From: Macrocystis pyrifera
Taxonomy: Eukaryota; Sar; Phaeophyceae; Laminariales; Laminariaceae
Reading direction: 5' to 3'
Length of the DNA: 64,000 bases
Assembly (NCBI GenBank): GCA_031763025.1
Contig: JASSKH010000027.1
Span: 11,192,055 to 11,256,054, forward strand
The notes beneath the pieces are model-generated. The model had not been told where the DNA came from, did not search any database, and saw only the letters and a list, made by a program, of their open reading frames with translations. The number at the start of each line of letters is the position of its first letter. Position 1 is the stretch's first letter. Position numbers and translations under genes: made by a program. Below are positions 1 through 64,000 of this stretch, one piece after another.

Positions 1-271
1 ATGCAACAAGGACCAACCATCTACGACATTCGTTTGGTACAGCCTCAACAAGAAAAAGTGACAGCGCGATGAGAAGCTTCGCGCGCCGATTCTTCGCGCT
101 TCTGCATGTTATTGATGAATTCGCCACAGGGCAGCACGAGCTTCGACGCTGATCACCCATGCACATTCTCCGAAAGAAAGAAAGCCAAGACAAACCAAAA
201 CAACCAAAAAGAAAATGGGTTGCCTGGTACATATATATATATACGTACATGTGTTTGAAATAAACGCCGAA
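1..271. other. No gene; short AT microsatellite
   Basis: No ORF, RNA gene or element is recognisable here. The only structure seen is a short alternating AT run near 231-243. The stretch ends where a tandem repeat array begins. Confidence 0.5.
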
Positions 272-640
272 GGATTGCAACGAGGTTGGTTGGGTGGTCG
301 TCCACATATGTATAGTAATCACAGCAGTCGGTAAGTTGGCGAACATATTATATGTCCGGTTAAATTGCGGATGGAGGCACCATGCAGGATTGCAACTAGG
401 TCGGATGGATGTTCGTCCACACACCACACATGTAAATCACCGCAGTCGGTACGCGGGCCAATATATCGTATGTGCGGTTCAAGCACGGACGGGGGCGCAA
501 TGCGATCGACTGACGTTGTTCATCTATGCAAGCCACAGCGGTCGGACAATGCACCGTTTGTGTCGCGTGGGGCTAGTACGTCGCTTCTTTGCGATAAACT
601 GGCACACCCGGCTGCCGTGGGCCGAATATATTATGTGCGC
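272..640. repeat. Tandem array of diverged ~115-bp units
   Basis: Two clear units start near 274 and 386, each opening with GGATTGCAAC. They share in order GTCGTCCACA/GTTCGTCCACA, a CAGTCGGTA block and an ATATTATATGT-like block. A third, weaker copy follows from about 503 (GCGGTCGGACAATGC, then CCGAATATATTATGTGCG). The open frames over this array (for example 294-701) are probably fortuitous because they follow the repeat rather than any known domain. Confidence 0.7.
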
Positions 641-1283
641 GTTGATTTGGCTGACAGCTTCGATTCGAGAGCGAGTGAGGACGGCGTGGATCGTAGTGTA
701 GTAAAGGATTGGTTACGGTAGCTTGCTGGCCGAACGGAGACGTGCATACGCTGTATCACTAACCGAAGAAGTATGATCACGTGCAACATGTCGCCTACTG
801 TTGGTGGCGATGATTCAACAATGCGTCAGGAGTCAATTTTTAACTCCGTGGTGCGTATTTGCAACGTGGACTCCGGTCGAACAACGCCACGATCACCGCA
901 CTTCTCCGCCTGCAAACATTGTCTGCCTGGTTAGTGAAAAACTCAGTATGCTCCGTCAAGGCATTGTAGGGACCCTAGTCTCAACCTTTCACTTATACCA
1001 TGTTCGCAGACATCCCCGAAATGCGCCTCGCCCGCTGGCCTTACTGACCACCCTGGCCCTTGAACCACGGTGCCGTCCTGTTCTGTGCAGCCTTGGAGAC
1101 TACGATTCCAGCAACTTCGACGATGTCCGCGTGTACGATCCTTTGTCCAAGTTCCAGAACGCCATCGAGGAAATCGGATTCAATCTGGCCTCAGAGTAAG
1201 TTGTCGGCATGAGCAGAATCGGTCGATCGGTTGTCATACAGCCCTACACGCAGGGTCAGTCACAAAGTCTGGTCTTCACATGA
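641..1283. other. Non-coding stretch with one partial dispersed-repeat copy
   Basis: No convincing gene. Bases about 916-985 (starting ACATTGTCTGCCTGG) match a repeat also present inside introns of the DOCK-like gene at about 56,039 and 52,897-53,012. The 132-residue frame at 801-1199 overlaps that repeat and has no recognisable domain. Confidence 0.5.
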
Positions 1284-1500
1284 GATGTCTCACGGAATCA
1301 GACTTGCTTTAAAGGATGTCCCACGGGATCAGACTTGCTTTAAAGGATGTCCCACGGGATCAGACTTTCTCCGCGAGCTGTCCCGCGGAGTCATTTTTTT
1401 CCCCACGAGATGTCCCACGGGATCATATTTCCCGTAGGAATCTCCCAAGGGATCAAATGTTCCCCATGGGACTGCAAATATACCTTGGGAAAGGCCATGC
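1284..1500. repeat. 31-bp tandem repeat with CCC-NN-GGG cores
   Basis: Three near-identical 31-bp units start at 1284, 1315 and 1346, each opening GATGTCyCACGG and most ending GCTTTAAAG. Downstream, degenerate units keep an imperfect palindromic core (CCCACGGG, CCCGCGG, CCCAAGGG, CCCCATGGG) to about 1480. Overlapping frames on both strands are by-products of the repeat. Confidence 0.8.
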
Positions 1501-2260
1501 AAATCCCCATGCCGCGACACATGACACCCCAGGAGATTTCCTGGGTGGCTTCCGCACCCACCGAGGTGACCAGAAAGTCACGCATTTTGCGACATCTTAT
1601 TGGTTGTTGGTATCACAGACAGAGGACTGGGGGGGACAGAGGACGTCGCCGAACCTGCTCCACAAACCCGGTCTACATTCTTCACCCTTCGATTAGCGAG
1701 GCCATCTACATCGGCGATGGAGATATTAAATTTGTTTTCGAAATGATGCTTGTCGAATGGTGCGTAGATCAAAGATCGAGGCTCTTAACCTGCTGGAACG
1801 ATGGCAGTCAGCGAATGGTATAGAGCATACTATTGTACCTACAACGTCATCAGTATTAGTAGCGACTTGCTTGAAGACAACGCCATGGTTTCGAATGATC
1901 ACCAGGGAGAGACATGGGGCGCGATAAATTGCTTTTCGAGAAGTTTAGTAGATTCCTTCAAATATTATACCTACCTCCACCACTACCACACTTTGTATGC
2001 ATCTGTACGTAATTGATATATGTATTCCCTGGTAAACAAACCAATGAAATAATTACACCAAGTCCTACCGAAGCGCAGCTTAACTCACGACAATATCACC
2101 CCCTCCTCTCCCCCCTCCCCGCTCATGCACGCACCCCGTTTCAGTAACTCTTACATCGCGAGTGAGTGGCGCAGCAGGGGCAAGGACAAACACGAAGCCA
2201 ACAACTTCTGCTACACCACGCTCCTTCCCGAGAAAATCCCCCAGTCGATCAACATTTAAG
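1501..2260. other. No recognisable gene
   Basis: AT/GC-mixed sequence with only short frames (such as 1801-2016 and the 3' part of 1347-1823). No domain, splice-consistent exon or repeat was recognised. Confidence 0.4.
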
Positions 2261-2410
2261 GCCACGTTTGTGAAACGAGCACAAGAGCGAATGCCACTTT
2301 GTGAAGCAAGCACTAAAGGGGCCACTTCGTGAAGTAAGCGCTCAAGGTACCGTTTGGTGAAGAAAGCACAAAAAGAGCCCAAAATATGCCGCTTTGTGAA
2401 GCAGCCGAAC
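2261..2410. repeat. ~30-bp degenerate tandem repeat
   Basis: Five degenerate units begin near 2261, 2293, 2321, 2350 and 2388. They share the pattern GCCACTTTGTGAAGCAAGCAC followed by an A/G-rich tail, and spacing is about 28-38 bp. A minus-strand frame (2080-2466) covers the array but is repeat-derived. Confidence 0.7.
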
Positions 2411-5400
2411 AACGAGCAGGCATCGCCTGACCGACAGCGTTCGGTCACCCAAGCGCAATCCAACACATGGCTCTGTAACCGATCCCAATGAGTGAGTTAC
2501 GGGAGGTGGAAGAGGAGAGCCCAACACATGCATTTGTGTATTTTTATTGCGTCCGCTTGAAAAAACGGTATGCGCTTTACCCTTGCCTTTTACACCTTGG
2601 AGTGTGTGCTCCACGTAAGGAGCCCAACACGTGCGTATTGCTATATCGTATCGATGCGAAGATGTAGATTTACTCCTTGCTTTTTTTACCGAGCTCGGAG
2701 ATGTATTGGTTGATGTCTCTTAGACAATAGCTTGGCTTTGACACGGGGCTGCTGTATCACTATACAAACAGCCCGGCAGCAGTTGCTCCCGGTCGGTCCG
2801 TTGCGAAAGGAGGAAGAGAGCCTCGCATCTTCGTGATCCGATGTCCGCCCTCAAAAGGAGAAGGTTAGCTTGGTTTCGGCCACGGCCGCGGCCCCGAGTA
2901 GTCTCGCGTGTTTTGGTAATGTTGCGAGGGGGGCAGGGAACTCGAGCTCAATAAAGCAAGTCCACGTTTAGGTACAACATAACATATATAATAGCATACA
3001 ATATATAAACATGATCGCGGTAAGGTACACGTGGTCATGATCACGTTAAGTTACCACGCGTGGTTGTGTAGGGTTTGCGGCCCGCTTTCTGTAGTGCTCT
3101 GCTCTCACCGTTTCGGCCGAAGTCTCCCTTCGAGACTGACAAATGCAATGCATCTAAGCAAGGAAAGCAAAAGAGTCCGTGGAATAGACGCCGCCCACGT
3201 AACGCAAAGTTATCGAATTCCAGCTAAGGATCTTCCCTTGGTGGGGACGGGCGGGGGGGGGGGGGGGAGGTATACGCATATCCTGCGTGGCCCTAGTCGT
3301 ATGACAGTAGACCCTCGCATCCCCATATATTGGGGCGGGGGGGTCAGTGGGGGTGAATTGAGAAAAACGTGTGGGTGCTCCCGTCCACTGTGGTACCAGG
3401 CAAGTGTTATCCCATACACATTTTCTTGTAGCCTGTGTTCACGTGGCCAACCTGAATTGGGATGACAAGTAGACGCGACCGTTTTTGCCACCGAGTAATG
3501 TAGTTGGGTAAGGCATCGATCGGTCAACCTGCATTGGCGGGCACTTCTACCGCCCAGCGCTGATGACGTGTTTCGTCTCTGATAGCTGACACGCGCTACA
3601 AGAGGGGGTAGCCTTTTTGGCAAAAACAAATCTGATTGCCGAGGCTCCCGAACCCTTTCGAGACCTCAGAAAAGAGAAATGACGAGTTCAAAGGCGGCCA
3701 CTGCGTATTCGGGGGGTGATACGAACAGGTGCCCGTGTTTTTCAATGCAAGGAATCGCACGCCACGGGCGCATCATGATCCTCGCCGATACGACCGTGCG
3801 CTCACGCCGCTACGTAGACGGTCGATGACCCCGACGTGAACCATTGCTCTGGTCGCTACCTCAAGGTCTTAAAGGAGTAATAAGTCAGGAACTCTACCTA
3901 ACAACACCGTTGAGGCACCGTTTGTTTTGTCTTTCGCAAGGTATTTAAGTCGTTGTACACCCAGGCGCCATCGGGTCTGCACTTTCGTGTTTCCCTAAAG
4001 TCGGTTTCTGGGTGAGGTACACTCCGCAGTGGATCTCCTAGGGGAAGAACCCCCTTAGGAACTAATTGGTTCTCACCGGTAGACGCGCGTGCTGCGATAA
4101 GGGTAGCATTTTTTGGACAAAAGGTTCCTTATGTGACGAGAATTCCCAACAGAGCAATTTCCCAGTATCACTGAAACACGTAATATTCATGGTTTTTGTG
4201 ATGCCAAGGCCATGGGGTTATCCATGGGATTGCGATTTTGCTTATCTCTCATGGAAAGGTCTTAAGTTGGCGAAAGAGCGTATTAAGTGAGGAACTGCTT
4301 CAGAAGCAAGTAGGTGCGCAGCTATCCTAGATTTTTTCATCGATCGACGGTTCATTTACAGCATACAGCTATCTATGTAGCGGCGATCTGCCTGCCTGCG
4401 TCCGGTTGAAGTGGTGGGGGGGATAGCGTTTCTTGGTTTCTCGTGTGAATCGGTGAGGGGACCGGAATGGACGGGCTAGGGGCCGGGGGAGAGGGGAGGG
4501 GGGGGGCGATGGCGCAACTTCGTTCTGGCGAAAGGTACTGCGACCATGTCGGTGTTATATAGATCGGGTATCAAAGTGCATCAAAATATAAAATGAAAAG
4601 GCCGAAAATTGCGTTGTGCGTCCCAAGCCCAAGCTATTTGCCGGCGTCCGATTTATCAAATATGCCTCTCTGCTGGGTGACTCACGACAATGTGCAGTCC
4701 AAAGCTCAAACTTCTTCCGGAGGTGTTTTGTCTACAGTAGCCCGCTGTCTATGGCTGGCCTTCAAGACTGCCGTACCGGTATATGTGCTCCTACATTCAC
4801 GTTTAGATAGTCGTGTGATTAACGACGAGTATTACAGCAGTGTGCTACGCGTATTCGTATTAATACTGTTGTTGTACGTGCAACAACTACATTTCTTGCC
4901 CTTTCGGGGAATGTTTGTGAGTGGTCAACTTTGGGTTGAAGCTCATTCTGCACGTTGTTGGATGACAAACATACTACTGTAATAATAGTACTCATATATT
5001 ATATAATAATCTTGGGTATTTTCCCATAAGAAGGTAGGACAGGGATGTTTGACGCCATTTGCCGACAGAGGGAAATCTGTCAACACCTCACACATTGGCA
5101 GAGCCCATTGGCCAAAGGCCGTGGTACACCGTCCTCTAACCTCTAGGGTTGGCTTCCACCGTTTTATGGCGCGGGATTAAGTTTGAAGGCGTTCAAAACA
5201 TTTATCGATAAATACGGCCATCAACGTCGGCCTCGTCAAATTAGACCTGAGCAAGATATCCTCATGTCACCATGCGTCCCACGGAGCCACAACGTACGAC
5301 CACCAGAGCACTGTCGGGCGTCAGAACACACAATATCGTCACCTCGTCAGCAATATGCCGGCACCCTCTGGCCCCCTGTGCGCCCATTCCATGGCATTGG

Positions 5401-5690
5401 AGCCTCGTCATTAATGAATAATGGGTTGTGGTTCTACGCGATACTGCCGACGAGGGTCTTAGCCATGAGCCACAAAAGGTGTGATGTGAGTGCATCTGTG
5501 TCGATTCATGGCGCGGAAATGGCGGACCTTAGCTGGAAGAGACTCGTTGTGGAGACTCTTCAATAGTCAGCGTGTCCAAGGACCTACGGCCGATGGCCGA
5601 GGAGCCTCGATACTATACCTGCACACGCGACGCGTCGAAGCCTATCGGCCATCGGATGCGCCGAGGCTATCGGGCACGCTGCCTACTCAG
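2411..5690. other. Gene-poor stretch; partial repeats only
   Basis: No gene is supported. Seen: two copies of an AGCCCAACACrTGC motif near 2519 and 2620; a G homopolymer near 3250-3267; a partial minus-strand copy of a dispersed repeat (AGACCCTCGCATCCC block, about 3296-3340). Short frames at 4066-4290, 4593-4982 and 5183-5566 show no domain. Confidence 0.4.
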
Positions 5691-5699
5691 GGTCCCTGA

Positions 5700-5750
5700 A
5701 ACGAGTCTCTACTAGAGATACACCCTAACCACTGAGCTAACAGCCAGCGC
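5700..5750 (-). ncRNA. tRNA-like fragment (possible SINE head or tRNA pseudogene)
   Basis: On the minus strand, TAGCTCAGTGGTTAGGG (5723-5739) is a good match to a tRNA D-arm / Pol III A box. The following TCTCTAGTAGAGA could form a short anticodon-like stem. No good T-arm or B box follows (only a weak GTTTCAGGGACC), so a functional tRNA is unlikely. Confidence 0.3.
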
Positions 5751-7050
5751 GCCGAATTCGACAGGTAGGTCTGACGTAATCACACTTCACAGGCCAGGAT
5801 TTTCAGAGCTCCGCAGGCACCTCGTCTTCTCCACAGCCCCTTGACTGCGACGGTGATCACCGGGCCCATGGTGACGCTGCACGCTCAGCCACTGGCACAG
5901 AGGGGGGGGGGGCACTCTAGCGGTGAACCCCCTCCCCCCGACGTCCCTCCTGATCGACAGCGGTAAACTGAACTCAAGCAGTAGCACTGACAGTTCTCTC
6001 GCCACGCAAACGGAATCCTTCGACTCTTACGGGTACGCGAGCACACCCCCTGCTGACGCGGCCCACCACTGCCAGCAAGTACCTGTTCCCCGGTCTGGAA
6101 ACGTGTTGCGTGTCCTGTAGGTACACACGAGCACCTCCCAAGGCAATAGCAGCCGGGCAAGCATCTGGCTACTCATTGGCGCTAGACCCGCTTCCTCCGT
6201 GTCCACCCACATGAACGCACGCCGTTACTGACAGCTTGGACTACAGTCAGCCGCCGGCGCTTGATCCTGACCAGCATGAGGGTTCGTACAACGCCAGGGG
6301 CAGTTGTTGCGCACGAGCACAAAATACCCCAGGCGCAAGCGCTCGCGAAACGGTCAGTTTCGGTTCCTCCACCGAGAGAGCGCTCCAACGCAAGTCGCTG
6401 TCATCAAGAGCTATATCTGACGCTGCCTCCGGTGTCTGTGCAAGCACCCATCACCGTCGTCTTCTCCTAACTTGGCCTAAGAACGCGGCCCCCGCTCCGC
6501 CATTTCTCCAGCCGAGGCGCATCGCGCAGCACTTCCACCACCTGGTCTACCATGGAGGGAGGCACCCCCAGCTACTTCGCGCTCGATGTGTTTCTCCCCG
6601 GTTGGGGCAGTCACATGGTCGACGGCAACGCCAGCGGCGGAGACCGTACCGGCGGCAGTGGTGGCGACAGGGGCGGCGGACGAAAATGACACCGGCGCTA
6701 ACTGCTCCTGTGGTCCGATTCCCGAGGTCACTGATGTGAACCTCATCACCGCTGACCTCACCCGAAGCTTTAGGTTCACAGCGTACACAAACCTTCCAGC
6801 GACGTCGATTTCCCGGACGGGAGGTTTCCCACCATGGCCGACATCTCGGTGGTTCCCGTGAACCACCCCCTTACGACTGGGGTCAGAGTTTTGAAGGCCC
6901 CTTCGTTAGTGGCCTCGCCCGGGATAAAAATTACGCTAGCCACCGCTGCCGCAAATTATCCGTTGGCGTGTCTATCTCGTCCGCCCCCGGCCCGCTGAGA
7001 CCCCAGGGGGATTCCACCATCACCACTGGCCACAACAGCACCAATTGGTT
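5751..7050. other. Unassigned GC-rich sequence next to a gypsy remnant
   Basis: GC-rich with many overlapping short frames on both strands. It lies downstream (minus sense) of a decayed RNase H, where an integrase would be expected, but no HHCC or DDE motif was found. Best treated as degraded element sequence or non-coding. Confidence 0.3.
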
Positions 7051-7054
7051 CTGT

Positions 7055-7375
7055 TGGAAGCCTCGTCTGGGGTCGAGACGTTAATGTGTGCTCCTGGCAC
7101 GTTGCCGAGCGGACGTTTCGACAAAAGGTAGTTGGTGGTTCACACCCGGCCTCCAGCGGGGGCCCGTGTCGTACTCCACCAAGAGCCCACCGGTGAAGCT
7201 TCGACGAGAGGCTCGGCTCTTGAACATCCACTTGAGCGCGGGGCGGTCAGCAATGAGGACGAACTTCCTTTTCCGCAAGTACGGGCCTGTGATTCTGGAT
7301 TGCCCACAGCACCGTCGGCGCCTTTCGTTCGGTCGCAGAATACCTATAGCGCGTCCGGTTTGATCTCCGCCGGCT
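7055..7375 (-). pseudogene. Decayed Ty3/gypsy RNase H remnant (lineage differs from elements A-C)
   Basis: Minus-strand frames spell a gypsy-type RNase H broken by frameshifts. An upstream part has YSATERKA and VLWAIQNHRP. Another frame has KFVLIADRPALKWMF, matching the usual F-x-L-x-T-D-H/R-x-A-L-x-W block. Further on come LHRWAL and LVEYD followed by RPGVNHQ, resembling the LxxYDxxxxxRPGxxN end of the domain. The wording differs clearly from the RNase H of elements A-C (which read KRLRGYLWGTKF and LDHKTLESI), so this is a separate, older lineage. No intact flanking RT or integrase was recognised. Confidence 0.55.
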
Positions 7376-9189
7376 GTTCCTCTTTGTTGGATGTCTTGAC
7401 GGGAGAAAACACATGTTCCAACGTTGCCCCGCTCGTGATCGTCACTGTCCCACCCTCTGACTCACTCGGTTGGATCCCTTCCTGACAGCCCACTGTCCTC
7501 CGCTTCAGCGTCTCCGATGAAAAATTCCCGTCGGCAAGATTAATGGAACCCACGGCGACTAGATAGGGTATCGGCTTGAAGCCCTCGTTGGCCGCAAGCT
7601 GACGACAGCTTCGCCTTTTCTCAGGAACGTCACTTTTCGTACGGCAGGTCCCCAACCATCCTCGTCCGTTCCGCACCGTGTCCTCTGGGCTACCGACCTG
7701 CGGAGGTTCACACGACCATGAAATATTCATGGAAACAGTCGCACTGCTCGTGGGGTTGGCCGTCCGCTATCAATCATCCTTGTCACCGCGAGCTCATCAT
7801 CGACCCCCCCCCCCCCCCATTCCGCTGCGCTGTAAATATGCCCGAACGCCGCGGATGCGTAATTTCTGTGCCATGCATCCGTGCCTTCCAGCACCTCCAC
7901 CGGAATGCGGCCACTAGTCATGGCCTGGTAAATGCCACACGAACGTAGTAACCCACACCTGCTTACTGTAGATCCTCTGTCTAATGGCTGCCGCATAGGT
8001 TGTGTTGTCGACGAGCCCGCTGCGGTCCTGGTTCGCGGGGGTGATGGAGACAACTTCAGTGCCCTCCACTCCGCCGCTCTCCTGCCCTCTCTTGATCGGC
8101 GCGGCGGGGTTTGATCATATCTCCCCCCTCTCCTTCCGCGCTACCCTACCGGCGAAGCTCACCTTAGCTGTTATTCCCCAGGGGAAGACCCCCTAGAGCT
8201 TGCCTTTCTCAGCGACACGCGGTTCCCTGCGCCGACCCTGTCGTCTACAGCTGTGTGTGTATGCACTGATGCGTGCCACGAGGCAATGGGTTAGATGTTG
8301 TTAAAGTGAGCCCTACCATGGCATGCGCGATACAACCGAAGACAAATGCCAGGCGACAAAATGGTATGGCACACGGCGGTTTGTTCAGACGGTCCTCAGT
8401 GACATATATATACACACATATCCGGCAAGGTGGCTGAGCTGAAAACAAAAATGACGAATATAACAACAATGCTTACATCCACACGTACATAGAAGCAACA
8501 ACTCCGTCTTGTGAACGGAAGGTGAGCTCGCCGCAACGGCAATCAGAGGTCTCGAACCCCGAGCGCAGAAACTACGAAGGAAAGTCAAAGGCCCGCGTGT
8601 GCGGCGTGCTGGCAAAATTACAGGGCCGCACACGCTTTAGGGTTGTGAGGCGGCACCATTGTCATCGTATGAATACGTGTTGATGTATTGCCTAGTTCGA
8701 GTGTTTTTTTTAATACCCAGCGTCTTTTAAATAACGGAAAACCGTGTGTCTATCTATCTGTCTGTCTGCCTGTCTGTCCGCCCTCTCCTCAAAATTGCCA
8801 AACCAACGGTGCACCGGTTGTTTAGACGCCAGTTAGCGGTAGAAAAACTGCTCACCACGAAGATGCTCGCCATACACGCAATCATTAAGGTAACACCTCG
8901 TAGGGAAAAGCAGAGCAACGTATTCCGTTGACTCTGCTCTACATTACATATAAAGCAATACGTATCGTTGGTTCTGCTCTACAATACACACTAGGTATAT
9001 GATATAGACGGTGCGCGGCCTTGGCCCCGCATGGTTTCCTAGAGTTGTGTTGTTTCAACGCGGGAGGCCGGAAACGGCAACAGGAGACCGCGAAGGAAAA
9101 GGTACAGCAGCAGCAACAGAAGGGGCACTACGACTACTACTGTTGTATACAGGATTGATTGATGTCTTACCAAGTCGTACTCGATTAAT
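7376..9189. other. No intact gene; possible element decay and spacer
   Basis: The RT expected upstream (minus sense) of the RNase H remnant is not recognisable. Other visible features are a C run near 7804-7819, an imperfect ~40-bp duplication around GCTCTACA-TACA at 8930-8995, and a CTGT-rich stretch at 8753-8782. No gene is supported. Confidence 0.4.
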
Positions 9190-9229
9190 ATTCGCACCCC
9201 CATTAAAGGTCGTAGAAGACTGTTTGGTC

Positions 9230-11035
9230 GGGTACTGCTCGCCGCATGGGACGTAATACTTCGCCCACTGCTGTACACGTTGCTGATGCACAAGCCCCTG
9301 CTGTTATCACTGCTGCTCCTGCGATTGGCGACCTTGAGGCCCGACAGATACCGTCCCCCCCTGCCGCGATGTTTTTCGCCGCTGTTTTTCGGCCGTCCTC
9401 GCCGCAACACAGGGAACGCGAAAGGAAGTGGCATCACTCGACACAACGGGGCTGGCGATAGGCGGAACCGAGGAAAGGGGAGAGAAAGCTCGAGCGACGG
9501 ACGCAGCAGAACAAAACGCTAGCGGGGAGACGTTTTGCGAACCAGCTCCTCCAGCTCCTCCACAGACGGCAGCAGGAGAGCCCCCGTCCCTGAGATCACG
9601 GGCATCACTAGCAAGAGGCAAGTGGTTCCCTCGTTAGCTGATTTTGCTTCTTCTGCCGCACTTCTTCGCCACTTGACCATGCCCGATGACCGCGCAATGC
9701 CCGTATCGTCTAAACTTTCTCATGCCCGAACACCGGCGATCGACTCCGCGGCCGCAGCTGCCGCGAAAAAGCGCACCGGCGACGTTAAACAGGCGTACAA
9801 GCACTTGAGTCTCAAAGACATTTCTTGCATTTCTGTCCTTCATTTCTCCTCCTCGATCAACCCTTCCGACGCCACGCAACAACTCACTCGTTCGGTCAAG
9901 GCCTTTGCGTCTGATGTAGCCCTTATAACCACGACAGCCATGAAGGCCTTAGTTCTACCAACTGGATCCCCGGTTGGGGGTACCCCCTCCAGAAATCCTT
10001 TGCGCGTGCCATCACGCCTGACAAGCCTACGACCGCCCCCCTCACTACCTTCATGGATGATGGTTTTGGGTAGGTGTCACGTGCCCTCGCAGGTGAAGCC
10101 ACGAGACCGGCGGCGTTCACGCTCCTCCTGAGGTTACTGATCAACCACTTCGACCGCACCGACACGGGGGCCAGCTACACTAAGTTGAATAATTTTGGCG
10201 TGTGTCTGACGGGACTCCCTTTTGCGGTTTTAACCGGGAATTTCGAGGGGTGGTGTCGGCAGCGATGGGCACTGAGAGTGTTTTAGTACCGGGGGTAGAG
10301 GTTGTTTTGGAGGTGATTCGGATAGCAGTTAACGAGCAGGACCCCAGTTTGATGCCCACGCTGTACCCAGGGGTTTCGGCTACGGCACCGAGGCCGTTCG
10401 ACGCTTTGGACGCCAGTCGGCTTTTGGTACTCTAGCGAAGGATAAGACACCTGCCACGAACGGCGAAAAAACAAATCTTGCTTCTTCGACGGGGTGCGCG
10501 GTCATCCGCTCCGTCGGGGCCCCGACGCCCCAGCAATGGTCGCGGCCAGGGTCGGATGCCTTCCCAGTCGCCTTCATGGCAGACGGGATCGCGCAATATT
10601 CCGCTTGTGATGAACGTCAACAAATACATCCCTGACTGCCTCACCTGTGGCTTGGCACCTCTTCCAACTGATGGACCCTAGAGGAACACCACTACGCTGA
10701 AGTCCACACTGTCTGCATTTCCATCCCGATGACCCCCTCTGGAGCGGCCCACTTTCATCGTCCGCTCACGCCGTCGCCCTCAGCGAAAACCGAGGTCACT
10801 GCCTAAATTTTCACGAAGACACACACTCCCTCAGACAGCGTAGATACCCCTTCCAAACCCTTAGCGGCATTTTGAACCCCGACCTCGGAACGCTCGGCAA
10901 CGATGGCGAACCGTTCCGACGTTGGCCAGAACCCATAATCCGATACCGCCGTGAGACTAAATCCTCACGACCGAACAGACATCACAACCACAGAAAACAA
11001 AAGCGTCGTTTCGGCCCCTCGCGTAGACAGCACCA
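9230..11035 (+). pseudogene. Element A gag (nucleocapsid degraded)
   Basis: Frames at 9246-9461, 9428-9637, 9535-10131, 10074-10286, 10202-10435 and 10872-11063 match successive parts of element B's gag (shared blocks such as DDRAMPVSS, GVVSAA, SGILNPDLGTLG). An internal deletion relative to B removes the alanine-rich region, and frameshifts separate the pieces. The zinc knuckle near 10,790 reads C-x2-F-x4-H-x4-R, so two of the three cysteines of the CCHC motif are gone. At the codon where B has a TGA stop, A keeps CGA (Arg). Confidence 0.7.
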
Positions 11036-11835
11036 GGGCCAGCATCGGTCGAGGCGTGCATAATTTCGATTACGCTATCTGGGACCGCGTTCGGAAAGAC
11101 GCCGTCCTTGCTGGAACTTTTGCCAAGCTCACGCAGAATCCGGCCATGAAGCAGCACCTATTGAACACTGGCACCAAACGTTTGCCTGAAGCCAGCTCTT
11201 TTTACCCCGTGTGGGGCATCGGTCTCCAGGCAGACGACTCCGAGACCCAAGGCCCCTCTCGGTGGCGATGGAATTTGTTTGCTCGGGGAGATCATTCTAC
11301 CGTTCGCAACACTCTTCGCGCAAGTGAGGCGGGGTTGGCACATCCCGACTACTCTCACCAACCTTGCACTCCGACCACGCCCGACCGAATTCATGAGTTT
11401 TCACCAGCGCCATCCCGCCCTTTGACCATGGCCCGCGCATGCCTAGGTCCTCTATTAGAGTTTTCGTCCCGTTTTTCTGACGCACCTGCTGATCACAGTC
11501 CCGAGGTTTTGACTATCGCAACTAGTATCGACCCCTCCCTCGCGCTGTCAGAACACCGCCCCTGCCTCGTCGGGGGCACGATTACCCTCGACGACGCCTT
11601 TTTTACATTGAAAATCGCGAATCACAGTGGAGCTGGCGTTCTCGCACCTTTTTGATTGCGTGACGCTTCTTGACACTGGCTCCCCACAGACTTTCATTTG
11701 AAGAGATATTTTGGATCGCATTCTCTTGGTTGGTGCAGCATTCATCGCGTGCGAGCGGCAACGCGCCCCTCGTTCTTGGGGGAGCCTTAACGAATCGGTC
11801 GCTCCGAAACCGTCGACGAGTGGACGCCTGAGCGT
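11036..11835 (+). pseudogene. Element A: C-terminal half of NADAR domain plus protease fragment
   Basis: The frame 10951-11655 joins basic gag-tail sequence directly to SIGRGVHNFDYAIWDR, the middle of the NADAR domain. It continues through FAKLTQNPAMKQHLL and VWGIGLQADD. The N-terminal half (with the EQYMM helix present in B) is absent, which points to a deletion whose junction lies near 11,040. After a frameshift, LLDTGSPQTFI (about 11,665-11,697) is the aspartic-protease active site, followed at once by a stop. A stretch similar to B continues to about 11,960. Confidence 0.75.
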
Positions 11836-12719
11836 CCATTTTTTTTCGAGAAGATGAGCCGATGTGCTCCCTCGTAGTTTGGGCCTGTGGTGTCCCCCCG
11901 TCAGTGATGCAGCATACAGTACTGCTGGGACGTGCCAGTTGGATGCGTTTAAATAGCCGCTACTACCGCTCTCCGCCACCTCGGCCGTCAGAGCAACGCA
12001 TGTTTGGCTGGAGTTATTTCACCACGCTCCGACAGGTATGTCCGTTGACGCCAGCGACCCCGCCGCTTCAGGTGGAGGCTTCCATCCACGCTTCGAAGGC
12101 GTTGATGGTGTCACCCTGTTCGACGTTCCACAACTGTTTGCAGTCCACTCGGTTCGCAGCGATGGCTCCTCGGCACTCACTGGACACTACTGGGTTGACA
12201 TGATGTCCCAGCCCGACCTACCCACGGTTGAGGGGCACTTCGTGGCCTCCAAGCGACAGGTTCTTCCCCTCGTTGGAGTGGCGGATCTCGAGCCGGGGGG
12301 CATCCTCGGCGTCCCCCACGCCCCACTAATGAGCGTCTCGCCGGATGTTTCGCAGCACGACAACCGAGCCCCCAACCCTCCCTTCAGACTATCTGAGGTG
12401 GTTCCGGTCCCAACACTTACGGCTTCACCCCTCGCAGCTCCAGCCTCGCCTTCGCCTGCCCTACTTGAACGTTTGAGTCAAAAACAGCGCACTTCGTTCC
12501 TGTGCGTCTGGGCACGTTTGATTGCCGTTACATTTGCTAGCGGTAGATTTTTACCTTCACTGCACGGCCTGGACCCTGGAGGCCATCGAACAACGCAGAG
12601 ATGTTCTTTGCGAATTTTCCTACGTTTTCTTGAAATCCAAGTCGAATTTTGGCTCCTGTTCCTTGATGCCTTTCGTGATTTCGGTCCCGGAAGGAAGCGC
12701 TCCTTTCACGTCTAGACCG
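11836..12719 (+). pseudogene. Element A: conserved segment between protease and RT
   Basis: The frame 12038-12715 parallels 29,639-30,361 (minus) of element B, sharing blocks such as SAASGGGFH-like, ALTGHY-VDMM and APASPSPALLERL. Its function is unknown. In other gypsy elements this position holds the protease C-terminus and the RT N-terminal extension. A second frame (12522-12794) leads into RT, so a frameshift lies near 12,520-12,715. Confidence 0.6.
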
Positions 12720-13490
12720 CACCACATCAATCCCACCATGGCCAAGGAAGTGGAGGCCACCTTGGACCAGTGCATGGTGGCCGGCCTGATCTAGCACTCG
12801 ACCTCTCCGTACTCGAGTCCGCTGGTGGTTATCTCGAAGAAGTCTGAAGGTGTTCGTATCACTGTGAACTACAAGAAACTCAACCAGATCAGCAGCCTCA
12901 GCCAGCTGTCTATTCCTCGCGTGGACCAGGACCTCGACTCCCTGGGAAAGGGACGGGTGTTTTCCCTCCTTGATTTGGTCTGCTTGTTCCACCAAATTAC
13001 CGTGCACAAGGACACCGTTTCCCTAACGGCATTTTGCACTCCCACGAGGCCTGTACAGGTGGCTCGTCATGCCCCAAGGCAGCAGTGCTTCGCCCGGCTG
13101 GTTCGTCAAGGGGATGAACGAAGTCAATAACGATTTGGCACAGATGACGGCCTACCTAGATGATGTGATCGTTTTCGACTCTGATCCGACGGCCCACGTC
13201 AAGACGATACGAGCCCTCTTCGAACGCCTGCGCAAACACAGCCTCAAGTCCTCCCCCTCGAAAGCTTGCCTGGGCGCCAAGGACGAAACTTTTCTGGATC
13301 ACTCCATTTCCCCCGCATACTTACGCCCGAACGCGGAAAACGGTTGGGCTTTGATGAAAATGCCCATGGCCAAGAACTTCAAGCAGATCCGTGCGCTGAT
13401 GGGCGGCGTGGGATATTGTCGCAAATTCCTGCCCGACCTGTCCGAGCGGATACGTCCTCTCACCGCCCTTCTCCGGAAGGGAGTCAAATA
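12720..13490 (+). pseudogene. Element A reverse transcriptase (broken)
   Basis: RT blocks are recognisable: EVEATLDQ, SPYSSPLVVI, VRITVNYKKLNQI, a MPQGSSASPGWF block and the catalytic AYLDDVIVFD (about 13,150-13,179), followed by the thumb-like RALMGGVGYCRKF. A TAG stop at 12,792-12,794 replaces CAG of element B, and a frameshift separates the block ending near 13,065 from the MPQGSS frame. A TAA at the end of KGVK replaces a TAT codon in B. Confidence 0.8.
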
Positions 13491-13965
13491 AGACTTTACG
13501 CCGGCTATAGTTATCGTACGCCGGATCCTCGTCGAACTCGCTGTCCCACCGATTTTGGTCTTCCCGGACTGGGACGTCGTAGCCGACGGCTCCCACCCCT
13601 TCCGCGTGTACTGCGACGCCTGTATCGACGTTTGCGTTGCCAGGCTCGAACAGCAACAACCGGACGGCTCGGTACGGCCCATTGCTTATACCAGCCGGGC
13701 TACTATCGATTCCGAGAGGCAATGGACCCCGTTAGACTTGAAAGCTGGCAGCGTTTTCTGGGCCATCAAACGACTTCGAGGTTGCCTATGGGGCACGAGG
13801 TTTCCCAAATGTTTGGACCACAAAGCGCTTGAGAGCATCGGCAAAGTAGGGGACCACAACGCGCGAGTCGAGCGGTGACTCGAGTTCCCCACTGCGTTCG
13901 ACTACACCCTCGAGTACCGCAAGGGCAGGGCCAACGGAAATGCTGATCTTCTATCCCGTTAGTCA
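13491..13965 (+). pseudogene. Element A RNase H (broken)
   Basis: Contains FPDWDVVADG, YCDACIDV (first acidic residue region), SVRPIAYTSRA, FWAIKRLRGCLWG, CLDHKALESIG and FDYTLEYRKGRANGNADLLSR, the gypsy RNase H end. A TGA at 13,876-13,878 replaces the Trp codon of the QRWLEF block in B. A TAG follows LLSR directly. Confidence 0.75.
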
Positions 13966-14285
13966 GAGCCCGCCACCGAACACGACTTCAGTGGGTCTAG
14001 CAGCCTTACCCCTGTCGAGGGCGGTGATAACTTCGTCACCCGAGCCTGCGGGCTTCGCATTCGCTCTTCACCGACTCCCGGTGTCGGCTTGAGTGGGCTG
14101 GTGCCCCGCTCCGAAAGCGCCATCTTGAAATTGGGTGATCTGCCTTTCACCTTCTCATATTTCCGCGATTTCCGCGCACACGGGCCGCGTATGAGGATTC
14201 ACGACCTTTCTGCTCCTTTGGGGAAATTCGTCGCTCGTGTATCTGCTTCCGTCGCCACCGTCGGGTTTTTTTCACCCCCCTCCAA

Positions 14286-15408
14286 GACTGCTCTTGGGAT
14301 GCACATATAGCAAACGTAATAAGAAAGGGTAAAGCACACGTAGGCAAGATGGATGCGATCCTAACAGACTCGCACCTTGACACTAGGATTAAGAGATGTA
14401 TCCTGATGAATGTGATAGTATCAAAGCTAGAATATGCAGGAGAAGTATGGGAAGGGAACGCGAAAACTCGTAAAACTGGAAACAGTACAAATGACAGCAG
14501 CTAAAAAAATCCCAAGATGCTCAAGTACGACTAGTAATACAGTATTAAGAGCAGAACTGGGAATGCACCCATTCAAGACAAGTAGAGACGTGAGGACGTT
14601 AAAATGGCAACATAAAGTAAGGAACATGCCAAAAAAGAGGTTGACAGCCATAGTTGATAAAGCTGTATGAGAGGAAGTTACGAAAGGCAAGCTGGAATAA
14701 GGTGGGATGGCGTAGTTGAGAAAGTACGGAAGGATATAAGGGAGAACAAAGAAGAGATGATGCCCGCCCGGAAGTTTGGGAGGTACAAGGCAAAAGTAAA
14801 AGAAAGGATGGAAATGAGAGAAAGGCTAGCGCTAAGGAACAAGGTGAAATCCGAAAAACACTCGGAGATATACGGGGGAGTGAGGAAAAGAATAGGAATG
14901 AAAACGTATTTGCGTGGGCCAATGGACTTCGCGAAAACGCTGAAACTGCGCTTTCGTGTAGATGACCTGGACCTGCCAGAAAGAAGAAAGAGGTATACCA
15001 GTAGCCGGGAAGAGGAGTAAGTTAATGCACAAATGTGCCCGTGTGGCAAAACAATAAAGACTAGAACTCACATAGTGGGAGAATTTGACATATACAAGGA
15101 GGAACGGGATGTGCTGAAAGAGGAGATGAGGGAAATAGACGAGTGTGACACGGAGGAGTTTGATACACTGAATAGCAGAGAGAAACCGATCGCTATCCTA
15201 GGAGATGGATGGTGGCCACAGGCAGCCAGATAAGATAGGGCTAAGATTAGCAAAACGTTTCTATGTAATATATGGAAACACCGTAATGAGCGCCTACATG
15301 TTGGAGGTGTCTCTATTAGGAGTAGGAACGATGCTCCGTCTCGAAAGGGATGCGTGGTCAATGGTCAAATGACTAAGGCAAGAAAAAAATGAGTACGCCC
15401 CCCCCCCC
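14286..15408 (+). mobile_element. 5'-truncated non-LTR (LINE) insertion inside element A
   Basis: Frames at about 14,290-14,440, 14,434-14,670, 14,667-15,020 and 15,033-15,233 read the C-terminal part of a LINE polyprotein: KMDAILTDSHLDTRIKRC, KLETVQMTAAKKI, LRFRVDDLDLPERRKRY, then CPCGK...HIVGE with Y-x-E-E-R. The last part resembles the Cys/His-rich tail typical of LINE RT proteins. Frameshifts and stops break it. Sequence on both sides is the same gypsy linker region, and CCCCCTCCAA occurs at the left edge and a CTCCTCCAACT near-match at the right edge, suggesting a target-site duplication. No long poly(A) tail remains (AGAAAAAAATGAG near 15,380). Confidence 0.8.
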
Positions 15409-15960
15409 CCCCCTCCTCCAACTCCGCTTTCGCTTCGATCATTCTCGTACCCTCAGGGGACAACTAAAGCCCTGAAGCCCCCGCTGCAGCGACGATTGTC
15501 GCCCAGTACGCTCCTCTCCCGACGAGCACTTTACAAGGAGAAAATTCCGCTGTCTTCACTGATCCGGCCGCGTCTGCCCCTCCCGCCTGAAAACCCGGCG
15601 CCTCTGAATGTCTTGCCGCCTTTAGGCCGCATCTCCACTTGGACGCGCCGATGAACAGCCGTTGCCGCTGGCACCGGGCCGCAAGCTGTTGAGTAAGACG
15701 TCGGGCCCGGCAAAGCCCCTAGACCATCCGTCCGGCGTGCAATGACCCCGCCGCGAGCCCCACGGCCGCAACCACCCGCATCCGTCGTTATGGCGCCGAC
15801 TCCTGCCGTCCCATTGGTCCCGACGGTACCCATCCTGTCCGATTGCGACCGCGCCGAGACCGTGGGAACTCCCCTTTCACGGTTTTCGCCACCAAATGAC
15901 GCACTGCCCGTCACCACAACTGACTTGGATGCCCTTGGCACAGCTGCCGAATTTCAGTTC
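15409..15960 (+). pseudogene. Element A linker between RNase H and integrase (single repeat unit)
   Basis: Resumes the gypsy linker interrupted by the LINE. Only one unit of the 126-bp repeat found in B and C is present (about 15,420-15,545: GCCCCCGCTGCAGCGACG, then ACGAGCACTTTACA). It is followed by a Pro/Ala-rich stretch and the DALGTAAEFQFGDSAA block that precedes integrase in all three elements. Confidence 0.6.
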
Positions 15961-16875
15961 GGTGATTCCGCTGCGTGCTATTCGCACGCCGACTGGGCTT
16001 GGGAACAACAAGTCGAGCCCACGTGCAATGCCACCATGCGCTACATAGCTCTTGGCCTGGTGGAAGCTTTGCCCGCCAATTCTTTGTCGTGTTTCCCTTC
16101 CCACCAGCGCCCTCCTTTCTCGGAGGTTCAGGAGCTGGCTAACAAAGGCTAATTGCACACCACCGACGCGGCCATCGTTCCACTTGCCGTCCCCCCGGGC
16201 ACGCAACGCTCGGTGGGTCGCTCGGCCTGTTTATTGAACGACGAGCCCATTCTCATTTATGTACCGCTGCCCAAGCGCCCCTGGGTCATGCAGGCTTGCT
16301 ATTCCACAACTTCCTGCCACCTGGGAGCCGCGCGCACCCTACGTATGCTCGAACGTTTCTATTGGTGGATCGGTACAGGCATCTGCACCCGGTGGTGGTT
16401 ACGCAACTGCTTGAAGTGCCACGCGCGGAAAATGTCGCGGCAGACGGTCGGATGACCCACCATCACGTTGTCCTTGCCGAGAGGGCCCGGCGTCGCCGTC
16501 AGCGTCGACTACTTCGACCCCCTCCCGGTGAAGCCTCGAGGGAATAGCTACATATCACTTTTCACCGATCGTTTCAACCGCCAAGCCGACATGTTCGCAG
16601 TCACATCGGCTGCGTTCACCGCTGATGTCACGGCTAACATTCTCATCAACCGGTATATTCCCCTCTGGGGGTGCCCGCGCAGCATCATCTCGGATAACGG
16701 CCTCCAGTTCTGCTCCAAGCTTTCGCACGATGTTTGTGAGCTTCTAGGGGTTCGGAAAATTGCCACCAGCTCCTACTACCCAAATGTCAACCGTGGGGTG
16801 AAACATATATACCACACGATAGTCCAGATGCTGACAATAATCGTCAACGAACTCCAAAACAACTGGGATGAATAG
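15961..16875 (+). pseudogene. Element A integrase core (broken)
   Basis: The zinc-binding region (SCHLGAARTLRMLERFYWW...CLKC) is in frame 16,153-16,455. The catalytic core is in frame 16,468-16,875: SVDYFDPLP (first Asp), ISDNGLQF (second Asp), and a degraded third site reading NRGVKHIYHT where B has GGVERVNHT, so the catalytic Glu is replaced by Lys. The frame ends with a TAG (16,873-16,875) right after NNWDE, one codon beyond the TAA stop shared by B and C. Confidence 0.8.
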
Positions 16876-18115
16876 TTCCCTCATGCCGAATTTTCGTACA
16901 ATAATTTCGCCAGCGCCGCCACGGGTCTGGCTCCCAACGAGGTCCACATGGGTCGGCTGCCAGGCCTCCCTCTCACGATTTCCAACCGTACTGGAGTCGC
17001 CGGCCGCCAGAGATTGGCGCTCGACCACCTAACCTTCTGCGACTTGGCGACGGACCGCCAGCAGCGCGCGTACGATATTGTTCACGAACACCACGCCGTC
17101 ACAGTTGCTCGCGTGAACCGCGTAACTCTGCCCTCTCCAACGCTTTGCGCCAAGTCCTCAAATTCGACGTTGGCGGCTGGGTGTAGGTGTACAATATGGC
17201 GGCCATCATCCGTCGGGGCGCGAAGCCTGACACGGACGTCAAGGCCCTCAAGAACAGACTCTCACTCAACTGGACGGGCCCCTACAAAGTCCTCGTAGTT
17301 GGCCCCTGCTCCTCAGCGGACATCCCGGGAGGATCTCTTCTAGGGCCCAAGCTCCACATATTTGGATCTTCCTTCCGATAAACAAGGCGCAGACGCTCGT
17401 CGGCGCGTATCGGTTCAACGCTGCAAGCCCTGTGCCAACCCCACGACCGTGGCGACATGCCGAAGTATTTGCCAGCGGAGTTGACGCAATACGTGCTCAT
17501 CAACTTCTCCAAGAAATCCCGCCCGTACCACGTCACCCAGGACGACGTTTCGACCCCTCTTCAACAACTCGAAGTTGAAAAGGTTACCGGACACCAATCG
17601 GTTAGAGGTCAAGGTGGCGTCATCGCGGTGATTACGAGACGCAATGGACAAGAATATCCCGACCATCCCTGTGACGGAAAATGGACGTTCGATTTTCTCG
17701 CCAGGAACGTTTGCGCTACTGGGTCGGCACCCCGAACCAGCACCGCCTTACCAACCGCCTGTACCCCCGGATGAGAATTGGCGCGATACAACGGGAGCTT
17801 TGTCAGAGTAACGGCGGGCGGTTTCTGGCATCCGGCTGTAGCTGCGCAACGCATGCCCATTGGCTTCGCCGATACTGCAATACCGTGCTTCCCAACGGGG
17901 CTCACTCTTGTTACAAGGGCGACGACGGCCTGTGGTGGCTCAGGAAAATCAGCGCGACGTCACCAACGGATAAGAGATATATTTAGTTCGATTTTTGGAA
18001 GACGCAGGACCGATCAAGCTACCTCTTTCTCCGGCGCGCTAAACAACTTCGACGAGCGCTGTACGAGGTTCTTGGTATCTGCAAACACACCTGAATAGCG
18101 CGTTTGCACGGGGGG
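16876..18115 (+). pseudogene. Element A integrase C-terminus: GPY/F, chromodomain and terminal module (broken)
   Basis: Continues the homology to B and C after the stop: APNEVHMGRLPGLPLT, LNWTGPYKVLVVGP (GPY/F motif, frame 17,187-17,381), HVTQDDVSTPLQQL and VEKVTGHQSVRGQGG (start of chromodomain, frame 17,457-17,774). The terminal module has GDDGLWWLRKISAT. Several frameshifts and stops interrupt it. Confidence 0.7.
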
Positions 18116-18839
18116 TCCAGCGTAACGTAGATGAATCTCGAGGCGCCGCCGTGGATGGCTACTTTTCGCTTCTCGGCTGCACTCGATATATTTTTCTTGC
18201 CGTTTTCCTGGACTTTGGGGAGTGACCTTCTACTTTTTTATACGTTTTGCGAGTTTTTAGGTCTGGGTTTTTCTGTTCGATACGTTCCTGGTTTGTTTGT
18301 TTTTGGGCTGGGTTCGGGATGGTTTTCGCGTATTTTGTCCTGCCTACCCCCCCGCTTGGTGTCGGTGCTGGTCTGGGTAGTCGGGCCCCTCATTTGTGGC
18401 ACAGGACACGTTTCCGGAGTTTTGGGCTGGGTTTATGTGGTTTTGGACGTATTCCGTGGTATGTTTCTTGTGGTCCTACCGATCCCCCCCCGCTCGGGCG
18501 CTGGAGGCGATCTGGATGAAATTGACAACACCTACTAGGGAACAGGACCGCCTCGTTTATTGTGTTGACATTTTGCTTTTCCGTGACACTTTCTCGCCCA
18601 ACCCACGTTGCGGGGGACATGGCGATGGCCCCGTTGACCATTTATTCCTGCCCCTTGAGGGTAGGCCTTCCTTTGGTTGTCTTTTTTTACGTACCTTGCC
18701 GGCTTCGCTACCTTGCCGTTCACAGGTGTAGGGTTGGGTTTTGAGGAGCCGCATCTTCGACTCATGCTCTAGCTTGTCGAATCGGGGTTTCCACGAATTT
18801 CGCATAATTCTGCGTATACGGCTCATCAGAGTGGGCTAG
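18116..18839 (+). other. Element A 3' non-coding region
   Basis: Sequence between the end of pol and the 3' LTR, colinear with 44,104-44,707 (C) and the reverse of 24,176-24,780 (B). It opens with GATGAATCTCGAGGCG and closes with GGCTCATCAGAGTGGGCTAG; the purine-rich AGAGTGGG just before the LTR may be the polypurine tract. Overlapping frames of 90-135 residues (18,131-18,731) have no known domain and are poorly conserved between copies. Confidence 0.6.
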
Positions 18840-19095
18840 TGTTATGATACTGCTTTGAACCAGGCTAAAAACCCGGTAAGTACCTGGGTTCAGGTATCGG
18901 GATCGTATTTGTAGTACTTGGGAGGTGTATCTTAGGTGGAAAACCAGGGGTTTTCCCAGCGAGGCACGAGCCCTTGCTCTCAGCCTCCCCGTGCACGAAA
19001 GGAATAAAGCTGATCTTCTATATCTGGGTAAACAACACACATGCGTACCAACATGTACCTGCTCAATAGGCAAACCTGTCCAGGAAGCACCTTGT
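18840..19095 (+). repeat. Element A 3' LTR (3' end diverged)
   Basis: Begins TGTTATGATACTGCTTTG and shares the body of the B and C LTRs, including a GGAATAAAGCTG block (poly(A) signal-like AATAAA). After CCTGTCC the sequence no longer matches the GATCTTAACA terminus of the other LTRs, so the right boundary near 19,095 is approximate. Confidence 0.75.
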
Positions 19096-20998
19096 TGAGG
19101 TTGATGGCGGCGTTTTGACGAAAGCACTTGACTGTGTGGAGGGGCAAAAGATGGCATCTCGATCAGTCCAAAAAAACGAAGCATGGTGACCCTCTGCAGG
19201 TCTGACTGGAATCCATGGCACTTATACCCTCACCAAAGCAACACAATTCAGATTATAGAGGCTGCACGCACACTACTTAGTTGTTCAGACGCAAAAAAAT
19301 AAAGGCTTTGTGAGTTCTCATTTAAAAAAAAACGCCGCTCGTGGCATCTTCTTTCTTCTTTATCATATGTATACGTATATTTGTCAAATTTTCGTACTTT
19401 TGTCAACTTTTCTCTTCGCACGAGCACTTTTAGGCAAAGCACTAAGCACACGGACACGGGAAACCCTGCCGGACACATTGGTCTAGGTCTCGGCGCTATC
19501 CGTGCACTCTGAAGCGCGTGGCGGGCGCTCAAAGTTTTTTTTCCGGCGGGAGTGGATAAGACGATTTCCCTGGTTTCAGTGAGAGGCCTTACTTTGTACG
19601 TACGTATCGGTACATACATTACATGCTGTCTGTTTTCTCCCCTATAGGCTCTCACGAGCTGTGAGCACACAGCTCAGACATATACCAGGTACACAACAGA
19701 CAATATGCACAGATCCCAACGTTCCAACGCTGCCGCCCCCTGGCCCACCCGCCGTGCGTGTGCGACACACCCATAGGCGCAGTGTTGCTGTGGTTGGTTG
19801 CGTTAGTCGGAGCCTGCAGTCCGCATTCCACCGTCTGCCATATACTTTTCGATCCGTATATACCCAGGATGACGTATATATCCCTGGTACATTATTTTTT
19901 TTTTGTGTTGTACGGAGCACGGACCACCGCCTAGAGAACAATAGCCACAGCAGTGCACAAAGCGTGCTTACCTCCAGCTTCCTACAACACCAAAACCTGC
20001 TGCCCTGCTGCCCAGCAGCAGCAGCAGTGGGCACACCTTGCGCGTATGGATGATCGTACTGCGGCTATCACAGTTGGTTTATTCGATCGATCACTTGACC
20101 ACGCCACGAACACACCAACCAGTATCACACACCTCTCTCCCTGCTTCATAGTCTTCTGCTTATTGCTGTGTGTGATCCAACATTGATTGCCACTGCTCCA
20201 GCTGTGCTCAGCACAGTGCGCCAACAGCGGCAGCAGGCAGGGTACTATGCGCATGTGGAAGATCCGCGCTGTAAGCTCAGCACTACTGTAGTTCGTTGTT
20301 GTTGTCATCGGCATTGCCCGATGCACGTACCTTCCGCAGTGTGTGACCCATTATCCCCGCATCGATATATTCGTCGTCTCGAGTACAACAAAAAAAAACC
20401 AAATCGTTCGTACTGCTGTACAACAAATTATTCGTTCAGCAGCGTTCGTGCAAAACATACTTACAGCAGTAGTTCTCATTGCTGTGTGTCCTACATTGCT
20501 GACCGATGGATCCTAGAGCCCAGCTGAAAGGGGGTCAGTACACGTACGTTCCTCGCGTGGCATTCTCCAGCAAGGAACGTACCTGTACAAGCTACTCTAC
20601 TGCAGTAGGAGATCGTGCAAAGTGTTTTACATTGCGTAAAAAACACGACGTCCCAGTTGTACGAGCACTGTTCTAGCGTAGACGTTTATACTGCGTGCGA
20701 TAAAATTTTCGTTTCCGAGGTTCGACTCGCACCATCCACGCCTTTTTTTAAATTCACTTTTTTTTTTTTTTTTTTTATCATCACTTTTACTTTCCAGCCT
20801 AACTCGTAGGAGGTTTGACCCTCAGCGATCTTCTGGACAAGCCGTGGTCACAGGTGTCGTCCTTTCTCCCCCCCCGGTACGTGCCTTATTTTTTGTCGCG
20901 CATAGGGTTGAGCATTCCCACCACTGCTCGTCGATTTTCATCGAATGTAGCTAATAATTCACGCTCTCGCGCTTTCTGCTATTCAATTTTTTGATGCA
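19096..20998. other. No gene; hairpins and low-complexity tracts
   Basis: No coding signal. Hairpins: GAGCTGTG-AGCA-CACAGCTC at 19,656-19,675 (8-bp stem), and GTACGTTCCT/AGGAACGTAC at 20,544-20,582 (10-bp stem). CAGCAG-type triplets occur at 20,014-20,028 and a T run near 20,758-20,777. Confidence 0.4.
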
Positions 20999-21095
20999 AG
21001 AAAAAGTCCGTACGAGCATGCACTCGGTGAGACTTGAACCCACGAAATTGATCTTGATAGGCACGCGGACCACCTACCAAGCCACCGGGGACGCC
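20999..21095 (-). ncRNA. tRNA-derived element (SINE-like head or tRNA pseudogene)
   Basis: On the minus strand, TGGCTTGGTAGG (21,073-21,084) matches an A box and GGGTTCAAGTCTC (21,029-21,041) is an excellent B box / T loop. A T arm GTGGG/CTCAC can form. A TTTTT run at about 21,001-21,005, downstream on this strand, would serve as a Pol III terminator. The acceptor and anticodon stems pair poorly, so this looks like a tRNA relic or SINE head rather than a working tRNA. Confidence 0.45.
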
Positions 21096-21444
21096 GGCAT
21101 GGAGGCGTTGTTGACTTTTTTTGTACCGGGACTACAACGGTACTATTAATAATAATACATTCGTCCACACCTTGCTTTTCAGAGCGTATAGTATGATATA
21201 CTGTAATATAAGTTGTGTGTGTGTTTATTTCCCACTTCTGACTTTTTTGTGCCAGTACTTTCATCCACCTTGCTTTTCTGAACGTATAATATGATAAACA
21301 AGTTACTTGTGTGTTTTTTACACACAAGGTAAAGAGTTTGGGCGCGCTTACGTGTGGCGTGCGTTCACACCTCAACATTTCACAGTACTCCGATACTTGG
21401 GAGTATACCAAAGTATGTTCGAGAAAATACTGCTATTATTATCG

Positions 21445-21546
21445 TACGGGGGACCATAGTTAACAGGACCTACGTAAACACAAAAACTCTATATTTACCT
21501 ATTTTTGCTAACAATATTTGGTCCTATTTACTATGGACCCCCGTAA
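21445..21546. mobile_element. ~104-bp MITE, copy 1
   Basis: Ends are inverted repeats of about 25 bp: ACGGGGGACCATAGTTAACA on the left and TTTACTATGGACCCCCGTAA on the right. The AT-rich centre (CTATATTTACCTATTTTTGC) is nearly identical to copies at 55,121, 54,992 and 62,465. The left edge is slightly degraded. Confidence 0.85.
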
Positions 21547-21559
21547 TAGGTACTTCGTA

Positions 21560-22110
21560 CACTCGCAGTACTTCGGGGGTTTTGTACTCGAGATACTGCG
21601 AGTACTCGCAGTATTTTGAGGTTCTGTCGATACTACTTCGTATACTTTCGGGCTCGCACTAATGCGGGATTCGCTACTGCTGCTGGCGTGGATACTCCCT
21701 GTTGCGCTCCAAGTGTCTCGGGGTTCTGTACCGCGGGTACTACAAGTATTCTAGTCTATCTAGCAGTATTTCGGCCGTTGGTAGTGTTCGTACTGCTGCT
21801 TCTGCGAGACTCAGTACTCGCAGTAATGAAATACCCTCAATATGCCCAGTATACTTCGAGCATGATGTATGCTTCAACCGTCTGTGCACCGCACCGACAA
21901 TTCTCAGGCCCAGCGTTCGGCACAGAACACACCCAGATAGTCCAAAACGAGTGGGAGTTGGAGCAAACCCCATTCTTTCGCTGGAGACAACTTGAGTAAT
22001 TAAATCAGTCTGACAGTATTTCGAGATACGCATTTGCGAGGAACATATATAAGATGCATGTACTGCGAATACTCTTAGTATCTCGGGGTTCTGTACTGCG
22101 CAAATTGCCT
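21560..22110. repeat. Palindromic TACTCGCAGTA / TCGGGGTTCTGTACT repeat cluster
   Basis: A perfect 22-bp palindrome (ATACTGCGAGT and its complement) lies at 21,593-21,614. Variants of a TCGGGGTTCTGTACT block follow CAGTA-like motifs at about 21,581, 21,719 and 22,081, and one lies beyond the recombinase at about 23,679. The cluster flanks the tyrosine-recombinase relic on both sides and may belong to that element's termini. Confidence 0.5.
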
Positions 22111-22186
22111 TTACTGTAGTATTCTGGCTCTCTGCCGTGGATCATTTAGTGTAAGTATTGGATTGAATGAGGCCTCCTGCGCCGGG
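22111..22186. repeat. 76-bp direct repeat, copy 1
   Basis: TACTGTAGTATTCTGGCTCT... through GAGGCCTCCTGCGCCGG. A second, almost identical copy lies at 22,478-22,553, about 367 bp away. The pair sits next to the 3' end of the recombinase gene. Confidence 0.85.
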
Positions 22187-22477
22187 CAGGAGGTCCCGTC
22201 CGGTATTTCCCCCCGCGCCGAGTAAAGTGGCGAATCACAAACTCTGCGCGGAGTTAGTACCTGTAAATGATCTGGGTATACAAGCCCAAGAATACTAGCC
22301 CTACTGCCGAGTGGGTGGGATGGTCTCAAGAAATGGCGCGACCAACTCTACTCCCGAGGTTTCGGGAGCGAAAGGAAGAAGTGACCTCGCTTCGATACAA
22401 ATTCCGAGACATTTCGATATAATCAATGGTTCCATTATTTGTGCCAAATTTGAATCCATAGATTGGATCTCCATTTT

Positions 22478-22553
22478 ACTGTAGTATTCTGGCTCTCTGC
22501 CGTGGATCATTCAATGTAAGTATTGGATTGGATGAGGCCTCCTGCGCCGGCCT
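22478..22553. repeat. 76-bp direct repeat, copy 2
   Basis: Near-identical partner of 22,111-22,186, differing at a few bases (CATTCAATG versus CATTTAGTG). It ends about 105 bp from the stop codon of the recombinase relic. Split direct repeats are typical of some DIRS/PAT-type elements, but the complete repeat set was not found here. Confidence 0.85.
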
Positions 22554-22657
22554 GTGGTCCCGCCCATTCTTCGTTACGCCTCCTTTCAGATTCCCTTTGT
22601 TATGTTGACCGCTGGTCCGGGGCAGAACTGTCTCACCCAAACTTTTATCCCCTGACC

Positions 22658-23700
22658 TCAGTCCTTACCCGTACACGCCGCAAAGTCCTTTCTGAACTCC
22701 GGCGACAACGGTAGCTCGCTAGCGTCCGCGTAGCTCTGGCCACGTTTCTTCTTGCTACCCCGCACTTGTCCGCTCGAGGTAGCCCCGACGTAGTACTTCG
22801 CAACTGACTCCGTCTTCCAGCCACCAATTTTCATGATCTCGTCCATCGCCGTCCCGGCGAGGGATTTGCTGAGCGAGCCTCCCACTCGAAAAGAGTGCAT
22901 CGTGAGTTGGTTCGGCAGGTCTGACATTCGCAGATAGCTGTGCAGGTTCGCCGTCATACGGGCCGCGGATAGAGAGAGGCGGCGCCGGCCCCCTTCTGCC
23001 GTAGCAACGGGAAGAGGTGCCCAGTGCTTATGTCCCATCCAATCCGCTGGGCGGCTGAGATGTACGCCGTAACTGCCCGAAAGGCGCAAATCGCCGGGCA
23101 ATCCCGGTCCGCTAACACTACCACTGCCTCACTCGAGGCCCGCAGCGTCTTCCCAAACTGGAAGTTGAAGATCAAGCCCTTAGACGCTGGGAGCCTCAAG
23201 ACGTGCGAACCCATGGTAAACGAAAGATCGCAACCCCTACGCATCGAATAGAAAGCCAAACAATACAAGGCGATATCTCGAGTCAGCGAAATACGCTCAG
23301 CCAGAGAGCTGGCCACCTGAGCGCGCAACCGCATGTCGCTTAGCAGATCTATGAGTATGTGTTCCAGCATGGGCGCGGCCTGATTGACCTGAACCCCGAC
23401 CTTCTTCTGTTTCTCAGATACGAAGGTAAGGTACGAATCTACCAACGGGCTCGAGCACGGATTTCCTACCCGGCGGACGGGGTCCCATTCCTCTCCCTAC
23501 CCGCTTTCTTTCATCGCCATTTTTAGCTTCGACACAAAACCTTTTCGAATAGATTCGGCCGCGTACCGTTTAGCCCAAGTATATCGTGTTTCGATACTAC
23601 TACGGGTACATAACTTACTGTGTTTTGCCCAAGTATATCGTGTTTCGATACTACTAAGGGTACATAACTTACTGTTTTCTCGGGGTTCGGCACTGCTCAC
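22658..23700 (-). pseudogene. Tyrosine recombinase of a Crypton/DIRS-type element (one stop, one frameshift)
   Basis: Frame 23,700-23,497 and frame 23,445-22,954 are the same frame separated by a TAG after KESG (23,497-23,499). A frameshift near 23,000-23,040 then moves the coding sense to frame 23,101-22,658. Catalytic signatures of a tyrosine recombinase are visible: Arg in SMRRGCDLSF, Lys in QFGKTLR, H-x-x-R in TMHSFRVGGS, then MKIGGWKTESVAKYY with the nucleophile-position Tyr. No RT or RNase H accompanies it, so a Crypton or a DIRS fragment are both possible. A 54-bp tandem duplication sits in its N-terminal region. Confidence 0.8.
23573..23678 (-). repeat. 54-bp tandem duplication inside the recombinase ORF
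   Basis: Two units starting GCCCAAGTATATCG at 23,573 and 23,627 differ by a couple of bases. The length of 54 is a multiple of three, so the frame is kept and the peptide block SSIETRYTWAK appears twice. Confidence 0.9.
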
Positions 23701-23892
23701 ACTCTCATTACTCTCAGTATTTGGGCCTTCTCAGTGCTGGCAATATTTTTGCCGCCAGTACTCCAATACTCTCAGTGCTCAGACTACGATTTGTTCTTGA
23801 GCATTTATCTGTGAAACCTTGATGTTACCCTGAGCACCAAGAAACATTTTTTTTGGGGGAACATATATATTGTACCAGCATGTATGTATGTG

Positions 23893-23896
23893 CTGT
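23893..23896. repeat. Target-site duplication of element B, left copy (CTGT)
   Basis: CTGT immediately precedes the left LTR; the same four bases (37,580-37,583) immediately follow the right LTR. The neighbouring bases beyond do not match, so the duplication is 4 bp. Confidence 0.8.
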
Positions 23897-24175
23897 TGTT
23901 AAGATCAACGGTTGCGGGACACTTTGTATCCCTGGACAGGTCTGCCTTTTAAGTCGGTAATCGTTGGTACTCACGTGTGTTGCTTGCTTAGCTATAGAAG
24001 AAGAGCAGTTTTATTCCTTTCGTGCACGCGGAGACTGAGACCAAGCTCGTGTGCCTCTGGAAAACCCCTGTCTTTCCATCTACGATACGCCTTCCAAGTA
24101 CTACAAATACGTTCCCAGTGACTGAACCCAGGTAGTTACCGGGCTTTCAACCTCATATAAAGCAGTATCATAACA
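23897..24175 (-). repeat. Element B 3' LTR
   Basis: 279 bp. In sense orientation it starts TGTTATGATACTGC and ends GATCTTAACA, with TGTTA/TAACA inverted termini. It contains GGAATAAAACTGC, whose AATAAA could act as the poly(A) signal. Confidence 0.95.
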
Positions 24176-24780
24176 CTAGCCCACTCTGATGAGCCGTATA
24201 TACAGAATTATGGGGGATTCGTGGAAACGCCGATTCCACGAACTAGAACATGAGTCGAAGATGCGGCTCCTCAAACCCCACTCCCACACCTCTGAACGGC
24301 GAGGCAACGAAGCCGGCAAATTACATTAAAAAAATAAAGGGAAGACCTAGCCTTAAGGGGCAGGAGGAAATCGTCGATGAAAGCCATCGTCATGCCGCCC
24401 GCACGGGGGGGGGGGGGGCGAGGAAGATGCACGGAAAAGTGAAAAGTGAGTACGGGAACGAAAAGAAAAATAACACGGAATACGGCAAGAACCACCTAAA
24501 CCCAGTCCACAACTCTGAAAGCGCGTCCTGGGCCGCAATTGAGCGGCCGAGTGCCCAGACCAGTCCCAACACTGGGCGGGGGGGGGTAGGCAGGACAGAA
24601 AACGCAAAAACACATCCTCAACCCAGTCCAAAAAAACAAAAACATGCCAGAAACATATCGGGCAGACAAAAATCCATCCCCCAAAGTCCAGGAAGACGAC
24701 AAAAAAATATAAATAACGAGTGCAGTCAAGAAGCGAAAATCAGCTATCCACGGCGGCACCTCGAGATTCATCTTACGTTA
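24176..24780 (-). other. Element B 3' non-coding region
   Basis: Between the end of pol and the 3' LTR, colinear with C 44,104-44,707. It contains G runs (24,405-24,418; 24,580-24,587) and a purine-rich AGAGTGGG next to the LTR that may be the polypurine tract. The plus-strand frame 24,250-24,798 is antisense and has no known domain. Confidence 0.6.
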
Positions 24781-25955
24781 CGCTGGACCCCCGTGTAAAA
24801 CGCGCTAGCCAAGTGAACTCGCAGATACCAAGAACCTCGTACAGCTCTCGTCGAAGTCGTGTAGCGCGCCGGAGAAAGAGGAAGCTTGATTGGTCCCGGG
24901 TCGTCCAAAAATCGAACCAAATATACTCTATCCGTCGGTGGAGTTGCGCTGATTTTCCCGAGCCACCACAGACCGTCGTCGCCCTTGTATCAAACGTGGA
25001 CCCCGTTGGGAAGTACAGTGTTGCTGTATCGGCGGAGCCAATCGGCGTGCGATACGCAACCATAGCCGGGTGCCAGAAACCGCTCGCCGTTACTCCGAGA
25101 AAGCTCCCGTTGTGCCGCGCCAATTCTCATTCGGCGGTACAGGCGGTTGGTTTGGCGGTGTTGGTTCGGGGTGCCGCCCCAGTAGAGCAAAAATTCGTGG
25201 CGAGAAAGCTGAAGGTCCATTTCCCGTTCCCAGGATGGCCGGGATATTCCCTTCCAGTGCATCTCGTACATCACCGCGATGACGCCACCTCGACCTCTAA
25301 CCGATTGATGTCCAGTAATCTTTTCCACGTCGAGTCGTTGAAGAGGGGTCGAAACGTCGTCCTCGGTGACGTGGTACGGAGGGGATTTCTTGGAGAAATT
25401 GTTGAGCACGTATTGCGTCAACCCCGCCGGAAAATACTTCGGCATGTCGCCACGGTCGTGGGGGTTGGCACAGGGCTTGCAGCGTTGAACAGATACGCGC
25501 CGGCGAGCCTCAGCGCCGGGCATATCGGAAGGAAGATCCAAATACAGGAGCTTTGCTCCGAGAGGAGATCCATCCGGGGTGTCCGCTGAGGAGCAGGGGC
25601 CTACTGCGAGAACTTTGTAGGGGCCCGTCCAGTTGAGTAAGAGTTTGGCCTTGAGGACCTTGGCGCCCGTGTCTGGTTTCGCGCCCTGGCGGATGGTGGC
25701 CGCCGTATTGTACACCCACACCCAACCACCAACGTCAAATTTGGCGACCGGACGCAGAGCGTCGGAGAGGGTGGAGTTGCGGCGGTTCACGCGAGCGACA
25801 GTGAGGGCGTGGTGTTCTCGAACGATATCGTACGCGCGCTGCTGGCGGTCCGTTGCCAAGTCGCAGTAGGCGAGGTGGTCGAGCGCCAAGCTCTGGTGGC
25901 CGGCGACTCCAGCACATTCGAAAACCGTGAGTGGGAGGCGTGGGGGTCGACCCAT
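24781..25955 (-). pseudogene. Element B integrase C-terminus: GPY/F motif, chromodomain and terminal module
   Basis: The frame 25,955-24,990 (321 aa) follows the TAA stop of the integrase core. In order it has a MGRPPRLPLTV block; VWVYNTAATIRQGAKP; LLLNWTGPYKVLAVGP (GPY/F); HVTEDDVSTPLQRL; and a chromodomain-like stretch with VEKITGHQSVRGRGG, MHWKGISRPSWERE and FLLYWGGTP, matching the Y/W cage and WKG-SWE signature. A last module (frame 25,123-24,773 and neighbours) shares WLRRY and WWLGKI-like blocks with C. Chromodomains target integration to methylated histone H3 in other chromoviruses; here that is inference. Confidence 0.8.
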
Positions 25956-26030
25956 ATATACCTCGTTGGGAGCCAGACCCGTGGCAGCACTGACGGAATT
26001 GTTGTACGCAAGTTCGACGTGAGGGAGCTG

Positions 26031-26870
26031 TTAATCCCAGTTGTTTTGGAGCTCATTGACGACCATTGCCAACATCTGGGCCATCGTGTGGTTTACACGT
26101 TCCACCCCACCGTTTCCGTTTGGGTGGTAGGAGCTGGTGGCAATTTTTCGAACCCCGAGAAGCTGATATACGGCGTGCGAAAGCTTGGAGCAGAACTGGA
26201 GGCCGTTGTCCGAGAGGATGCTGCGCGGGCACCCCCAAAGAGGGATATACCGGTTGATGGGAATGCTAGCCGTGCCCTCAGCGGTGAACTCTGCCGCTGT
26301 GACGGCGTACATGTCAGCTCGGCGGCTGCAACGATCAGTGAAAAGCAAGATGTAGGTATTACCTCGAGGCGTCACCGGGAGGGGGCCGAAATAGTCGATG
26401 CTGACGGCGATGCCGGGCCCTTCTGGCAAGGGCAACGTGATGGAGAGCCACCGGACCGCCTGCCGCGACGTTTTTTCCGTGCTTGGCACCTTAAGCAGTT
26501 GCGTAGCCACCACCGGGTGCAAATGCTCATGCCGATCCACCAGTAGAAACGTTCGAGCATACGTAGGGTGCGCGCGGTTCCTAGGTGGCAGGAAGCCGTG
26601 GAATGGCAAGTCTGCATGACCCAGGGGCGCATGAGCAGCGGAACATAAATGCGAATAGGCTTGGCGTTCAATAAGCAGGCCGTACGGCCCACCGGGCGTT
26701 GCATATCCAACGCAGGGGGGGGAGACGGCTGTCGGACAAGTAGAACGATGCCCGCGTCGGTGGTGTGCAAGCGGCTTTTGTTGGCGAATTCTTGAACCTC
26801 CGAAAAGGGAGGGCACTGGTGGGAAGGGAAACCTGATAAAAATCGTCTGGCAAAACTTCCGGTCGGCCAA
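26031..26870 (-). pseudogene. Element B integrase (DDE core intact, ends at a premature TAA)
   Basis: The catalytic core is in one frame: VSIDYFGPLP (first Asp, about residue 157), ILSDNGLQF (second Asp codon 26,208-26,210) and NGGVERVNHT (Glu codon 26,100-26,102). Exactly 35 residues separate the last Asp and the Glu, as in classic retroviral-type integrases. The HHCC finger (CHSTASCHLG, then CLRC) lies in a different frame (26,372-26,899), so a frameshift separates finger and core near 26,430-26,500. The frame ends NNWD-TAA, a stop shared with element C, while homology to the integrase C-terminus continues beyond. Confidence 0.9.
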
Positions 26871-27337
26871 GGGCTATGTAGCGCATGGCGGCGTTGCACG
26901 CGGGCTCAGTCTGTTGTTCCCGAGCCCAGTCGGCGTGCGAATAGCGCGCTGCGGAATCACCAAACTGAAACTCGGCAGCTGCGCCGAGGGCGTCCAAGTC
27001 GGTCGAGGTAACGGGAGTTGCGTCAGTTGGCGGTGGAAGTGCGGTCGCGGCCGGACGGGATGGGTACCGTCGGGATGGACGAGGCGGCAGGAGTCGGGCC
27101 AAAACGACGGGTGCGGGCGGTCGCGGCCGTGGGGCTCGCAGCGGGGTGATAGCACGCCGGGCTGATGGTCTAGGGGTCCCGCCGGGCCCGAAGCCATAAT
27201 CAACAGCAGGCGGCACGCTGCCAGCGGCGGCGGCTGTTCGTCGGCGCGTCCGAGATGAGATGCGGCCTGAAGACGGCAAAACGTTCGGAGGCGCCGGGTT
27301 GCCAGGCGGCGATGGGGTAGACGCGCGGCCGGATCAG
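26871..27337 (-). pseudogene. Element B integrase N-terminal extension (Pro/Ala-rich)
   Basis: The frame 27,279-26,668 contains PRAPRPRPPAPVV and DALGAAAEFQFGDSAA, then AHADWAREQQ-like sequence, then NAAMRYIALGRPEVLPDDF and the start of the finger region. The same blocks precede integrase in A and C. It is low-complexity and Pro/Arg/Ala-rich at its start, probably a flexible linker. Confidence 0.6.
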
Positions 27338-27963
27338 TGACCACGGTGGAATCTTCGACCTGTAAAGTGCTCGTCGGGGGAGGAGCGCGCTGGGCGACAA
27401 TCGTCGCTGCGGCGGGGGATTCTGCAGAGCCCTGGCGTGAAAGGGAAGACGCGGCCGGAGCAGTGCTCACGGCGGAATCTTCTCCCTGTAAAGTGCTCGT
27501 CGGGGGGGAGAAGCGCGCTGGGCGACAATCATCGCTGCAGCGGGGACTTCGGCAGAGCCCTGGTCTGAGAGGGAAGACGCGGCCGGAGCAGTGATCACGG
27601 TGGAATCTTCGACCTGTAAAGTGCTCGTCGGAAGAGGAGCGCGCTGGGCGACAATCATCGCTGCAGCGGGGGATTCTGCAGAGCCCTGGCATGAAAGGGA
27701 AGACGCGGCCGGAGCAGTGCTCACGACGGAATCTCCGACCTGTAAAGTGCTCGTCGGGGGAGGAGCACGCTGGGCGACAATCATCGCTGCAGCGGAGACT
27801 TCGGCAGAGCCCTGGTCTGAGAGGGAAAACGCGGCCGGAGCAGTGCTCACGACGGAATCTTCTCCCTAAAAAGTGCTCGTCGGAAGAGGAGCACGCTGGG
27901 CGACAATCGTCGCTGCAGCGGGGGCTTCTGCAGAGCCCTGGTCGCCCCCGGAGGGAACGACAA
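27338..27963 (-). repeat. Five-copy 126-bp minisatellite in the RNase H-integrase linker of element B
   Basis: Five units start near 27,338, 27,464, 27,592, 27,719 and 27,845. Each carries ACCTGTAAAGTGCTCGTCGG or a close variant and a GCGACAATCATCGCTGC block. The spacing of about 126 bp is 42 codons. In sense they encode a QGSAE...TIVAQRAP...LQVEDS...APAASSLS unit. Element C has two copies and A one. Confidence 0.85.
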
Positions 27964-28830
27964 AAATCGAAGCGAAAGCGGCGTTGGCGGGAGGTGAAAA
28001 ATCCCCCAAGCCAGGACGGCGGTCGACGGTGGCGACGGAAGCAGATACACGAGCGACGAATCTCCCCGAAGGAGCAGAGAGGTCGTCAATCCTCATGCGT
28101 GGCCCGTGTGTGCGAAAATCGCGAAAATCCGAAGAGGCAAGAGGTAGCCCACCCAAGACGGCACTTTCACTGCGGGACACCAGCCTACCCAAACCGGCAC
28201 CAGGGGTCGGCGAAGAGCGAGTGCGAAGCCCGCAGGCTCCGATGAGGAAGATACCACCGTCCTCGACGGGGTTGAGGCAGCTAGACCCACTGCGGTCGTG
28301 GCCTGTGGCGGGCTCTGGCAAGCGTGAGAGAAAGTCAGCATTTCCGTTGGCGCTGCCCTTGCGGTACTCGAAGGTGTAGTCGAACGCGGTGAGGAACTCG
28401 AGCCACCGCTGGACTCGCGCATGGTGGTCCCCTACTTTGCCGATGCTCTCAAGTGTTTTATGGTCCAAAAACAATCGAAACTTCGTGCCCCACAGGTAAC
28501 CTCGGAGTCGTTTGATGGCCAAGACAAATGCTGCCAGCTTCCAGGTCCAACCGTATCCAGTGCCTTTCGGAATCGAGGGTAGCGCGGCTGATAAAAGCAA
28601 TGGGCCGTACAGAGCCGTCCGGTTGTTCTTGTTCGAGCGCGACACCGAAACCGTCGATGCAGGCGGCGCAGTACACGTGGAAGGGGCGGGAGCCGTCGGC
28701 TACGGCATCCCAGTCAGGGAAGACCAAAATCGGTGGGGCCGCGAGCTCGGCGAGGATCTGGCGGACGATAACTTCCATAGCCGGCGTGAAGACATACTTG
28801 ACCCCTTTCGGAGAAGGGCGATGAGAGGAC
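27964..28830 (-). pseudogene. Element B RNase H
   Basis: The frame 28,778-28,458 has FPDWDAVADGSRPFHVYC, DGFGVALEQEQPDGS and SVRPIAFISRATLDSERHW. After a frameshift the frame 28,645-27,866 continues with VLAIKRLRGYLWGTKF, LDHKTLESIGKVGDHHARVQRW and FDYTFEYRKGSANGNADFLSR. That order is the full gypsy RNase H. The domain cleaves the RNA of the RNA-DNA hybrid during reverse transcription. A disordered Ser/Arg/Pro-rich tail leads into the minisatellite. Confidence 0.85.
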
Positions 28831-29642
28831 GTATCCGTTTAGACAGGTCGGGCAGGAATTTACGATAATATCCTACACCGCCCATCAGGGCGCGGACCTG
28901 CTTGAGGTTCTTGGGCATGGGCATTTTCAGCAAAGCCGAACTTTTTTCCGCATTAGGGCTTATACCCGCGGGCGAAATGGAGTGGCCCAGACAATTGGCG
29001 TCCGTGGCGCCAAGAATTGGCGTCCGTGGCGCCAAGGCGAGCCTTCGAAGGAGAGAGCTTGAGGTTGTATTTGCGCAGGCGTTCGAAGAGGGCTCGTATC
29101 GTCCTGACGTGGGCCGTCGGGTCAGAGTCGAAAACGATCACATCATCAAGGTAGGCCGCCACTTGTGCCAGGCCTTTAATTACTTCGTTAATCACTTTGA
29201 CGAACCAGCCGGGCGAAGCACTGCTGCCTTGGGGCATGACGAGCCACTCGTAAAGGCCCGTGGGAGTGCAGAACGCCGTAAGAGGGACGGTGGTCTTGTG
29301 CGCGGTAATCTGGTAGAACGAGGAGACTAAATCGAAGAGGGAAAACACCGGTCCCTTCCCCAGGGAGTCGAGGACTTGGTCCACGCGAAGAATAGGCAGC
29401 TGGCTGAGGTTGCTGATCTGGTTGAGTTTTTTGTAGTTCACGGTGATCCGAACGCCTGCAGACTTCTTCGGGATGACCACCAGCGGGCTCGAGTACGGGG
29501 ATTTCGAGTGCTGGATCAGACCTGCCGCTAGGTACTGATCCAAGGTGGCCTCCACTTCCTTGGTCAGGATGGGGTTGATGCGGTGCGGCCTGGACGTAAC
29601 AGGAGCGCTTCCTTCCGGGACCGAGATCACGAAAGGCATCAA
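28700..29642 (-). pseudogene. Element B reverse transcriptase
   Basis: The frame 29,642-28,953 carries fingers and palm: EVEATLDQYLAAGLIQHS, YSSPLVVIPKK, VRITVNYKKLNQI, FSLFDLVSSFYQITAH (catalytic Asp), MPQGSSASPGWF and AAYLDDVIVFDSD (YxDD box at 29,127-29,153). A 22-bp tandem duplication (28,993-29,036) shifts the frame. The frame 29,035-28,700 then continues LGHSISPAGISPNAEK and RALMGGVGYYRKFLPDL (thumb/connection). Confidence 0.9.
28993..29036 (-). repeat. 22-bp tandem duplication in element B RT
   Basis: The unit AATTGGCGTCCGTGGCGCCA plus AG occurs twice in a row (28,993-29,014 and 29,015-29,036). Elements A and C have one copy. As 22 is not a multiple of three, the duplication breaks the RT frame. 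Confidence 0.9.
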
Positions 29643-30361
29643 CGAGCAGGAACCGAAATCCGACTTGGACTTCGAGAAACGTCAGGAAATTCACAGAGAA
29701 CGTCCCCCAGCTGTTCGATGACCGCAGGGGTCCAGCCTGTGCCGTAGAGATCAAAAGCCACCTCCCGCAGATGTGACGGCAAGCGTGCCCAGACGCGCAG
29801 GAACGAAGCGCGCTGTATTGAGGACAAACGCTCGAGCAGTGCAGGCGAGGGCGAGGCTGGAGCTGCGAGCGGGGGGGCAGTAACTGCTGAAACCGGACAC
29901 ACCTCACCTAGTCCGGAGGGAGGGCTGGGGGCTCGGTTGTCCTGCTGCAAAACGTCCAGCGGGACGCTCAGCAGTGGGGCGTGGGCGACGCTGAGGACAT
30001 CCCCCGGCTCGAGAGCCGCCACTCCAACGAGGGGAAGAACCTGTCGTCTGGAGGAGACGAAATGCTCCTCGACCGAGGGTAGGTCGGGCTGGGGCATCAT
30101 GTCGACCAAGTAGTGTCCAGTGAGGGCCGGGGAGCCATCGCTTCGAACCAAGTTAGCAGCAAGCAACTGGGGATCGTCGGACAGGGTGTCGCCTGCTGCG
30201 CCCTCGTAGCGTAGATGGAAGCCTCCACCCGAAGCGGCGGAATCGATGGCGTACACGGACATGCCTGTCGGGGCGTGGTGAACTAACTCCAGCTCGCCAA
30301 AAACGCGTTGATCAGACGGCCGAGGTGGCAGAGAGCGGTGGGAGCGGCAATTAAAACGCAT
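29639..30361 (-). pseudogene. Element B: conserved segment between protease and RT
   Basis: A 240-codon frame in the same frame as the upstream 774-codon ORF, separated only by a TGA at 30,374-30,376 where element A has GGA. Blocks DSAASGGGFHLRYEG, PALTGHYLVDMM and APASPSPALLERL recur in A; the last also appears at the start of C. It ends in a frameshift caused by loss of one T: B has GTTTCTCG where C has GTTTTCTCG. Function unknown; it joins protease to RT. Confidence 0.7.
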
Positions 30362-30373
30362 CCAGCTGTCACG

Positions 30374-32698
30374 TCACAATAGTACAGCATGCTGCATCAC
30401 TGAGGGGGGGACCACGCAGGCCCAAACTGCGAGGGAGCAAGTAGGCTCATTTTCTCGAAAAAATTGGACGCTCACGCGCACACTCGTCGAAGTCTTCAGA
30501 GGGGCCGATTTGCCAAAACAAAACCAAGAACGAGGGGCGCCTTTCTGCTCGCACGCGAGGTATGCCGCACCAACCGAGTGGATGCGATCCAAAACATCTC
30601 GTCGGATGAAAGTCTGCGGGGAGCCAGTGTCAAGAAGCGCCACGCAATCCAAAGGTGCAAGAACGCCAGCTCCGCTGTGAATCGTGATTTTGGTTGTAAA
30701 AGAGGCGTCATCGAGGCTAATGGTGCCCCCGACGAGGCAGGGGCCGTGTTCTGGCAGCGCGAGAGAGGGATCGACACTAGGTGCGACAGCCAAAATCTCG
30801 GGGCTGTGATCAGCCGGCGCGTCAGAAAGATAGGTCGAAAACTCCAAAGGAGGACCTGGGCAAGCGCGGGCCACGGCCAAAGGACGGGGCGGCGCTGGTG
30901 TAATCTCATGAATTCTGTCAGGTCTGGTTGGGGTGCAGAATTGATGAGAGGAGGCGGGGTGCGCCAACCCGGCCTCACTTGATCGGAGGGTGTCGCCAAC
31001 GGCAGAAAGAGCTTTACCGAGCAATTTTTTTCCATGCCACCGAGAGGGGTCGTGAGCTTCGGGGTCGTCTGCCCGCAGACCGATGCCCCACACGGCATCA
31101 AAAGGGCTGGCTTCAGCCGAACTTTTGGTGCCAGTGCTCAATAGGTGCTGCTTCATGACCGGGCTCTGCGAGAATTTGGCAAAATTACCAGCAAGGACGG
31201 CGTCTTCCCGAGCACGGTCCCAGATAGCGCAGTCGAACATATGCACGCCTCGACCGAGGCGTTTGTGCTCGCGTGGGTCTGGTGAGGCCATAATCTGCTC
31301 CGCTGTGCCGTTGTCCTGGAAAAGGCGAGCCGTTTCAGCCATCATATACTGCTCCGCGCAGGAATATGACACATCGTCGATGACAAAAGACGAGGGGAGC
31401 CACTGCGAAAAATAAGAGGGGGGCTGCCAGAACGGTACCACCCGCTCCGTTGTATACTCGAGAGTAGCGTCAAAGACCGACGGAGCCGAGTCGTCGGTGG
31501 CCGCAGTTGCGGCGTGTGGGGGGGGGAGTGTGCTTCTCTGAGAACTCTGAGCCCCTGGTGCACGAGACGAGTCCGGTTCCACGTATACTGGCTCTGAGTC
31601 ACCATTTCCCGTAGGCAAAAAATCTCCAGAAGGTTCTCTTGCTGCGCCCGATGATCTCTGTCTTGGACCAAAGGGGGCAGGGGGCTCTGAGCCCGTTCTG
31701 CTTGACGAGAGCTGCGATTCTTCCGAATTTAACGGGGATGCTGTCCGGTTGATCTGACCAGAGGCCGTGGAGTCACCACTGGCTCGACGGACAGTGTCAG
31801 GTTTTTCCTGTTCCACTAGAGCCGAAGGAGCACTGCGCACGTGGAGTGGCGTGAGCGAAGACGAAAGAGGGCCTGCAGACCCCGTAGACGTCTTCAAGAA
31901 CGGTGCTCGGGTAGGGGGCAACAAAGGGTCCCCCGGAGAGGGCTTCCGTCCTGTAGACCTGGTGGGGAAGGGGGACGAGGTAGCTAATCTTGTCGACTCC
32001 TCCTTAATTGGAAACAGGGTGGAGCGACCACCGTTATTGCGAGGAAACGCCGAGTCGAGCTTCAACAGAGATCTCGGGGTTTCGGTGTTTGCCTTCCCGC
32101 AACTCAAACCGACCGCCACCGCATGGCCGGGAGGTGTAGGAGGGGGCGCTGAAAAAAAAACGACGCGACGGCGCGACACCCGTCGTTGCGTTGCGTAGTT
32201 CAGGAGAGAGGCGTTTATCGCGCGCCTGCTCTCGTGCCCAGGTTGAGGGGAGCGGCGTTTGAGGGCTCCCGACGTCGGGGAAGGCGCCCGGAGGCTCCCC
32301 GGAGAAAGCAGTGGAGCTGAGTCGCTGCGCCGGTCCGAAGTACGGAGTAACGCGCGGGGCGGGAGCGGAGTACTGAGCGAGCCTGGGACGCGAGCACCTT
32401 GTGAAATCAAGTTTTTTTTCTCCCGACAATGCTGGCGGCGGGCGGGCAGGAGGAGCCGAACCGTCGTCGACCTGTCAGTTTCCGGCGCGGAAGGTGCCTG
32501 GCTGGGGTCCATTCTGGTTTCCGCTCGAGGTATGCGAGGCACCGTAGTGAACCCCCGAGACGGGAGCCGGGGCGGAAGAGATAGGGGCGATCGAACCATC
32601 ATGATGGCCGGAGTGAGACTGCGGGTGTCCTCGTGCCGCGCGTGTGTTGTAGCCGTCACCTTGTCTGTTTTGCTGACCCTGGCCGTGATGTTGCCCAC
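30374..32698 (-). CDS. Element B ORF with NADAR domain and aspartic protease (774 codons)
   Basis: An uninterrupted 774-codon frame, +1 relative to the gag frame, overlapping its end by about 220 nt. Residues about 1-420 are Ser/Pro/Arg-rich and look disordered. Residues about 421-575 form a NADAR (YbiA/DUF1768-like) domain. Residues about 576-680 are a linker, and about 685-695 read LLDTGSPQTFI, the aspartic-protease active site. NADAR proteins bind or process NAD/ADP-ribose-type substrates, and some remove ADP-ribose from guanine. The frame ends at a TGA but homology continues in the same frame, so this is the front of a longer pol. The element is probably inactive, yet this ORF is intact. 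Confidence 0.85.
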   Translation of the reverse strand: MGNITARVSKTDKVTATTHARHEDTRSLTPAIMMVRSPLSLPPRLPSRGFTTVPRIPRAETRMDPSQAPSAPETDRSTTVRLLLPARRQHCREKKNLISQGARVPGSLSTPLPPRALLRTSDRRSDSAPLLSPGSLRAPSPTSGALKRRSPQPGHESRRAINASLLNYATQRRVSRRRVVFFSAPPPTPPGHAVAVGLSCGKANTETPRSLLKLDSAFPRNNGGRSTLFPIKEESTRLATSSPFPTRSTGRKPSPGDPLLPPTRAPFLKTSTGSAGPLSSSLTPLHVRSAPSALVEQEKPDTVRRASGDSTASGQINRTASPLNSEESQLSSSRTGSEPPAPFGPRQRSSGAAREPSGDFLPTGNGDSEPVYVEPDSSRAPGAQSSQRSTLPPPHAATAATDDSAPSVFDATLEYTTERVVPFWQPPSYFSQWLPSSFVIDDVSYSCAEQYMMAETARLFQDNGTAEQIMASPDPREHKRLGRGVHMFDCAIWDRAREDAVLAGNFAKFSQSPVMKQHLLSTGTKSSAEASPFDAVWGIGLRADDPEAHDPSRWHGKKLLGKALSAVGDTLRSSEAGLAHPASSHQFCTPTRPDRIHEITPAPPRPLAVARACPGPPLEFSTYLSDAPADHSPEILAVAPSVDPSLALPEHGPCLVGGTISLDDASFTTKITIHSGAGVLAPLDCVALLDTGSPQTFIRRDVLDRIHSVGAAYLACEQKGAPRSWFCFGKSAPLKTSTSVRVSVQFFRENEPTCSLAVWACVVPPSVMQHAVLL
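30600..30660 (-). other. Aspartic protease active site of element B
   Basis: In sense the frame reads DCVALLDTGSPQTFIRRD. D-T-G-S is the canonical retropepsin catalytic tetrad motif. The same motif is kept in A (about 11,675) but is followed there by a stop. Confidence 0.85.
30970..31445 (-). other. NADAR (YbiA/DUF1768-like) domain inside gypsy pol
   Basis: Sense motifs in order: FWQPPSYFSQWLPSSF; YSCAEQYMMAETARLFQD, the conserved E-x-x-M/F helix; RLGRGVHMFDCAIWDRAR; FAKFSQSPVMKQHLLSTG; AEASPFDAVWGIGL; and WHGKKLLGKAL. This matches the NADAR family along its whole length (x-F-S-N/Q-W/F, EQY, LGR, W-x-x-x-R, K-F-x-Q-x-P, L-L-x-T, E-x-S-x-x-D-x-x-W-G-x-G, LGK-x-L). All are in one frame with no break. 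The next recognisable domain downstream is the retroviral-type protease. Confidence 0.92.
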
Positions 32699-33476
32699 GC
32701 GAGTGGCCGGGACGACGCCTGTGTTTCTTCTGGTTGTGTTTGTTCGGTCGTGAATTGTTCTCGCGGCGGTGTCTGATCATGCGTTCTTGCCAACGACGGA
32801 ACGCCTCGCCGTCGTCGCCTAGCGTTCCGAGGTCGGGGTTCAAGATACCACTAAGGTTTAAAAAGGGGTGTCTACACTGTCGAAGAGAGTGTGTGTGTTC
32901 GTGACAAGTTAAACAGCGTCCTCGCTTTTCGCTGAGGGCGGCTGCGCGAGCGGACGATGAAAGTAGGCCGCTCCAGAGGGGAGGGTCCTCGGTCTGGATG
33001 GACATGCAAACGGCGTGAACTTCGGCATAGTGGTGTTCTTCAAGGGGCCAGCAGTTGGAAGAGGTGTCAAGCCACGTGTCGAGGCAGTCAGGGATGGATT
33101 TGTGGACATTCATCACAAGCGGATTATTGCGCGATCCAATCTGCCAAGAAGGCGACTGGGGAAGCGTCCGGCTCTGGCCGCGACCAATATTGGCGGGCCG
33201 GGGCCCCGACGGGGCGGATGACCGCGCACCCGTCGAAGAAGCAGGCAAAGAAAAATATTTTTCGCCGTTGACGGCAGGATTATTCGCAAGAGTCTCGAAA
33301 GCTAACCACATGTCGTCCAAAGTGCCGAACGGCGTCGATACCGTAGCCAAACCTCCCGGGTACAGCGTGGGCATCAAGCTAGGGTACTGCTCGTGCACTG
33401 CCATCCGAACTACCTCCAAAACAACCTCCACCCCCGGTGCCAAAACACGCTCAGTCCCCGTCGCTGCGGACACCAC
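32475..33476 (-). pseudogene. Element B gag C-terminal part with CCHC zinc knuckle
   Basis: 333 codons in the same frame as the gag segment ending at 33,480; a single TGA separates them. It contains CLTCHEHTHSLRQC (sense, about 32,868-32,912), a textbook C-x2-C-x4-H-x4-C nucleocapsid knuckle that would bind genomic RNA. A basic His/Arg/Gln-rich tail follows (KKHRRRPGHSRGQHH). It ends at a stop inside the start of the NADAR ORF, giving a gag/pro overlap of about 220 nt where a programmed frameshift could occur. Confidence 0.8.
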
Positions 33477-33479
33477 CCC

Positions 33480-35862
33480 TCACAATGCACGACTAAAATC
33501 GCAAAAAGGGGTCCCGTTAGCCACGCCAAAATTATGCAACTTGGTGTAGCTGGTCCCCGTGTTAGTGCGGTCGAAGTGGTTGCTCAGCAACCTCAGGAGG
33601 AGCGTGAACGCCTCCGGTCCCGTCGATCCTGCTGCGAGGGCGCGCGATACCTGTCCAAAAACATCTTCCATCACGGTAGTGAGAGGGGCGGTCGTAGGCT
33701 TGTCAGGCGTGATGGCGCGCGCGAAGGACTTCTTAAGAGGGTACTCCCAACCGGGGATCCAATTATTAGAACTAAGGCCTTTATGGCTGCCATCGTTGCA
33801 CATCATGAGAATATCAGAGGCGGAGGCCTTGACCGAACGCGTGAGTTGCTGCGCGGCCTCGCAAGGGTCGATCGAGGAGGGGAAAGGTAGGACAAAAATG
33901 CGCGAAATATCCTTCAGTCCCAGGCGTTGGTACGCCCGTTGGACGTCGGTAGTGTGCTGTTTCGCGGCGGTGGCGGCGGCGGAGTCGATCGCCGAAGTTC
34001 GGTCGTGAGCAACGTTAGATGACACAGGCATGGCACGGTCATCGAGCATGGTCAAACGACCAAGACGCGCGGCGGAAGAAGCAACCTCAGTCAGCGAGGG
34101 AATCACTTGCCTCTTGCAGGTTGCGTGCTTCGCTGGGACGGGGGCTCTGGTGTCGCCGTCCGAGGAAGAGCTGGGAGAAGTAGCTCGACCAGAGTTGCCC
34201 CGTGGGCCGTACCGGCCGTCACCCGATCGCTCCTTCCCCTTTCTCCCGGTTTCTTCGCCGTCCAGCCCCGTTGCGCCGAGACGAACTGCCACCCGTTTCC
34301 CCGCCCGAGCTCTGGCGGAACCTGCCGTCCGGACCGGCCGAATCCCCTCCAACCCTCGGGCGCTGGCGGGCCTGGTCGCCAGCGCGGCAGCGAGAGCGGT
34401 CTCCGGCCACAGAGCTGTCGCCAGCTCCCCGGTGTCCGCTGGAGGAGGCGGGGTGGTCGTCAGCTCCCCGGTGTCCGCTGGAGGAGGTGGGCTGGTGTCC
34501 AGCATCCGGTCCCGAGTAAGGGAGGGGGGGCTCCTGGAGGGCGGCGCGTGACCGCCGTTTGCAGTGGAGCTGGTACGCGGCAGGTCTCGGCCATGAGACG
34601 GTGGTGGAAGAAGCAACGTGGGCCTTCCGGAGGCTGACCACCAGAGCCATTGTGTAGGCCCGGCGCTGTTGGGCCGCCCAGGAATCGTCCGACATCTCCA
34701 GTCAAGCGTCGTGGACCGAGAGGCCTTCGGCCGGCATCTCGCGTCGGAGGCGGCGAGCGACAGAGACCACCAGGGTCGCCTCCTCGGGGGGAAAGCACGG
34801 GTTTGGCTCGGCCGCCATGCAAGCGACACTCCCCTGCAAGAAGTCCAGATCCCCGGTACACTTGGTCCGGGCGTCGATCGCGATCGCAGCGGGGGAACAC
34901 GGTTTCGTGGGGCCAAGGCCGGGAGCTGGAGCGGCCTTCGTTGTGGAGGAGGCGAGTGGAAGGTTCTCCGCTGGGGCCCTCGTCTCGGCGGCCCGACTGG
35001 TCTTGGAGGAAGCGACCGCCCGGGCAGCCCGCAGTGCTTCACTGGCTCGAGATATGGAGTCTTGCGCGCAAGAGGCGGAGCGAGCGGCTTCCTCGGAAGC
35101 CGTGGCGGCAGCCATGGCGACCGCGGCGGCGGCCGTGGAGGCGCGGGCGGCAGATGCAGCCGCGAGCTCGGCCGACACACGCGTCTGCGCCCGACGACTC
35201 GCCGTTGTCGCCGAGGCAGCCCCAAGGGCCTCGGCAGTGGCCAAAGCCTGCTCGGCCGCGAGGACGTCGGGGTGATTGCCCGCGACACCAGGAGCCCGTG
35301 CGGCCGCGGCAGTGTCGGCCTGGCCGGGCGCGGGGCGTTCGGCTGTTGTCCCCGCGTCAAGGCTCGAATGGGTGGCCCAACGCTGGATCACAACCGCCTG
35401 CTCCTCTGGCGAGAGGGAGGTTCACGCTCCAGGTAGCTGGGGGGGCGCCTGGGCACTGTCCGGGTCCTCGGCCGCCGTTCCTGGGTCCTTCTCGGTAGCC
35501 AGCTGCTCGTCCTCTGAGTCAGGGGGCTCGAAGTCCACGGCGTCGTCCAGAGTCGTGGGGCCCGCGGGCTCGGGTGTCCTCGCTCCCGAAGAGGGAGAGG
35601 AGCCGTAAGTCCTCAGGCCGCTGGGAGACCTGGCTGGGCTGGGTGACCCCTCCCATGCTTTTGTTGTCCGTGACATGCTGAAGCGGGGGTGGGCGGAAAA
35701 CACCGGGGCAAAGGGTGACACCGGGGCAGGGGGGGACACCGAGGCAGGGGGGGGCGGGAAATGGCGGTTCTCAGGGTCGTGGCGCGTAGAAGCAGCGGCG
35801 GCAGGAGCCGCGGCTTGTGCTTCAGCAACTTGTATAGCTGTGATCAAGGCCTGGCGCTCCAT
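33480..35862 (-). pseudogene. Element B gag N-terminal and central parts (broken)
   Basis: The frame starting MERQALITAIQVAEAQA at 35,862 is interrupted by TGA stops near 35,422 and 34,702. The sense then passes to the 35,360-33,480 frame after a frameshift near 34,200-34,500. The central region has long Ala-rich heptad-like sequence (ATAEALGAASATTASRR, AELAAASAARAS), probably coiled coil. The capsid-like part shares DDRAMPVSS, SLKDIS-like and LLLRLLSNHFDRTNTG blocks with element A. It ends at TGA (33,480-33,482) where A has CGA, a C-to-T change. Confidence 0.7.
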
Positions 35863-37184
35863 TCAGCGGGCACTACGAACACTTGGGAGCGAGCCTCGAC
35901 CCTGGATGGTGTCGTGATAGGGTGGCGGCTGTCGCGGTTTATATGTGTACTAACAGCAAGTGTAGTTGGTGTTGGCGCGTCCCCGATGCTGGAGGGCCTA
36001 TCAAAAGTCTCGCCCCCTCTACCAGCAGCTTTAGAACTCGCATCGGAACGAGAATGCTCAACCGGACCGCCGCGGGTAGCTCCAGCAGTGGGCACGTCGA
36101 TACTGGAGGGCCTATCAAAAGCATCGTCCTCACTAACAGCAGTATTAAAATTCGCATCAGGACAAGAACTCGCAGTAAAATCGTCACGGGTAGCTACAGC
36201 AGCGGGAACTACGGTACTGGGGGGGGCTATCAAAAGCATCACCCCCCCTAACACCAGTCTTAAAACTCGCAGCAGTAGTGGAATTTCCAGCGGAATCGGC
36301 GTGGGCGGTTACAGCAGCGGGCGAAAAGGACGCAATACTGAAATCCAGAGTGCCGTCTTGTGGGCGAGGAGCGGGAAAAATTTCGCGAGCGGCCGTAGCG
36401 CTCCCTCTATCAGCAGCATGAAAACTCGAACCAGCACTGTAATTCCCAGGATCTCTGTTTGTAGCTCTTAATAGAGCAGCGCGGGAAGCAGGCTCAACAA
36501 CGAAATCCAGTGTGCCATCGTGTGGCCGCGGCATGGAAAAAACATCAGGAGTGGCAGCATCACTCGTGGTCATCCTACGAGTACGAGCAGAGTCGGACAA
36601 CAGTGGAATGCGAGGCGGAAAAATAGTCTCAAATACTCTCTCATCTGGCCCTGAAGCAGGTAGATCCGGCGCCGAAGAGCGCAACTGGGATGCCTGCAGA
36701 TCGCTGCGTCCAGGTTTGTCCGACGTGCTCCGGCCCGGAGCAGACGCAGCTGGCTCCACGGGCTGGCTGGGTACGCGTTCAGCAGAGCGGGGGCTTCCAG
36801 GTGGCTTGGGCAGCAGAGGGCACGAGTGGGGAGACAATGCTGCAAGACCCAAGGCCTGGCTGGCGGCGCGCGTCACGCGCTCTAAGGAACGGGGGCGTCC
36901 AGTTGTCTTTGACGGCAGAGTTCGTCTGGCGAAGGCTGCTCGGGCCCCGTCATGGGGCTCCGGTCGAAGCTCTTTCTCTCCTCATGGTCTGTTGTACAAG
37001 GCGCTCGATCCCCGTCGTTCTGATGGGGCTCCTGCCTAGACTCGTGCTCCACTTGTTGGTCTGTTGTACAAGGCGCTCGATCCACATCGACGGGCCTTGC
37101 GCGGTGGGGCACTGAGGGGCCCTGGGCCTCAGTGGCTCGGCCACCGTGAGGGGTGGCAGACCCTTCCACCTCTTGAGTCTCCAT
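35863..37184 (-). pseudogene. Element B 5' ORF region with 114-bp repeats
   Basis: A frame opening METQEVEGSATPHGG at 37,184 is the first ATG after the leader and runs 100 codons to 36,882. The 36,876-36,184 frame follows, then 36,254-35,844. Sequence is Pro/Ser/Ala/Asp-rich. Repeated peptide blocks DAFDRPSSID / ETFDRPSSIG and RPHDGTLDF / RPQDGTLDF come from DNA repeats. No known domain. It may be an extended Gag N-terminus or a separate leader protein, with frameshifts accumulated since. Confidence 0.5.
35985..36330 (-). repeat. 114-bp tandem repeat in element B leader/gag region
   Basis: Three units carry GGGCCTATCAAAAG or GGGGCTATCAAAAG at about 35,993, 36,107 and 36,221, exactly 114 bp apart. 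The length is divisible by three (38 codons). Confidence 0.8.
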
Positions 37185-37300
37185 CGTGCAGTGGCCGGAA
37201 CAAACTTACTCTACAACAACAGGAAAGCAAACAAAAAAAAACAGTGACAAACAACGCAAACCAACTAAAACGCGGAAAGTCCTAAGCCGAAGACGCCACT
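37185..37300 (-). promoter_or_regulatory. Element B 5' leader with candidate primer-binding site
   Basis: Directly after the 5' LTR the sense strand reads AG then TGGCGTCTTCGGCTTAGG (37,281-37,298). TGG next to an LTR is the usual start of a tRNA primer-binding site. Element C keeps the same place as CGGCGTCGACGG. Which tRNA would pair was not determined. A T/G-rich leader follows to the ATG at 37,184. Confidence 0.55.
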
Positions 37301-37579
37301 TGTTAAGATCAACGATTGCGGGACACGTTGTATCCCTAGACAGGTCTGCCTTTTAAGTCGGTAATCGTTGGTACTCACGTGTGTTGCTTGCTTAGCTATA
37401 GAAGAAGAGCAGTTTTATTCCTTTCGTGCACGCGGAGACTGAGACCAAGCTCGTGCGCCTCTGGAAAGCCCCTGGTTTTCCATCTAAAATACGCCTTCCA
37501 AGTACTACAAATACGTTCCCAGTGACTGAACCCAAGTAGTTACCGGGCTTTCAACCTCATACAAAGCAATATCATAACA
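37301..37579 (-). repeat. Element B 5' LTR
   Basis: 279 bp, same termini as the 3' LTR and about 96% identical by eye (about twelve differences). It would carry the promoter. The GGAATAAAACTGC block is conserved. Confidence 0.95.
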
Positions 37580-39114
37580 CTGTACCTTAATAAATTTACT
37601 CAACCGGTCACAAAGTACTATGGCGCAACCTCGACCTCGTGCAACTTTTTTGTCCTTACGAATTAATCGCCGCGAGTAAGTTGGATCAATATATCCACTT
37701 ACCGCTACCCTATTTTATATTATGGTAGTAATGATCCCACACTAATTTCGTGAACAGTATAAAAGGCTGTACTCAAAAATATGTTGTGTGTGTTCTTCAC
37801 GTTAAAATGATGGGTGGATGCAGGTAGTACTTCTACACAAGTGTGCAGGGTTGCATACGAATATTATTTCGCTCTTGCGCCACTCCCCTATTCATACGGC
37901 ACCTCCCGGAGGGGAACCTTGTAATACGTACCATGGTACGTATTTTTGAATTAAATAGAATAGGTGTACCTTTTCTTGGATTTGTTTCCCAATAAAAATG
38001 TTTTGTGATTTCCCATTGCCGACACAACCGCTCGTGGCGTCTTCTTTTTTACGCTCGTACTTCGTTTTAGTTTGTACCTCTTTTTGGCTCAAATGGAACA
38101 GGTATACTTGGTACCTTATTTTGGATTGTGCCTGATTAAATAGCATGCCCATGTAGTTATGCAATCGATCAAATACCTGGTACAGTAATCGAAAAGCCCA
38201 AGCAACGCGGCAAAGAAACAGGATTGATTGTAACCATCGTCATACCTGGTACAGTCGTACCAAGTCATTCATATTCTCAAAAAAATCGTATCCCCATCAA
38301 AACTACAGTAATACCTGGAAGAACGCTTTGATATCACTGTGTCCGGAGATGAAAAGGAATCAATGTTGTCTTTACTCAGTTAATAGTCAGCAGTCGTATA
38401 CATCATACCTACCGCTTATGTCGTGCATTCTCCTTTTTATATCACCATCGGCGTGCAAGGACCTGCCCCGTGCGCCGTGCATGCTCCCTTATACCTGTGT
38501 ACCGGTTCTTACTACTGCTGCTGTGCCTGTGTAGTGCGTTAGTGGATCACCATGCTTAATGTTGGATCACATCCGGAAAAATGAGTAGTGGATCACCGGG
38601 CTAGTGGATCACATTAAGCGAAATGAGTGGTGGATCACCGGGCTAGTGGATCACAATTTCAAAAATAGCTGGTGCATGACCCAAAACAATGGCGCTGACG
38701 AAAATTAAACATCGAACACACCGGCGAGAAAGCCTGTGATTTCGTTCCGGTTTCCTTCCAAGTCGTAGCGCCCGAACGTGGGCGTGAGTCATGATAGTTT
38801 TATTATGTTTCTGTTATCAACCCATCCCACCACATAGCAAGCTCCCGTATTTATCTGTTTCACACTCGTGCCATTCCGAAAAAATCCAAAACGAGGTATG
38901 CTCAGGACCGAATCCATGAAAAATGGTAGCCCCTAAGAGTACGAAAACGTACTGCGTTCCTACAAGAAAAAAAAGAAAACACACATACAAATCTCGTCTG
39001 AACAAAGACGATCCTCACGAGTACAAGATCGTCCCGCCTATCTAGACCCGAAAGAATTTATCGATAAGAATTCGATTTCGAACCAGAAAAAGCAACAAGA
39101 AATACGATATCGTA
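37580..39114. other. AT-richer spacer between elements B and C; short repeats
   Basis: No gene. Right copy of the CTGT duplication at 37,580-37,583. Several TACCTGGTA motifs occur near 38,176-38,310. At about 38,538-38,660 a GTGGATCACCGGGCTAGTGGATCAC block is repeated with about 50-bp spacing. Short frames (such as 38,328-38,534) have no domain. Confidence 0.5.
38538..38660. repeat. GTGGATCAC tandem repeat
   Basis: GTGGATCAC or TTGGATCAC occurs six times, in two near-identical larger units GTGGATCACCGGGCTAGTG starting near 38,588 and 38,630. Confidence 0.75.
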
Positions 39115-39391
39115 TGTTATGATACTGCTTTGTATGAGGTTGAAAGCCCGGTAATTACCTGGGTTCAGGAACTGGGAACGTATTTGTAGTACTTGGAAGA
39201 CGTATCTAAGGTGGAAAACCAGGGGTTTTCCAGAGACGCATGAGCTTGGTCTCAGTCTCCGCGTGTACGAAAGGAATAAAACTGCTCGTCTTCTATCGCT
39301 AAGCAAGCACACACGTGAGTACCAACGAGTACCGACTTAAAAGGCAGACCTGTCTAGGGATACAAAGTGTCCTGCACGCTTGATCTTAACA
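39115..39391 (+). repeat. Element C 5' LTR
   Basis: 277 bp, starts TGTTATGATACTGC and ends TTGATCTTAACA, nearly identical to the LTRs of B. Contains GGAATAAAACTGC. The next bases AGCGGCGTCGACGGC correspond to B's primer-binding site with a few changes. Confidence 0.95.
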
Positions 39392-39409
39392 AGCGGCGTC
39401 GACGGCAGG

Positions 39410-40440
39410 ACAAACTTCAGCCTCACCCTCGCCTGCACTGCTTGAGCGTTTGACCTCAGAAGAGCGCGCTTCGCTCCTGCGCGTCTGGGCACGCTTGCCG
39501 TCACATCGGGAGGTGGCTTTGACCTCCACGGTACAGGCTGGACCCCTGCGGTCATCGAACAACTGGGGGACGTCCTCTGCGAATTTCCTAACGTTTTCTC
39601 GAAGTCCAAGTCGGATTTTGGTTCCTGCTCGTTGATACCTTTCGTGATCTCGGTCCCGGAAGGAAGCGCTCCTGTCACGTCCAGGCCGCACCGCATCAAC
39701 CCCATCCTGACCAAGGAAGTGGAGGCCACCTTGGATCAGTACCTAGCGGCAGGTCTGATCCAGCACTCGACTTCCCCGTACTCGAGCCCGCTGGTGGTCA
39801 TCCCGAAGAAGTCTCGAGGCGTTCGGATCGCCGTGAACTACAAAACCTCAACCAGATCAGCAACCTCAGTCAGCTGCCTATTCCTCACGTGGACCAAGTC
39901 CTCGACTCGCTGGGGATGGGACAGGTGTTTTCCCTCTTCGATTTGGTCTCATCGTTCTACCAGGTTACCGCGCACATGAAGCACCGTCACTCTCACGGCG
40001 TTTAGCACTCCCACGGGCCTTTACGAGTGGCTCGTCATGCCCCAAGGCAGCAGTGCTTTGCCCGGCTGGTTCGTCAAAATGATTAACGAAGTCAATAAAG
40101 GCCTGGCATAAGTGGCGGCCTACCTTGATGATGTGATCGTTTTCGACTCTGACCCGACGGCCCACGTCAAGACGATACGAGCCCTCTTCGAACGCCTGCG
40201 CAAGCACAACTTCACGCTCTCCTCCTCGAAGGCTCGCCTCGGCGCCACGGACGTCAACTTTCTGGGCCACTCCACGTCGCCCGCCGGTATAGGCCCTAGT
40301 GCGGAAAAAGTTTCGGCTTTGATGAAAATTCCCATGCCCAAGAACCTCAAGCAGGTCCGAGCCTTGATGGGCGGGCGTAGAATATTGTCGCAAATTCCTG
40401 CTCGACCTGTCTGAACGGATACGTCCTCTCACCGCCCTTC
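39410..40440 (+). pseudogene. Element C reverse transcriptase (broken)
   Basis: The frame 39,450-39,635 and neighbours give the pre-RT segment. The frame 39,632-39,979 has EVEATLDQYLAAGLIQHS and SSPLVVIPKKSRGVRIAVNY, then a 2-base loss in the AACTACAAAA run shifts frame. The palm resumes with AAYLDDVIVFDSD (frame 40,112-40,414), ending PMPKNLKQVRALMGG, where another frameshift occurs. An in-frame TAA also precedes the YLDD box (GGCATAAGTGGCGGC). Confidence 0.8.
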
Positions 40441-40935
40441 TCAGGAAGGGGGCCAAGTACGTCTTCACGCCGGCTATGGAAGTTATCGTCCCCCAGATCC
40501 TCGCCGAGCTCGCTGCCCCACCGATTTTGGTCTTCCCGGACTGGGACGCCGTAACCGACGGCTTCCACACGTACTGCGACGCCTGCATCGACGGTTTTGG
40601 TGCCGCGCTCAAACAGGAGCAACCGGACGGCTCGATACGGCCCATTGCCTATATCAGCCGCGCTACCCTCGATTCCGAGAGGCACTGGACACCGTTGGAC
40701 CTGGAAGCTGGCAGCATTGTCTAGGCCATCAAACGACTCCGAGGTTATCTGTGGGGTACGAAGTTTCGAATATTTTCGGAACATGAAGCACTTGAGAGCA
40801 TCGGCAAAGTAGGGGACCACAACGCGCTAATCCAGCGGTGGCTCGAGTTCCTCACCGCGTTTGAGTACACCCTCGAGTACCGCAAGGGCAGCGCCAACGG
40901 AAATGCTGACGTTCTCTCCCGCTTGCCGGAGCTCG
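40441..40935 (+). pseudogene. Element C RNase H (broken)
   Basis: The frame 40,476-40,724 has FPDWDAVTDG, CDACIDGFGAALKQEQ and PIAYISRATLDSERHW, ending at a TAG that replaces the Trp/Leu codon region of A and B (AGCATTGTCTAGGCC). Beyond it come KRLRGYLWGTKF-like, EHEALESIG-like and LEYRKGSANGNADVLSR sequence. Confidence 0.75.
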
Positions 40936-41289
40936 CCACAGAACACGACCGCAGTGGGTCTAGCTGCCTCAACCCCGTCGAGGACGGTGTATCTTCCTCA
41001 TCGGAGCCTGCGGGCTTCGCACTCGCTCTTCACCGACCCTTGGTGTCGGTTTGGGTGGGCTGGTGTCCCGCAGTGAAAGTGCCGTCTTGGGTGGGCTACC
41101 TTTCACCTCTTTGGATTTTCGCGATTTTCGCACACACGGGCCACGTATGAGGATTGACGATGTTTCTGCTCCTTCGGGGAGATTCGTCGCTCGTGTATCT
41201 GCTTCCGTAGCCACCGTCGACCGCCGTCCTGGCTTGAGGGTTTTTTTTCACCCCCCGCCAACGCCGCTTTGGCTTCGGTTTTTGTCGTT

Positions 41290-41545
41290 CCCTCCGGAGG
41301 CGACCAGGGCTCTGCAGAAGCCCCCGATGCAGCGACGATTGTCGCCCAGCGCGCTCCTTCCCCGACCAACACTTTACAGGTCGAAAATTCTGCCGTGAGC
41401 ATTGCTCCGGCCGCGTCTTTCCTTTCAGGCCAGGGCTCTGCAGAAGCCCCCGTTGAAGCGACGATTGTCGCCCAGCGCGCTCTTCTCCCCTAACGAGCAC
41501 TTTACAGGGAGAAGATTCCGCTGTGATCACTGATCCGGCCGCGTC
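41290..41545 (+). repeat. Two-copy 126-bp minisatellite in element C linker
   Basis: Two units, each with CAGGGCTCTGCAGAAGCCCC and CGACGATTGTCGCCCAGCGC, spaced about 126 bp. They encode QGSAEAPDAATIVAQRAP-type peptide. Homologous to the five-copy array in B and the single unit in A. Confidence 0.85.
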
Positions 41546-42852
41546 TGCCCCATCCCCGCCTGGCAACCCGGCGCCTCTGAACGTCTTGCCGTCTTTAGAC
41601 CGCATCTAAAATCGGATGCGCCGACGAACAGCCGCCGCCACTGGCACTGTGCCGCCTGCCGCTGGTGGCTTTGGACCCAGCGGGGCCCCTAGACCATCGG
41701 CCCGGCGTGCTATCACCCCGCCGCGAGCCCCACGGCCGCGACCGCCCGCACACGTCGTTATGGCCCCGACTCCTGCCGCCTCGTCCGTCCCGACGGTACC
41801 CATCCTGTCTGACAGCGACCGCGCCGAGCCCGTGGGAACTCCTCTTTTACGGCTTGCGCCGCCAACTGACGCACCTCCCGTCACCTCGACCAACTTGGAC
41901 GCCCTCGGCGCAGCTGCCGAATTTCAGTTCGGTGATTCCGCAGCGCGCTATTCGCACGCCGACTGGGCTCGGGATCGGGAACAACAGGCTGAGCCCGCGC
42001 GCAACGTCGCCATGCGCTACATAGCCCTTGGCCGGCCGGAAGTTTTGCCAGACGATTTTTTATCAGGTTGCCCTTCCCACCAGCGCCCTCCCTTTTCGGA
42101 GGTTCACGAATTCGCCAACAAAAGCCGCTTGCACACCACCGACGCAGGCATCGTTCCACTCGCCCGACCCCCTGTGTCGGATACGCAACGCCCGGTGGTT
42201 CGTACGGCCTGCTTATTGAACGACGAGCCTACTCGCATTTATGTTCCGCTGCTAGTGCGCCCCTGAATCATGCAGGAATGCCATCCCACGGCTTCCTGCC
42301 ATAGGAACCGCGCGCACCCTACGTGTGCTCGAACGTTTCTACTTGTCGATCGGTATGAGCATCTGCACCCGATGGTGGCTACGCAACTGCTTGAAGAGCA
42401 AGCGCGAAAACCGTCGCGGCAGGCGGTCGGGGGGCCCTCCATTACGTTCCCCTTGCCAGAAGGGCCCAGCATCGCCGTCAGCATCGACTATTTCGGCCCT
42501 CTCCCGGTGACGCCTCGAGGTAATACCTGCATCTTGCTTTTCGCTGATCATTTCAGCCGCCGAGTCGACATGTACGCCGTGGCAGCGGCAGAGTTCACCG
42601 CTGAGGGCACGGCTAACATTCTCATCAACCGGCATATCCCTCTTTTGGGGGTGCCCGCGCAGCATCCTCTCGGACAACGGCCTCCAGTTCTGCTCCAATA
42701 TTTCGCGCGCCGTATATCAGCTTCTCGGGGTTCGAAAAATTGCCACCAGCTCCTACCACCCAAACGGCAACAGTGGGGTGGAACGTGTAAACCACACGAT
42801 GGCCCAGATGCTGGAAATGGTCGTCAACGAGCTCCAAAACAACTGGGATTAA
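41546..42852 (+). pseudogene. Element C integrase (broken)
   Basis: The frame 41,616-42,266 has the Pro/Ala-rich lead and DALGAAAEFQFGDSAARYSHADWA. The HHCC region is split between frames (42,325-42,510 carries RWWLRNCLK). The core frame begins VSIDYFGPLP, then a frameshift before SDNGLQF-like sequence (GGGGTGCCCGCGCAGCATCC) moves the sense. The Glu block appears as GNSGVERVNHT in another frame. NNWD-TAA (42,850-42,852) is the same stop as in B. Confidence 0.8.
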
Positions 42853-44103
42853 CAGCTCCCTCACGTCGAACTTGCGTACAACAATTCCGCCAGTGCCGCC
42901 ACGGGTCTGGCTCCCAACGAGGTACATATGGGTCGGCTGCCAGGCCTCCCACTCACAATTTTCGGGCTTGCTGGAGTCGCCGGCCACCAGAGCTTGGCCT
43001 GCGACCACCTCGCCTACTACGACTTGGCGACGGACCGCCAGCAGCGCGCGTACGATATCGTTCGAGTACACCACGCTCTCACTGTCTCTCGCGTGAACCA
43101 CCGCAACTCCGCCCTCTCCGACCCTCTGCGTCCGGTCCCCAAATTTGACGTTGGTGGTTGGGTGTGGGTGTACAATATGGCGGCCACCATCCGCCAGGGC
43201 GCGAAACCAGACATGGACGCCAAGGTCCTCAAGGTCAAACTCTTACTCAACTGGACGGGCCCCTACAAAGTTCTCGCAGTTGGCCCCTGCTCCTCAGCGG
43301 ACACCCCGGATAGATCTCCTCTCGGAGCAAAGCTCCTGTATTTGGATCTTCCTTCCGATATGCCCGGCGCTGAGGCTCGCCGGCGCGTATCTGTTCAATG
43401 CTGCAAGCCCTGTGCCACCCCCCACGACCGTGGCGACATGCCGAAGTATTTTCCGGCGGGGTTGGCGCAATACGTGCTCAACAAAATTTCTCCAAGAAAT
43501 CCCCCCCGTACCACGTCACCGAGGACGACGTTTCGACCCCTCTTCAACGACTCGAAATGGAAAAGATTACTGGACATCAATCGGTTAGAGGTCGAGGTGG
43601 CGTCATCGCGGTGCTGTGCGAGACGCACTGGACAGGACTATCCCGGCCATCCTGGGAACGGGAAATGGACTTTCAGCTTTCTCGCCAGGCAATTTTGCGC
43701 TATTGAGCCGGAACCCCGAACCAACACCGTCAAACCAACCGCCTGTACCGCCGAATGAGAATTGGCGCGGCACAACGGGAGCTTCTCGGAGTAACGGCGA
43801 GCGGTTTCTGGTACCCGGCTATGGCTGCGTATCGCACGCCGATTGGCTCCGCCGATACAGCAAGACTGTAATTCCCAGCGGGGCTCATGCTTTGCACAAG
43901 GGCGACAACAATCCGTGGTGGCTCGGGAAAATCAGCGCAACTACACCAACGGATGGAGTATATTTGGTTCGCTTTTTGGACGACCCGGGACCAATCAAGC
44001 TTCCTCTTTCTCCGGCGCGCTACACGACTTCGACGAGAGCTATACGAGGTTCTTGGTGTCTGAAATTCACTTGGCTAGCGCGTTTGCACGGGGGCCCAGC
44101 GTA
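42853..44103 (+). pseudogene. Element C integrase C-terminus: GPY/F, chromodomain, Trp-rich terminal module
   Basis: The frame 42,928-43,758 has MGRLPGLPLTIFG, VWVYNMAATIRQGAKP, LLNWTGPYKVLAVGP (GPY/F) and AEARRRVSVQCC; then a frameshift and HVTEDDVSTPLQRLE, MEKITGHQSVRGRGG and PSWEREMDFQ (chromodomain, with WTG in place of WKG). The frame 43,616-44,104 ends with the best preserved terminal module: HADWLRRYSKTV, NPWWLGKISATTP and DGVYLVRFLDDPGPIKLPL. The W-x-G-K-I...Y-x-V-x-F-x-D-D pattern resembles Tudor/SH3-like modules; that reading is inference. Confidence 0.8.
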
Positions 44104-44707
44104 ACGTAGATGAATCTCGAGGCGCTGCCGTGGATAGCTGATAATTGCTTCTTGGCTGCACTCGATATTTATCTTTTCGTCATTTTCCTGGACTTTGGAG
44201 GTGTTTTTTTTTGTGCTCGATGTGTTTCTGGTTAGTTTTCTTTTGGGGGAGGGGCTGGGTTGAGGATGTGTTTTTTTCGTATTTTGTTCTGCCTACCCCC
44301 CCCGCTCAGTGTCGGGACTGATCTGGGTAATCGGCCGCTCATTTGCGGCCCAGGACGCGTTTTCAGAGTTGTGGGCTGGGTTTAGGTGGTTCTTGCCGTA
44401 TTCCGTGTTATTTTATTTTCGTTTCCCTGTTCAGTTTTTTTTCGCTTTTCCATGCATCTTCCTCGCCTCCCCCCCCCGTGCGGGCGGCATGGCGATGGCT
44501 TCCATTAACCATTTCTTCCTGCCCCTTAAGGCTATGTCTTCCCTTCATTTTTTTTCACGTACTTTGCCGGCTTCGTTGCCTCGCCGTGCAGAGGTGTGGG
44601 AGTGGGTTTAGAGGAGCTGCATCTTCGACTCATGTTCTAGTTCGTGAAATTTAGGTTTCCATGATTTTCCCATAATTCTGCATATACGGCTCATCAGAGT
44701 GAGCTAG
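44104..44707 (+). other. Element C 3' non-coding region
   Basis: Starts with GATGAATCTCGAGGCG after the last stop and ends GGCTCATCAGAGTGAGCTAG before the LTR, colinear with A and B. AGAGTGAG may be the polypurine tract. Overlapping ~100-codon frames have no known domain. Confidence 0.6.
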
Positions 44708-44884
44708 TGTTATGATACTGCTTTGTATGAGGTTGAAAGCCCAGTAATTACCTGGGTTCAGGCACTGGGAACGTATTTGAAGTACTTGGAAGGTGTACCA
44801 GGGGTTTTCCAGAGACGCACGAGCTTGGGCTCAGTCTTCGCGTGCACGAAAGCAATAAAACTGCTCTTCTTCTATCGCTAAGTT
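44708..44884 (+). repeat. Element C 3' LTR (truncated)
   Basis: Starts TGTTATGATACTGC and matches the 5' LTR through TTCTTCTATCGCTAAG, with AATAAAACTGC kept and a short internal deletion after GAAGGTGTA. The last third is missing and the junction abuts TGTTACGGTGG, the start of another LTR-like sequence. Confidence 0.85.
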
Positions 44885-44885
44885 G

Positions 44886-45358
44886 TTACGGTGGTAATCC
44901 AAGGATCCGAGGGGTTTCCAGAAGTAGACACGGCATGTAGGCAAAAGGGGAAAATGCGAATTGAACCCGGAGACTGGGGGGGGGGTGTGAGCAGACGGTC
45001 ACAACCCTTTTCCACCCCTTCAGCTTCTTATAGATCATCCTGTTGCCGGCAGTGTTCCCCTACACCAGAAGAGTACCGACTGAGACAACTAGGAAATGGC
45101 TCAGGCGTATGTTCCGCAGGCTGGGTGGAACGACGGGAATGCAGGTGGCAGTCTTTGCAACGAACTGAAAGAGCTTGACTGTGTGCATGTGTGCCGGACG
45201 GCCTACGGCCCTGTTTGTTCTGAGAACGAATTAATACATGGTGTTTTGGAGGTAGGTATATCTGAGCAGCTTTTCGAGGAACATAAGTTATCTCGGCCGG
45301 AGAGCCCGGCGAGATTACGCCATAATGCATGACACGCGCACCGCTCGACTCTATAACA
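44886..45358 (+). repeat. Candidate LTR of a different retrotransposon family
   Basis: Begins TGTTACGGTGG and ends CTCTATAACA, giving 5-bp TGTTA/TAACA inverted termini over 473 bp. The next bases, TGGTGTCCAGTCCGG, have the form of a primer-binding site. No gag or pol follows and no partner LTR is visible. It may be a truncated element that replaced the end of element C. Confidence 0.5.
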
Positions 45359-46560
45359 TGGTGTCCAGTCCGGTAGCATAGTATGTGCCTGCAAACGACG
45401 ATGAGTGCCTAAAGGAGAACCCTCTTTGCAGGCTTTCTAACATATGTTGCTCCTGCTGGTTGATGTTGCTCCTGCTGGTCGGGGTTTCTCCTGAGGTGTG
45501 AGGGGGTTCTTGGGGACTTTCCTTCTAACCTTGATCACCATACTGTGTAGACTCGTACCGGGTATCTCTCAATACACTGCAGCCGATATATAGCGACGCC
45601 ACTAGCCAAACACTACACTCACGAACGGGACATGGTAGAGCGGGCAATCGGCTACGGCGGCCTCCGGCATGCGGCGGGTTTGCTCCCCGTCCGCGTGTCG
45701 CTCGGCACCGTGGCTCCCGAGTTTTCACAGAAGATATGATAGCACAGTACCCACGGAGGGTGGCCACCGCAAAGGTGATGACTAGCCCCGAATCCGTAGG
45801 CTGTGCTGTGAGAGGTGTAGCACGAGTGAACGAGGGCTGAGTCCACACCCCTCGAGACATGGCCGCGTGGTAGGAATCGTTCAGCAGAGTCGGTCCTCTG
45901 CCGAGCTTCGGTATGCACGAGTGTAGTAGCCTCACGCACGTCTCACACGCGTCCGACGGGATTCTGTTCGATGGATTTTTCCGGCATCCCGTGTATCGCA
46001 TCATATTTCTGCGCCGTGTTTCGGCACCAAGCCCTCTCTGATTGATTCAGACGGGGGCGAGGTTGCTCTTGGTTCCCTATGCCGAATCCTAGACTAATAC
46101 GCTCATAGACGCGGAGAGCAACCACAGCGTAAACAGCAGTAGTGAACCCTAGCTTCGAGCAAAGATTTCAACGGTACGTGCAGCGGGGAGGTCGTGACTG
46201 AGTCCGTCGTTCAGAGGAACCTTCGGTAGGTCACGATCGGTTCGCACCACGGTCCCCAAGCGGGACCGCGGGCGGACACCGTGTGGGTCTTGCGGCTGCA
46301 CGCCGTGGGAGGTTTAGTGTGGGTGAACGAGAGCTGACTCCGTCCCCCCGCGAGGGGGGGTGGCTTACGCGTCGTTTAGCAGAGTCCGTCCCCTGCTGAG
46401 CTCCGGTATGCGTGAGTGTCGTAGCCCCACACACTCCATTCATGTGTTCAACGCAGGTCTGTTTAGTGGATGGATGGTATCCTGCAGTCTGCCGCGGCAC
46501 ATAGTCTCTTTTTAGTGCGCAGCGCCCACCCCTCGTCACATGTGAGCTTTGCTAACTAAG
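45359..46560. repeat. Two diverged direct repeats of ~280 bp, with no gene
   Basis: About 45,720-45,990 and 46,230-46,500 share order and wording: GTGAACGAGrGCTGA, CAGCAGAGTC/TAGCAGAGTCCGTCC, GAGCT(T)CGGTATGC, TAGCCyCACrCAC and a GATGGAT end. A weaker piece (GTGACTGAGTCCGTCGTTCAGAGG) lies between them near 46,193. Minus-strand frames of 159 and 102 codons (45,525-46,004; 46,231-46,539) follow the repeats and show no domain. Confidence 0.6.
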
Positions 46561-47918
46561 GCGAGGGAGGGGGGGCTGGTCGCGACGCCCCGCTAGATGA
46601 AATAATGTCTCCCATACGGATTATACTGTAATTTTTTTCGGCGGCAGCACGTGTAAACTGTAGGTGGCGGCTCATTAACGAAGGCTCGGCGGATGGTTAG
46701 AAAAGGCTCCGCGGTGCGTTTCAAATTGTCCTTACTCGTTTTTTGTTACACCAGCTGGAGAGCATATTCATTCACACTCTCAGGAATACATGTTGGTATG
46801 CGGAGTGGCGTCGCGTGCAAAATACGCAGAAAGTTATATTGCGCTCAATCACCGTGTCGGCATCGGCTAATCTACAGTACATAGGCTGCTGCACGACCAC
46901 AACGGCCACCACCACCATCCCCATATTCACTGGTGGCTTGTGCTTGCCCCCCCTGTTCGGTCTCAGGGTGGAATAATCAAAATGCACAAAAAGTCAGTTA
47001 TTAAATGGCTACCGGTAAGTTCAATGCCGCCAGGTCACGGACCGTGAGCGACAAGAAACAAAAACAAAAAAAGCGCGCGTCGCGACGCTGCACGTCACCC
47101 GCGCCTACACATGGTATAAAACAAAAAACAAACAGCGACCCCTCTCTCTGTGTGTGTGTCTGCATCGCCCCCTCATCTTCATCTTCCTCGTCCTCATCCT
47201 CCTCTGCCCCGAGTGTACCTACCTGTATGGTCACCGTCCCTTGCGGGTGTACCTCCCGCGAATGCCCCACCCACGCCCGAAACAAAACCACCACCACCAC
47301 CACCACCAGCTGTCCTGTAGAACCAACCGCGCCTCTGGGGGCAATGGGGCACGGGGACGCAGTAAGACCGAGTCTAAGACGACACGCCTCAGCGGGTACC
47401 CCAGCGCTGCTCGCATTTTCTACCGTCCCACCACGCGACAGGAAAACAGCGACAACGAAATCAACAACGACGATGTCAACGCTAACAACGCAAACATCGT
47501 CAACGCCAAGGGCCTCTCGCTTCTCTCGTCGCCCCTGCCCCCCCCCCCCCCCCCCCCGCTTCTCGCCCTCTCTCTTCCCCTTCCGTCTCGGAAGCTCTCG
47601 GTTCTGCGGACATTCGTGCGAACAAGAAAGACAATACGAGCGGACGAACGGACGCACCGAAGAAGGAAGCCGCGGGACCGAGCAACACGCACGGCTTGCC
47701 CCTAGCCCCCCACAGATAAGGAACACGGCGGGGGGCGGGGGGAGTGCGACGACGACGACGATGGCGACGATGATGATGACGACGACGTAAAGGCGCTGCT
47801 CGGTTCTATTCAGCAGATGGATACCGGAACCACTCACGCTGACCTCCCCCGCGCGGTGTGCGTGCCGTGGTACAAACGAACACCAGTCCCATCAATTATT
47901 ATAACGTTGCTGCTCCTG

Positions 47919-47965
<47 letters not shown>
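47919..47965. repeat. CTG/CAG microsatellite
   Basis: Nearly uninterrupted CTG triplets for about 15 units, preceded by interrupted CTGCTCCTG units. Not part of a recognised coding exon. Confidence 0.9.
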
Positions 47966-50217
47966 ACTGCCGCCGCTGTTGGATGCAGCGCGCGTCTACC
48001 CTAGCACAAAGGTGGGCAGAGCCTCCCCTCCCATCCCCTCCTTCCCCGCCGCATCGTTCGCGGTCTTCCACCAACGAGGGATGGCTGTAGACACCGTCAG
48101 GCCCGGACCATTACCACGGGAATATTGTAATTGGTTGATCTTAGCCTCTGCGATGCTCAAAAGGGCGCGCGGACGCACCACGCGCCTCTTTCTGTCACGG
48201 ACCGTCAATTTGAAGTTTTCGCCACCCATGCAACAACGCACGAGCGAATAACCTCCCACCCCTCCCCCGCCCCCTCCGATCCCCCCTGTACCCCTGTACC
48301 GTACCGCACACGAAGAAAGTCCATACATTTTATTGTGCGCTCAAGGGCTTCGGGAAAATATTTTTCGTCAAGCAGGAGCCTTTCTGATTTCCTTCCCTAC
48401 TTGCAGAAGCAGCAGCTGCTACTGTAGTAACAAAACCCTTGTAACACGCGCCACTGCATGTGTCCGCGGGAAATGCTTGCCCTGCCGCCATGCTCCTACG
48501 ACGCAGCGGCCGCCGCGGTCAACCTCAAGCAAGCGAAAAAATGAGGAAAGAGCTCCGCCTTCCTTTACCCCTCCGTCTCCCCAGGCGTCCGCCGCATTTC
48601 AGGGCGCGTGTAAACCCCCCCCGCGCCTTGTTTGCCATACACTCAACACTGCGCCCGACAAGTATCTAAACACTAATGTACCTGCGATTTTACTATTATT
48701 AAAACATTAAAACGGAAGACTGCTGCTAGAACGCAGCAAAAATAGCGCCGCCAGATAAAAAAAAACAAAAACAAAAAAAACAAGAACAGGACCAAGAAGA
48801 AGAAAAAAAAAATGAAGAAGAAAGAAGGAAAAAGTCGCCCGAAAACCGCCCATCCACAACCCCATTCGCGCTTCACGCGCCCAACCAGATAAGGATGCAA
48901 GCTCGGGCCGTCCTCCTCCTTCTCCTCCTTTCTCTCTTTCTCCTGGCCACAAGACCTCCCTCGGAAATGGTTTTTCTCTCTTCCCCTCTATACGCAAAAC
49001 CAAAAAAACATGCAAACGCACGAAACGGAAAAAAGCACAAACACACCCACACCCACATCCATACACCTCTCGACGGGGCGGCTGCGAAACAACCCTCCCC
49101 AGCCCGCTACCCCCCCCTCCTCCTCCTCTTCCTCTCCCCCACCCAGCAAACGCGTCCCGTTCGTGTTTTTTAATACAGCCCGGCCCGTCCCTGAGCTACC
49201 GTTGGTCGGACTATCGACCGCCCGACACGCGGTCAGCGCTACTGTGAAAGTAGTAAACCAAATCAGCGTGTCGTTTGGTGCCTGCGTATGAATATTCCTC
49301 GTCTTCTTCCCGTACGTGGGTACAGTGGAACGCCCTCGAGGGGAGGTAGGGAAGGGGGGGGGGGGGGGGTACTCTCTGCCACGCAAGGCGGCGGCGCGAC
49401 AAAACAATGCCGAGGCGTCTCCTGTCCAACTCGCGATGGCTTCCGGCCAACGGTCAATAGCCTCCCAGCTAACCGTTCAAGCACCTAAGCTCCTCCCCGT
49501 CCCCTTTATCTCTCGCCGACCACTCGTATATACGCAAACTGGCAGCTTCAAACAGCGACAAAAAAATACCGTTTCCAGCAACGTGATAGTAGTTTTCGGT
49601 TGACCACTCCCCCGGGGATAAGGGCTTAACCACCCCCCCCCCCCCCCCCCCCACGCAGTCTCCTTTACCTCCTTCGAATAACCACGAAACCGAAACCGCA
49701 CCGACTATTTACCGCATTATTTAACGACACACGAAAACGGCAGAAAACGACCAAAACCAATCCAAACCAAACCAAAAAAAAACAAATAAAAAAACGGATC
49801 AAAAAACAACTCAACTAAAAAACACCCCATCAATCGCCTTGTATCACAATGAACCATACAATAGAAACCATCTTTCGTGACACTAAAACTCGGCAGCAAA
49901 GATCGCGCTCGACCCCCAATAGTTTCTTTCCGCAAAAAAAAAAAAAAAAAAAAACAAGAACAGAAAAAATAACCTCAATTCTTGTCTCTCTAGACACGAG
50001 GTAAAATCGGACAGTATCTTCCTTCGCGAAAAATAAAAAGGAGCAAAAATGGTCCCGCACTAAGCACGCAGGTGGGAGAGGGGGGGGCTGGGGGGGTTGG
50101 GGGCACGGGCAATGAACGCTCGCGACATAGCGGCCCTTAATTTAACAGAAAACGCCGCCTCCTCTTTCCCTCAACCGCATAAAATTACCTAATACGACGC
50201 TCGTTCGAACGCCTAAA

Positions 50218-50218
<1 letters not shown>

Positions 50219-50251
<33 letters not shown>
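50219..50251. repeat. 33-base C homopolymer
   Basis: Uninterrupted C from 50,219 to 50,251, followed by CGCGCG and a C-rich tail. One of several very long G/C runs in and beside the DOCK-like gene. Confidence 0.9.
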
Positions 50252-50252
<1 letters not shown>

Positions 50253-50839
50253 CGCGCCCCCCGGGTATCTCCCCCGGTTCTCCCCTCGTCACCGCTAACG
50301 CGAGAAAGGAAAGACGAGGGAGGGAAGCCGGACACGGGACGGGCGAACGGACAGGCGGCGAAGGAAGACGCGCGTGCGACCGGTAAAATGAAATCCATAA
50401 AAATCAAGCAACTCTTGTAAACACCCAGCGTCACCCCACCCACCCACACACCCCCCCGCGCACCCACTCACCCACTCCAGTCCACCCCACCCACCCACCC
50501 ACCCACTCACTGACGCACGTATGAACGCCCGCCCGCTTTAACGCTCTCCCCAAAAGGTATTATGGTCCCTAGCCACTAAACGAGAGGGTCTTCGGTCCGC
50601 TTTGTTTTTGAATCTCTCGGTTTTCTCTCGAAAGCACCCAGCGCTTTAAACGTAGAGAGGTACAACAACGGAAAAAACAAGGGTATAAATACGAAAGAGG
50701 GTACAATAAAAATACGCAAAGAGTACATTACGAAAATGGTACACTACGTCAAAGGGGGGAAATCGGAGGGTGGGGCGGGGTGGGGTGGGGTGGAGTGAAG
50801 GAAGAATGAAAGAGGGGAGAGGGCGGCGGGAAGGGGGCA

Positions 50840-50980
50840 TCATGGAGCGTAGTTGTTCGTGCTGGCCTTGAGGTCCTCCCACCCGTGCCCCTCCTGCAGG
50901 TATATTTCCATTGCCTGCATCATCTTGGAAAACCCTCGCTCCATCTCGCCCTGCCACAAAATGTTGTGCTCGGCGCTTAC
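50840..50980 (-). CDS. DOCK-like gene, last exon and stop
   Basis: 141 bp including TGA at 50,840-50,842; acceptor CCCGACAG. Encodes VSAEHNILWQGEMERGFSKM, MQAMEIYLQEGHGWEDLK and STNNYAP. The helical M-x-x-G-F-x-x-M pattern fits the end of DHR2 (x-Y-x-x-x-M-x-x-x-F). Without this choice of exon 11 donor the phase would not fit. Confidence 0.78.
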   Translation of the reverse strand, partial: VSAEHNILWQGEMERGFSKMMQAMEIYLQEGHGWEDLKASTNNYAP

Positions 50981-52007
50981 CTGTCGGGTCAGCGGCAGTC
51001 GATCCACAGTGCGAGATATTTATTCGGTGATGTTGAATATTAAAGTTGCTGCCAGATGGGCTGCCAATCGTGTACGTATAACCTCGTGTTTCGTGTTCAC
51101 TCCCGGTTGGCACGTACGGTACGTACGTATATACGAAGCCCGTAGAATCAGTCATCACATAACACTACCGTGATATAACGGAGAGAACTACGGTTACGTA
51201 CGTATCAGTCCCTCGGTCTCACCTACACACGCTGAATCAGCATCCACCGCGTAAGCCCTCTCAGATCACAAAAGCCCCAAATGTTACCCTCCCTGAGTAC
51301 ACCCCCTGATTCGAAAGGACCCAACCTCCACCGAATAGATAACACGACAAGCTCAACACCACTAGTCCAGCCCCCCCCTCCCCCACTCCCACCCCCACCC
51401 TCTCCAACAACGACCGTACCCGCCCCCGGACACACACGATCTCCCCCCGCCCTCACCTCCTCCGCCGTCCCTCTCTTCTCCCACAGCCCTCGGCACGATC
51501 GCGGGAGCATTCCTGGGAACGTTCAGAACGGTTCGCGTCTTGAGCACCAGCTGCCGGCACAGCTGCAGGAACTCGATGAGCATCTCTCTCAGCACGTCCC
51601 TCAGCTCGGAAGCCCTCCCCTCCGAGATCAGCGCCATCTCCGCGAACCGCTTGGGCCCCGGCTGATTTTTTTACCGCCGCCGACAGCCGGGCCAACAGAC
51701 GCCATCCCAACAGACACACCGCCACCACCACCGCCACCACCACCGCCGCCGGCGCCGCCACCAACGCTGTTGCTCGCGCCGCCGACGCTACTGCTGCTAG
51801 CTGCTCGAGGGGTGGCAAAGAGACTCGCCACAGCGGTCTTCTTCGGCCCGGTGGGGGAATTTGGCCTGAGGTTGTCGTTGTTGTTATCCCCGTCCGCCAC
51901 CTCCTCCTCCTCCTCCTCGTCCACTTCGTCCGATAACGCCTTCAAGAAGGTTTCTGCTACTTCGACCGCGCCACCGTTGACCTGAACGGGTGTCAGAGGT
52001 TTGTACA

Positions 52008-52038
<31 letters not shown>

Positions 52039-52236
52039 TCCGGTGTTTCATTAAAGCACGGGTTTGGGTGTACATATGCGTATGCGTGTGGGCTTGCGTA
52101 TGCGCGTGGTGTGTGAATTCGAGTGTGCGCGTGGGTGCAGATGATGCGAGTGTCATATGAGCGTGATCGGTTTGGGTGAAGATTCGAGTGTTGAGTGTGG
52201 GTGTGAGTAGCGGTGTGCTCGCCAGCGTGAGCGTGG

Positions 52237-52301
<65 letters not shown>

Positions 52302-55300
52302 GACAGGGGAGCTTCGGCGTCAACGTGGTTCATGCTTTGAACGAGCGCGACCGACGGTGCGGAGCGGAGCGAGAGCACAGCAGACCACCAGCCCACAGCA
52401 CCACACCAATCAGCTTTCCCCCCACCGCATACCTGGTAAAAAAGTGTACCAGCCTTCGCAAAGCTCTCATCCTGTCTAATACGAGGTTGCAGCAGCTCTC
52501 AAACGAACCTTCATCACAAAGATTCATCACCCTGCGATACACGCAGCACTAGTCACGTCTCGAGGCGTTACGACACAAAAAAGGCAGCACGCTCCCACGC
52601 TCCCACGCTCCCACGCAAGTCGCGGGTCGATACGCTACGCAATACAACGTCACCTGAGGAAGCACGCTCCCCTGCACGAGTCGGGTCAGCCCCCTCGTGT
52701 CGTTGGCGCGGTCGATGCCGGCCTGCACCTCCTCCCGCATTGTCATGATACGCGCGCCTATGTCGTCGATAGAGCACTCGATCGGAGACAGAAGCGTCAC
52801 CACCCTGCGGCACACCAGTTGTCGGCTGGTGCAGCAAGGGAAAGGAAGCGAAACCTGTTGAGGGCAAGGCCGGGGTCCAGACGACGGGGGAGAGGAGGGG
52901 TGTATTCATGTCATGCATGGCTGCAGTTGTATGAGCGTAGACCCTCGCATCCCTTAAATGCCGGGGTGTGGGGCACGTCGGGTTTTTCAACCGACCACGC
53001 AGACATTGCTTCCACCAAAAGCGCGCAGGCGAAACGTCAGATGTTTGGTGCGAGAAATCGCGGGCGTCCACCGTGCTGGACTTGCTGTACTGCAGGCGTG
53101 CGTGTGTTCTTTCTCGATGCAGCGGCAGCAGGGGCTTGGTACTTCTCTCGGAGGGAGCAGCAGCAGAGCGAGGTTTTGCGCTGATGTAGAGGCAGGAACG
53201 GGCCGTGATGAAAGCGGCGTACGACGCCGTATATACGGCCCGGGGGCTATACAAGGCGATAGCCGCCTTGAGGAGAGTTTCGGTGGTGCCAGCCGATTTT
53301 GACCGCCTTGTCTCGAGTAGTCGCCTCATCCATGTCGCCATAAATAGGCCCCACTGCTGCATCGGATGTATTGGTTGGTTGGCGGTTGCTTCCCAAGTGT
53401 GTTTCTTTTGTTTCTCTTCTCGCTTCCTGGAGCGGAACGCCACCCCATCTTAAGAAACAAAGCGCATGAGGCCCGGCACACTTCGCATCGCCGAGGAGAC
53501 AATCTGGCATGCCAGTATGAGTGATACGGAAGCCACCGCCAGCAATGGCACGACCACGACCGCAGTGGCTGACGCTGGTGCATCGCCTGCGGGTTCATGG
53601 TCCCTGGTGCAAAACCCTCTCTCTAGCAACCACTGCTTCTACACCTCAAGGCAGCCGGAAAAAAAAATACCATGGTTTCTGATTACCGTACCAAACAAAC
53701 CGTGGCGACGAATTACCGCGGAGGGGTAACCGTGCACGTGTCGTGGTTTTTTTATCGCAGCACGAAGCAAACCGTGGCCGCCGACTACCGCGGAAGCGTA
53801 ACCGTGCGATATCGCGATCGCGAGTATCCGTGCCGTGATCTCTTCCGCGCAAAGAAAATAGATGCCGAGGACGACCCTGCACGCTTCGCATGTATTTGAC
53901 AGTCTTCAACGCAGCACACGCAACGACCAAGACACGTCACAAGCGCTGCGGAGTACCCATTAATACCACCAAAACTACCAGGTGGCAAAATAATGCTGAT
54001 AAATAGCGAGTGAGAAGACACTGGAAGCGAGTGCGCGCTCAACCGACTACCCCATATGCGTGCTTTCCTCAGACATGGCCCATCACATCAACAAGTTAGC
54101 GTCTTGCGCGGACCATCCCCCTTTCCGTAGCAGCCAGCCTCTCGCCCTCTTTGTGCGAGCGAGCGAGCAAAAAAAAAACAAGGTTTCTGCTGCAAAAAAA
54201 GCCAGCAACGTGCGATCATCAGCGCCGCAAGGCTCCAATTAAACAAGCCTCTCCTGCCACCACCCCCCACCCACACACACACCATCACACACCTCCCCCC
54301 CACACCCCCCACCCGGCCCGCCGTCAAAAAGCGCCCATCGCAAAACTCTCACCTCCAACTCCGTCAGCTTTTTGCACTGCTCCGCCGTCGACCCGTGCGC
54401 CTTCCCAGCCGCCGTAAACGGCGTGTGAAACGTGAATCTCGAGGCTCCCTCGCCTGCATCGAACACCTCCACCACCTGGTTGTGGGGAGGAGGAGGGAGG
54501 CGAGGAGGGACGCGGGCCAAAGGCAAGCAGGGGATATCGGACAACGAGATGAACGGGTCAGGAGGGAAGCAGGGGTGAGGAACGCCATCCAGGAGGGACG
54601 AAAACCGACGCGCAAAAAACACCGAAAGACCGGTGTTCGGCCACTTACTGAAACAAATTTTCGGACAACGTTCGTGATCGTTTTTTCCCGGCCGTTTTTT
54701 TTTTCTTTATCCGATCGATTTTCTAACTCGAGTCGACCGATTGAAGGCCGAAAACGCCAAAACCACGAACGACCAACAATGCAACATGCCTTCCAAGCCT
54801 TCCAACAGCGAAAAAAAAGAGAAATTTAGCCCTCACGGATGGGACTCAGACAGAAGCGAGCGAGCCTCGACCACAAATACGGACAGGTGCGACCGTGTAA
54901 AGCACCTAAGGCGAGCGCACGTCAGAACGAGCACTGTGTAGTATCACGGTGAGGGCTTGTCGTACGCCACTTTTGTCCGTAAATATGACTACTACGGAGG
55001 ACCACAGTAAATAGGACCTACGGTACACACACAAAAATCTATATATTTCACTATTTTTTACCAACAATAGTAGGTCCTATTTACTGTGGTTCCCCGTAAT
55101 ATAATGTCTGCAAACGACTATTACGGGGTCCATAGTTAATAGGACCTATGGTACACATAAAAGCCTATATATTTACCTATCTTTGCTAACAATATTTGGT
55201 CCTATTAACTATGGTCCCCCGTAATAGGGGTCCGTCTCCTCATAAGGCGGTCTGAGTAAGGCGGTCGCCCAATATGAGACGGCCAAATCGGCTCGGCGCG

Positions 55301-58300
55301 ACTGGAGAACTGCAACTCATGACCTGGTGCGAATAAGGCGCGGCTTTCCTAAAAAATAAGGCGTTCATGTTGCTCTGGAACATCACCGCCTTACTACTGG
55401 GGGACCCCTGCGCTATGTATGCACATAATCGAGACGATCACTATATATTGGGACACAGGGGTCTTTATACGACTACGTGCTTGTATTAACACAGGGGGTC
55501 TTTATACTACGACTACGTGCTTGTATTAATAGTACCAGCAAAAAAGACAAAAGACAAAAGAACACACGCACCCCAGATGAGTACACACCCATGCGAGGGC
55601 CTATGCCCCCCCCCCCCTATATTATATACCTGGTGTATATAGGTTGGGTTGGCGTCGGTTGGCGACGACGCTGTAAAACACGCTTCTCACTGCGTGAGCT
55701 AGACAGCAAAAGGGCACCGACATATTTAATTTTTTTTGGCGGTTACCACGGCTGGCGGTCAAGTTAGATCGTTTTTGTGCGGGGAGAACCTTCCCTCCGC
55801 ACAAGGGGATGATGTCCGTATCACGCAGTGGGTTTATGGTGAGGCACCCACAAGGCAATTAATTCCATACTAAACCCATTGCTGCCTCTGGAAGTGCCCA
55901 CACCAGAAATTAAATCAATCCATTGATGCTGTCATCCACATGCAAGAAAATCCACCTCTAAAGCGGTTCGTAGCAGGATGCAGCTCACCCTTCATGCGAC
56001 TCGTCCAACACTTAACGGCGCTTCGCGCATGGCGCAAGCATTGTCTGCCTGGTCGGTGAAAACCCGACGTGCTCCGTCCCGGCACTGTAGAGATGCGACG
56101 GTCTATGGTCATACGACTACGGCAATGCATGATAATGAGTATCCCCCCCCCCCCCATCCCCAGACGAACCCAACCATGTCTCACCGTGTGCCTGATGTGG
56201 CCGATGCTGCAATAGTCATTCGGCGGGCGTCATTTTCTCCGGCTCAAGTAAGTCCCACAGGGGATACACTGCTCTGTGCATATAACAAACACGCCGTCGG
56301 GCGCGAGCTCTAGGTGTATATAGGGGGTCGTGCTTACACACCACTCTGTCCCAAAAACATGAGCAACCTCTTGGATTGACCGTTAATTTAACATTAATTA
56401 CACATTTTACTGATTCTGAGGCTCCGCGCTCGAGTAGTTAGCCGTGCGCGTCACACGACCTCGAGAACCATTGTAAGCAAAGCCCGCTCGACACTAATAT
56501 CACACAGGTAAACCTACGAATACTGTTTGAAAAAATACACATTGTATCCAAAGACAATCTAAAAGATGTCGCCTGTAGGTGGGTCAAGTTAACTAGTGAG
56601 TGGATGAATGGCTTGGGTTACTATCGATGACCGTGTCAACTAACTAAATCATTGACACCTCATTTATATTTCAAGAAACGATGCCCACCTATCCTCGGCG
56701 ACGGTAGTGAGAAGCCCACGGGGGCATCACCACTAAACGAAAAAACACGATGAAGTAAAAAGTTAAAATTTCCTCAAAATTCATACCGTACTACTTACTG
56801 TAGATACCAGGTACCTGGTATGATATTTGCAAGCCAGGTGTGACCCTTCTTCCATCGCGCCTTCTCGTACGGGGTCTACATACGTGGGTACATCGGTCTA
56901 GAAATTTCTCAGCAACATTTGTAAGCGACGAATCACGCTACCTACCAACCGAGTACAACACGTCATAAAAAGCCAAGACTAAAACATTTGGCACTTGAGC
57001 TACGGCAAGGTTACGGTACGAATAAATGAATCTTCCTTGTGTCAGGAGACAATCAAGGTGAACCAGCGCCTCGGTTGTGGAGCTCAATATACTGGCTGAC
57101 TCCTTCCGTGGCGAATATACTGTCAAGACCAATCAGCATGCTGGATAGCAGCAGAATGCTGCTGTCCCCCTCTCATCTCTCCTCCGGAAACGCGATTAGA
57201 GGGTTTCCGTACTGTAATACGGCTTGTTTCTTGGGCGTGCGCACGATAAAATGTACTGGCGAATATACTGGCCAGGTCAACCAGTAGATAACTACTGCCA
57301 GTACATACTGCGCCGGCGCCCAGCCGTAACAATCAAGGTACACACCAATGTAACACTGACACACGTTCGGGTATCAAAATGCGAGAGACTCCATGATTGC
57401 AACCCACACGGCCTCGTACATAGGTCAGGCATGTCTCACCGGCTTGACGGAGGTGATCTTGATGTACGCAAAGATCTGCTGGTCGGACACCTCCTCCTCG
57501 TCGGCAGAGTCCGGCAATACCTTAACCTGTCGCACGCAACCACAAACGAACGAACGCACGCACGCACGCAAAGCACCGCACCGCACCGCACCACACGTAC
57601 ACAAGCAACAACAATCAGTCCCCGTGCCCCCCACAAAGAACAGGGCCACTGTATATATATATATTGCAGGTAAGTCTCGCCCGCATATTGCGTTTGCCGG
57701 ACTGCTACGTACCCAAGTGAAGGCACTCGTACCCGTGCGTACACATGAGCAGGTCACGCCATGTAACTACGTTTGGCGGACTATCCATGCTACCGTCAAG
57801 ATATACCTCGCGAACACTCGTGTGCGTAGTGACTGGACATCAACTACAAGCCATCAACAACATACTCGCACACACTTGGACTTTTAAGACGCAAAACGAA
57901 AACCAACACGGGGACGATTTTTTTTTTTTGCCGGTGGGAGCAGCACCGCGACAAAAAAACGACGAAAACGGCCGCGAATACTGACGCGGTTGCCTGGTGG
58001 AAGGGAGCAAACGAAAAACAAACGGTCACGGACGTCTTCTTGTGTGGGGAGGAAGGGAGGCAGGGCAGACCACGGAAGAGAGCCACCGCCATTACTGCTG
58101 CAGAAAACCAACCCACACAAATCCCAAGCATGTTCACAAAAACGTAGGTGCAGCTTGAAAAGAGTAAGGGCTACATCCTCCCCCCCTCCCCCCCCCCCCC
58201 CCCCCCCCCCCCCCCCGCTCCGATTTTCGGTCGCCATGCACACCCGGTCACGAAAGGGTTAAAATTGTAGAATAAACAACACCCGCCCATCCACCCCCCC

Positions 58301-58645
58301 CCACCTTTGCAGGGTCGGGGACAAGCGGATAGATGAGCGCCAAGATCCGGTTCTGGAAGTCGGACACGTGCGTCATCAACGGTACCCTGTACACGAACTC
58401 GAGACCCTTCAGCTCCGAAGGTAGCGCGCCCCAGAAGCCCACGCGGAAGAACGCTCCGATGCCTCCCAACCCCTGACAAACGGCAACGTCAACGGCCGCA
58501 CAAGATGGGGCTTAGTGGGAGGGGGCGGTTACGCATATGCTTGCGTTTTATTTTCGTTTCGCGTCGTTTCGTTTCGTTGGGTCAGGGACGGTTCCATGTT
58601 ATGCGTTCCTCCCAACCCCACCGTTTATCCACGTCCCTCCCTGCT

Positions 58646-58693
<48 letters not shown>

Positions 58694-60506
58694 TGTCACC
58701 TTCCCTCTACTGTAGGGACGCGAGGGTCCATGGTCATGCGACTACGGCCATGCATGGCATGAGTGCACCCCCCCCCGCCCCTCCGCTCCCCCAACGTGGC
58801 CAATTTCCCAACGAGCGCGAGGATAGACGCTTCTCGCGCTTATGACCAAAGCATGACGCGATGGATGACGGCACTCCTGCCCCTTTTGACGAACAGCCGT
58901 CGGACAGCCGTCAAGGACAGACGTCAGGGACAGCCGTTTAGGAACATTGACGGGCAGCCGTCAAATAAGTCCCCAAACTAGAAAAAACTATGACGAGATA
59001 GAATAGCTGACGCTAGGAACTCGCACAGCAGGATATTTGCAACTGTCAACTTCTGTGCGTTGCTGCTATTAATAGTAGACGGCGGTATTAACAGTAGTCG
59101 CCGATGTTGTCCCGTCGACACTGCGATTCATGTTTCGCGTTAAAAAAAACAGCTATGGTTGTTGTTCGTTCACAAGACAGGAGACATCGGACCAGGCTCG
59201 AACACACTTTACCACTACCATCCTGTACCGATATCGCTACACAGCACCGCACACACAGGACAGAAGACATCCGGATCAGGGGTCAGGCTCAGGTACCTTT
59301 ACTGTTGAGTCGTCTACGAGTAGCACGACGTGCTCGTGCAGTAGTAGTTCCCACCCCACAGCAACAGCAGCAGTACTACTGCATGATGCTATTTTACATA
59401 CATGCGTGCGTACGGTACTGGTATGATACCATTCTGGAGTCTGGACTCGACCTAAAGTGGGAAAAAACAAAACCAGGAACAGGGAGATGCTAGTGTTGCT
59501 GCAGCTGGAGCTACAGCCCCGGAGGAGTGTTTGGGTCGAGGCTGACGAGACGTAGTAGCTGGCTCGCCATAGCGCGGCAATCCTACAGCAGAAAGCACAC
59601 CGACAGGACGGAGCCCAGAAACGCAGTCCCGGTGCTTCTCATTTGCGGCTCTGGGCGCGTAGAGGCGGCGGCGCTGTTCAGCTGCTAGTCGTTTGATCGA
59701 TGGCTGCTCCGTGCTTGCTCGTGTTTTTTTTGTTTTGGTCTTTCAAATCCGGGGACACAAAGCCCCATTTAGATTTTCAGAAAACGCCTCACCATATACT
59801 ACCAAACGTCACGGCGGGGGCTTCAAGCATTTTTTTGGGCACCCTCTACTTTTTGGGCGTCGTCAAAATTAGGAGTCTCGACGCATCAAAACTGGAGGAC
59901 CGGTCAACCAACATATTCGCTTTATTTTTTTTGTTTGACGTACCACGTTCTCCTGTTGCATGGCCTTCTTCATGAAACGGTGGATCTCGTTGTGCGCCTG
60001 CGCCATGACCTTGTAGTCCCTCTCAAACCGCGCCACCTCAAGGGTTTCCCTGTAGGCGTCGTTAGCCAACAGCGGCAACGCCGCTTCCCCAAGTCGCGCC
60101 CCCGCCTACCAAAAGACGGCACAAGAGCAGAGCGGGATTTAACAGCGGGAGGGAGGGAGGGGGCGGAAATTCTTTTTTTTTATAAAAGCGTACAAATACG
60201 TCACAGCTGCGAGTACGACCGATCGAATGGTTGAAACTCAACTTGAAAGCTACTCCAGAGTTCTTGGGGTCTGTCTTGCGGCATTTTAATGTCACAACAA
60301 ACACTGATGGGTGATGGCTTTGGCTTTGGTAGCGGGGCAGGAGAGTTCGAGTATTTTTTTTTTCAAGTGCTGGGGGCATGTACGCTCGAGCCCTATACTA
60401 CGCAATCGTTGCGGCCGTCGCGCTGTACTTTGCTTGCTCTTCGTGATGCAGACACGAGCGGGACGTCTTTTAAAGGGCCAAATATTTTCGGACATTGTGA
60501 GTTAGA

Positions 60507-60549
<43 letters not shown>

Positions 60550-63500
60550 CAGGTCCCCTCCCCTCCGAAACGAAACCAAACGCAACGACATGAAATGCAA
60601 AAACAAACTGAAACGGCAAGACGCGACACCAACGCCAATCGTCGCCACCGACACCAACACAACATTTTCTACCACAACAACAACCCCAACCCAACCCAAC
60701 CCAACCCCACCAGCGACATCGACCACGACACAACGAACATCAACACCAACACACTACACCAGCACCGACAGCACCAGGACCATCAACACCAACACCACCA
60801 ACAACGCCAACACCAAGAACGCCAACAACACCGACATCTATACCAAAACCAACACCACGCCAACCCCATTCTACACCAACACCGACACCACCGCCAACAT
60901 CAACATCAACAACTTCTATACCAACACCAGCAACCAACAACATCAGCAACACCAACACCAACCATCAACATCAGCAACATCAACGCCATCACCATACCTG
61001 GTTGGCGTGCCCGATGATGTCCCTCTTCAGCTCCTTCTCGCTGTTCCACGGCCTCAGCACTACAGGGTGGGCTTCCTCATCTATTTGAGCGCGCAGGTAG
61101 CCGGTAGAGGGCAATCGGCTTGACTTGATTATCGCGTTCGAGAACGGCGTCATCTTCCACAGCTGGTCCCATATCGGAAGACACCTGCTCCACGCCGAGG
61201 GCAAGGGCGAGAACGATGGGAGAGAGGGGTGGCGCAACAGGGGAGAGGAGGGAAAGGCAAATAGAGGTTTTCATATATACCAGGGTGAAAAAAACAAAAA
61301 CAGACGGCTGTGACATCGAGAAATTCGTCTAAAACTCATCTCTGCAAGCTGTCCGTGATACTTCGATCGTGTGTAATACGTTATGTACGGGTTTTACGCT
61401 ATCACCTCATGAAGGATGTGCATATTCCTCTACTGACGGAATAATGTGACAGCTGTGGAACTCAAGCGGGTGTGCACGTATATTGTACTGCTCGGGGAAT
61501 GTACGTAGCCTTAGGTGCGCCACGCTGCTGCTGTTGTCCAACGCATACACGGTGAGAAAGGAGGTACAGAAAAATGGCACGAACAGATGCATACGTGCAC
61601 TGAAGGGAGCGAAAAAGGCAAGGCATACAGGCGGCACACGCTAAAGCAGACAGATCCCCACAGAGAGGACCAGACAAGAAAAAAAAACAAAACAAAACAA
61701 AACAGATGGGGGGAAACGCAGACGCACGCATACGGCAGACAGAAAAGACGGACAAAGCACACATCGGACGGCCCCCGATCCACCGCTGGCCCAGACGGGT
61801 GTATATAGAATGGATCGCGCATGCGGCAGAAAAAACGTCGCAAGCCGCCCAAAACCGCAAAAAACACACACACACACACACACACACCGACGACCGCCGA
61901 AAGACACCGGTTAACAGTTTTTCGCGGAACCCGCCACATCACGGACCCATCGTCGCTCGCGCAGCTTTCTTCGATAGTGGCATCAGCAGCGGGCATTCCC
62001 GTCCATAGTCCGCATCTCCGCCAACAGTAGCTAATGCCGTCGACAGAAAGCTAACGCCATCAATTACGATAGGTTTTGTATACGCAATAAGTCATCAATC
62101 AGTAAACGGGTGCTCTGGCGAAATCACCACCTGTCGAGAACAACAAGTCGCCAGCCCAACCACAACGGCGCATTTCGGCACCCCCGTCACCCCCCCCGCC
62201 CCCTCTCGACATAATCGCTCTTCTCACCTCTTGAAACCTTGGTAGATTTCGACGAGGCAGCGGCCCTGCTCGGCGTCGTTGTTGAGCATCTTGTGGTACT
62301 CGGCGAGGGTGAAGAGCCAATCAGCGCGCTCCTTCGGCAATTCCGTACTGCAGAAGCAGCAGAGACAGAAAGACAAAGAACAAAAAATGTCTACATGTGC
62401 TTACCAACGTGTACATAAAAAATACTGGTATGTTCTATGCCGCCCCTACCCCCAGGAGAGGGTATTACGGGGGTCCATAGTTAATAGGACCTACGGTATA
62501 CATAAAAACATATATTTACCTGCTTTTACTAACAATATCTGGTCCTATTTACCATGGCCCCCCGTACTACTAAAACGAACACAACTACGCCAGCCGCGAG
62601 TTCGACCGACTGAGAGATGCGGCCGCCGCCCTGCAATATACATCAAAACCTAAGCTCTGCAAAAATGACGCAGATACGTTAGCTGTGAGTTCGACTGGCT
62701 GAGTGGTTGACACCACCCCCAACGAAAATGTGAGGACCGTTAGGTTATTTATCCATACCACTACCCCCCAATGGTTCTTAAACTTTCGGCCCAGAGTGGT
62801 TCATACTCAACTTGTTGCAAAACTGCTTTTTAAAAAAAAATGTTACAGTAGTACTGCTGGGAGGGTGTTTACTAGGGGGCTCTTGGGCCTTAGCTTGAAA
62901 ACAAAAGAAGAAACCGAACAAAGCTCACACGACCCGTAACTCCCCCCTCCCTCCCCCCCCCCCCGCCGCCCGCCCGCCCTAGTTCCCTCCCAGCACTGCA
63001 ACAAGCAAAACCAAGGCAAAAAAAGCCTCGGGCACTCGCAATCACCTGTTGAACACGCTGGCCGCCTGCATAAAAATCTCCTGAACGCTCTCGGTGTCAA
63101 TGTCCGTGATGCCTAGCCCTAGCCAGTACTTCGTGGCGTAACCGTCGAGGCCCACCCCCGTCGCCCCGTCTACAGACGCCACCTTCTTCAAGTACCTCAG
63201 CTTGATCAGGTAGGCGCGCTTCACCTGTTGTTACGGAAACCCGAAATGGCGTGCCACAAGCGGGGACGGGGAGGTCAAAAGTTGAAGGCTTAACGGGCAA
63301 CAACGACATGAACAACACCAACACTCGCACCAACACCATCACCAATACCAACACCACCAACACCAACACCACCAACACCAACAACAACAACAACAAAAAG
63401 AGAAAAACAACAACACATATCTCTAGCCAACGTCAACACCAACACTAACCAACACCAAAAACATTATAGAGAAAAACAGAGCGCATCCCTACCCCGCCTC

Positions 63501-63655
63501 GCCCCTCTCCCCATGACAGACAGCGAGACAATGTTATACAGTCTCACCAGCAAAAGCTCCTCCATGAAGGTCTTCATTCTGTCCCGGAAGCTGGGGTCAC
63601 TGGTGGGCAGTCTATTTCTCATCTCCTCCAGCGTCGTGTCCAGCGGAGACAACGC
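50840..63655 (-). CDS. DOCK-family GEF, DHR2 domain to stop codon (12 exons, 5' end outside window)
   Basis: Twelve minus-strand exons join in consistent phase to 577 codons plus stop; all introns are GT-AG. Landmarks of the DOCK DHR2 domain appear in order: ADWLFTLAEYHKML; YRETLEVARFERDYKVMA; GAFFRVGFWG; EFVYRVP; IFAYIKITSV; FTFHTPFTAAGKAHG with AEQCKKLTEL; LSPIECSIDDIGARI; LVQGSVLPQ joined across an intron to VNGGAVEVAETFL; then a helical tail ending STNNYAP. DOCK proteins activate Rac/Cdc42-type GTPases through DHR2, acting at membranes on the actin cytoskeleton. The N-terminal half, with the expected DHR1/C2 domain, lies to the right. The introns host MITEs, dispersed repeats and long G/C tracts. 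The family call is firm; the subfamily was not determined. Confidence 0.88.
51485..51661 (-). CDS. DOCK-like gene, exon 11
   Basis: 177 bp, phase 0 to phase 0 with acceptor AAATCAG and donor GCT/GTGGGA; neither site is strong, so the edges are approximate. Encodes KRFAEMALISEGRASELRDV and EMLIEFLQLCRQLVLKTRTV, the helix of DHR2 lobe C. Confidence 0.75.
51640..51780 (-). repeat. GGT/GCC-rich microsatellite in or next to exon 10
   Basis: Minus-sense GGT/GGC triplets (51,719-51,765) would encode a poly-Gly run if exonic. It lies between exons 10 and 11 as drawn. Confidence 0.7.
51901..51981 (-). CDS. DOCK-like gene, exon 10: VNxG nucleotide-sensor region (3' end uncertain)
   Basis: Acceptor CCGTTCAG. 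Encodes VNGGAVEVAETFLKALSD then an acidic EVDEEEEEE run. VN-x-G-x-x-x-VA-x-x-FL follows QGSV directly in DOCK proteins and forms part of the catalytic face (lobe C). The donor GAG/GTGGCG at 51,900 gives correct phase, but the frame stays open through a Asp/Asn/Ser/Gly-rich stretch to about 51,670, so the exon may be longer with a shorter intron. Confidence 0.75.
52008..52038. repeat. Long G run in the exon 9-10 intron
   Basis: About 28 G from 52,011 to 52,038. It lies 30 bases upstream (gene sense) of the exon 10 acceptor, where it reads as a poly-C/pyrimidine tract. Confidence 0.85.
52239..52300. repeat. 62-base G homopolymer
   Basis: Uninterrupted G from 52,239 to 52,300 in the exon 9-10 intron; C on the transcribed gene sense. 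The true length may be uncertain because of sequencing. Confidence 0.9.
52654..52854 (-). CDS. DOCK-like gene, exon 9: LSPIExxI and QGSV blocks
   Basis: 201 bp, phase 0 to phase 0, acceptor CCTCAACAG, donor CCTCAG/GTGACG. Encodes VSLPFPCCTSRQLVCRRV, LLSPIECSIDDIGARIMTM and LTRLVQGSVLPQ. It matches S-F-P...R, then L-S/T-P-I-E-x-A-I-x-x-M, then L-Q-G-S-V in DHR2. Confidence 0.92.
52897..53012 (-). repeat. Dispersed repeat R1, copy in exon 8-9 intron
   Basis: In reverse sense it reads GCAATGTCTGCGTGGTCGG, then AAACCCGACGTGC, then GGGATGCGAGGGTC, CATGCATGACATGAATACAC. This is the same order as the copy at 56,039-56,155 and in part at 916-985, 58,708-58,772 and 3,296-3,340. Confidence 0.8.
53690..53810. 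repeat. Two-copy ~75-bp repeat in intron
   Basis: CAAACCGTGGCGACGAATTA at 53,696 and CAAACCGTGGCCGCCGACTA at 53,769, each followed by CCGCGGA-GGTAACCGTGC. No coding evidence. Confidence 0.7.
54353..54475 (-). CDS. DOCK-like gene, exon 8: TPFTxxGKAHG block
   Basis: 123 bp, phase 0 to phase 0, acceptor CAACCAG, donor GAG/GTGAGA. Encodes VVEVFDAGEGASRFTFHTPF then TAAGKAHGSTAEQCKKLTEL. This is the very conserved DHR2 motif F-x-x-x-T-P-F-T-x-x-G-K/R-x-x-G-x-x-x-E-Q. Confidence 0.93.
54992..55099. mobile_element. ~104-bp MITE, copy 2 (exon 7-8 intron)
   Basis: Ends ACGGAGGACCACAGTAAATA and TATTTACTGTGGTTCCCCGT are inverted, with an AT-rich centre like the other copies. TA dinucleotides flank both sides (54,990-54,991 and 55,100-55,101). 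Confidence 0.85.
55121..55224. mobile_element. 104-bp MITE, copy 3 (exon 7-8 intron)
   Basis: TTACGGGGTCCATAGTTAAT at the left and ATTAACTATGGTCCCCCGTA at the right are near-perfect inverted repeats. Flanking TA at 55,119-55,120 and 55,225-55,226 fits the TA target of Tc1/mariner-type elements. It lies only about 20 bp from copy 2. Confidence 0.9.
55226..55409. mobile_element. Second inverted-repeat element (~184 bp, MITE-like)
   Basis: The left end AGGGGTCCGTCTCCTCATAA then GGCGGT and the right end ACCGCCTTACTACTGGGGGA then CCCCT are imperfect inverted repeats of about 26 bp. Internal AATAAGGCG motifs repeat. It directly abuts MITE copy 3. No clear target duplication was seen. Confidence 0.55.
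56039..56155 (+). repeat. Dispersed repeat R1, copy in exon 7-8 intron
   Basis: CATTGTCTGCCTGGTCGGTG, GACGTGCTCCGTC, CACTGTAGAGATGCGACGGT, GGTCATACGACTACGGC, ATGCATGATAATGAG, then a C run. Best preserved copy of the repeat family R1. Confidence 0.8.
56160..57439. other. Intron sequence with no further element
   Basis: The remainder of the exon 7-8 intron. An 18-bp perfect palindrome ATACCAGGT plus its complement lies at 56,804-56,821, and two GGCGAATATACTG motifs at about 57,108 and 57,258. No exon or RNA was recognised. Confidence 0.5.
57440..57526 (-). CDS. DOCK-like gene, exon 7: YIxIT block
   Basis: 87 bp, phase 0 to phase 0, acceptor GCGACAG, donor CCG/GTGAGA. Encodes VKVLPDSADEEEVSDQQI then FAYIKITSVKP. 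It corresponds to the DHR2 strand K-x-Y-I-Q-V-T-x-V. Confidence 0.9.
58187..58217. repeat. Long C run in the exon 6-7 intron
   Basis: About 27 C (58,190-58,216) within a C-rich stretch, a G run on the gene sense. Confidence 0.85.
58305..58472 (-). CDS. DOCK-like gene, exon 6: YYRVxFxG-type block
   Basis: 168 bp, phase 0 to phase 0, acceptor TTGTCAG, donor AAAG/GTGGGG (a G run follows directly). Encodes GLGGIGAFFRVGFWGALP, KGLEFVYRVPLMTHVSDFQ and RILALIYPLVPD. This matches the DHR2 lobe B start (F-x-x-x-F/Y-Y-R-V-x-F-x-G ... E-F-V-Y-R). Confidence 0.92.
58647..58693. repeat. 47-base C homopolymer in the exon 5-6 intron
   Basis: Uninterrupted C from 58,647 to 58,693, followed within 20 bp by a partial copy of repeat R1 (58,708-58,772: CTACTGTAGGGACGCGAGGG, CATGCGACTACGGCCATGC). 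Confidence 0.9.
58855..58975. repeat. GACAGCCGTCA short repeat cluster
   Basis: CAGCCGTC-type units at about 58,896, 58,906, 58,933 and 58,954, with a GACAGACGTCAGG variant, all inside the exon 5-6 intron. Confidence 0.7.
59944..60105 (-). CDS. DOCK-like gene, exon 5
   Basis: 162 bp, phase 0 to phase 0, acceptor TTTTGGTAG, donor GTG/GTACGT. Encodes LLANDAYRETLEVARFERDY KVMAQAHNEIHRFMKKAMQ, the lobe A helices resembling the Y-E-x-x-x-D-Y-x-x-L...H segment of DHR2. Confidence 0.85.
60508..60547. repeat. 40-base G homopolymer in the exon 4-5 intron
   Basis: Uninterrupted G from 60,508 to 60,547 (C in gene sense). Confidence 0.9.
60590..60990. repeat. AAC/ACC-rich simple-sequence tract directly before exon 4 donor
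   Basis: About 400 bp of CAACACCAACACC-type low-complexity sequence almost devoid of G on this strand, ending at the exon 4 donor (60,997). In gene sense it is GTT/GGT-rich and forms the first part of the intron. The 242- and 177-codon plus-strand frames here are artefacts of composition. Confidence 0.85.
60998..61184 (-). CDS. DOCK-like gene, exon 4
   Basis: 187 bp, acceptor GGAGCAG, donor CAACCAG/GTATGG; one base completes the previous codon and the exon ends in phase 0. Encodes CLPIWDQLWKMTPFSNAI...LRPWNSEKELKRDIIGHANQ, the linker within lobe A. It is longer than in animal DOCKs. Confidence 0.8.
61185..62227. other. Exon 3-4 intron, nothing recognised
   Basis: Contains a CA microsatellite near 61,865-61,887 and A-rich runs. 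No exon, RNA or transposon motif was recognised. Confidence 0.5.
62228..62347 (-). CDS. DOCK-like gene, exon 3: start of DHR2
   Basis: 120 bp, acceptor TTCTGCAG, donor AAGAG/GTGAGA. Encodes ELPKERADWLFTLAEYHKML...EQGRCLVEIYQGFKR. This matches the helical lobe A that opens the DHR2 domain (typically x-W-L-x-x-x-A, then A-x-x-C-x-V). Confidence 0.88.
62465..62567. mobile_element. ~104-bp MITE, copy 4 (exon 2-3 intron)
   Basis: TTACGGGGGTCCATAGTTAA and TTTACCATGGCCCCCCGTAC as inverted ends, a TATATTTACCTGCTTTTACT centre, and TA on both flanks (62,463-62,464; 62,568-62,569). Confidence 0.9.
63046..63224 (-). CDS. DOCK-like gene, exon 2 of window
   Basis: 179 bp, starts phase 0 (acceptor CAACAG) and ends with two bases of a codon (donor GTGATT). 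Encodes VKRAYLIKLRYLKKVASVDG through MQAASVFN. The first base of exon 3 completes a Ser codon. Confidence 0.8.
63295..63460. repeat. AAC/ACC simple-sequence tract in the exon 1-2 intron
   Basis: CAACACCAACACTCGCACCA, then ACCACCAACACC and AACAACAACAACAAC. Same composition as the tract at 60,590-60,990. Confidence 0.85.
63548..63655 (-). CDS. DOCK-like gene, exon 1 of window
   Basis: 108 bp, phase 0 at both ends. Acceptor TTGGCAG, donor CTG/GTGAGAC. Encodes ALSPLDTTLEEMRNRLPT...MKTFMEELLL, a helical segment upstream of DHR2. Included because its phase and splice sites fit the next exon. Confidence 0.7.
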
Positions 63656-64000
63656 CTGCCAATCAGAACCGTCGAGGTACGGCGATTGCAGAGAGCCGTT
63701 GAGACAAATTAAGCCAATTATAGAAAGTGAGCGAGCCGTTGATGGAGTTGGTGACTCCGTTGGTGCGAACCGCCGCGTCGACAGGAATCGATAAGAGACC
63801 GAGAGATCCGTTGATAGGGATCGGAGCCAAACATTGGGAGGGGAACCGAGCCGTTGAAAATGATCGAAACGTGCGGGCAAGAAACGGGTGATACCTAACG
63901 GCGCTGACAGGCAAGACGCTCAAGCTGACAAGGCCGGCCAAGCAGGGACATGACGGAAGGCAAGCTGCGAAGTGAAAACGTAGATCAACAACCGCAGCAT
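63656..64000. other. Intron upstream of the first placed exon
   Basis: No further exon was recognised before the window edge. The motif GAGCCGTTGA (or GATCCGTTGA) occurs four times at about 63,694, 63,731, 63,807 and 63,849. Confidence 0.5.

What the first reader, a model, noticed from the sequence alone, without database searches (positions are those of the whole stretch)
30970..31445. NADAR (YbiA/DUF1768-like) domain built into a gypsy retrotransposon pol
Seen: one open 774-codon frame carries a complete NADAR-type domain (EQYMM, LGRGV, IWDRAR, FAKFSQSP, VWGIGL, LLGKAL) about 110 residues upstream of the DTGS protease site, and it is homologous to a half domain at the same place in element A. 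So it was part of the family, not a one-off insertion. Known: NADAR proteins are linked to NAD/ADP-ribose chemistry and some reverse ADP-ribosylation of guanine. Inference: the element may have used it to counter host ADP-ribosylation of its nucleic acid or proteins, or to tap NAD metabolites.
Basis: partly seen in the sequence, partly recalled or inferred. Interest (0 to 1): 0.92.

Follow-up and report, generated by a model that had tools for sequence, protein, structure and literature searches.

The report
Kelp retrotransposon carrying a NADAR enzyme
A decayed jumping element in what is almost certainly the giant kelp genome carries, inside its own polyprotein, an enzyme domain known elsewhere for removing ADP-ribose from DNA; the same arrangement was published in 2025 for another brown alga, and here it proves to be a regular part of a very large element family.

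Summary
A complete NADAR domain (PF08719, E = 2e-42; window 30983-31432, minus strand) sits in one open frame about 115 residues before the protease site of a 13.7-kb Ty3/Gypsy element (23897-37579). Its model matches the ADP-ribose-bound NADAR structure 8bau. Assembly statistics point to giant kelp, Macrocystis pyrifera. The architecture is not new: PMC12477816 (2025) reports NADAR at the N-terminus of Pol in one Gypsy lineage of Ectocarpus. New here: the kelp holds at least 150 such domains; 85 of 90 inspected have the protease next door; 11 of 12 element copies picked by reverse transcriptase also have the domain. Two subfamilies, 44% identical in the domain, keep the catalytic lysine (88 of 90 copies), but the window copy has threonine there and is otherwise broken, so it is probably dead. 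Nine of ten inspected copies of the second subfamily lack the reverse-transcriptase core yet keep NADAR and, in the two read further, integrase.

The parts
37301..37579 (-). 5' LTR of element B (279 bp, TG...CA)
   Evidence: 270 of 282 compared positions identical to the 3' LTR; ACAG on both outer sides, a 4-bp target duplication
23897..24175 (-). 3' LTR of element B
32475..33479 (-). 3' part of the presumed Gag frame, zinc knuckle CLTCHEHTHSLRQC (CX2CX4HX4C) at 32874-32915
   Evidence: no Pfam knuckle match, the motif is read directly
30374..32776 (-). N-terminal Pol frame, 800 codons: long linker, NADAR, linker, protease; another frame than Gag, overlapping it by about 300 bases
30983..31432 (-). 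NADAR domain (residues 449-598); residue 482 (31331-31333) is Thr in place of the catalytic Lys
   Evidence: PF08719 E = 2e-42; 8bau by sequence E = 5.3e-12 and by fold TM 0.80
30620..30637 (-). aspartic protease motif LLDTGS
   Evidence: motif read directly, no Pfam protease match
28953..29681 (-). reverse transcriptase (YLDD at 29142-29153)
   Evidence: PF00078 E = 2.6e-24
27866..28838 (-). RNase H, in two overlapping frames
   Evidence: PF17919 E = 7.2e-13, PF17917 E = 2e-10 and 3.9e-10
26031..26873 (-). integrase core
   Evidence: PF00665 E = 2.7e-6, 28 bits, under the curated cut-off of 32.6
24990..26030 (-). integrase C-terminal part with a weak chromodomain-like stretch (about 25221-25328)
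   Evidence: PF00385 E = 0.02, below cut-off; E = 0.0031, also below cut-off, in sister copy L222
10939..11655 (+). element A: last 92 residues of the NADAR domain, then linker and protease start; Tyr at the place of D560
39115..44882 (+). element C: 5' LTR joined to the stretch just before RT; Gag, NADAR and protease absent

Best explanation
The domain is a resident enzyme module of a brown-algal Ty3/Gypsy lineage. It is encoded in Pol directly before the protease, so it would be packaged with Gag-Pol and released or left attached when the protease acts (inferred from position). Its pocket is that of a YbiA-family NADAR, and its most likely work is to cleave ADP-ribose (or a related N-glycosidic adduct) off guanine in the element's RNA or cDNA, keeping the template readable and undoing host marking. 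Shown: domain identity, predicted fold, position, presence across the lineage, retention of the pocket residues in most inspected copies, constraint over the split of two subfamilies. Inferred: activity, substrate, packaging, benefit. This particular copy is decayed and probably inactive.
For: PF08719 E = 2e-42. AlphaFold2 model, mean pLDDT 91.8, closest to 8bau (NADAR with ADP-ribose, E = 1.6e-10, TM 0.80) and YbiA 2b3w. Of nine residues that passages of PMC11543638 name around ADP-ribose or near the active site of 8bau, mapped through the alignment, the window keeps eight (E475, K505, R509, W519, R523, E555, D560, W563). Own genome: 150 of 150 scored candidates over the cut-off, 1264 in the first look; protease homologue on the same strand in 85 of 90 inspected loci; Lys at 482 in 88 of 90, and E555, D560, W563, W519, R523 in 90 of 90. 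Sample picked by RT and not by NADAR score: NADAR in 11 of 12, Lys in 10 of 11. Between subfamilies uncorrected pN is 0.34 and pS 0.74, close to saturation; median corrected dN about 0.45, median ratio 0.17 (400 pairs). Within subfamily 1 the ratio falls from 1.07 for the closest pairs to 0.32 for the most distant, as expected for constraint while elements move and free decay afterwards.
Against: No activity assay. The window copy has Thr at the catalytic Lys. Within subfamilies NADAR is no more constrained than its neighbours (subfamily 1: NADAR 0.51, linker 0.55, protease 0.36, protease-RT stretch 0.50; subfamily 2: 0.43, 0.45, 0.69, 0.49), and the copies were ranked by NADAR score, which by itself lowers dN. 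The ratio between subfamilies rests on saturated synonymous sites. A versus B alone is inconclusive (0.77, 95% range 0.44-1.48). No host ADP-ribosyltransferase could be looked for (search not answered). PMC11125620 (passages) reports that guanine-ADP-ribose activity in vitro did not by itself give antitoxin protection in E. coli.
Confidence: 0.5

Rival explanations
1. The domain processes the element's RNA or a small NAD-derived molecule rather than reversing host ADP-ribosylation: an RNA-processing or metabolite-cleaning role, as the authors of PMC12477816 suggest for Ectocarpus (RNA intermediates).
For: Their reading; YbiA cleaves N-glycosidic bonds of riboflavin intermediates (passages of PMC9303266 and PMC11543638); a protein with three NADAR domains is essential for trans-splicing in nematodes (PMC9303266, passages).
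Against: The NADARs whose tests I saw in passages of PMC11543638 and PMC11125620 hydrolyse guanine ADP-ribose; nothing in the window points to a particular small molecule.
Confidence: 0.27
2. The domain has become a non-catalytic binder or folding module of Pol.
For: The window copy lacks the catalytic lysine; at residue 584 (Asn in 128 of 128 relatives) 20 of 55 subfamily-1 copies have another residue.
Against: Lys 482 in 88 of 90 copies and E475 in 88 of 90; similar in the RT-picked sample.
Confidence: 0.12
3. The domain is a captured bacterial gene that hitch-hikes without use.
For: The relatives found outside are bacterial, archaeal and phage proteins, 40-52% identical for the 54 aligned; PMC12477816 also suggests horizontal acquisition.
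Against: Two subfamilies keep the same pocket although synonymous sites are near saturation; the domain is published in Ectocarpus as well.
Confidence: 0.08
4. A separate host or bacterial gene, or an assembly join, lies beside the element by accident.
For: None found.
Against: One open frame through NADAR and protease, and the same neighbourhood in 85 of 90 loci on many contigs.
Confidence: 0.01

Closest known systems
NADAR-bearing Gypsy lineage of Ectocarpus (Gypsy-12_Ec32), PMC12477816
   Same: [quoted passage not shown] putative C-terminal chromodomain fused to integrase; brown alga (section 5 part 1 of 2 read; passages).
   Different: Giant kelp, another order (recalled). Their element sequences and supplementary figures were not available to me, so common descent of the elements was not tested. 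What I read of the paper names no RT-less NADAR derivative and no residue-level check of the pocket.
Tx1 LINE ORF1 NADAR of Pacific oyster (mentioned in PMC12477816)
   Same: NADAR in a retrotransposon protein.
   Different: Non-LTR element, ORF1 rather than Pol; described there as divergent.
DarT1-NADAR antitoxins and the Phytophthora NADAR 8bau (PMC11543638, PMC11125620; passages)
   Same: Fold and ADP-ribose pocket.
   Different: Stand-alone or operon proteins; the window has the YbiA-type glutamate (E555), not the aspartate of DarT-linked NADARs.
NADAR in polyproteins of nidoviruses and other RNA viruses (PMC9503650)
   Same: NADAR embedded in a polymerase polyprotein of a genetic parasite; proposed to act on macromolecular ADP-ribosylation by the host (passages).
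   Different: Positive-strand RNA viruses of animals, no reverse transcription.
dUTPase in the pro gene of betaretroviruses (PMC3621094, passages)
   Same: A small nucleotide-cleaning enzyme encoded with the protease and working as a nucleocapsid fusion; a likeness of position only.
   Different: Unrelated fold and chemistry (recalled).
AlkB-like m6A demethylase in orchid Gypsy elements (PMC9289625, abstract and outline)
   Same: A captured enzyme that removes a mark from nucleic acid, in a Gypsy element; activity shown there in vitro.
   Different: Additional open reading frame, other chemistry, land plants.

Membership tests
NADAR superfamily, YbiA family | PF08719 profile over the curated cut-off, near full length | tested here: met
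   145.7 bits against 35.1, positions 2-163 of 163
NADAR superfamily, YbiA family | YbiA/NADAR fold | tested here: met
   predicted model; the only two PDB hits under E 0.001 are 8bau and 2b3w
NADAR superfamily, YbiA family | catalytic Glu (E43 of 8bau) and YbiA-type Glu (E125 of 8bau) | tested here: met
   E475 and E555 by the profile alignment
NADAR superfamily, YbiA family | catalytic Lys (K95 of E. coli C7 NADAR, taken as K50 of 8bau because both stand seven residues after the Glu) | tested here: not met
   Thr482 in this copy, Lys in 128 of 128 relatives; but Lys in 88 of 90 other kelp copies, so the family meets it and this copy does not
NADAR superfamily, YbiA family | release of ADP-ribose from guanine | not testable with these tools
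   needs purified protein
Ty3/Gypsy LTR retrotransposon | paired LTRs with TG...CA ends and target duplication | tested here: met
   279-bp LTRs, 4-bp ACAG
Ty3/Gypsy LTR retrotransposon | order Gag, PR, RT, RNase H, IN | tested here: met
   Gag and PR by motif only, integrase core just under the Pfam cut-off
Ty3/Gypsy LTR retrotransposon | tRNA primer binding site | not tested
   sequence after the 5' LTR printed but not compared with tRNAs
[quoted passage not shown]
Ectocarpus NADAR-Gypsy lineage | C-terminal chromodomain | tested here: inconclusive
   E = 0.02 here, 0.0031 in a sister copy, both below the Pfam cut-off
Ectocarpus NADAR-Gypsy lineage | common descent in an RT tree | not testable with these tools
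   Ectocarpus element sequences not held

The most novel reading that the evidence does not exclude
The enzyme matters to the element in cis. An RT-deleted derivative with one shared junction (9 of 10 second-subfamily copies inspected) has multiplied in the kelp while keeping the NADAR domain (catalytic Lys in 35 of 35 second-subfamily copies) and, in the two copies read further, integrase. It would thus borrow reverse transcriptase but bring its own ADP-ribose eraser, which would make nucleic-acid ADP-ribosylation a real barrier to retrotransposons in brown algae.
Probability: 0.15. Interest if true: 0.8.

Novelty: new member of a known kind. Interest (0 to 1): 0.45.

Why it matters
It extends the published Ectocarpus observation to what is almost certainly giant kelp and shows that the domain is a regular part of a very abundant element family whose inspected copies mostly keep the catalytic residues. 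If the activity is real, brown algae would be a place where ADP-ribosylation of nucleic acid in a eukaryote, and its removal by a genetic parasite, can be tested directly. For the window itself it also warns that the copy described is decayed and should not be taken as the type of the enzyme.

Tried and rejected
Protein database search for the frame and for the domain: switched off, not made. Viral-contig scan with the RT: 18 stretches matched a pattern, none a relative. LTR 24-mer in viral contigs: 0 matches. Viral-contig scan with the second subfamily's NADAR: 2 stretches matched, no relative. dN/dS between A and B: inconclusive; one search stopped with an error after part of its output and was redone; A has 15 codons out of register, tested with and without. 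Tree of the domain: no well-supported placement of the window domain among bacteria; a single origin of both subfamilies is not rejected (p-AU 0.40), nor shown; relatives were picked by words of the window's own domain, a bias. Papers on brown algae and ADP-ribosyltransferases: listing only, nothing taken. PARP search in the own genome: not answered.

Rows dropped or chosen: the 90 inspected loci are 90 of the 150 scored rows, the first 70 by score plus 20 picked further down, most of them of the window's type, so 55 to 35 is not the true ratio of the subfamilies. Of the five without a protease hit, one (L217) was cut on the wrong side by my error. The comparison between subfamilies used 20 of 55 and 20 of 35 copies. 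The RT deletion was looked at in 10 of 35 second-subfamily loci. One search read the minus-strand loci in the wrong orientation; its counts for those rows are void and were redone. One search picked 12 of the 150 RT rows, eight near the top and four near the bottom, all absent from the NADAR list.

Full report
What is there. The window holds three related Ty3/Gypsy elements: A (about 9.4-19.1 kb, plus), B (23897-37579, minus) and C (39115-44882, plus). B is bounded by 279-bp LTRs with TG...CA ends, 270 of 282 compared positions identical, and a 4-bp duplication ACAG. It is broken: an in-frame stop parts the two presumed Gag frames, another follows the protease frame, and the frame changes around RT, RNase H and integrase.

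The domain. The 800-codon frame 30374-32776 (minus) contains PF08719 at residues 449-598, E = 2e-42. The structure model has mean pLDDT 91.8, and its only matches below E 0.001 in the PDB are 8bau (NADAR bound to ADP-ribose, TM 0.80) and 2b3w (YbiA). Chance is excluded. The domain keeps 36 of 40 positions that are at least 95% constant among 128 bacterial, archaeal and viral relatives, at 40-52% overall identity to the 54 relatives aligned. Those relatives were found with words of the query, which favours likeness around residues 473-480.

Active site. From passages of PMC11543638 and the profile alignment, E43, K50, K75, R79, W89, R93, E125, D130 and W133 of 8bau (chain numbering there runs two higher) correspond to E475, T482, K505, R509, W519, R523, E555, D560 and W563 of the window. 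Eight of nine are kept; the lysine is threonine. That K50 is the counterpart of the lysine shown to catalyse in E. coli C7 NADAR (K95) is my inference from equal spacing to the glutamate. In element A, which retains only the last 92 residues, the aspartate is tyrosine. Both window copies therefore carry damage at such positions.

Which organism. The window lies in an assembly of 537,376,219 bases in 223 contigs, with contigs of 26,510,325 and 13,669,674 bases. PMC10498591 reports for Macrocystis pyrifera 537 Mb, 35 scaffolds and 188 contigs, and N50 13,669,674 (passages); PMC12116465 gives a largest scaffold of 26.51 Mb (passages). The window is therefore almost certainly giant kelp. The kelp paper does not mention NADAR or Gypsy (0 occurrences each).

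The family in the own genome. NADAR gave 1264 first-look candidates, of which 150 were scored and 150 passed the cut-off. Of 90 loci read, 55 are of the window's type and 35 of a second type 44% identical to it in the domain. A protease homologue lies downstream on the same strand in 85 of 90. Lys 482 is present in 53 of 55 and 35 of 35. Because these loci were ranked by NADAR score, I also went the other way: the RT search gave 3350 first-look candidates, 150 scored. Of 12 RT places absent from the NADAR list, 11 have NADAR where expected; of these 11, Lys 482, E475, E555 and D560 are each kept in 10 and W563 in 8. So the domain is a regular part of this lineage, and the window copy's threonine belongs to a small minority.

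Selection. Between the two subfamilies uncorrected pN is 0.34 and pS 0.74 (near saturation), median corrected dN about 0.45 and median ratio 0.17 (400 pairs). Within subfamily 1 the pooled pN/pS is 0.53, falling from 1.07 for the closest pairs to 0.32 for the most distant; within subfamily 2 it is 0.43; window copy against subfamily 1 it is 0.93. This fits constraint while elements move and free decay after insertion. Against an over-reading: linker and protease of the same copies have similar ratios, the copies were ranked by NADAR score, the between-subfamily ratio rests on saturated sites, and A against B alone gives 0.77 (0.44-1.48) or, without the 15 codons out of register, 0.59 (0.28-1.36).

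An RT-less derivative. Two second-subfamily copies read over 8.5 kb run from the start of RT straight into the later RNase H part at the same place, with integrase present. Of eight further copies read across that place, seven show the same loss and one has RT: nine of ten in all. RT places of 75-77% identity fit copies of this type that still have RT (76% in the one copy read). This derivative has thus spread, presumably with reverse transcriptase supplied in trans (inference), and keeps the NADAR domain. Recent spread from one source could explain the retention without selection.

How it most likely works. NADAR sits between Gag and protease on Pol; betaretroviruses encode dUTPase within pro, working as a nucleocapsid fusion (PMC3621094, passages). 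NADAR would enter the particle with Gag-Pol and act on the template. NADARs tested in PMC11543638 and PMC11125620 remove ADP-ribose from guanine (passages), and RNA-virus polyprotein NADARs are proposed to act on host ADP-ribosylation (PMC9503650, passages). I put the ADP-ribose-eraser reading at about 0.5, RNA or metabolite processing at about 0.27, a non-catalytic role at about 0.12.

What is known. [quoted passage not shown] The window matches that architecture; its chromodomain is weak (E = 0.02; 0.0031 in a sister copy). Searches of the held papers for NADAR with retrotransposon, Ectocarpus or kelp, for 'NADAR domain', for YbiA with retrotransposon and for Gypsy-12_Ec32 listed no other paper that I could recognise as treating NADAR in an LTR element; most of those listings were seen by title and start of abstract only, and one search listed 30 of 104. 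The finding is therefore a new member of a known kind, with two additions: the pocket is kept in most inspected copies of a large kelp family, and an RT-less derivative carries the domain.

Noticed in passing
27324-27943: Tandem repeat of 126 bp, 4.9 copies, in the region between RNase H and integrase of element B; one unit aligns in A (15474-15579) and one to two in C (41302-41550). A repeat that varies in number inside Pol.
   Followed up: partly
L219, L220, L224-L228, L230, L231: Second-subfamily copies lacking the RT core with one shared junction (nine of ten inspected).
   Followed up: partly
39115-44882: Element C has its 5' LTR joined to the stretch just before RT, without Gag, NADAR and protease.
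   Followed up: partly
22658-23496 (minus): Tyrosine-recombinase-like remnant (Phage_integrase E = 0.044, below cut-off), perhaps of a DIRS or Ngaro element.
   Followed up: no
28993-29036: Exact 22-bp direct duplication inside the RT region of element B.
   Followed up: no
35984-36321: 114-bp tandem repeat, about 3 copies, in the 5' part of element B.
   Followed up: no
21482-21550, 55035-55103, 55160-55228, 62503-62571: A 69-bp motif in four copies outside the three elements (family D15), perhaps a short mobile element.
   Followed up: no
30374-32776: About 450 residues of largely proline- and serine-rich Pol sequence precede the NADAR domain, overlapping the end of the presumed Gag by about 300 bases.
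   Followed up: no
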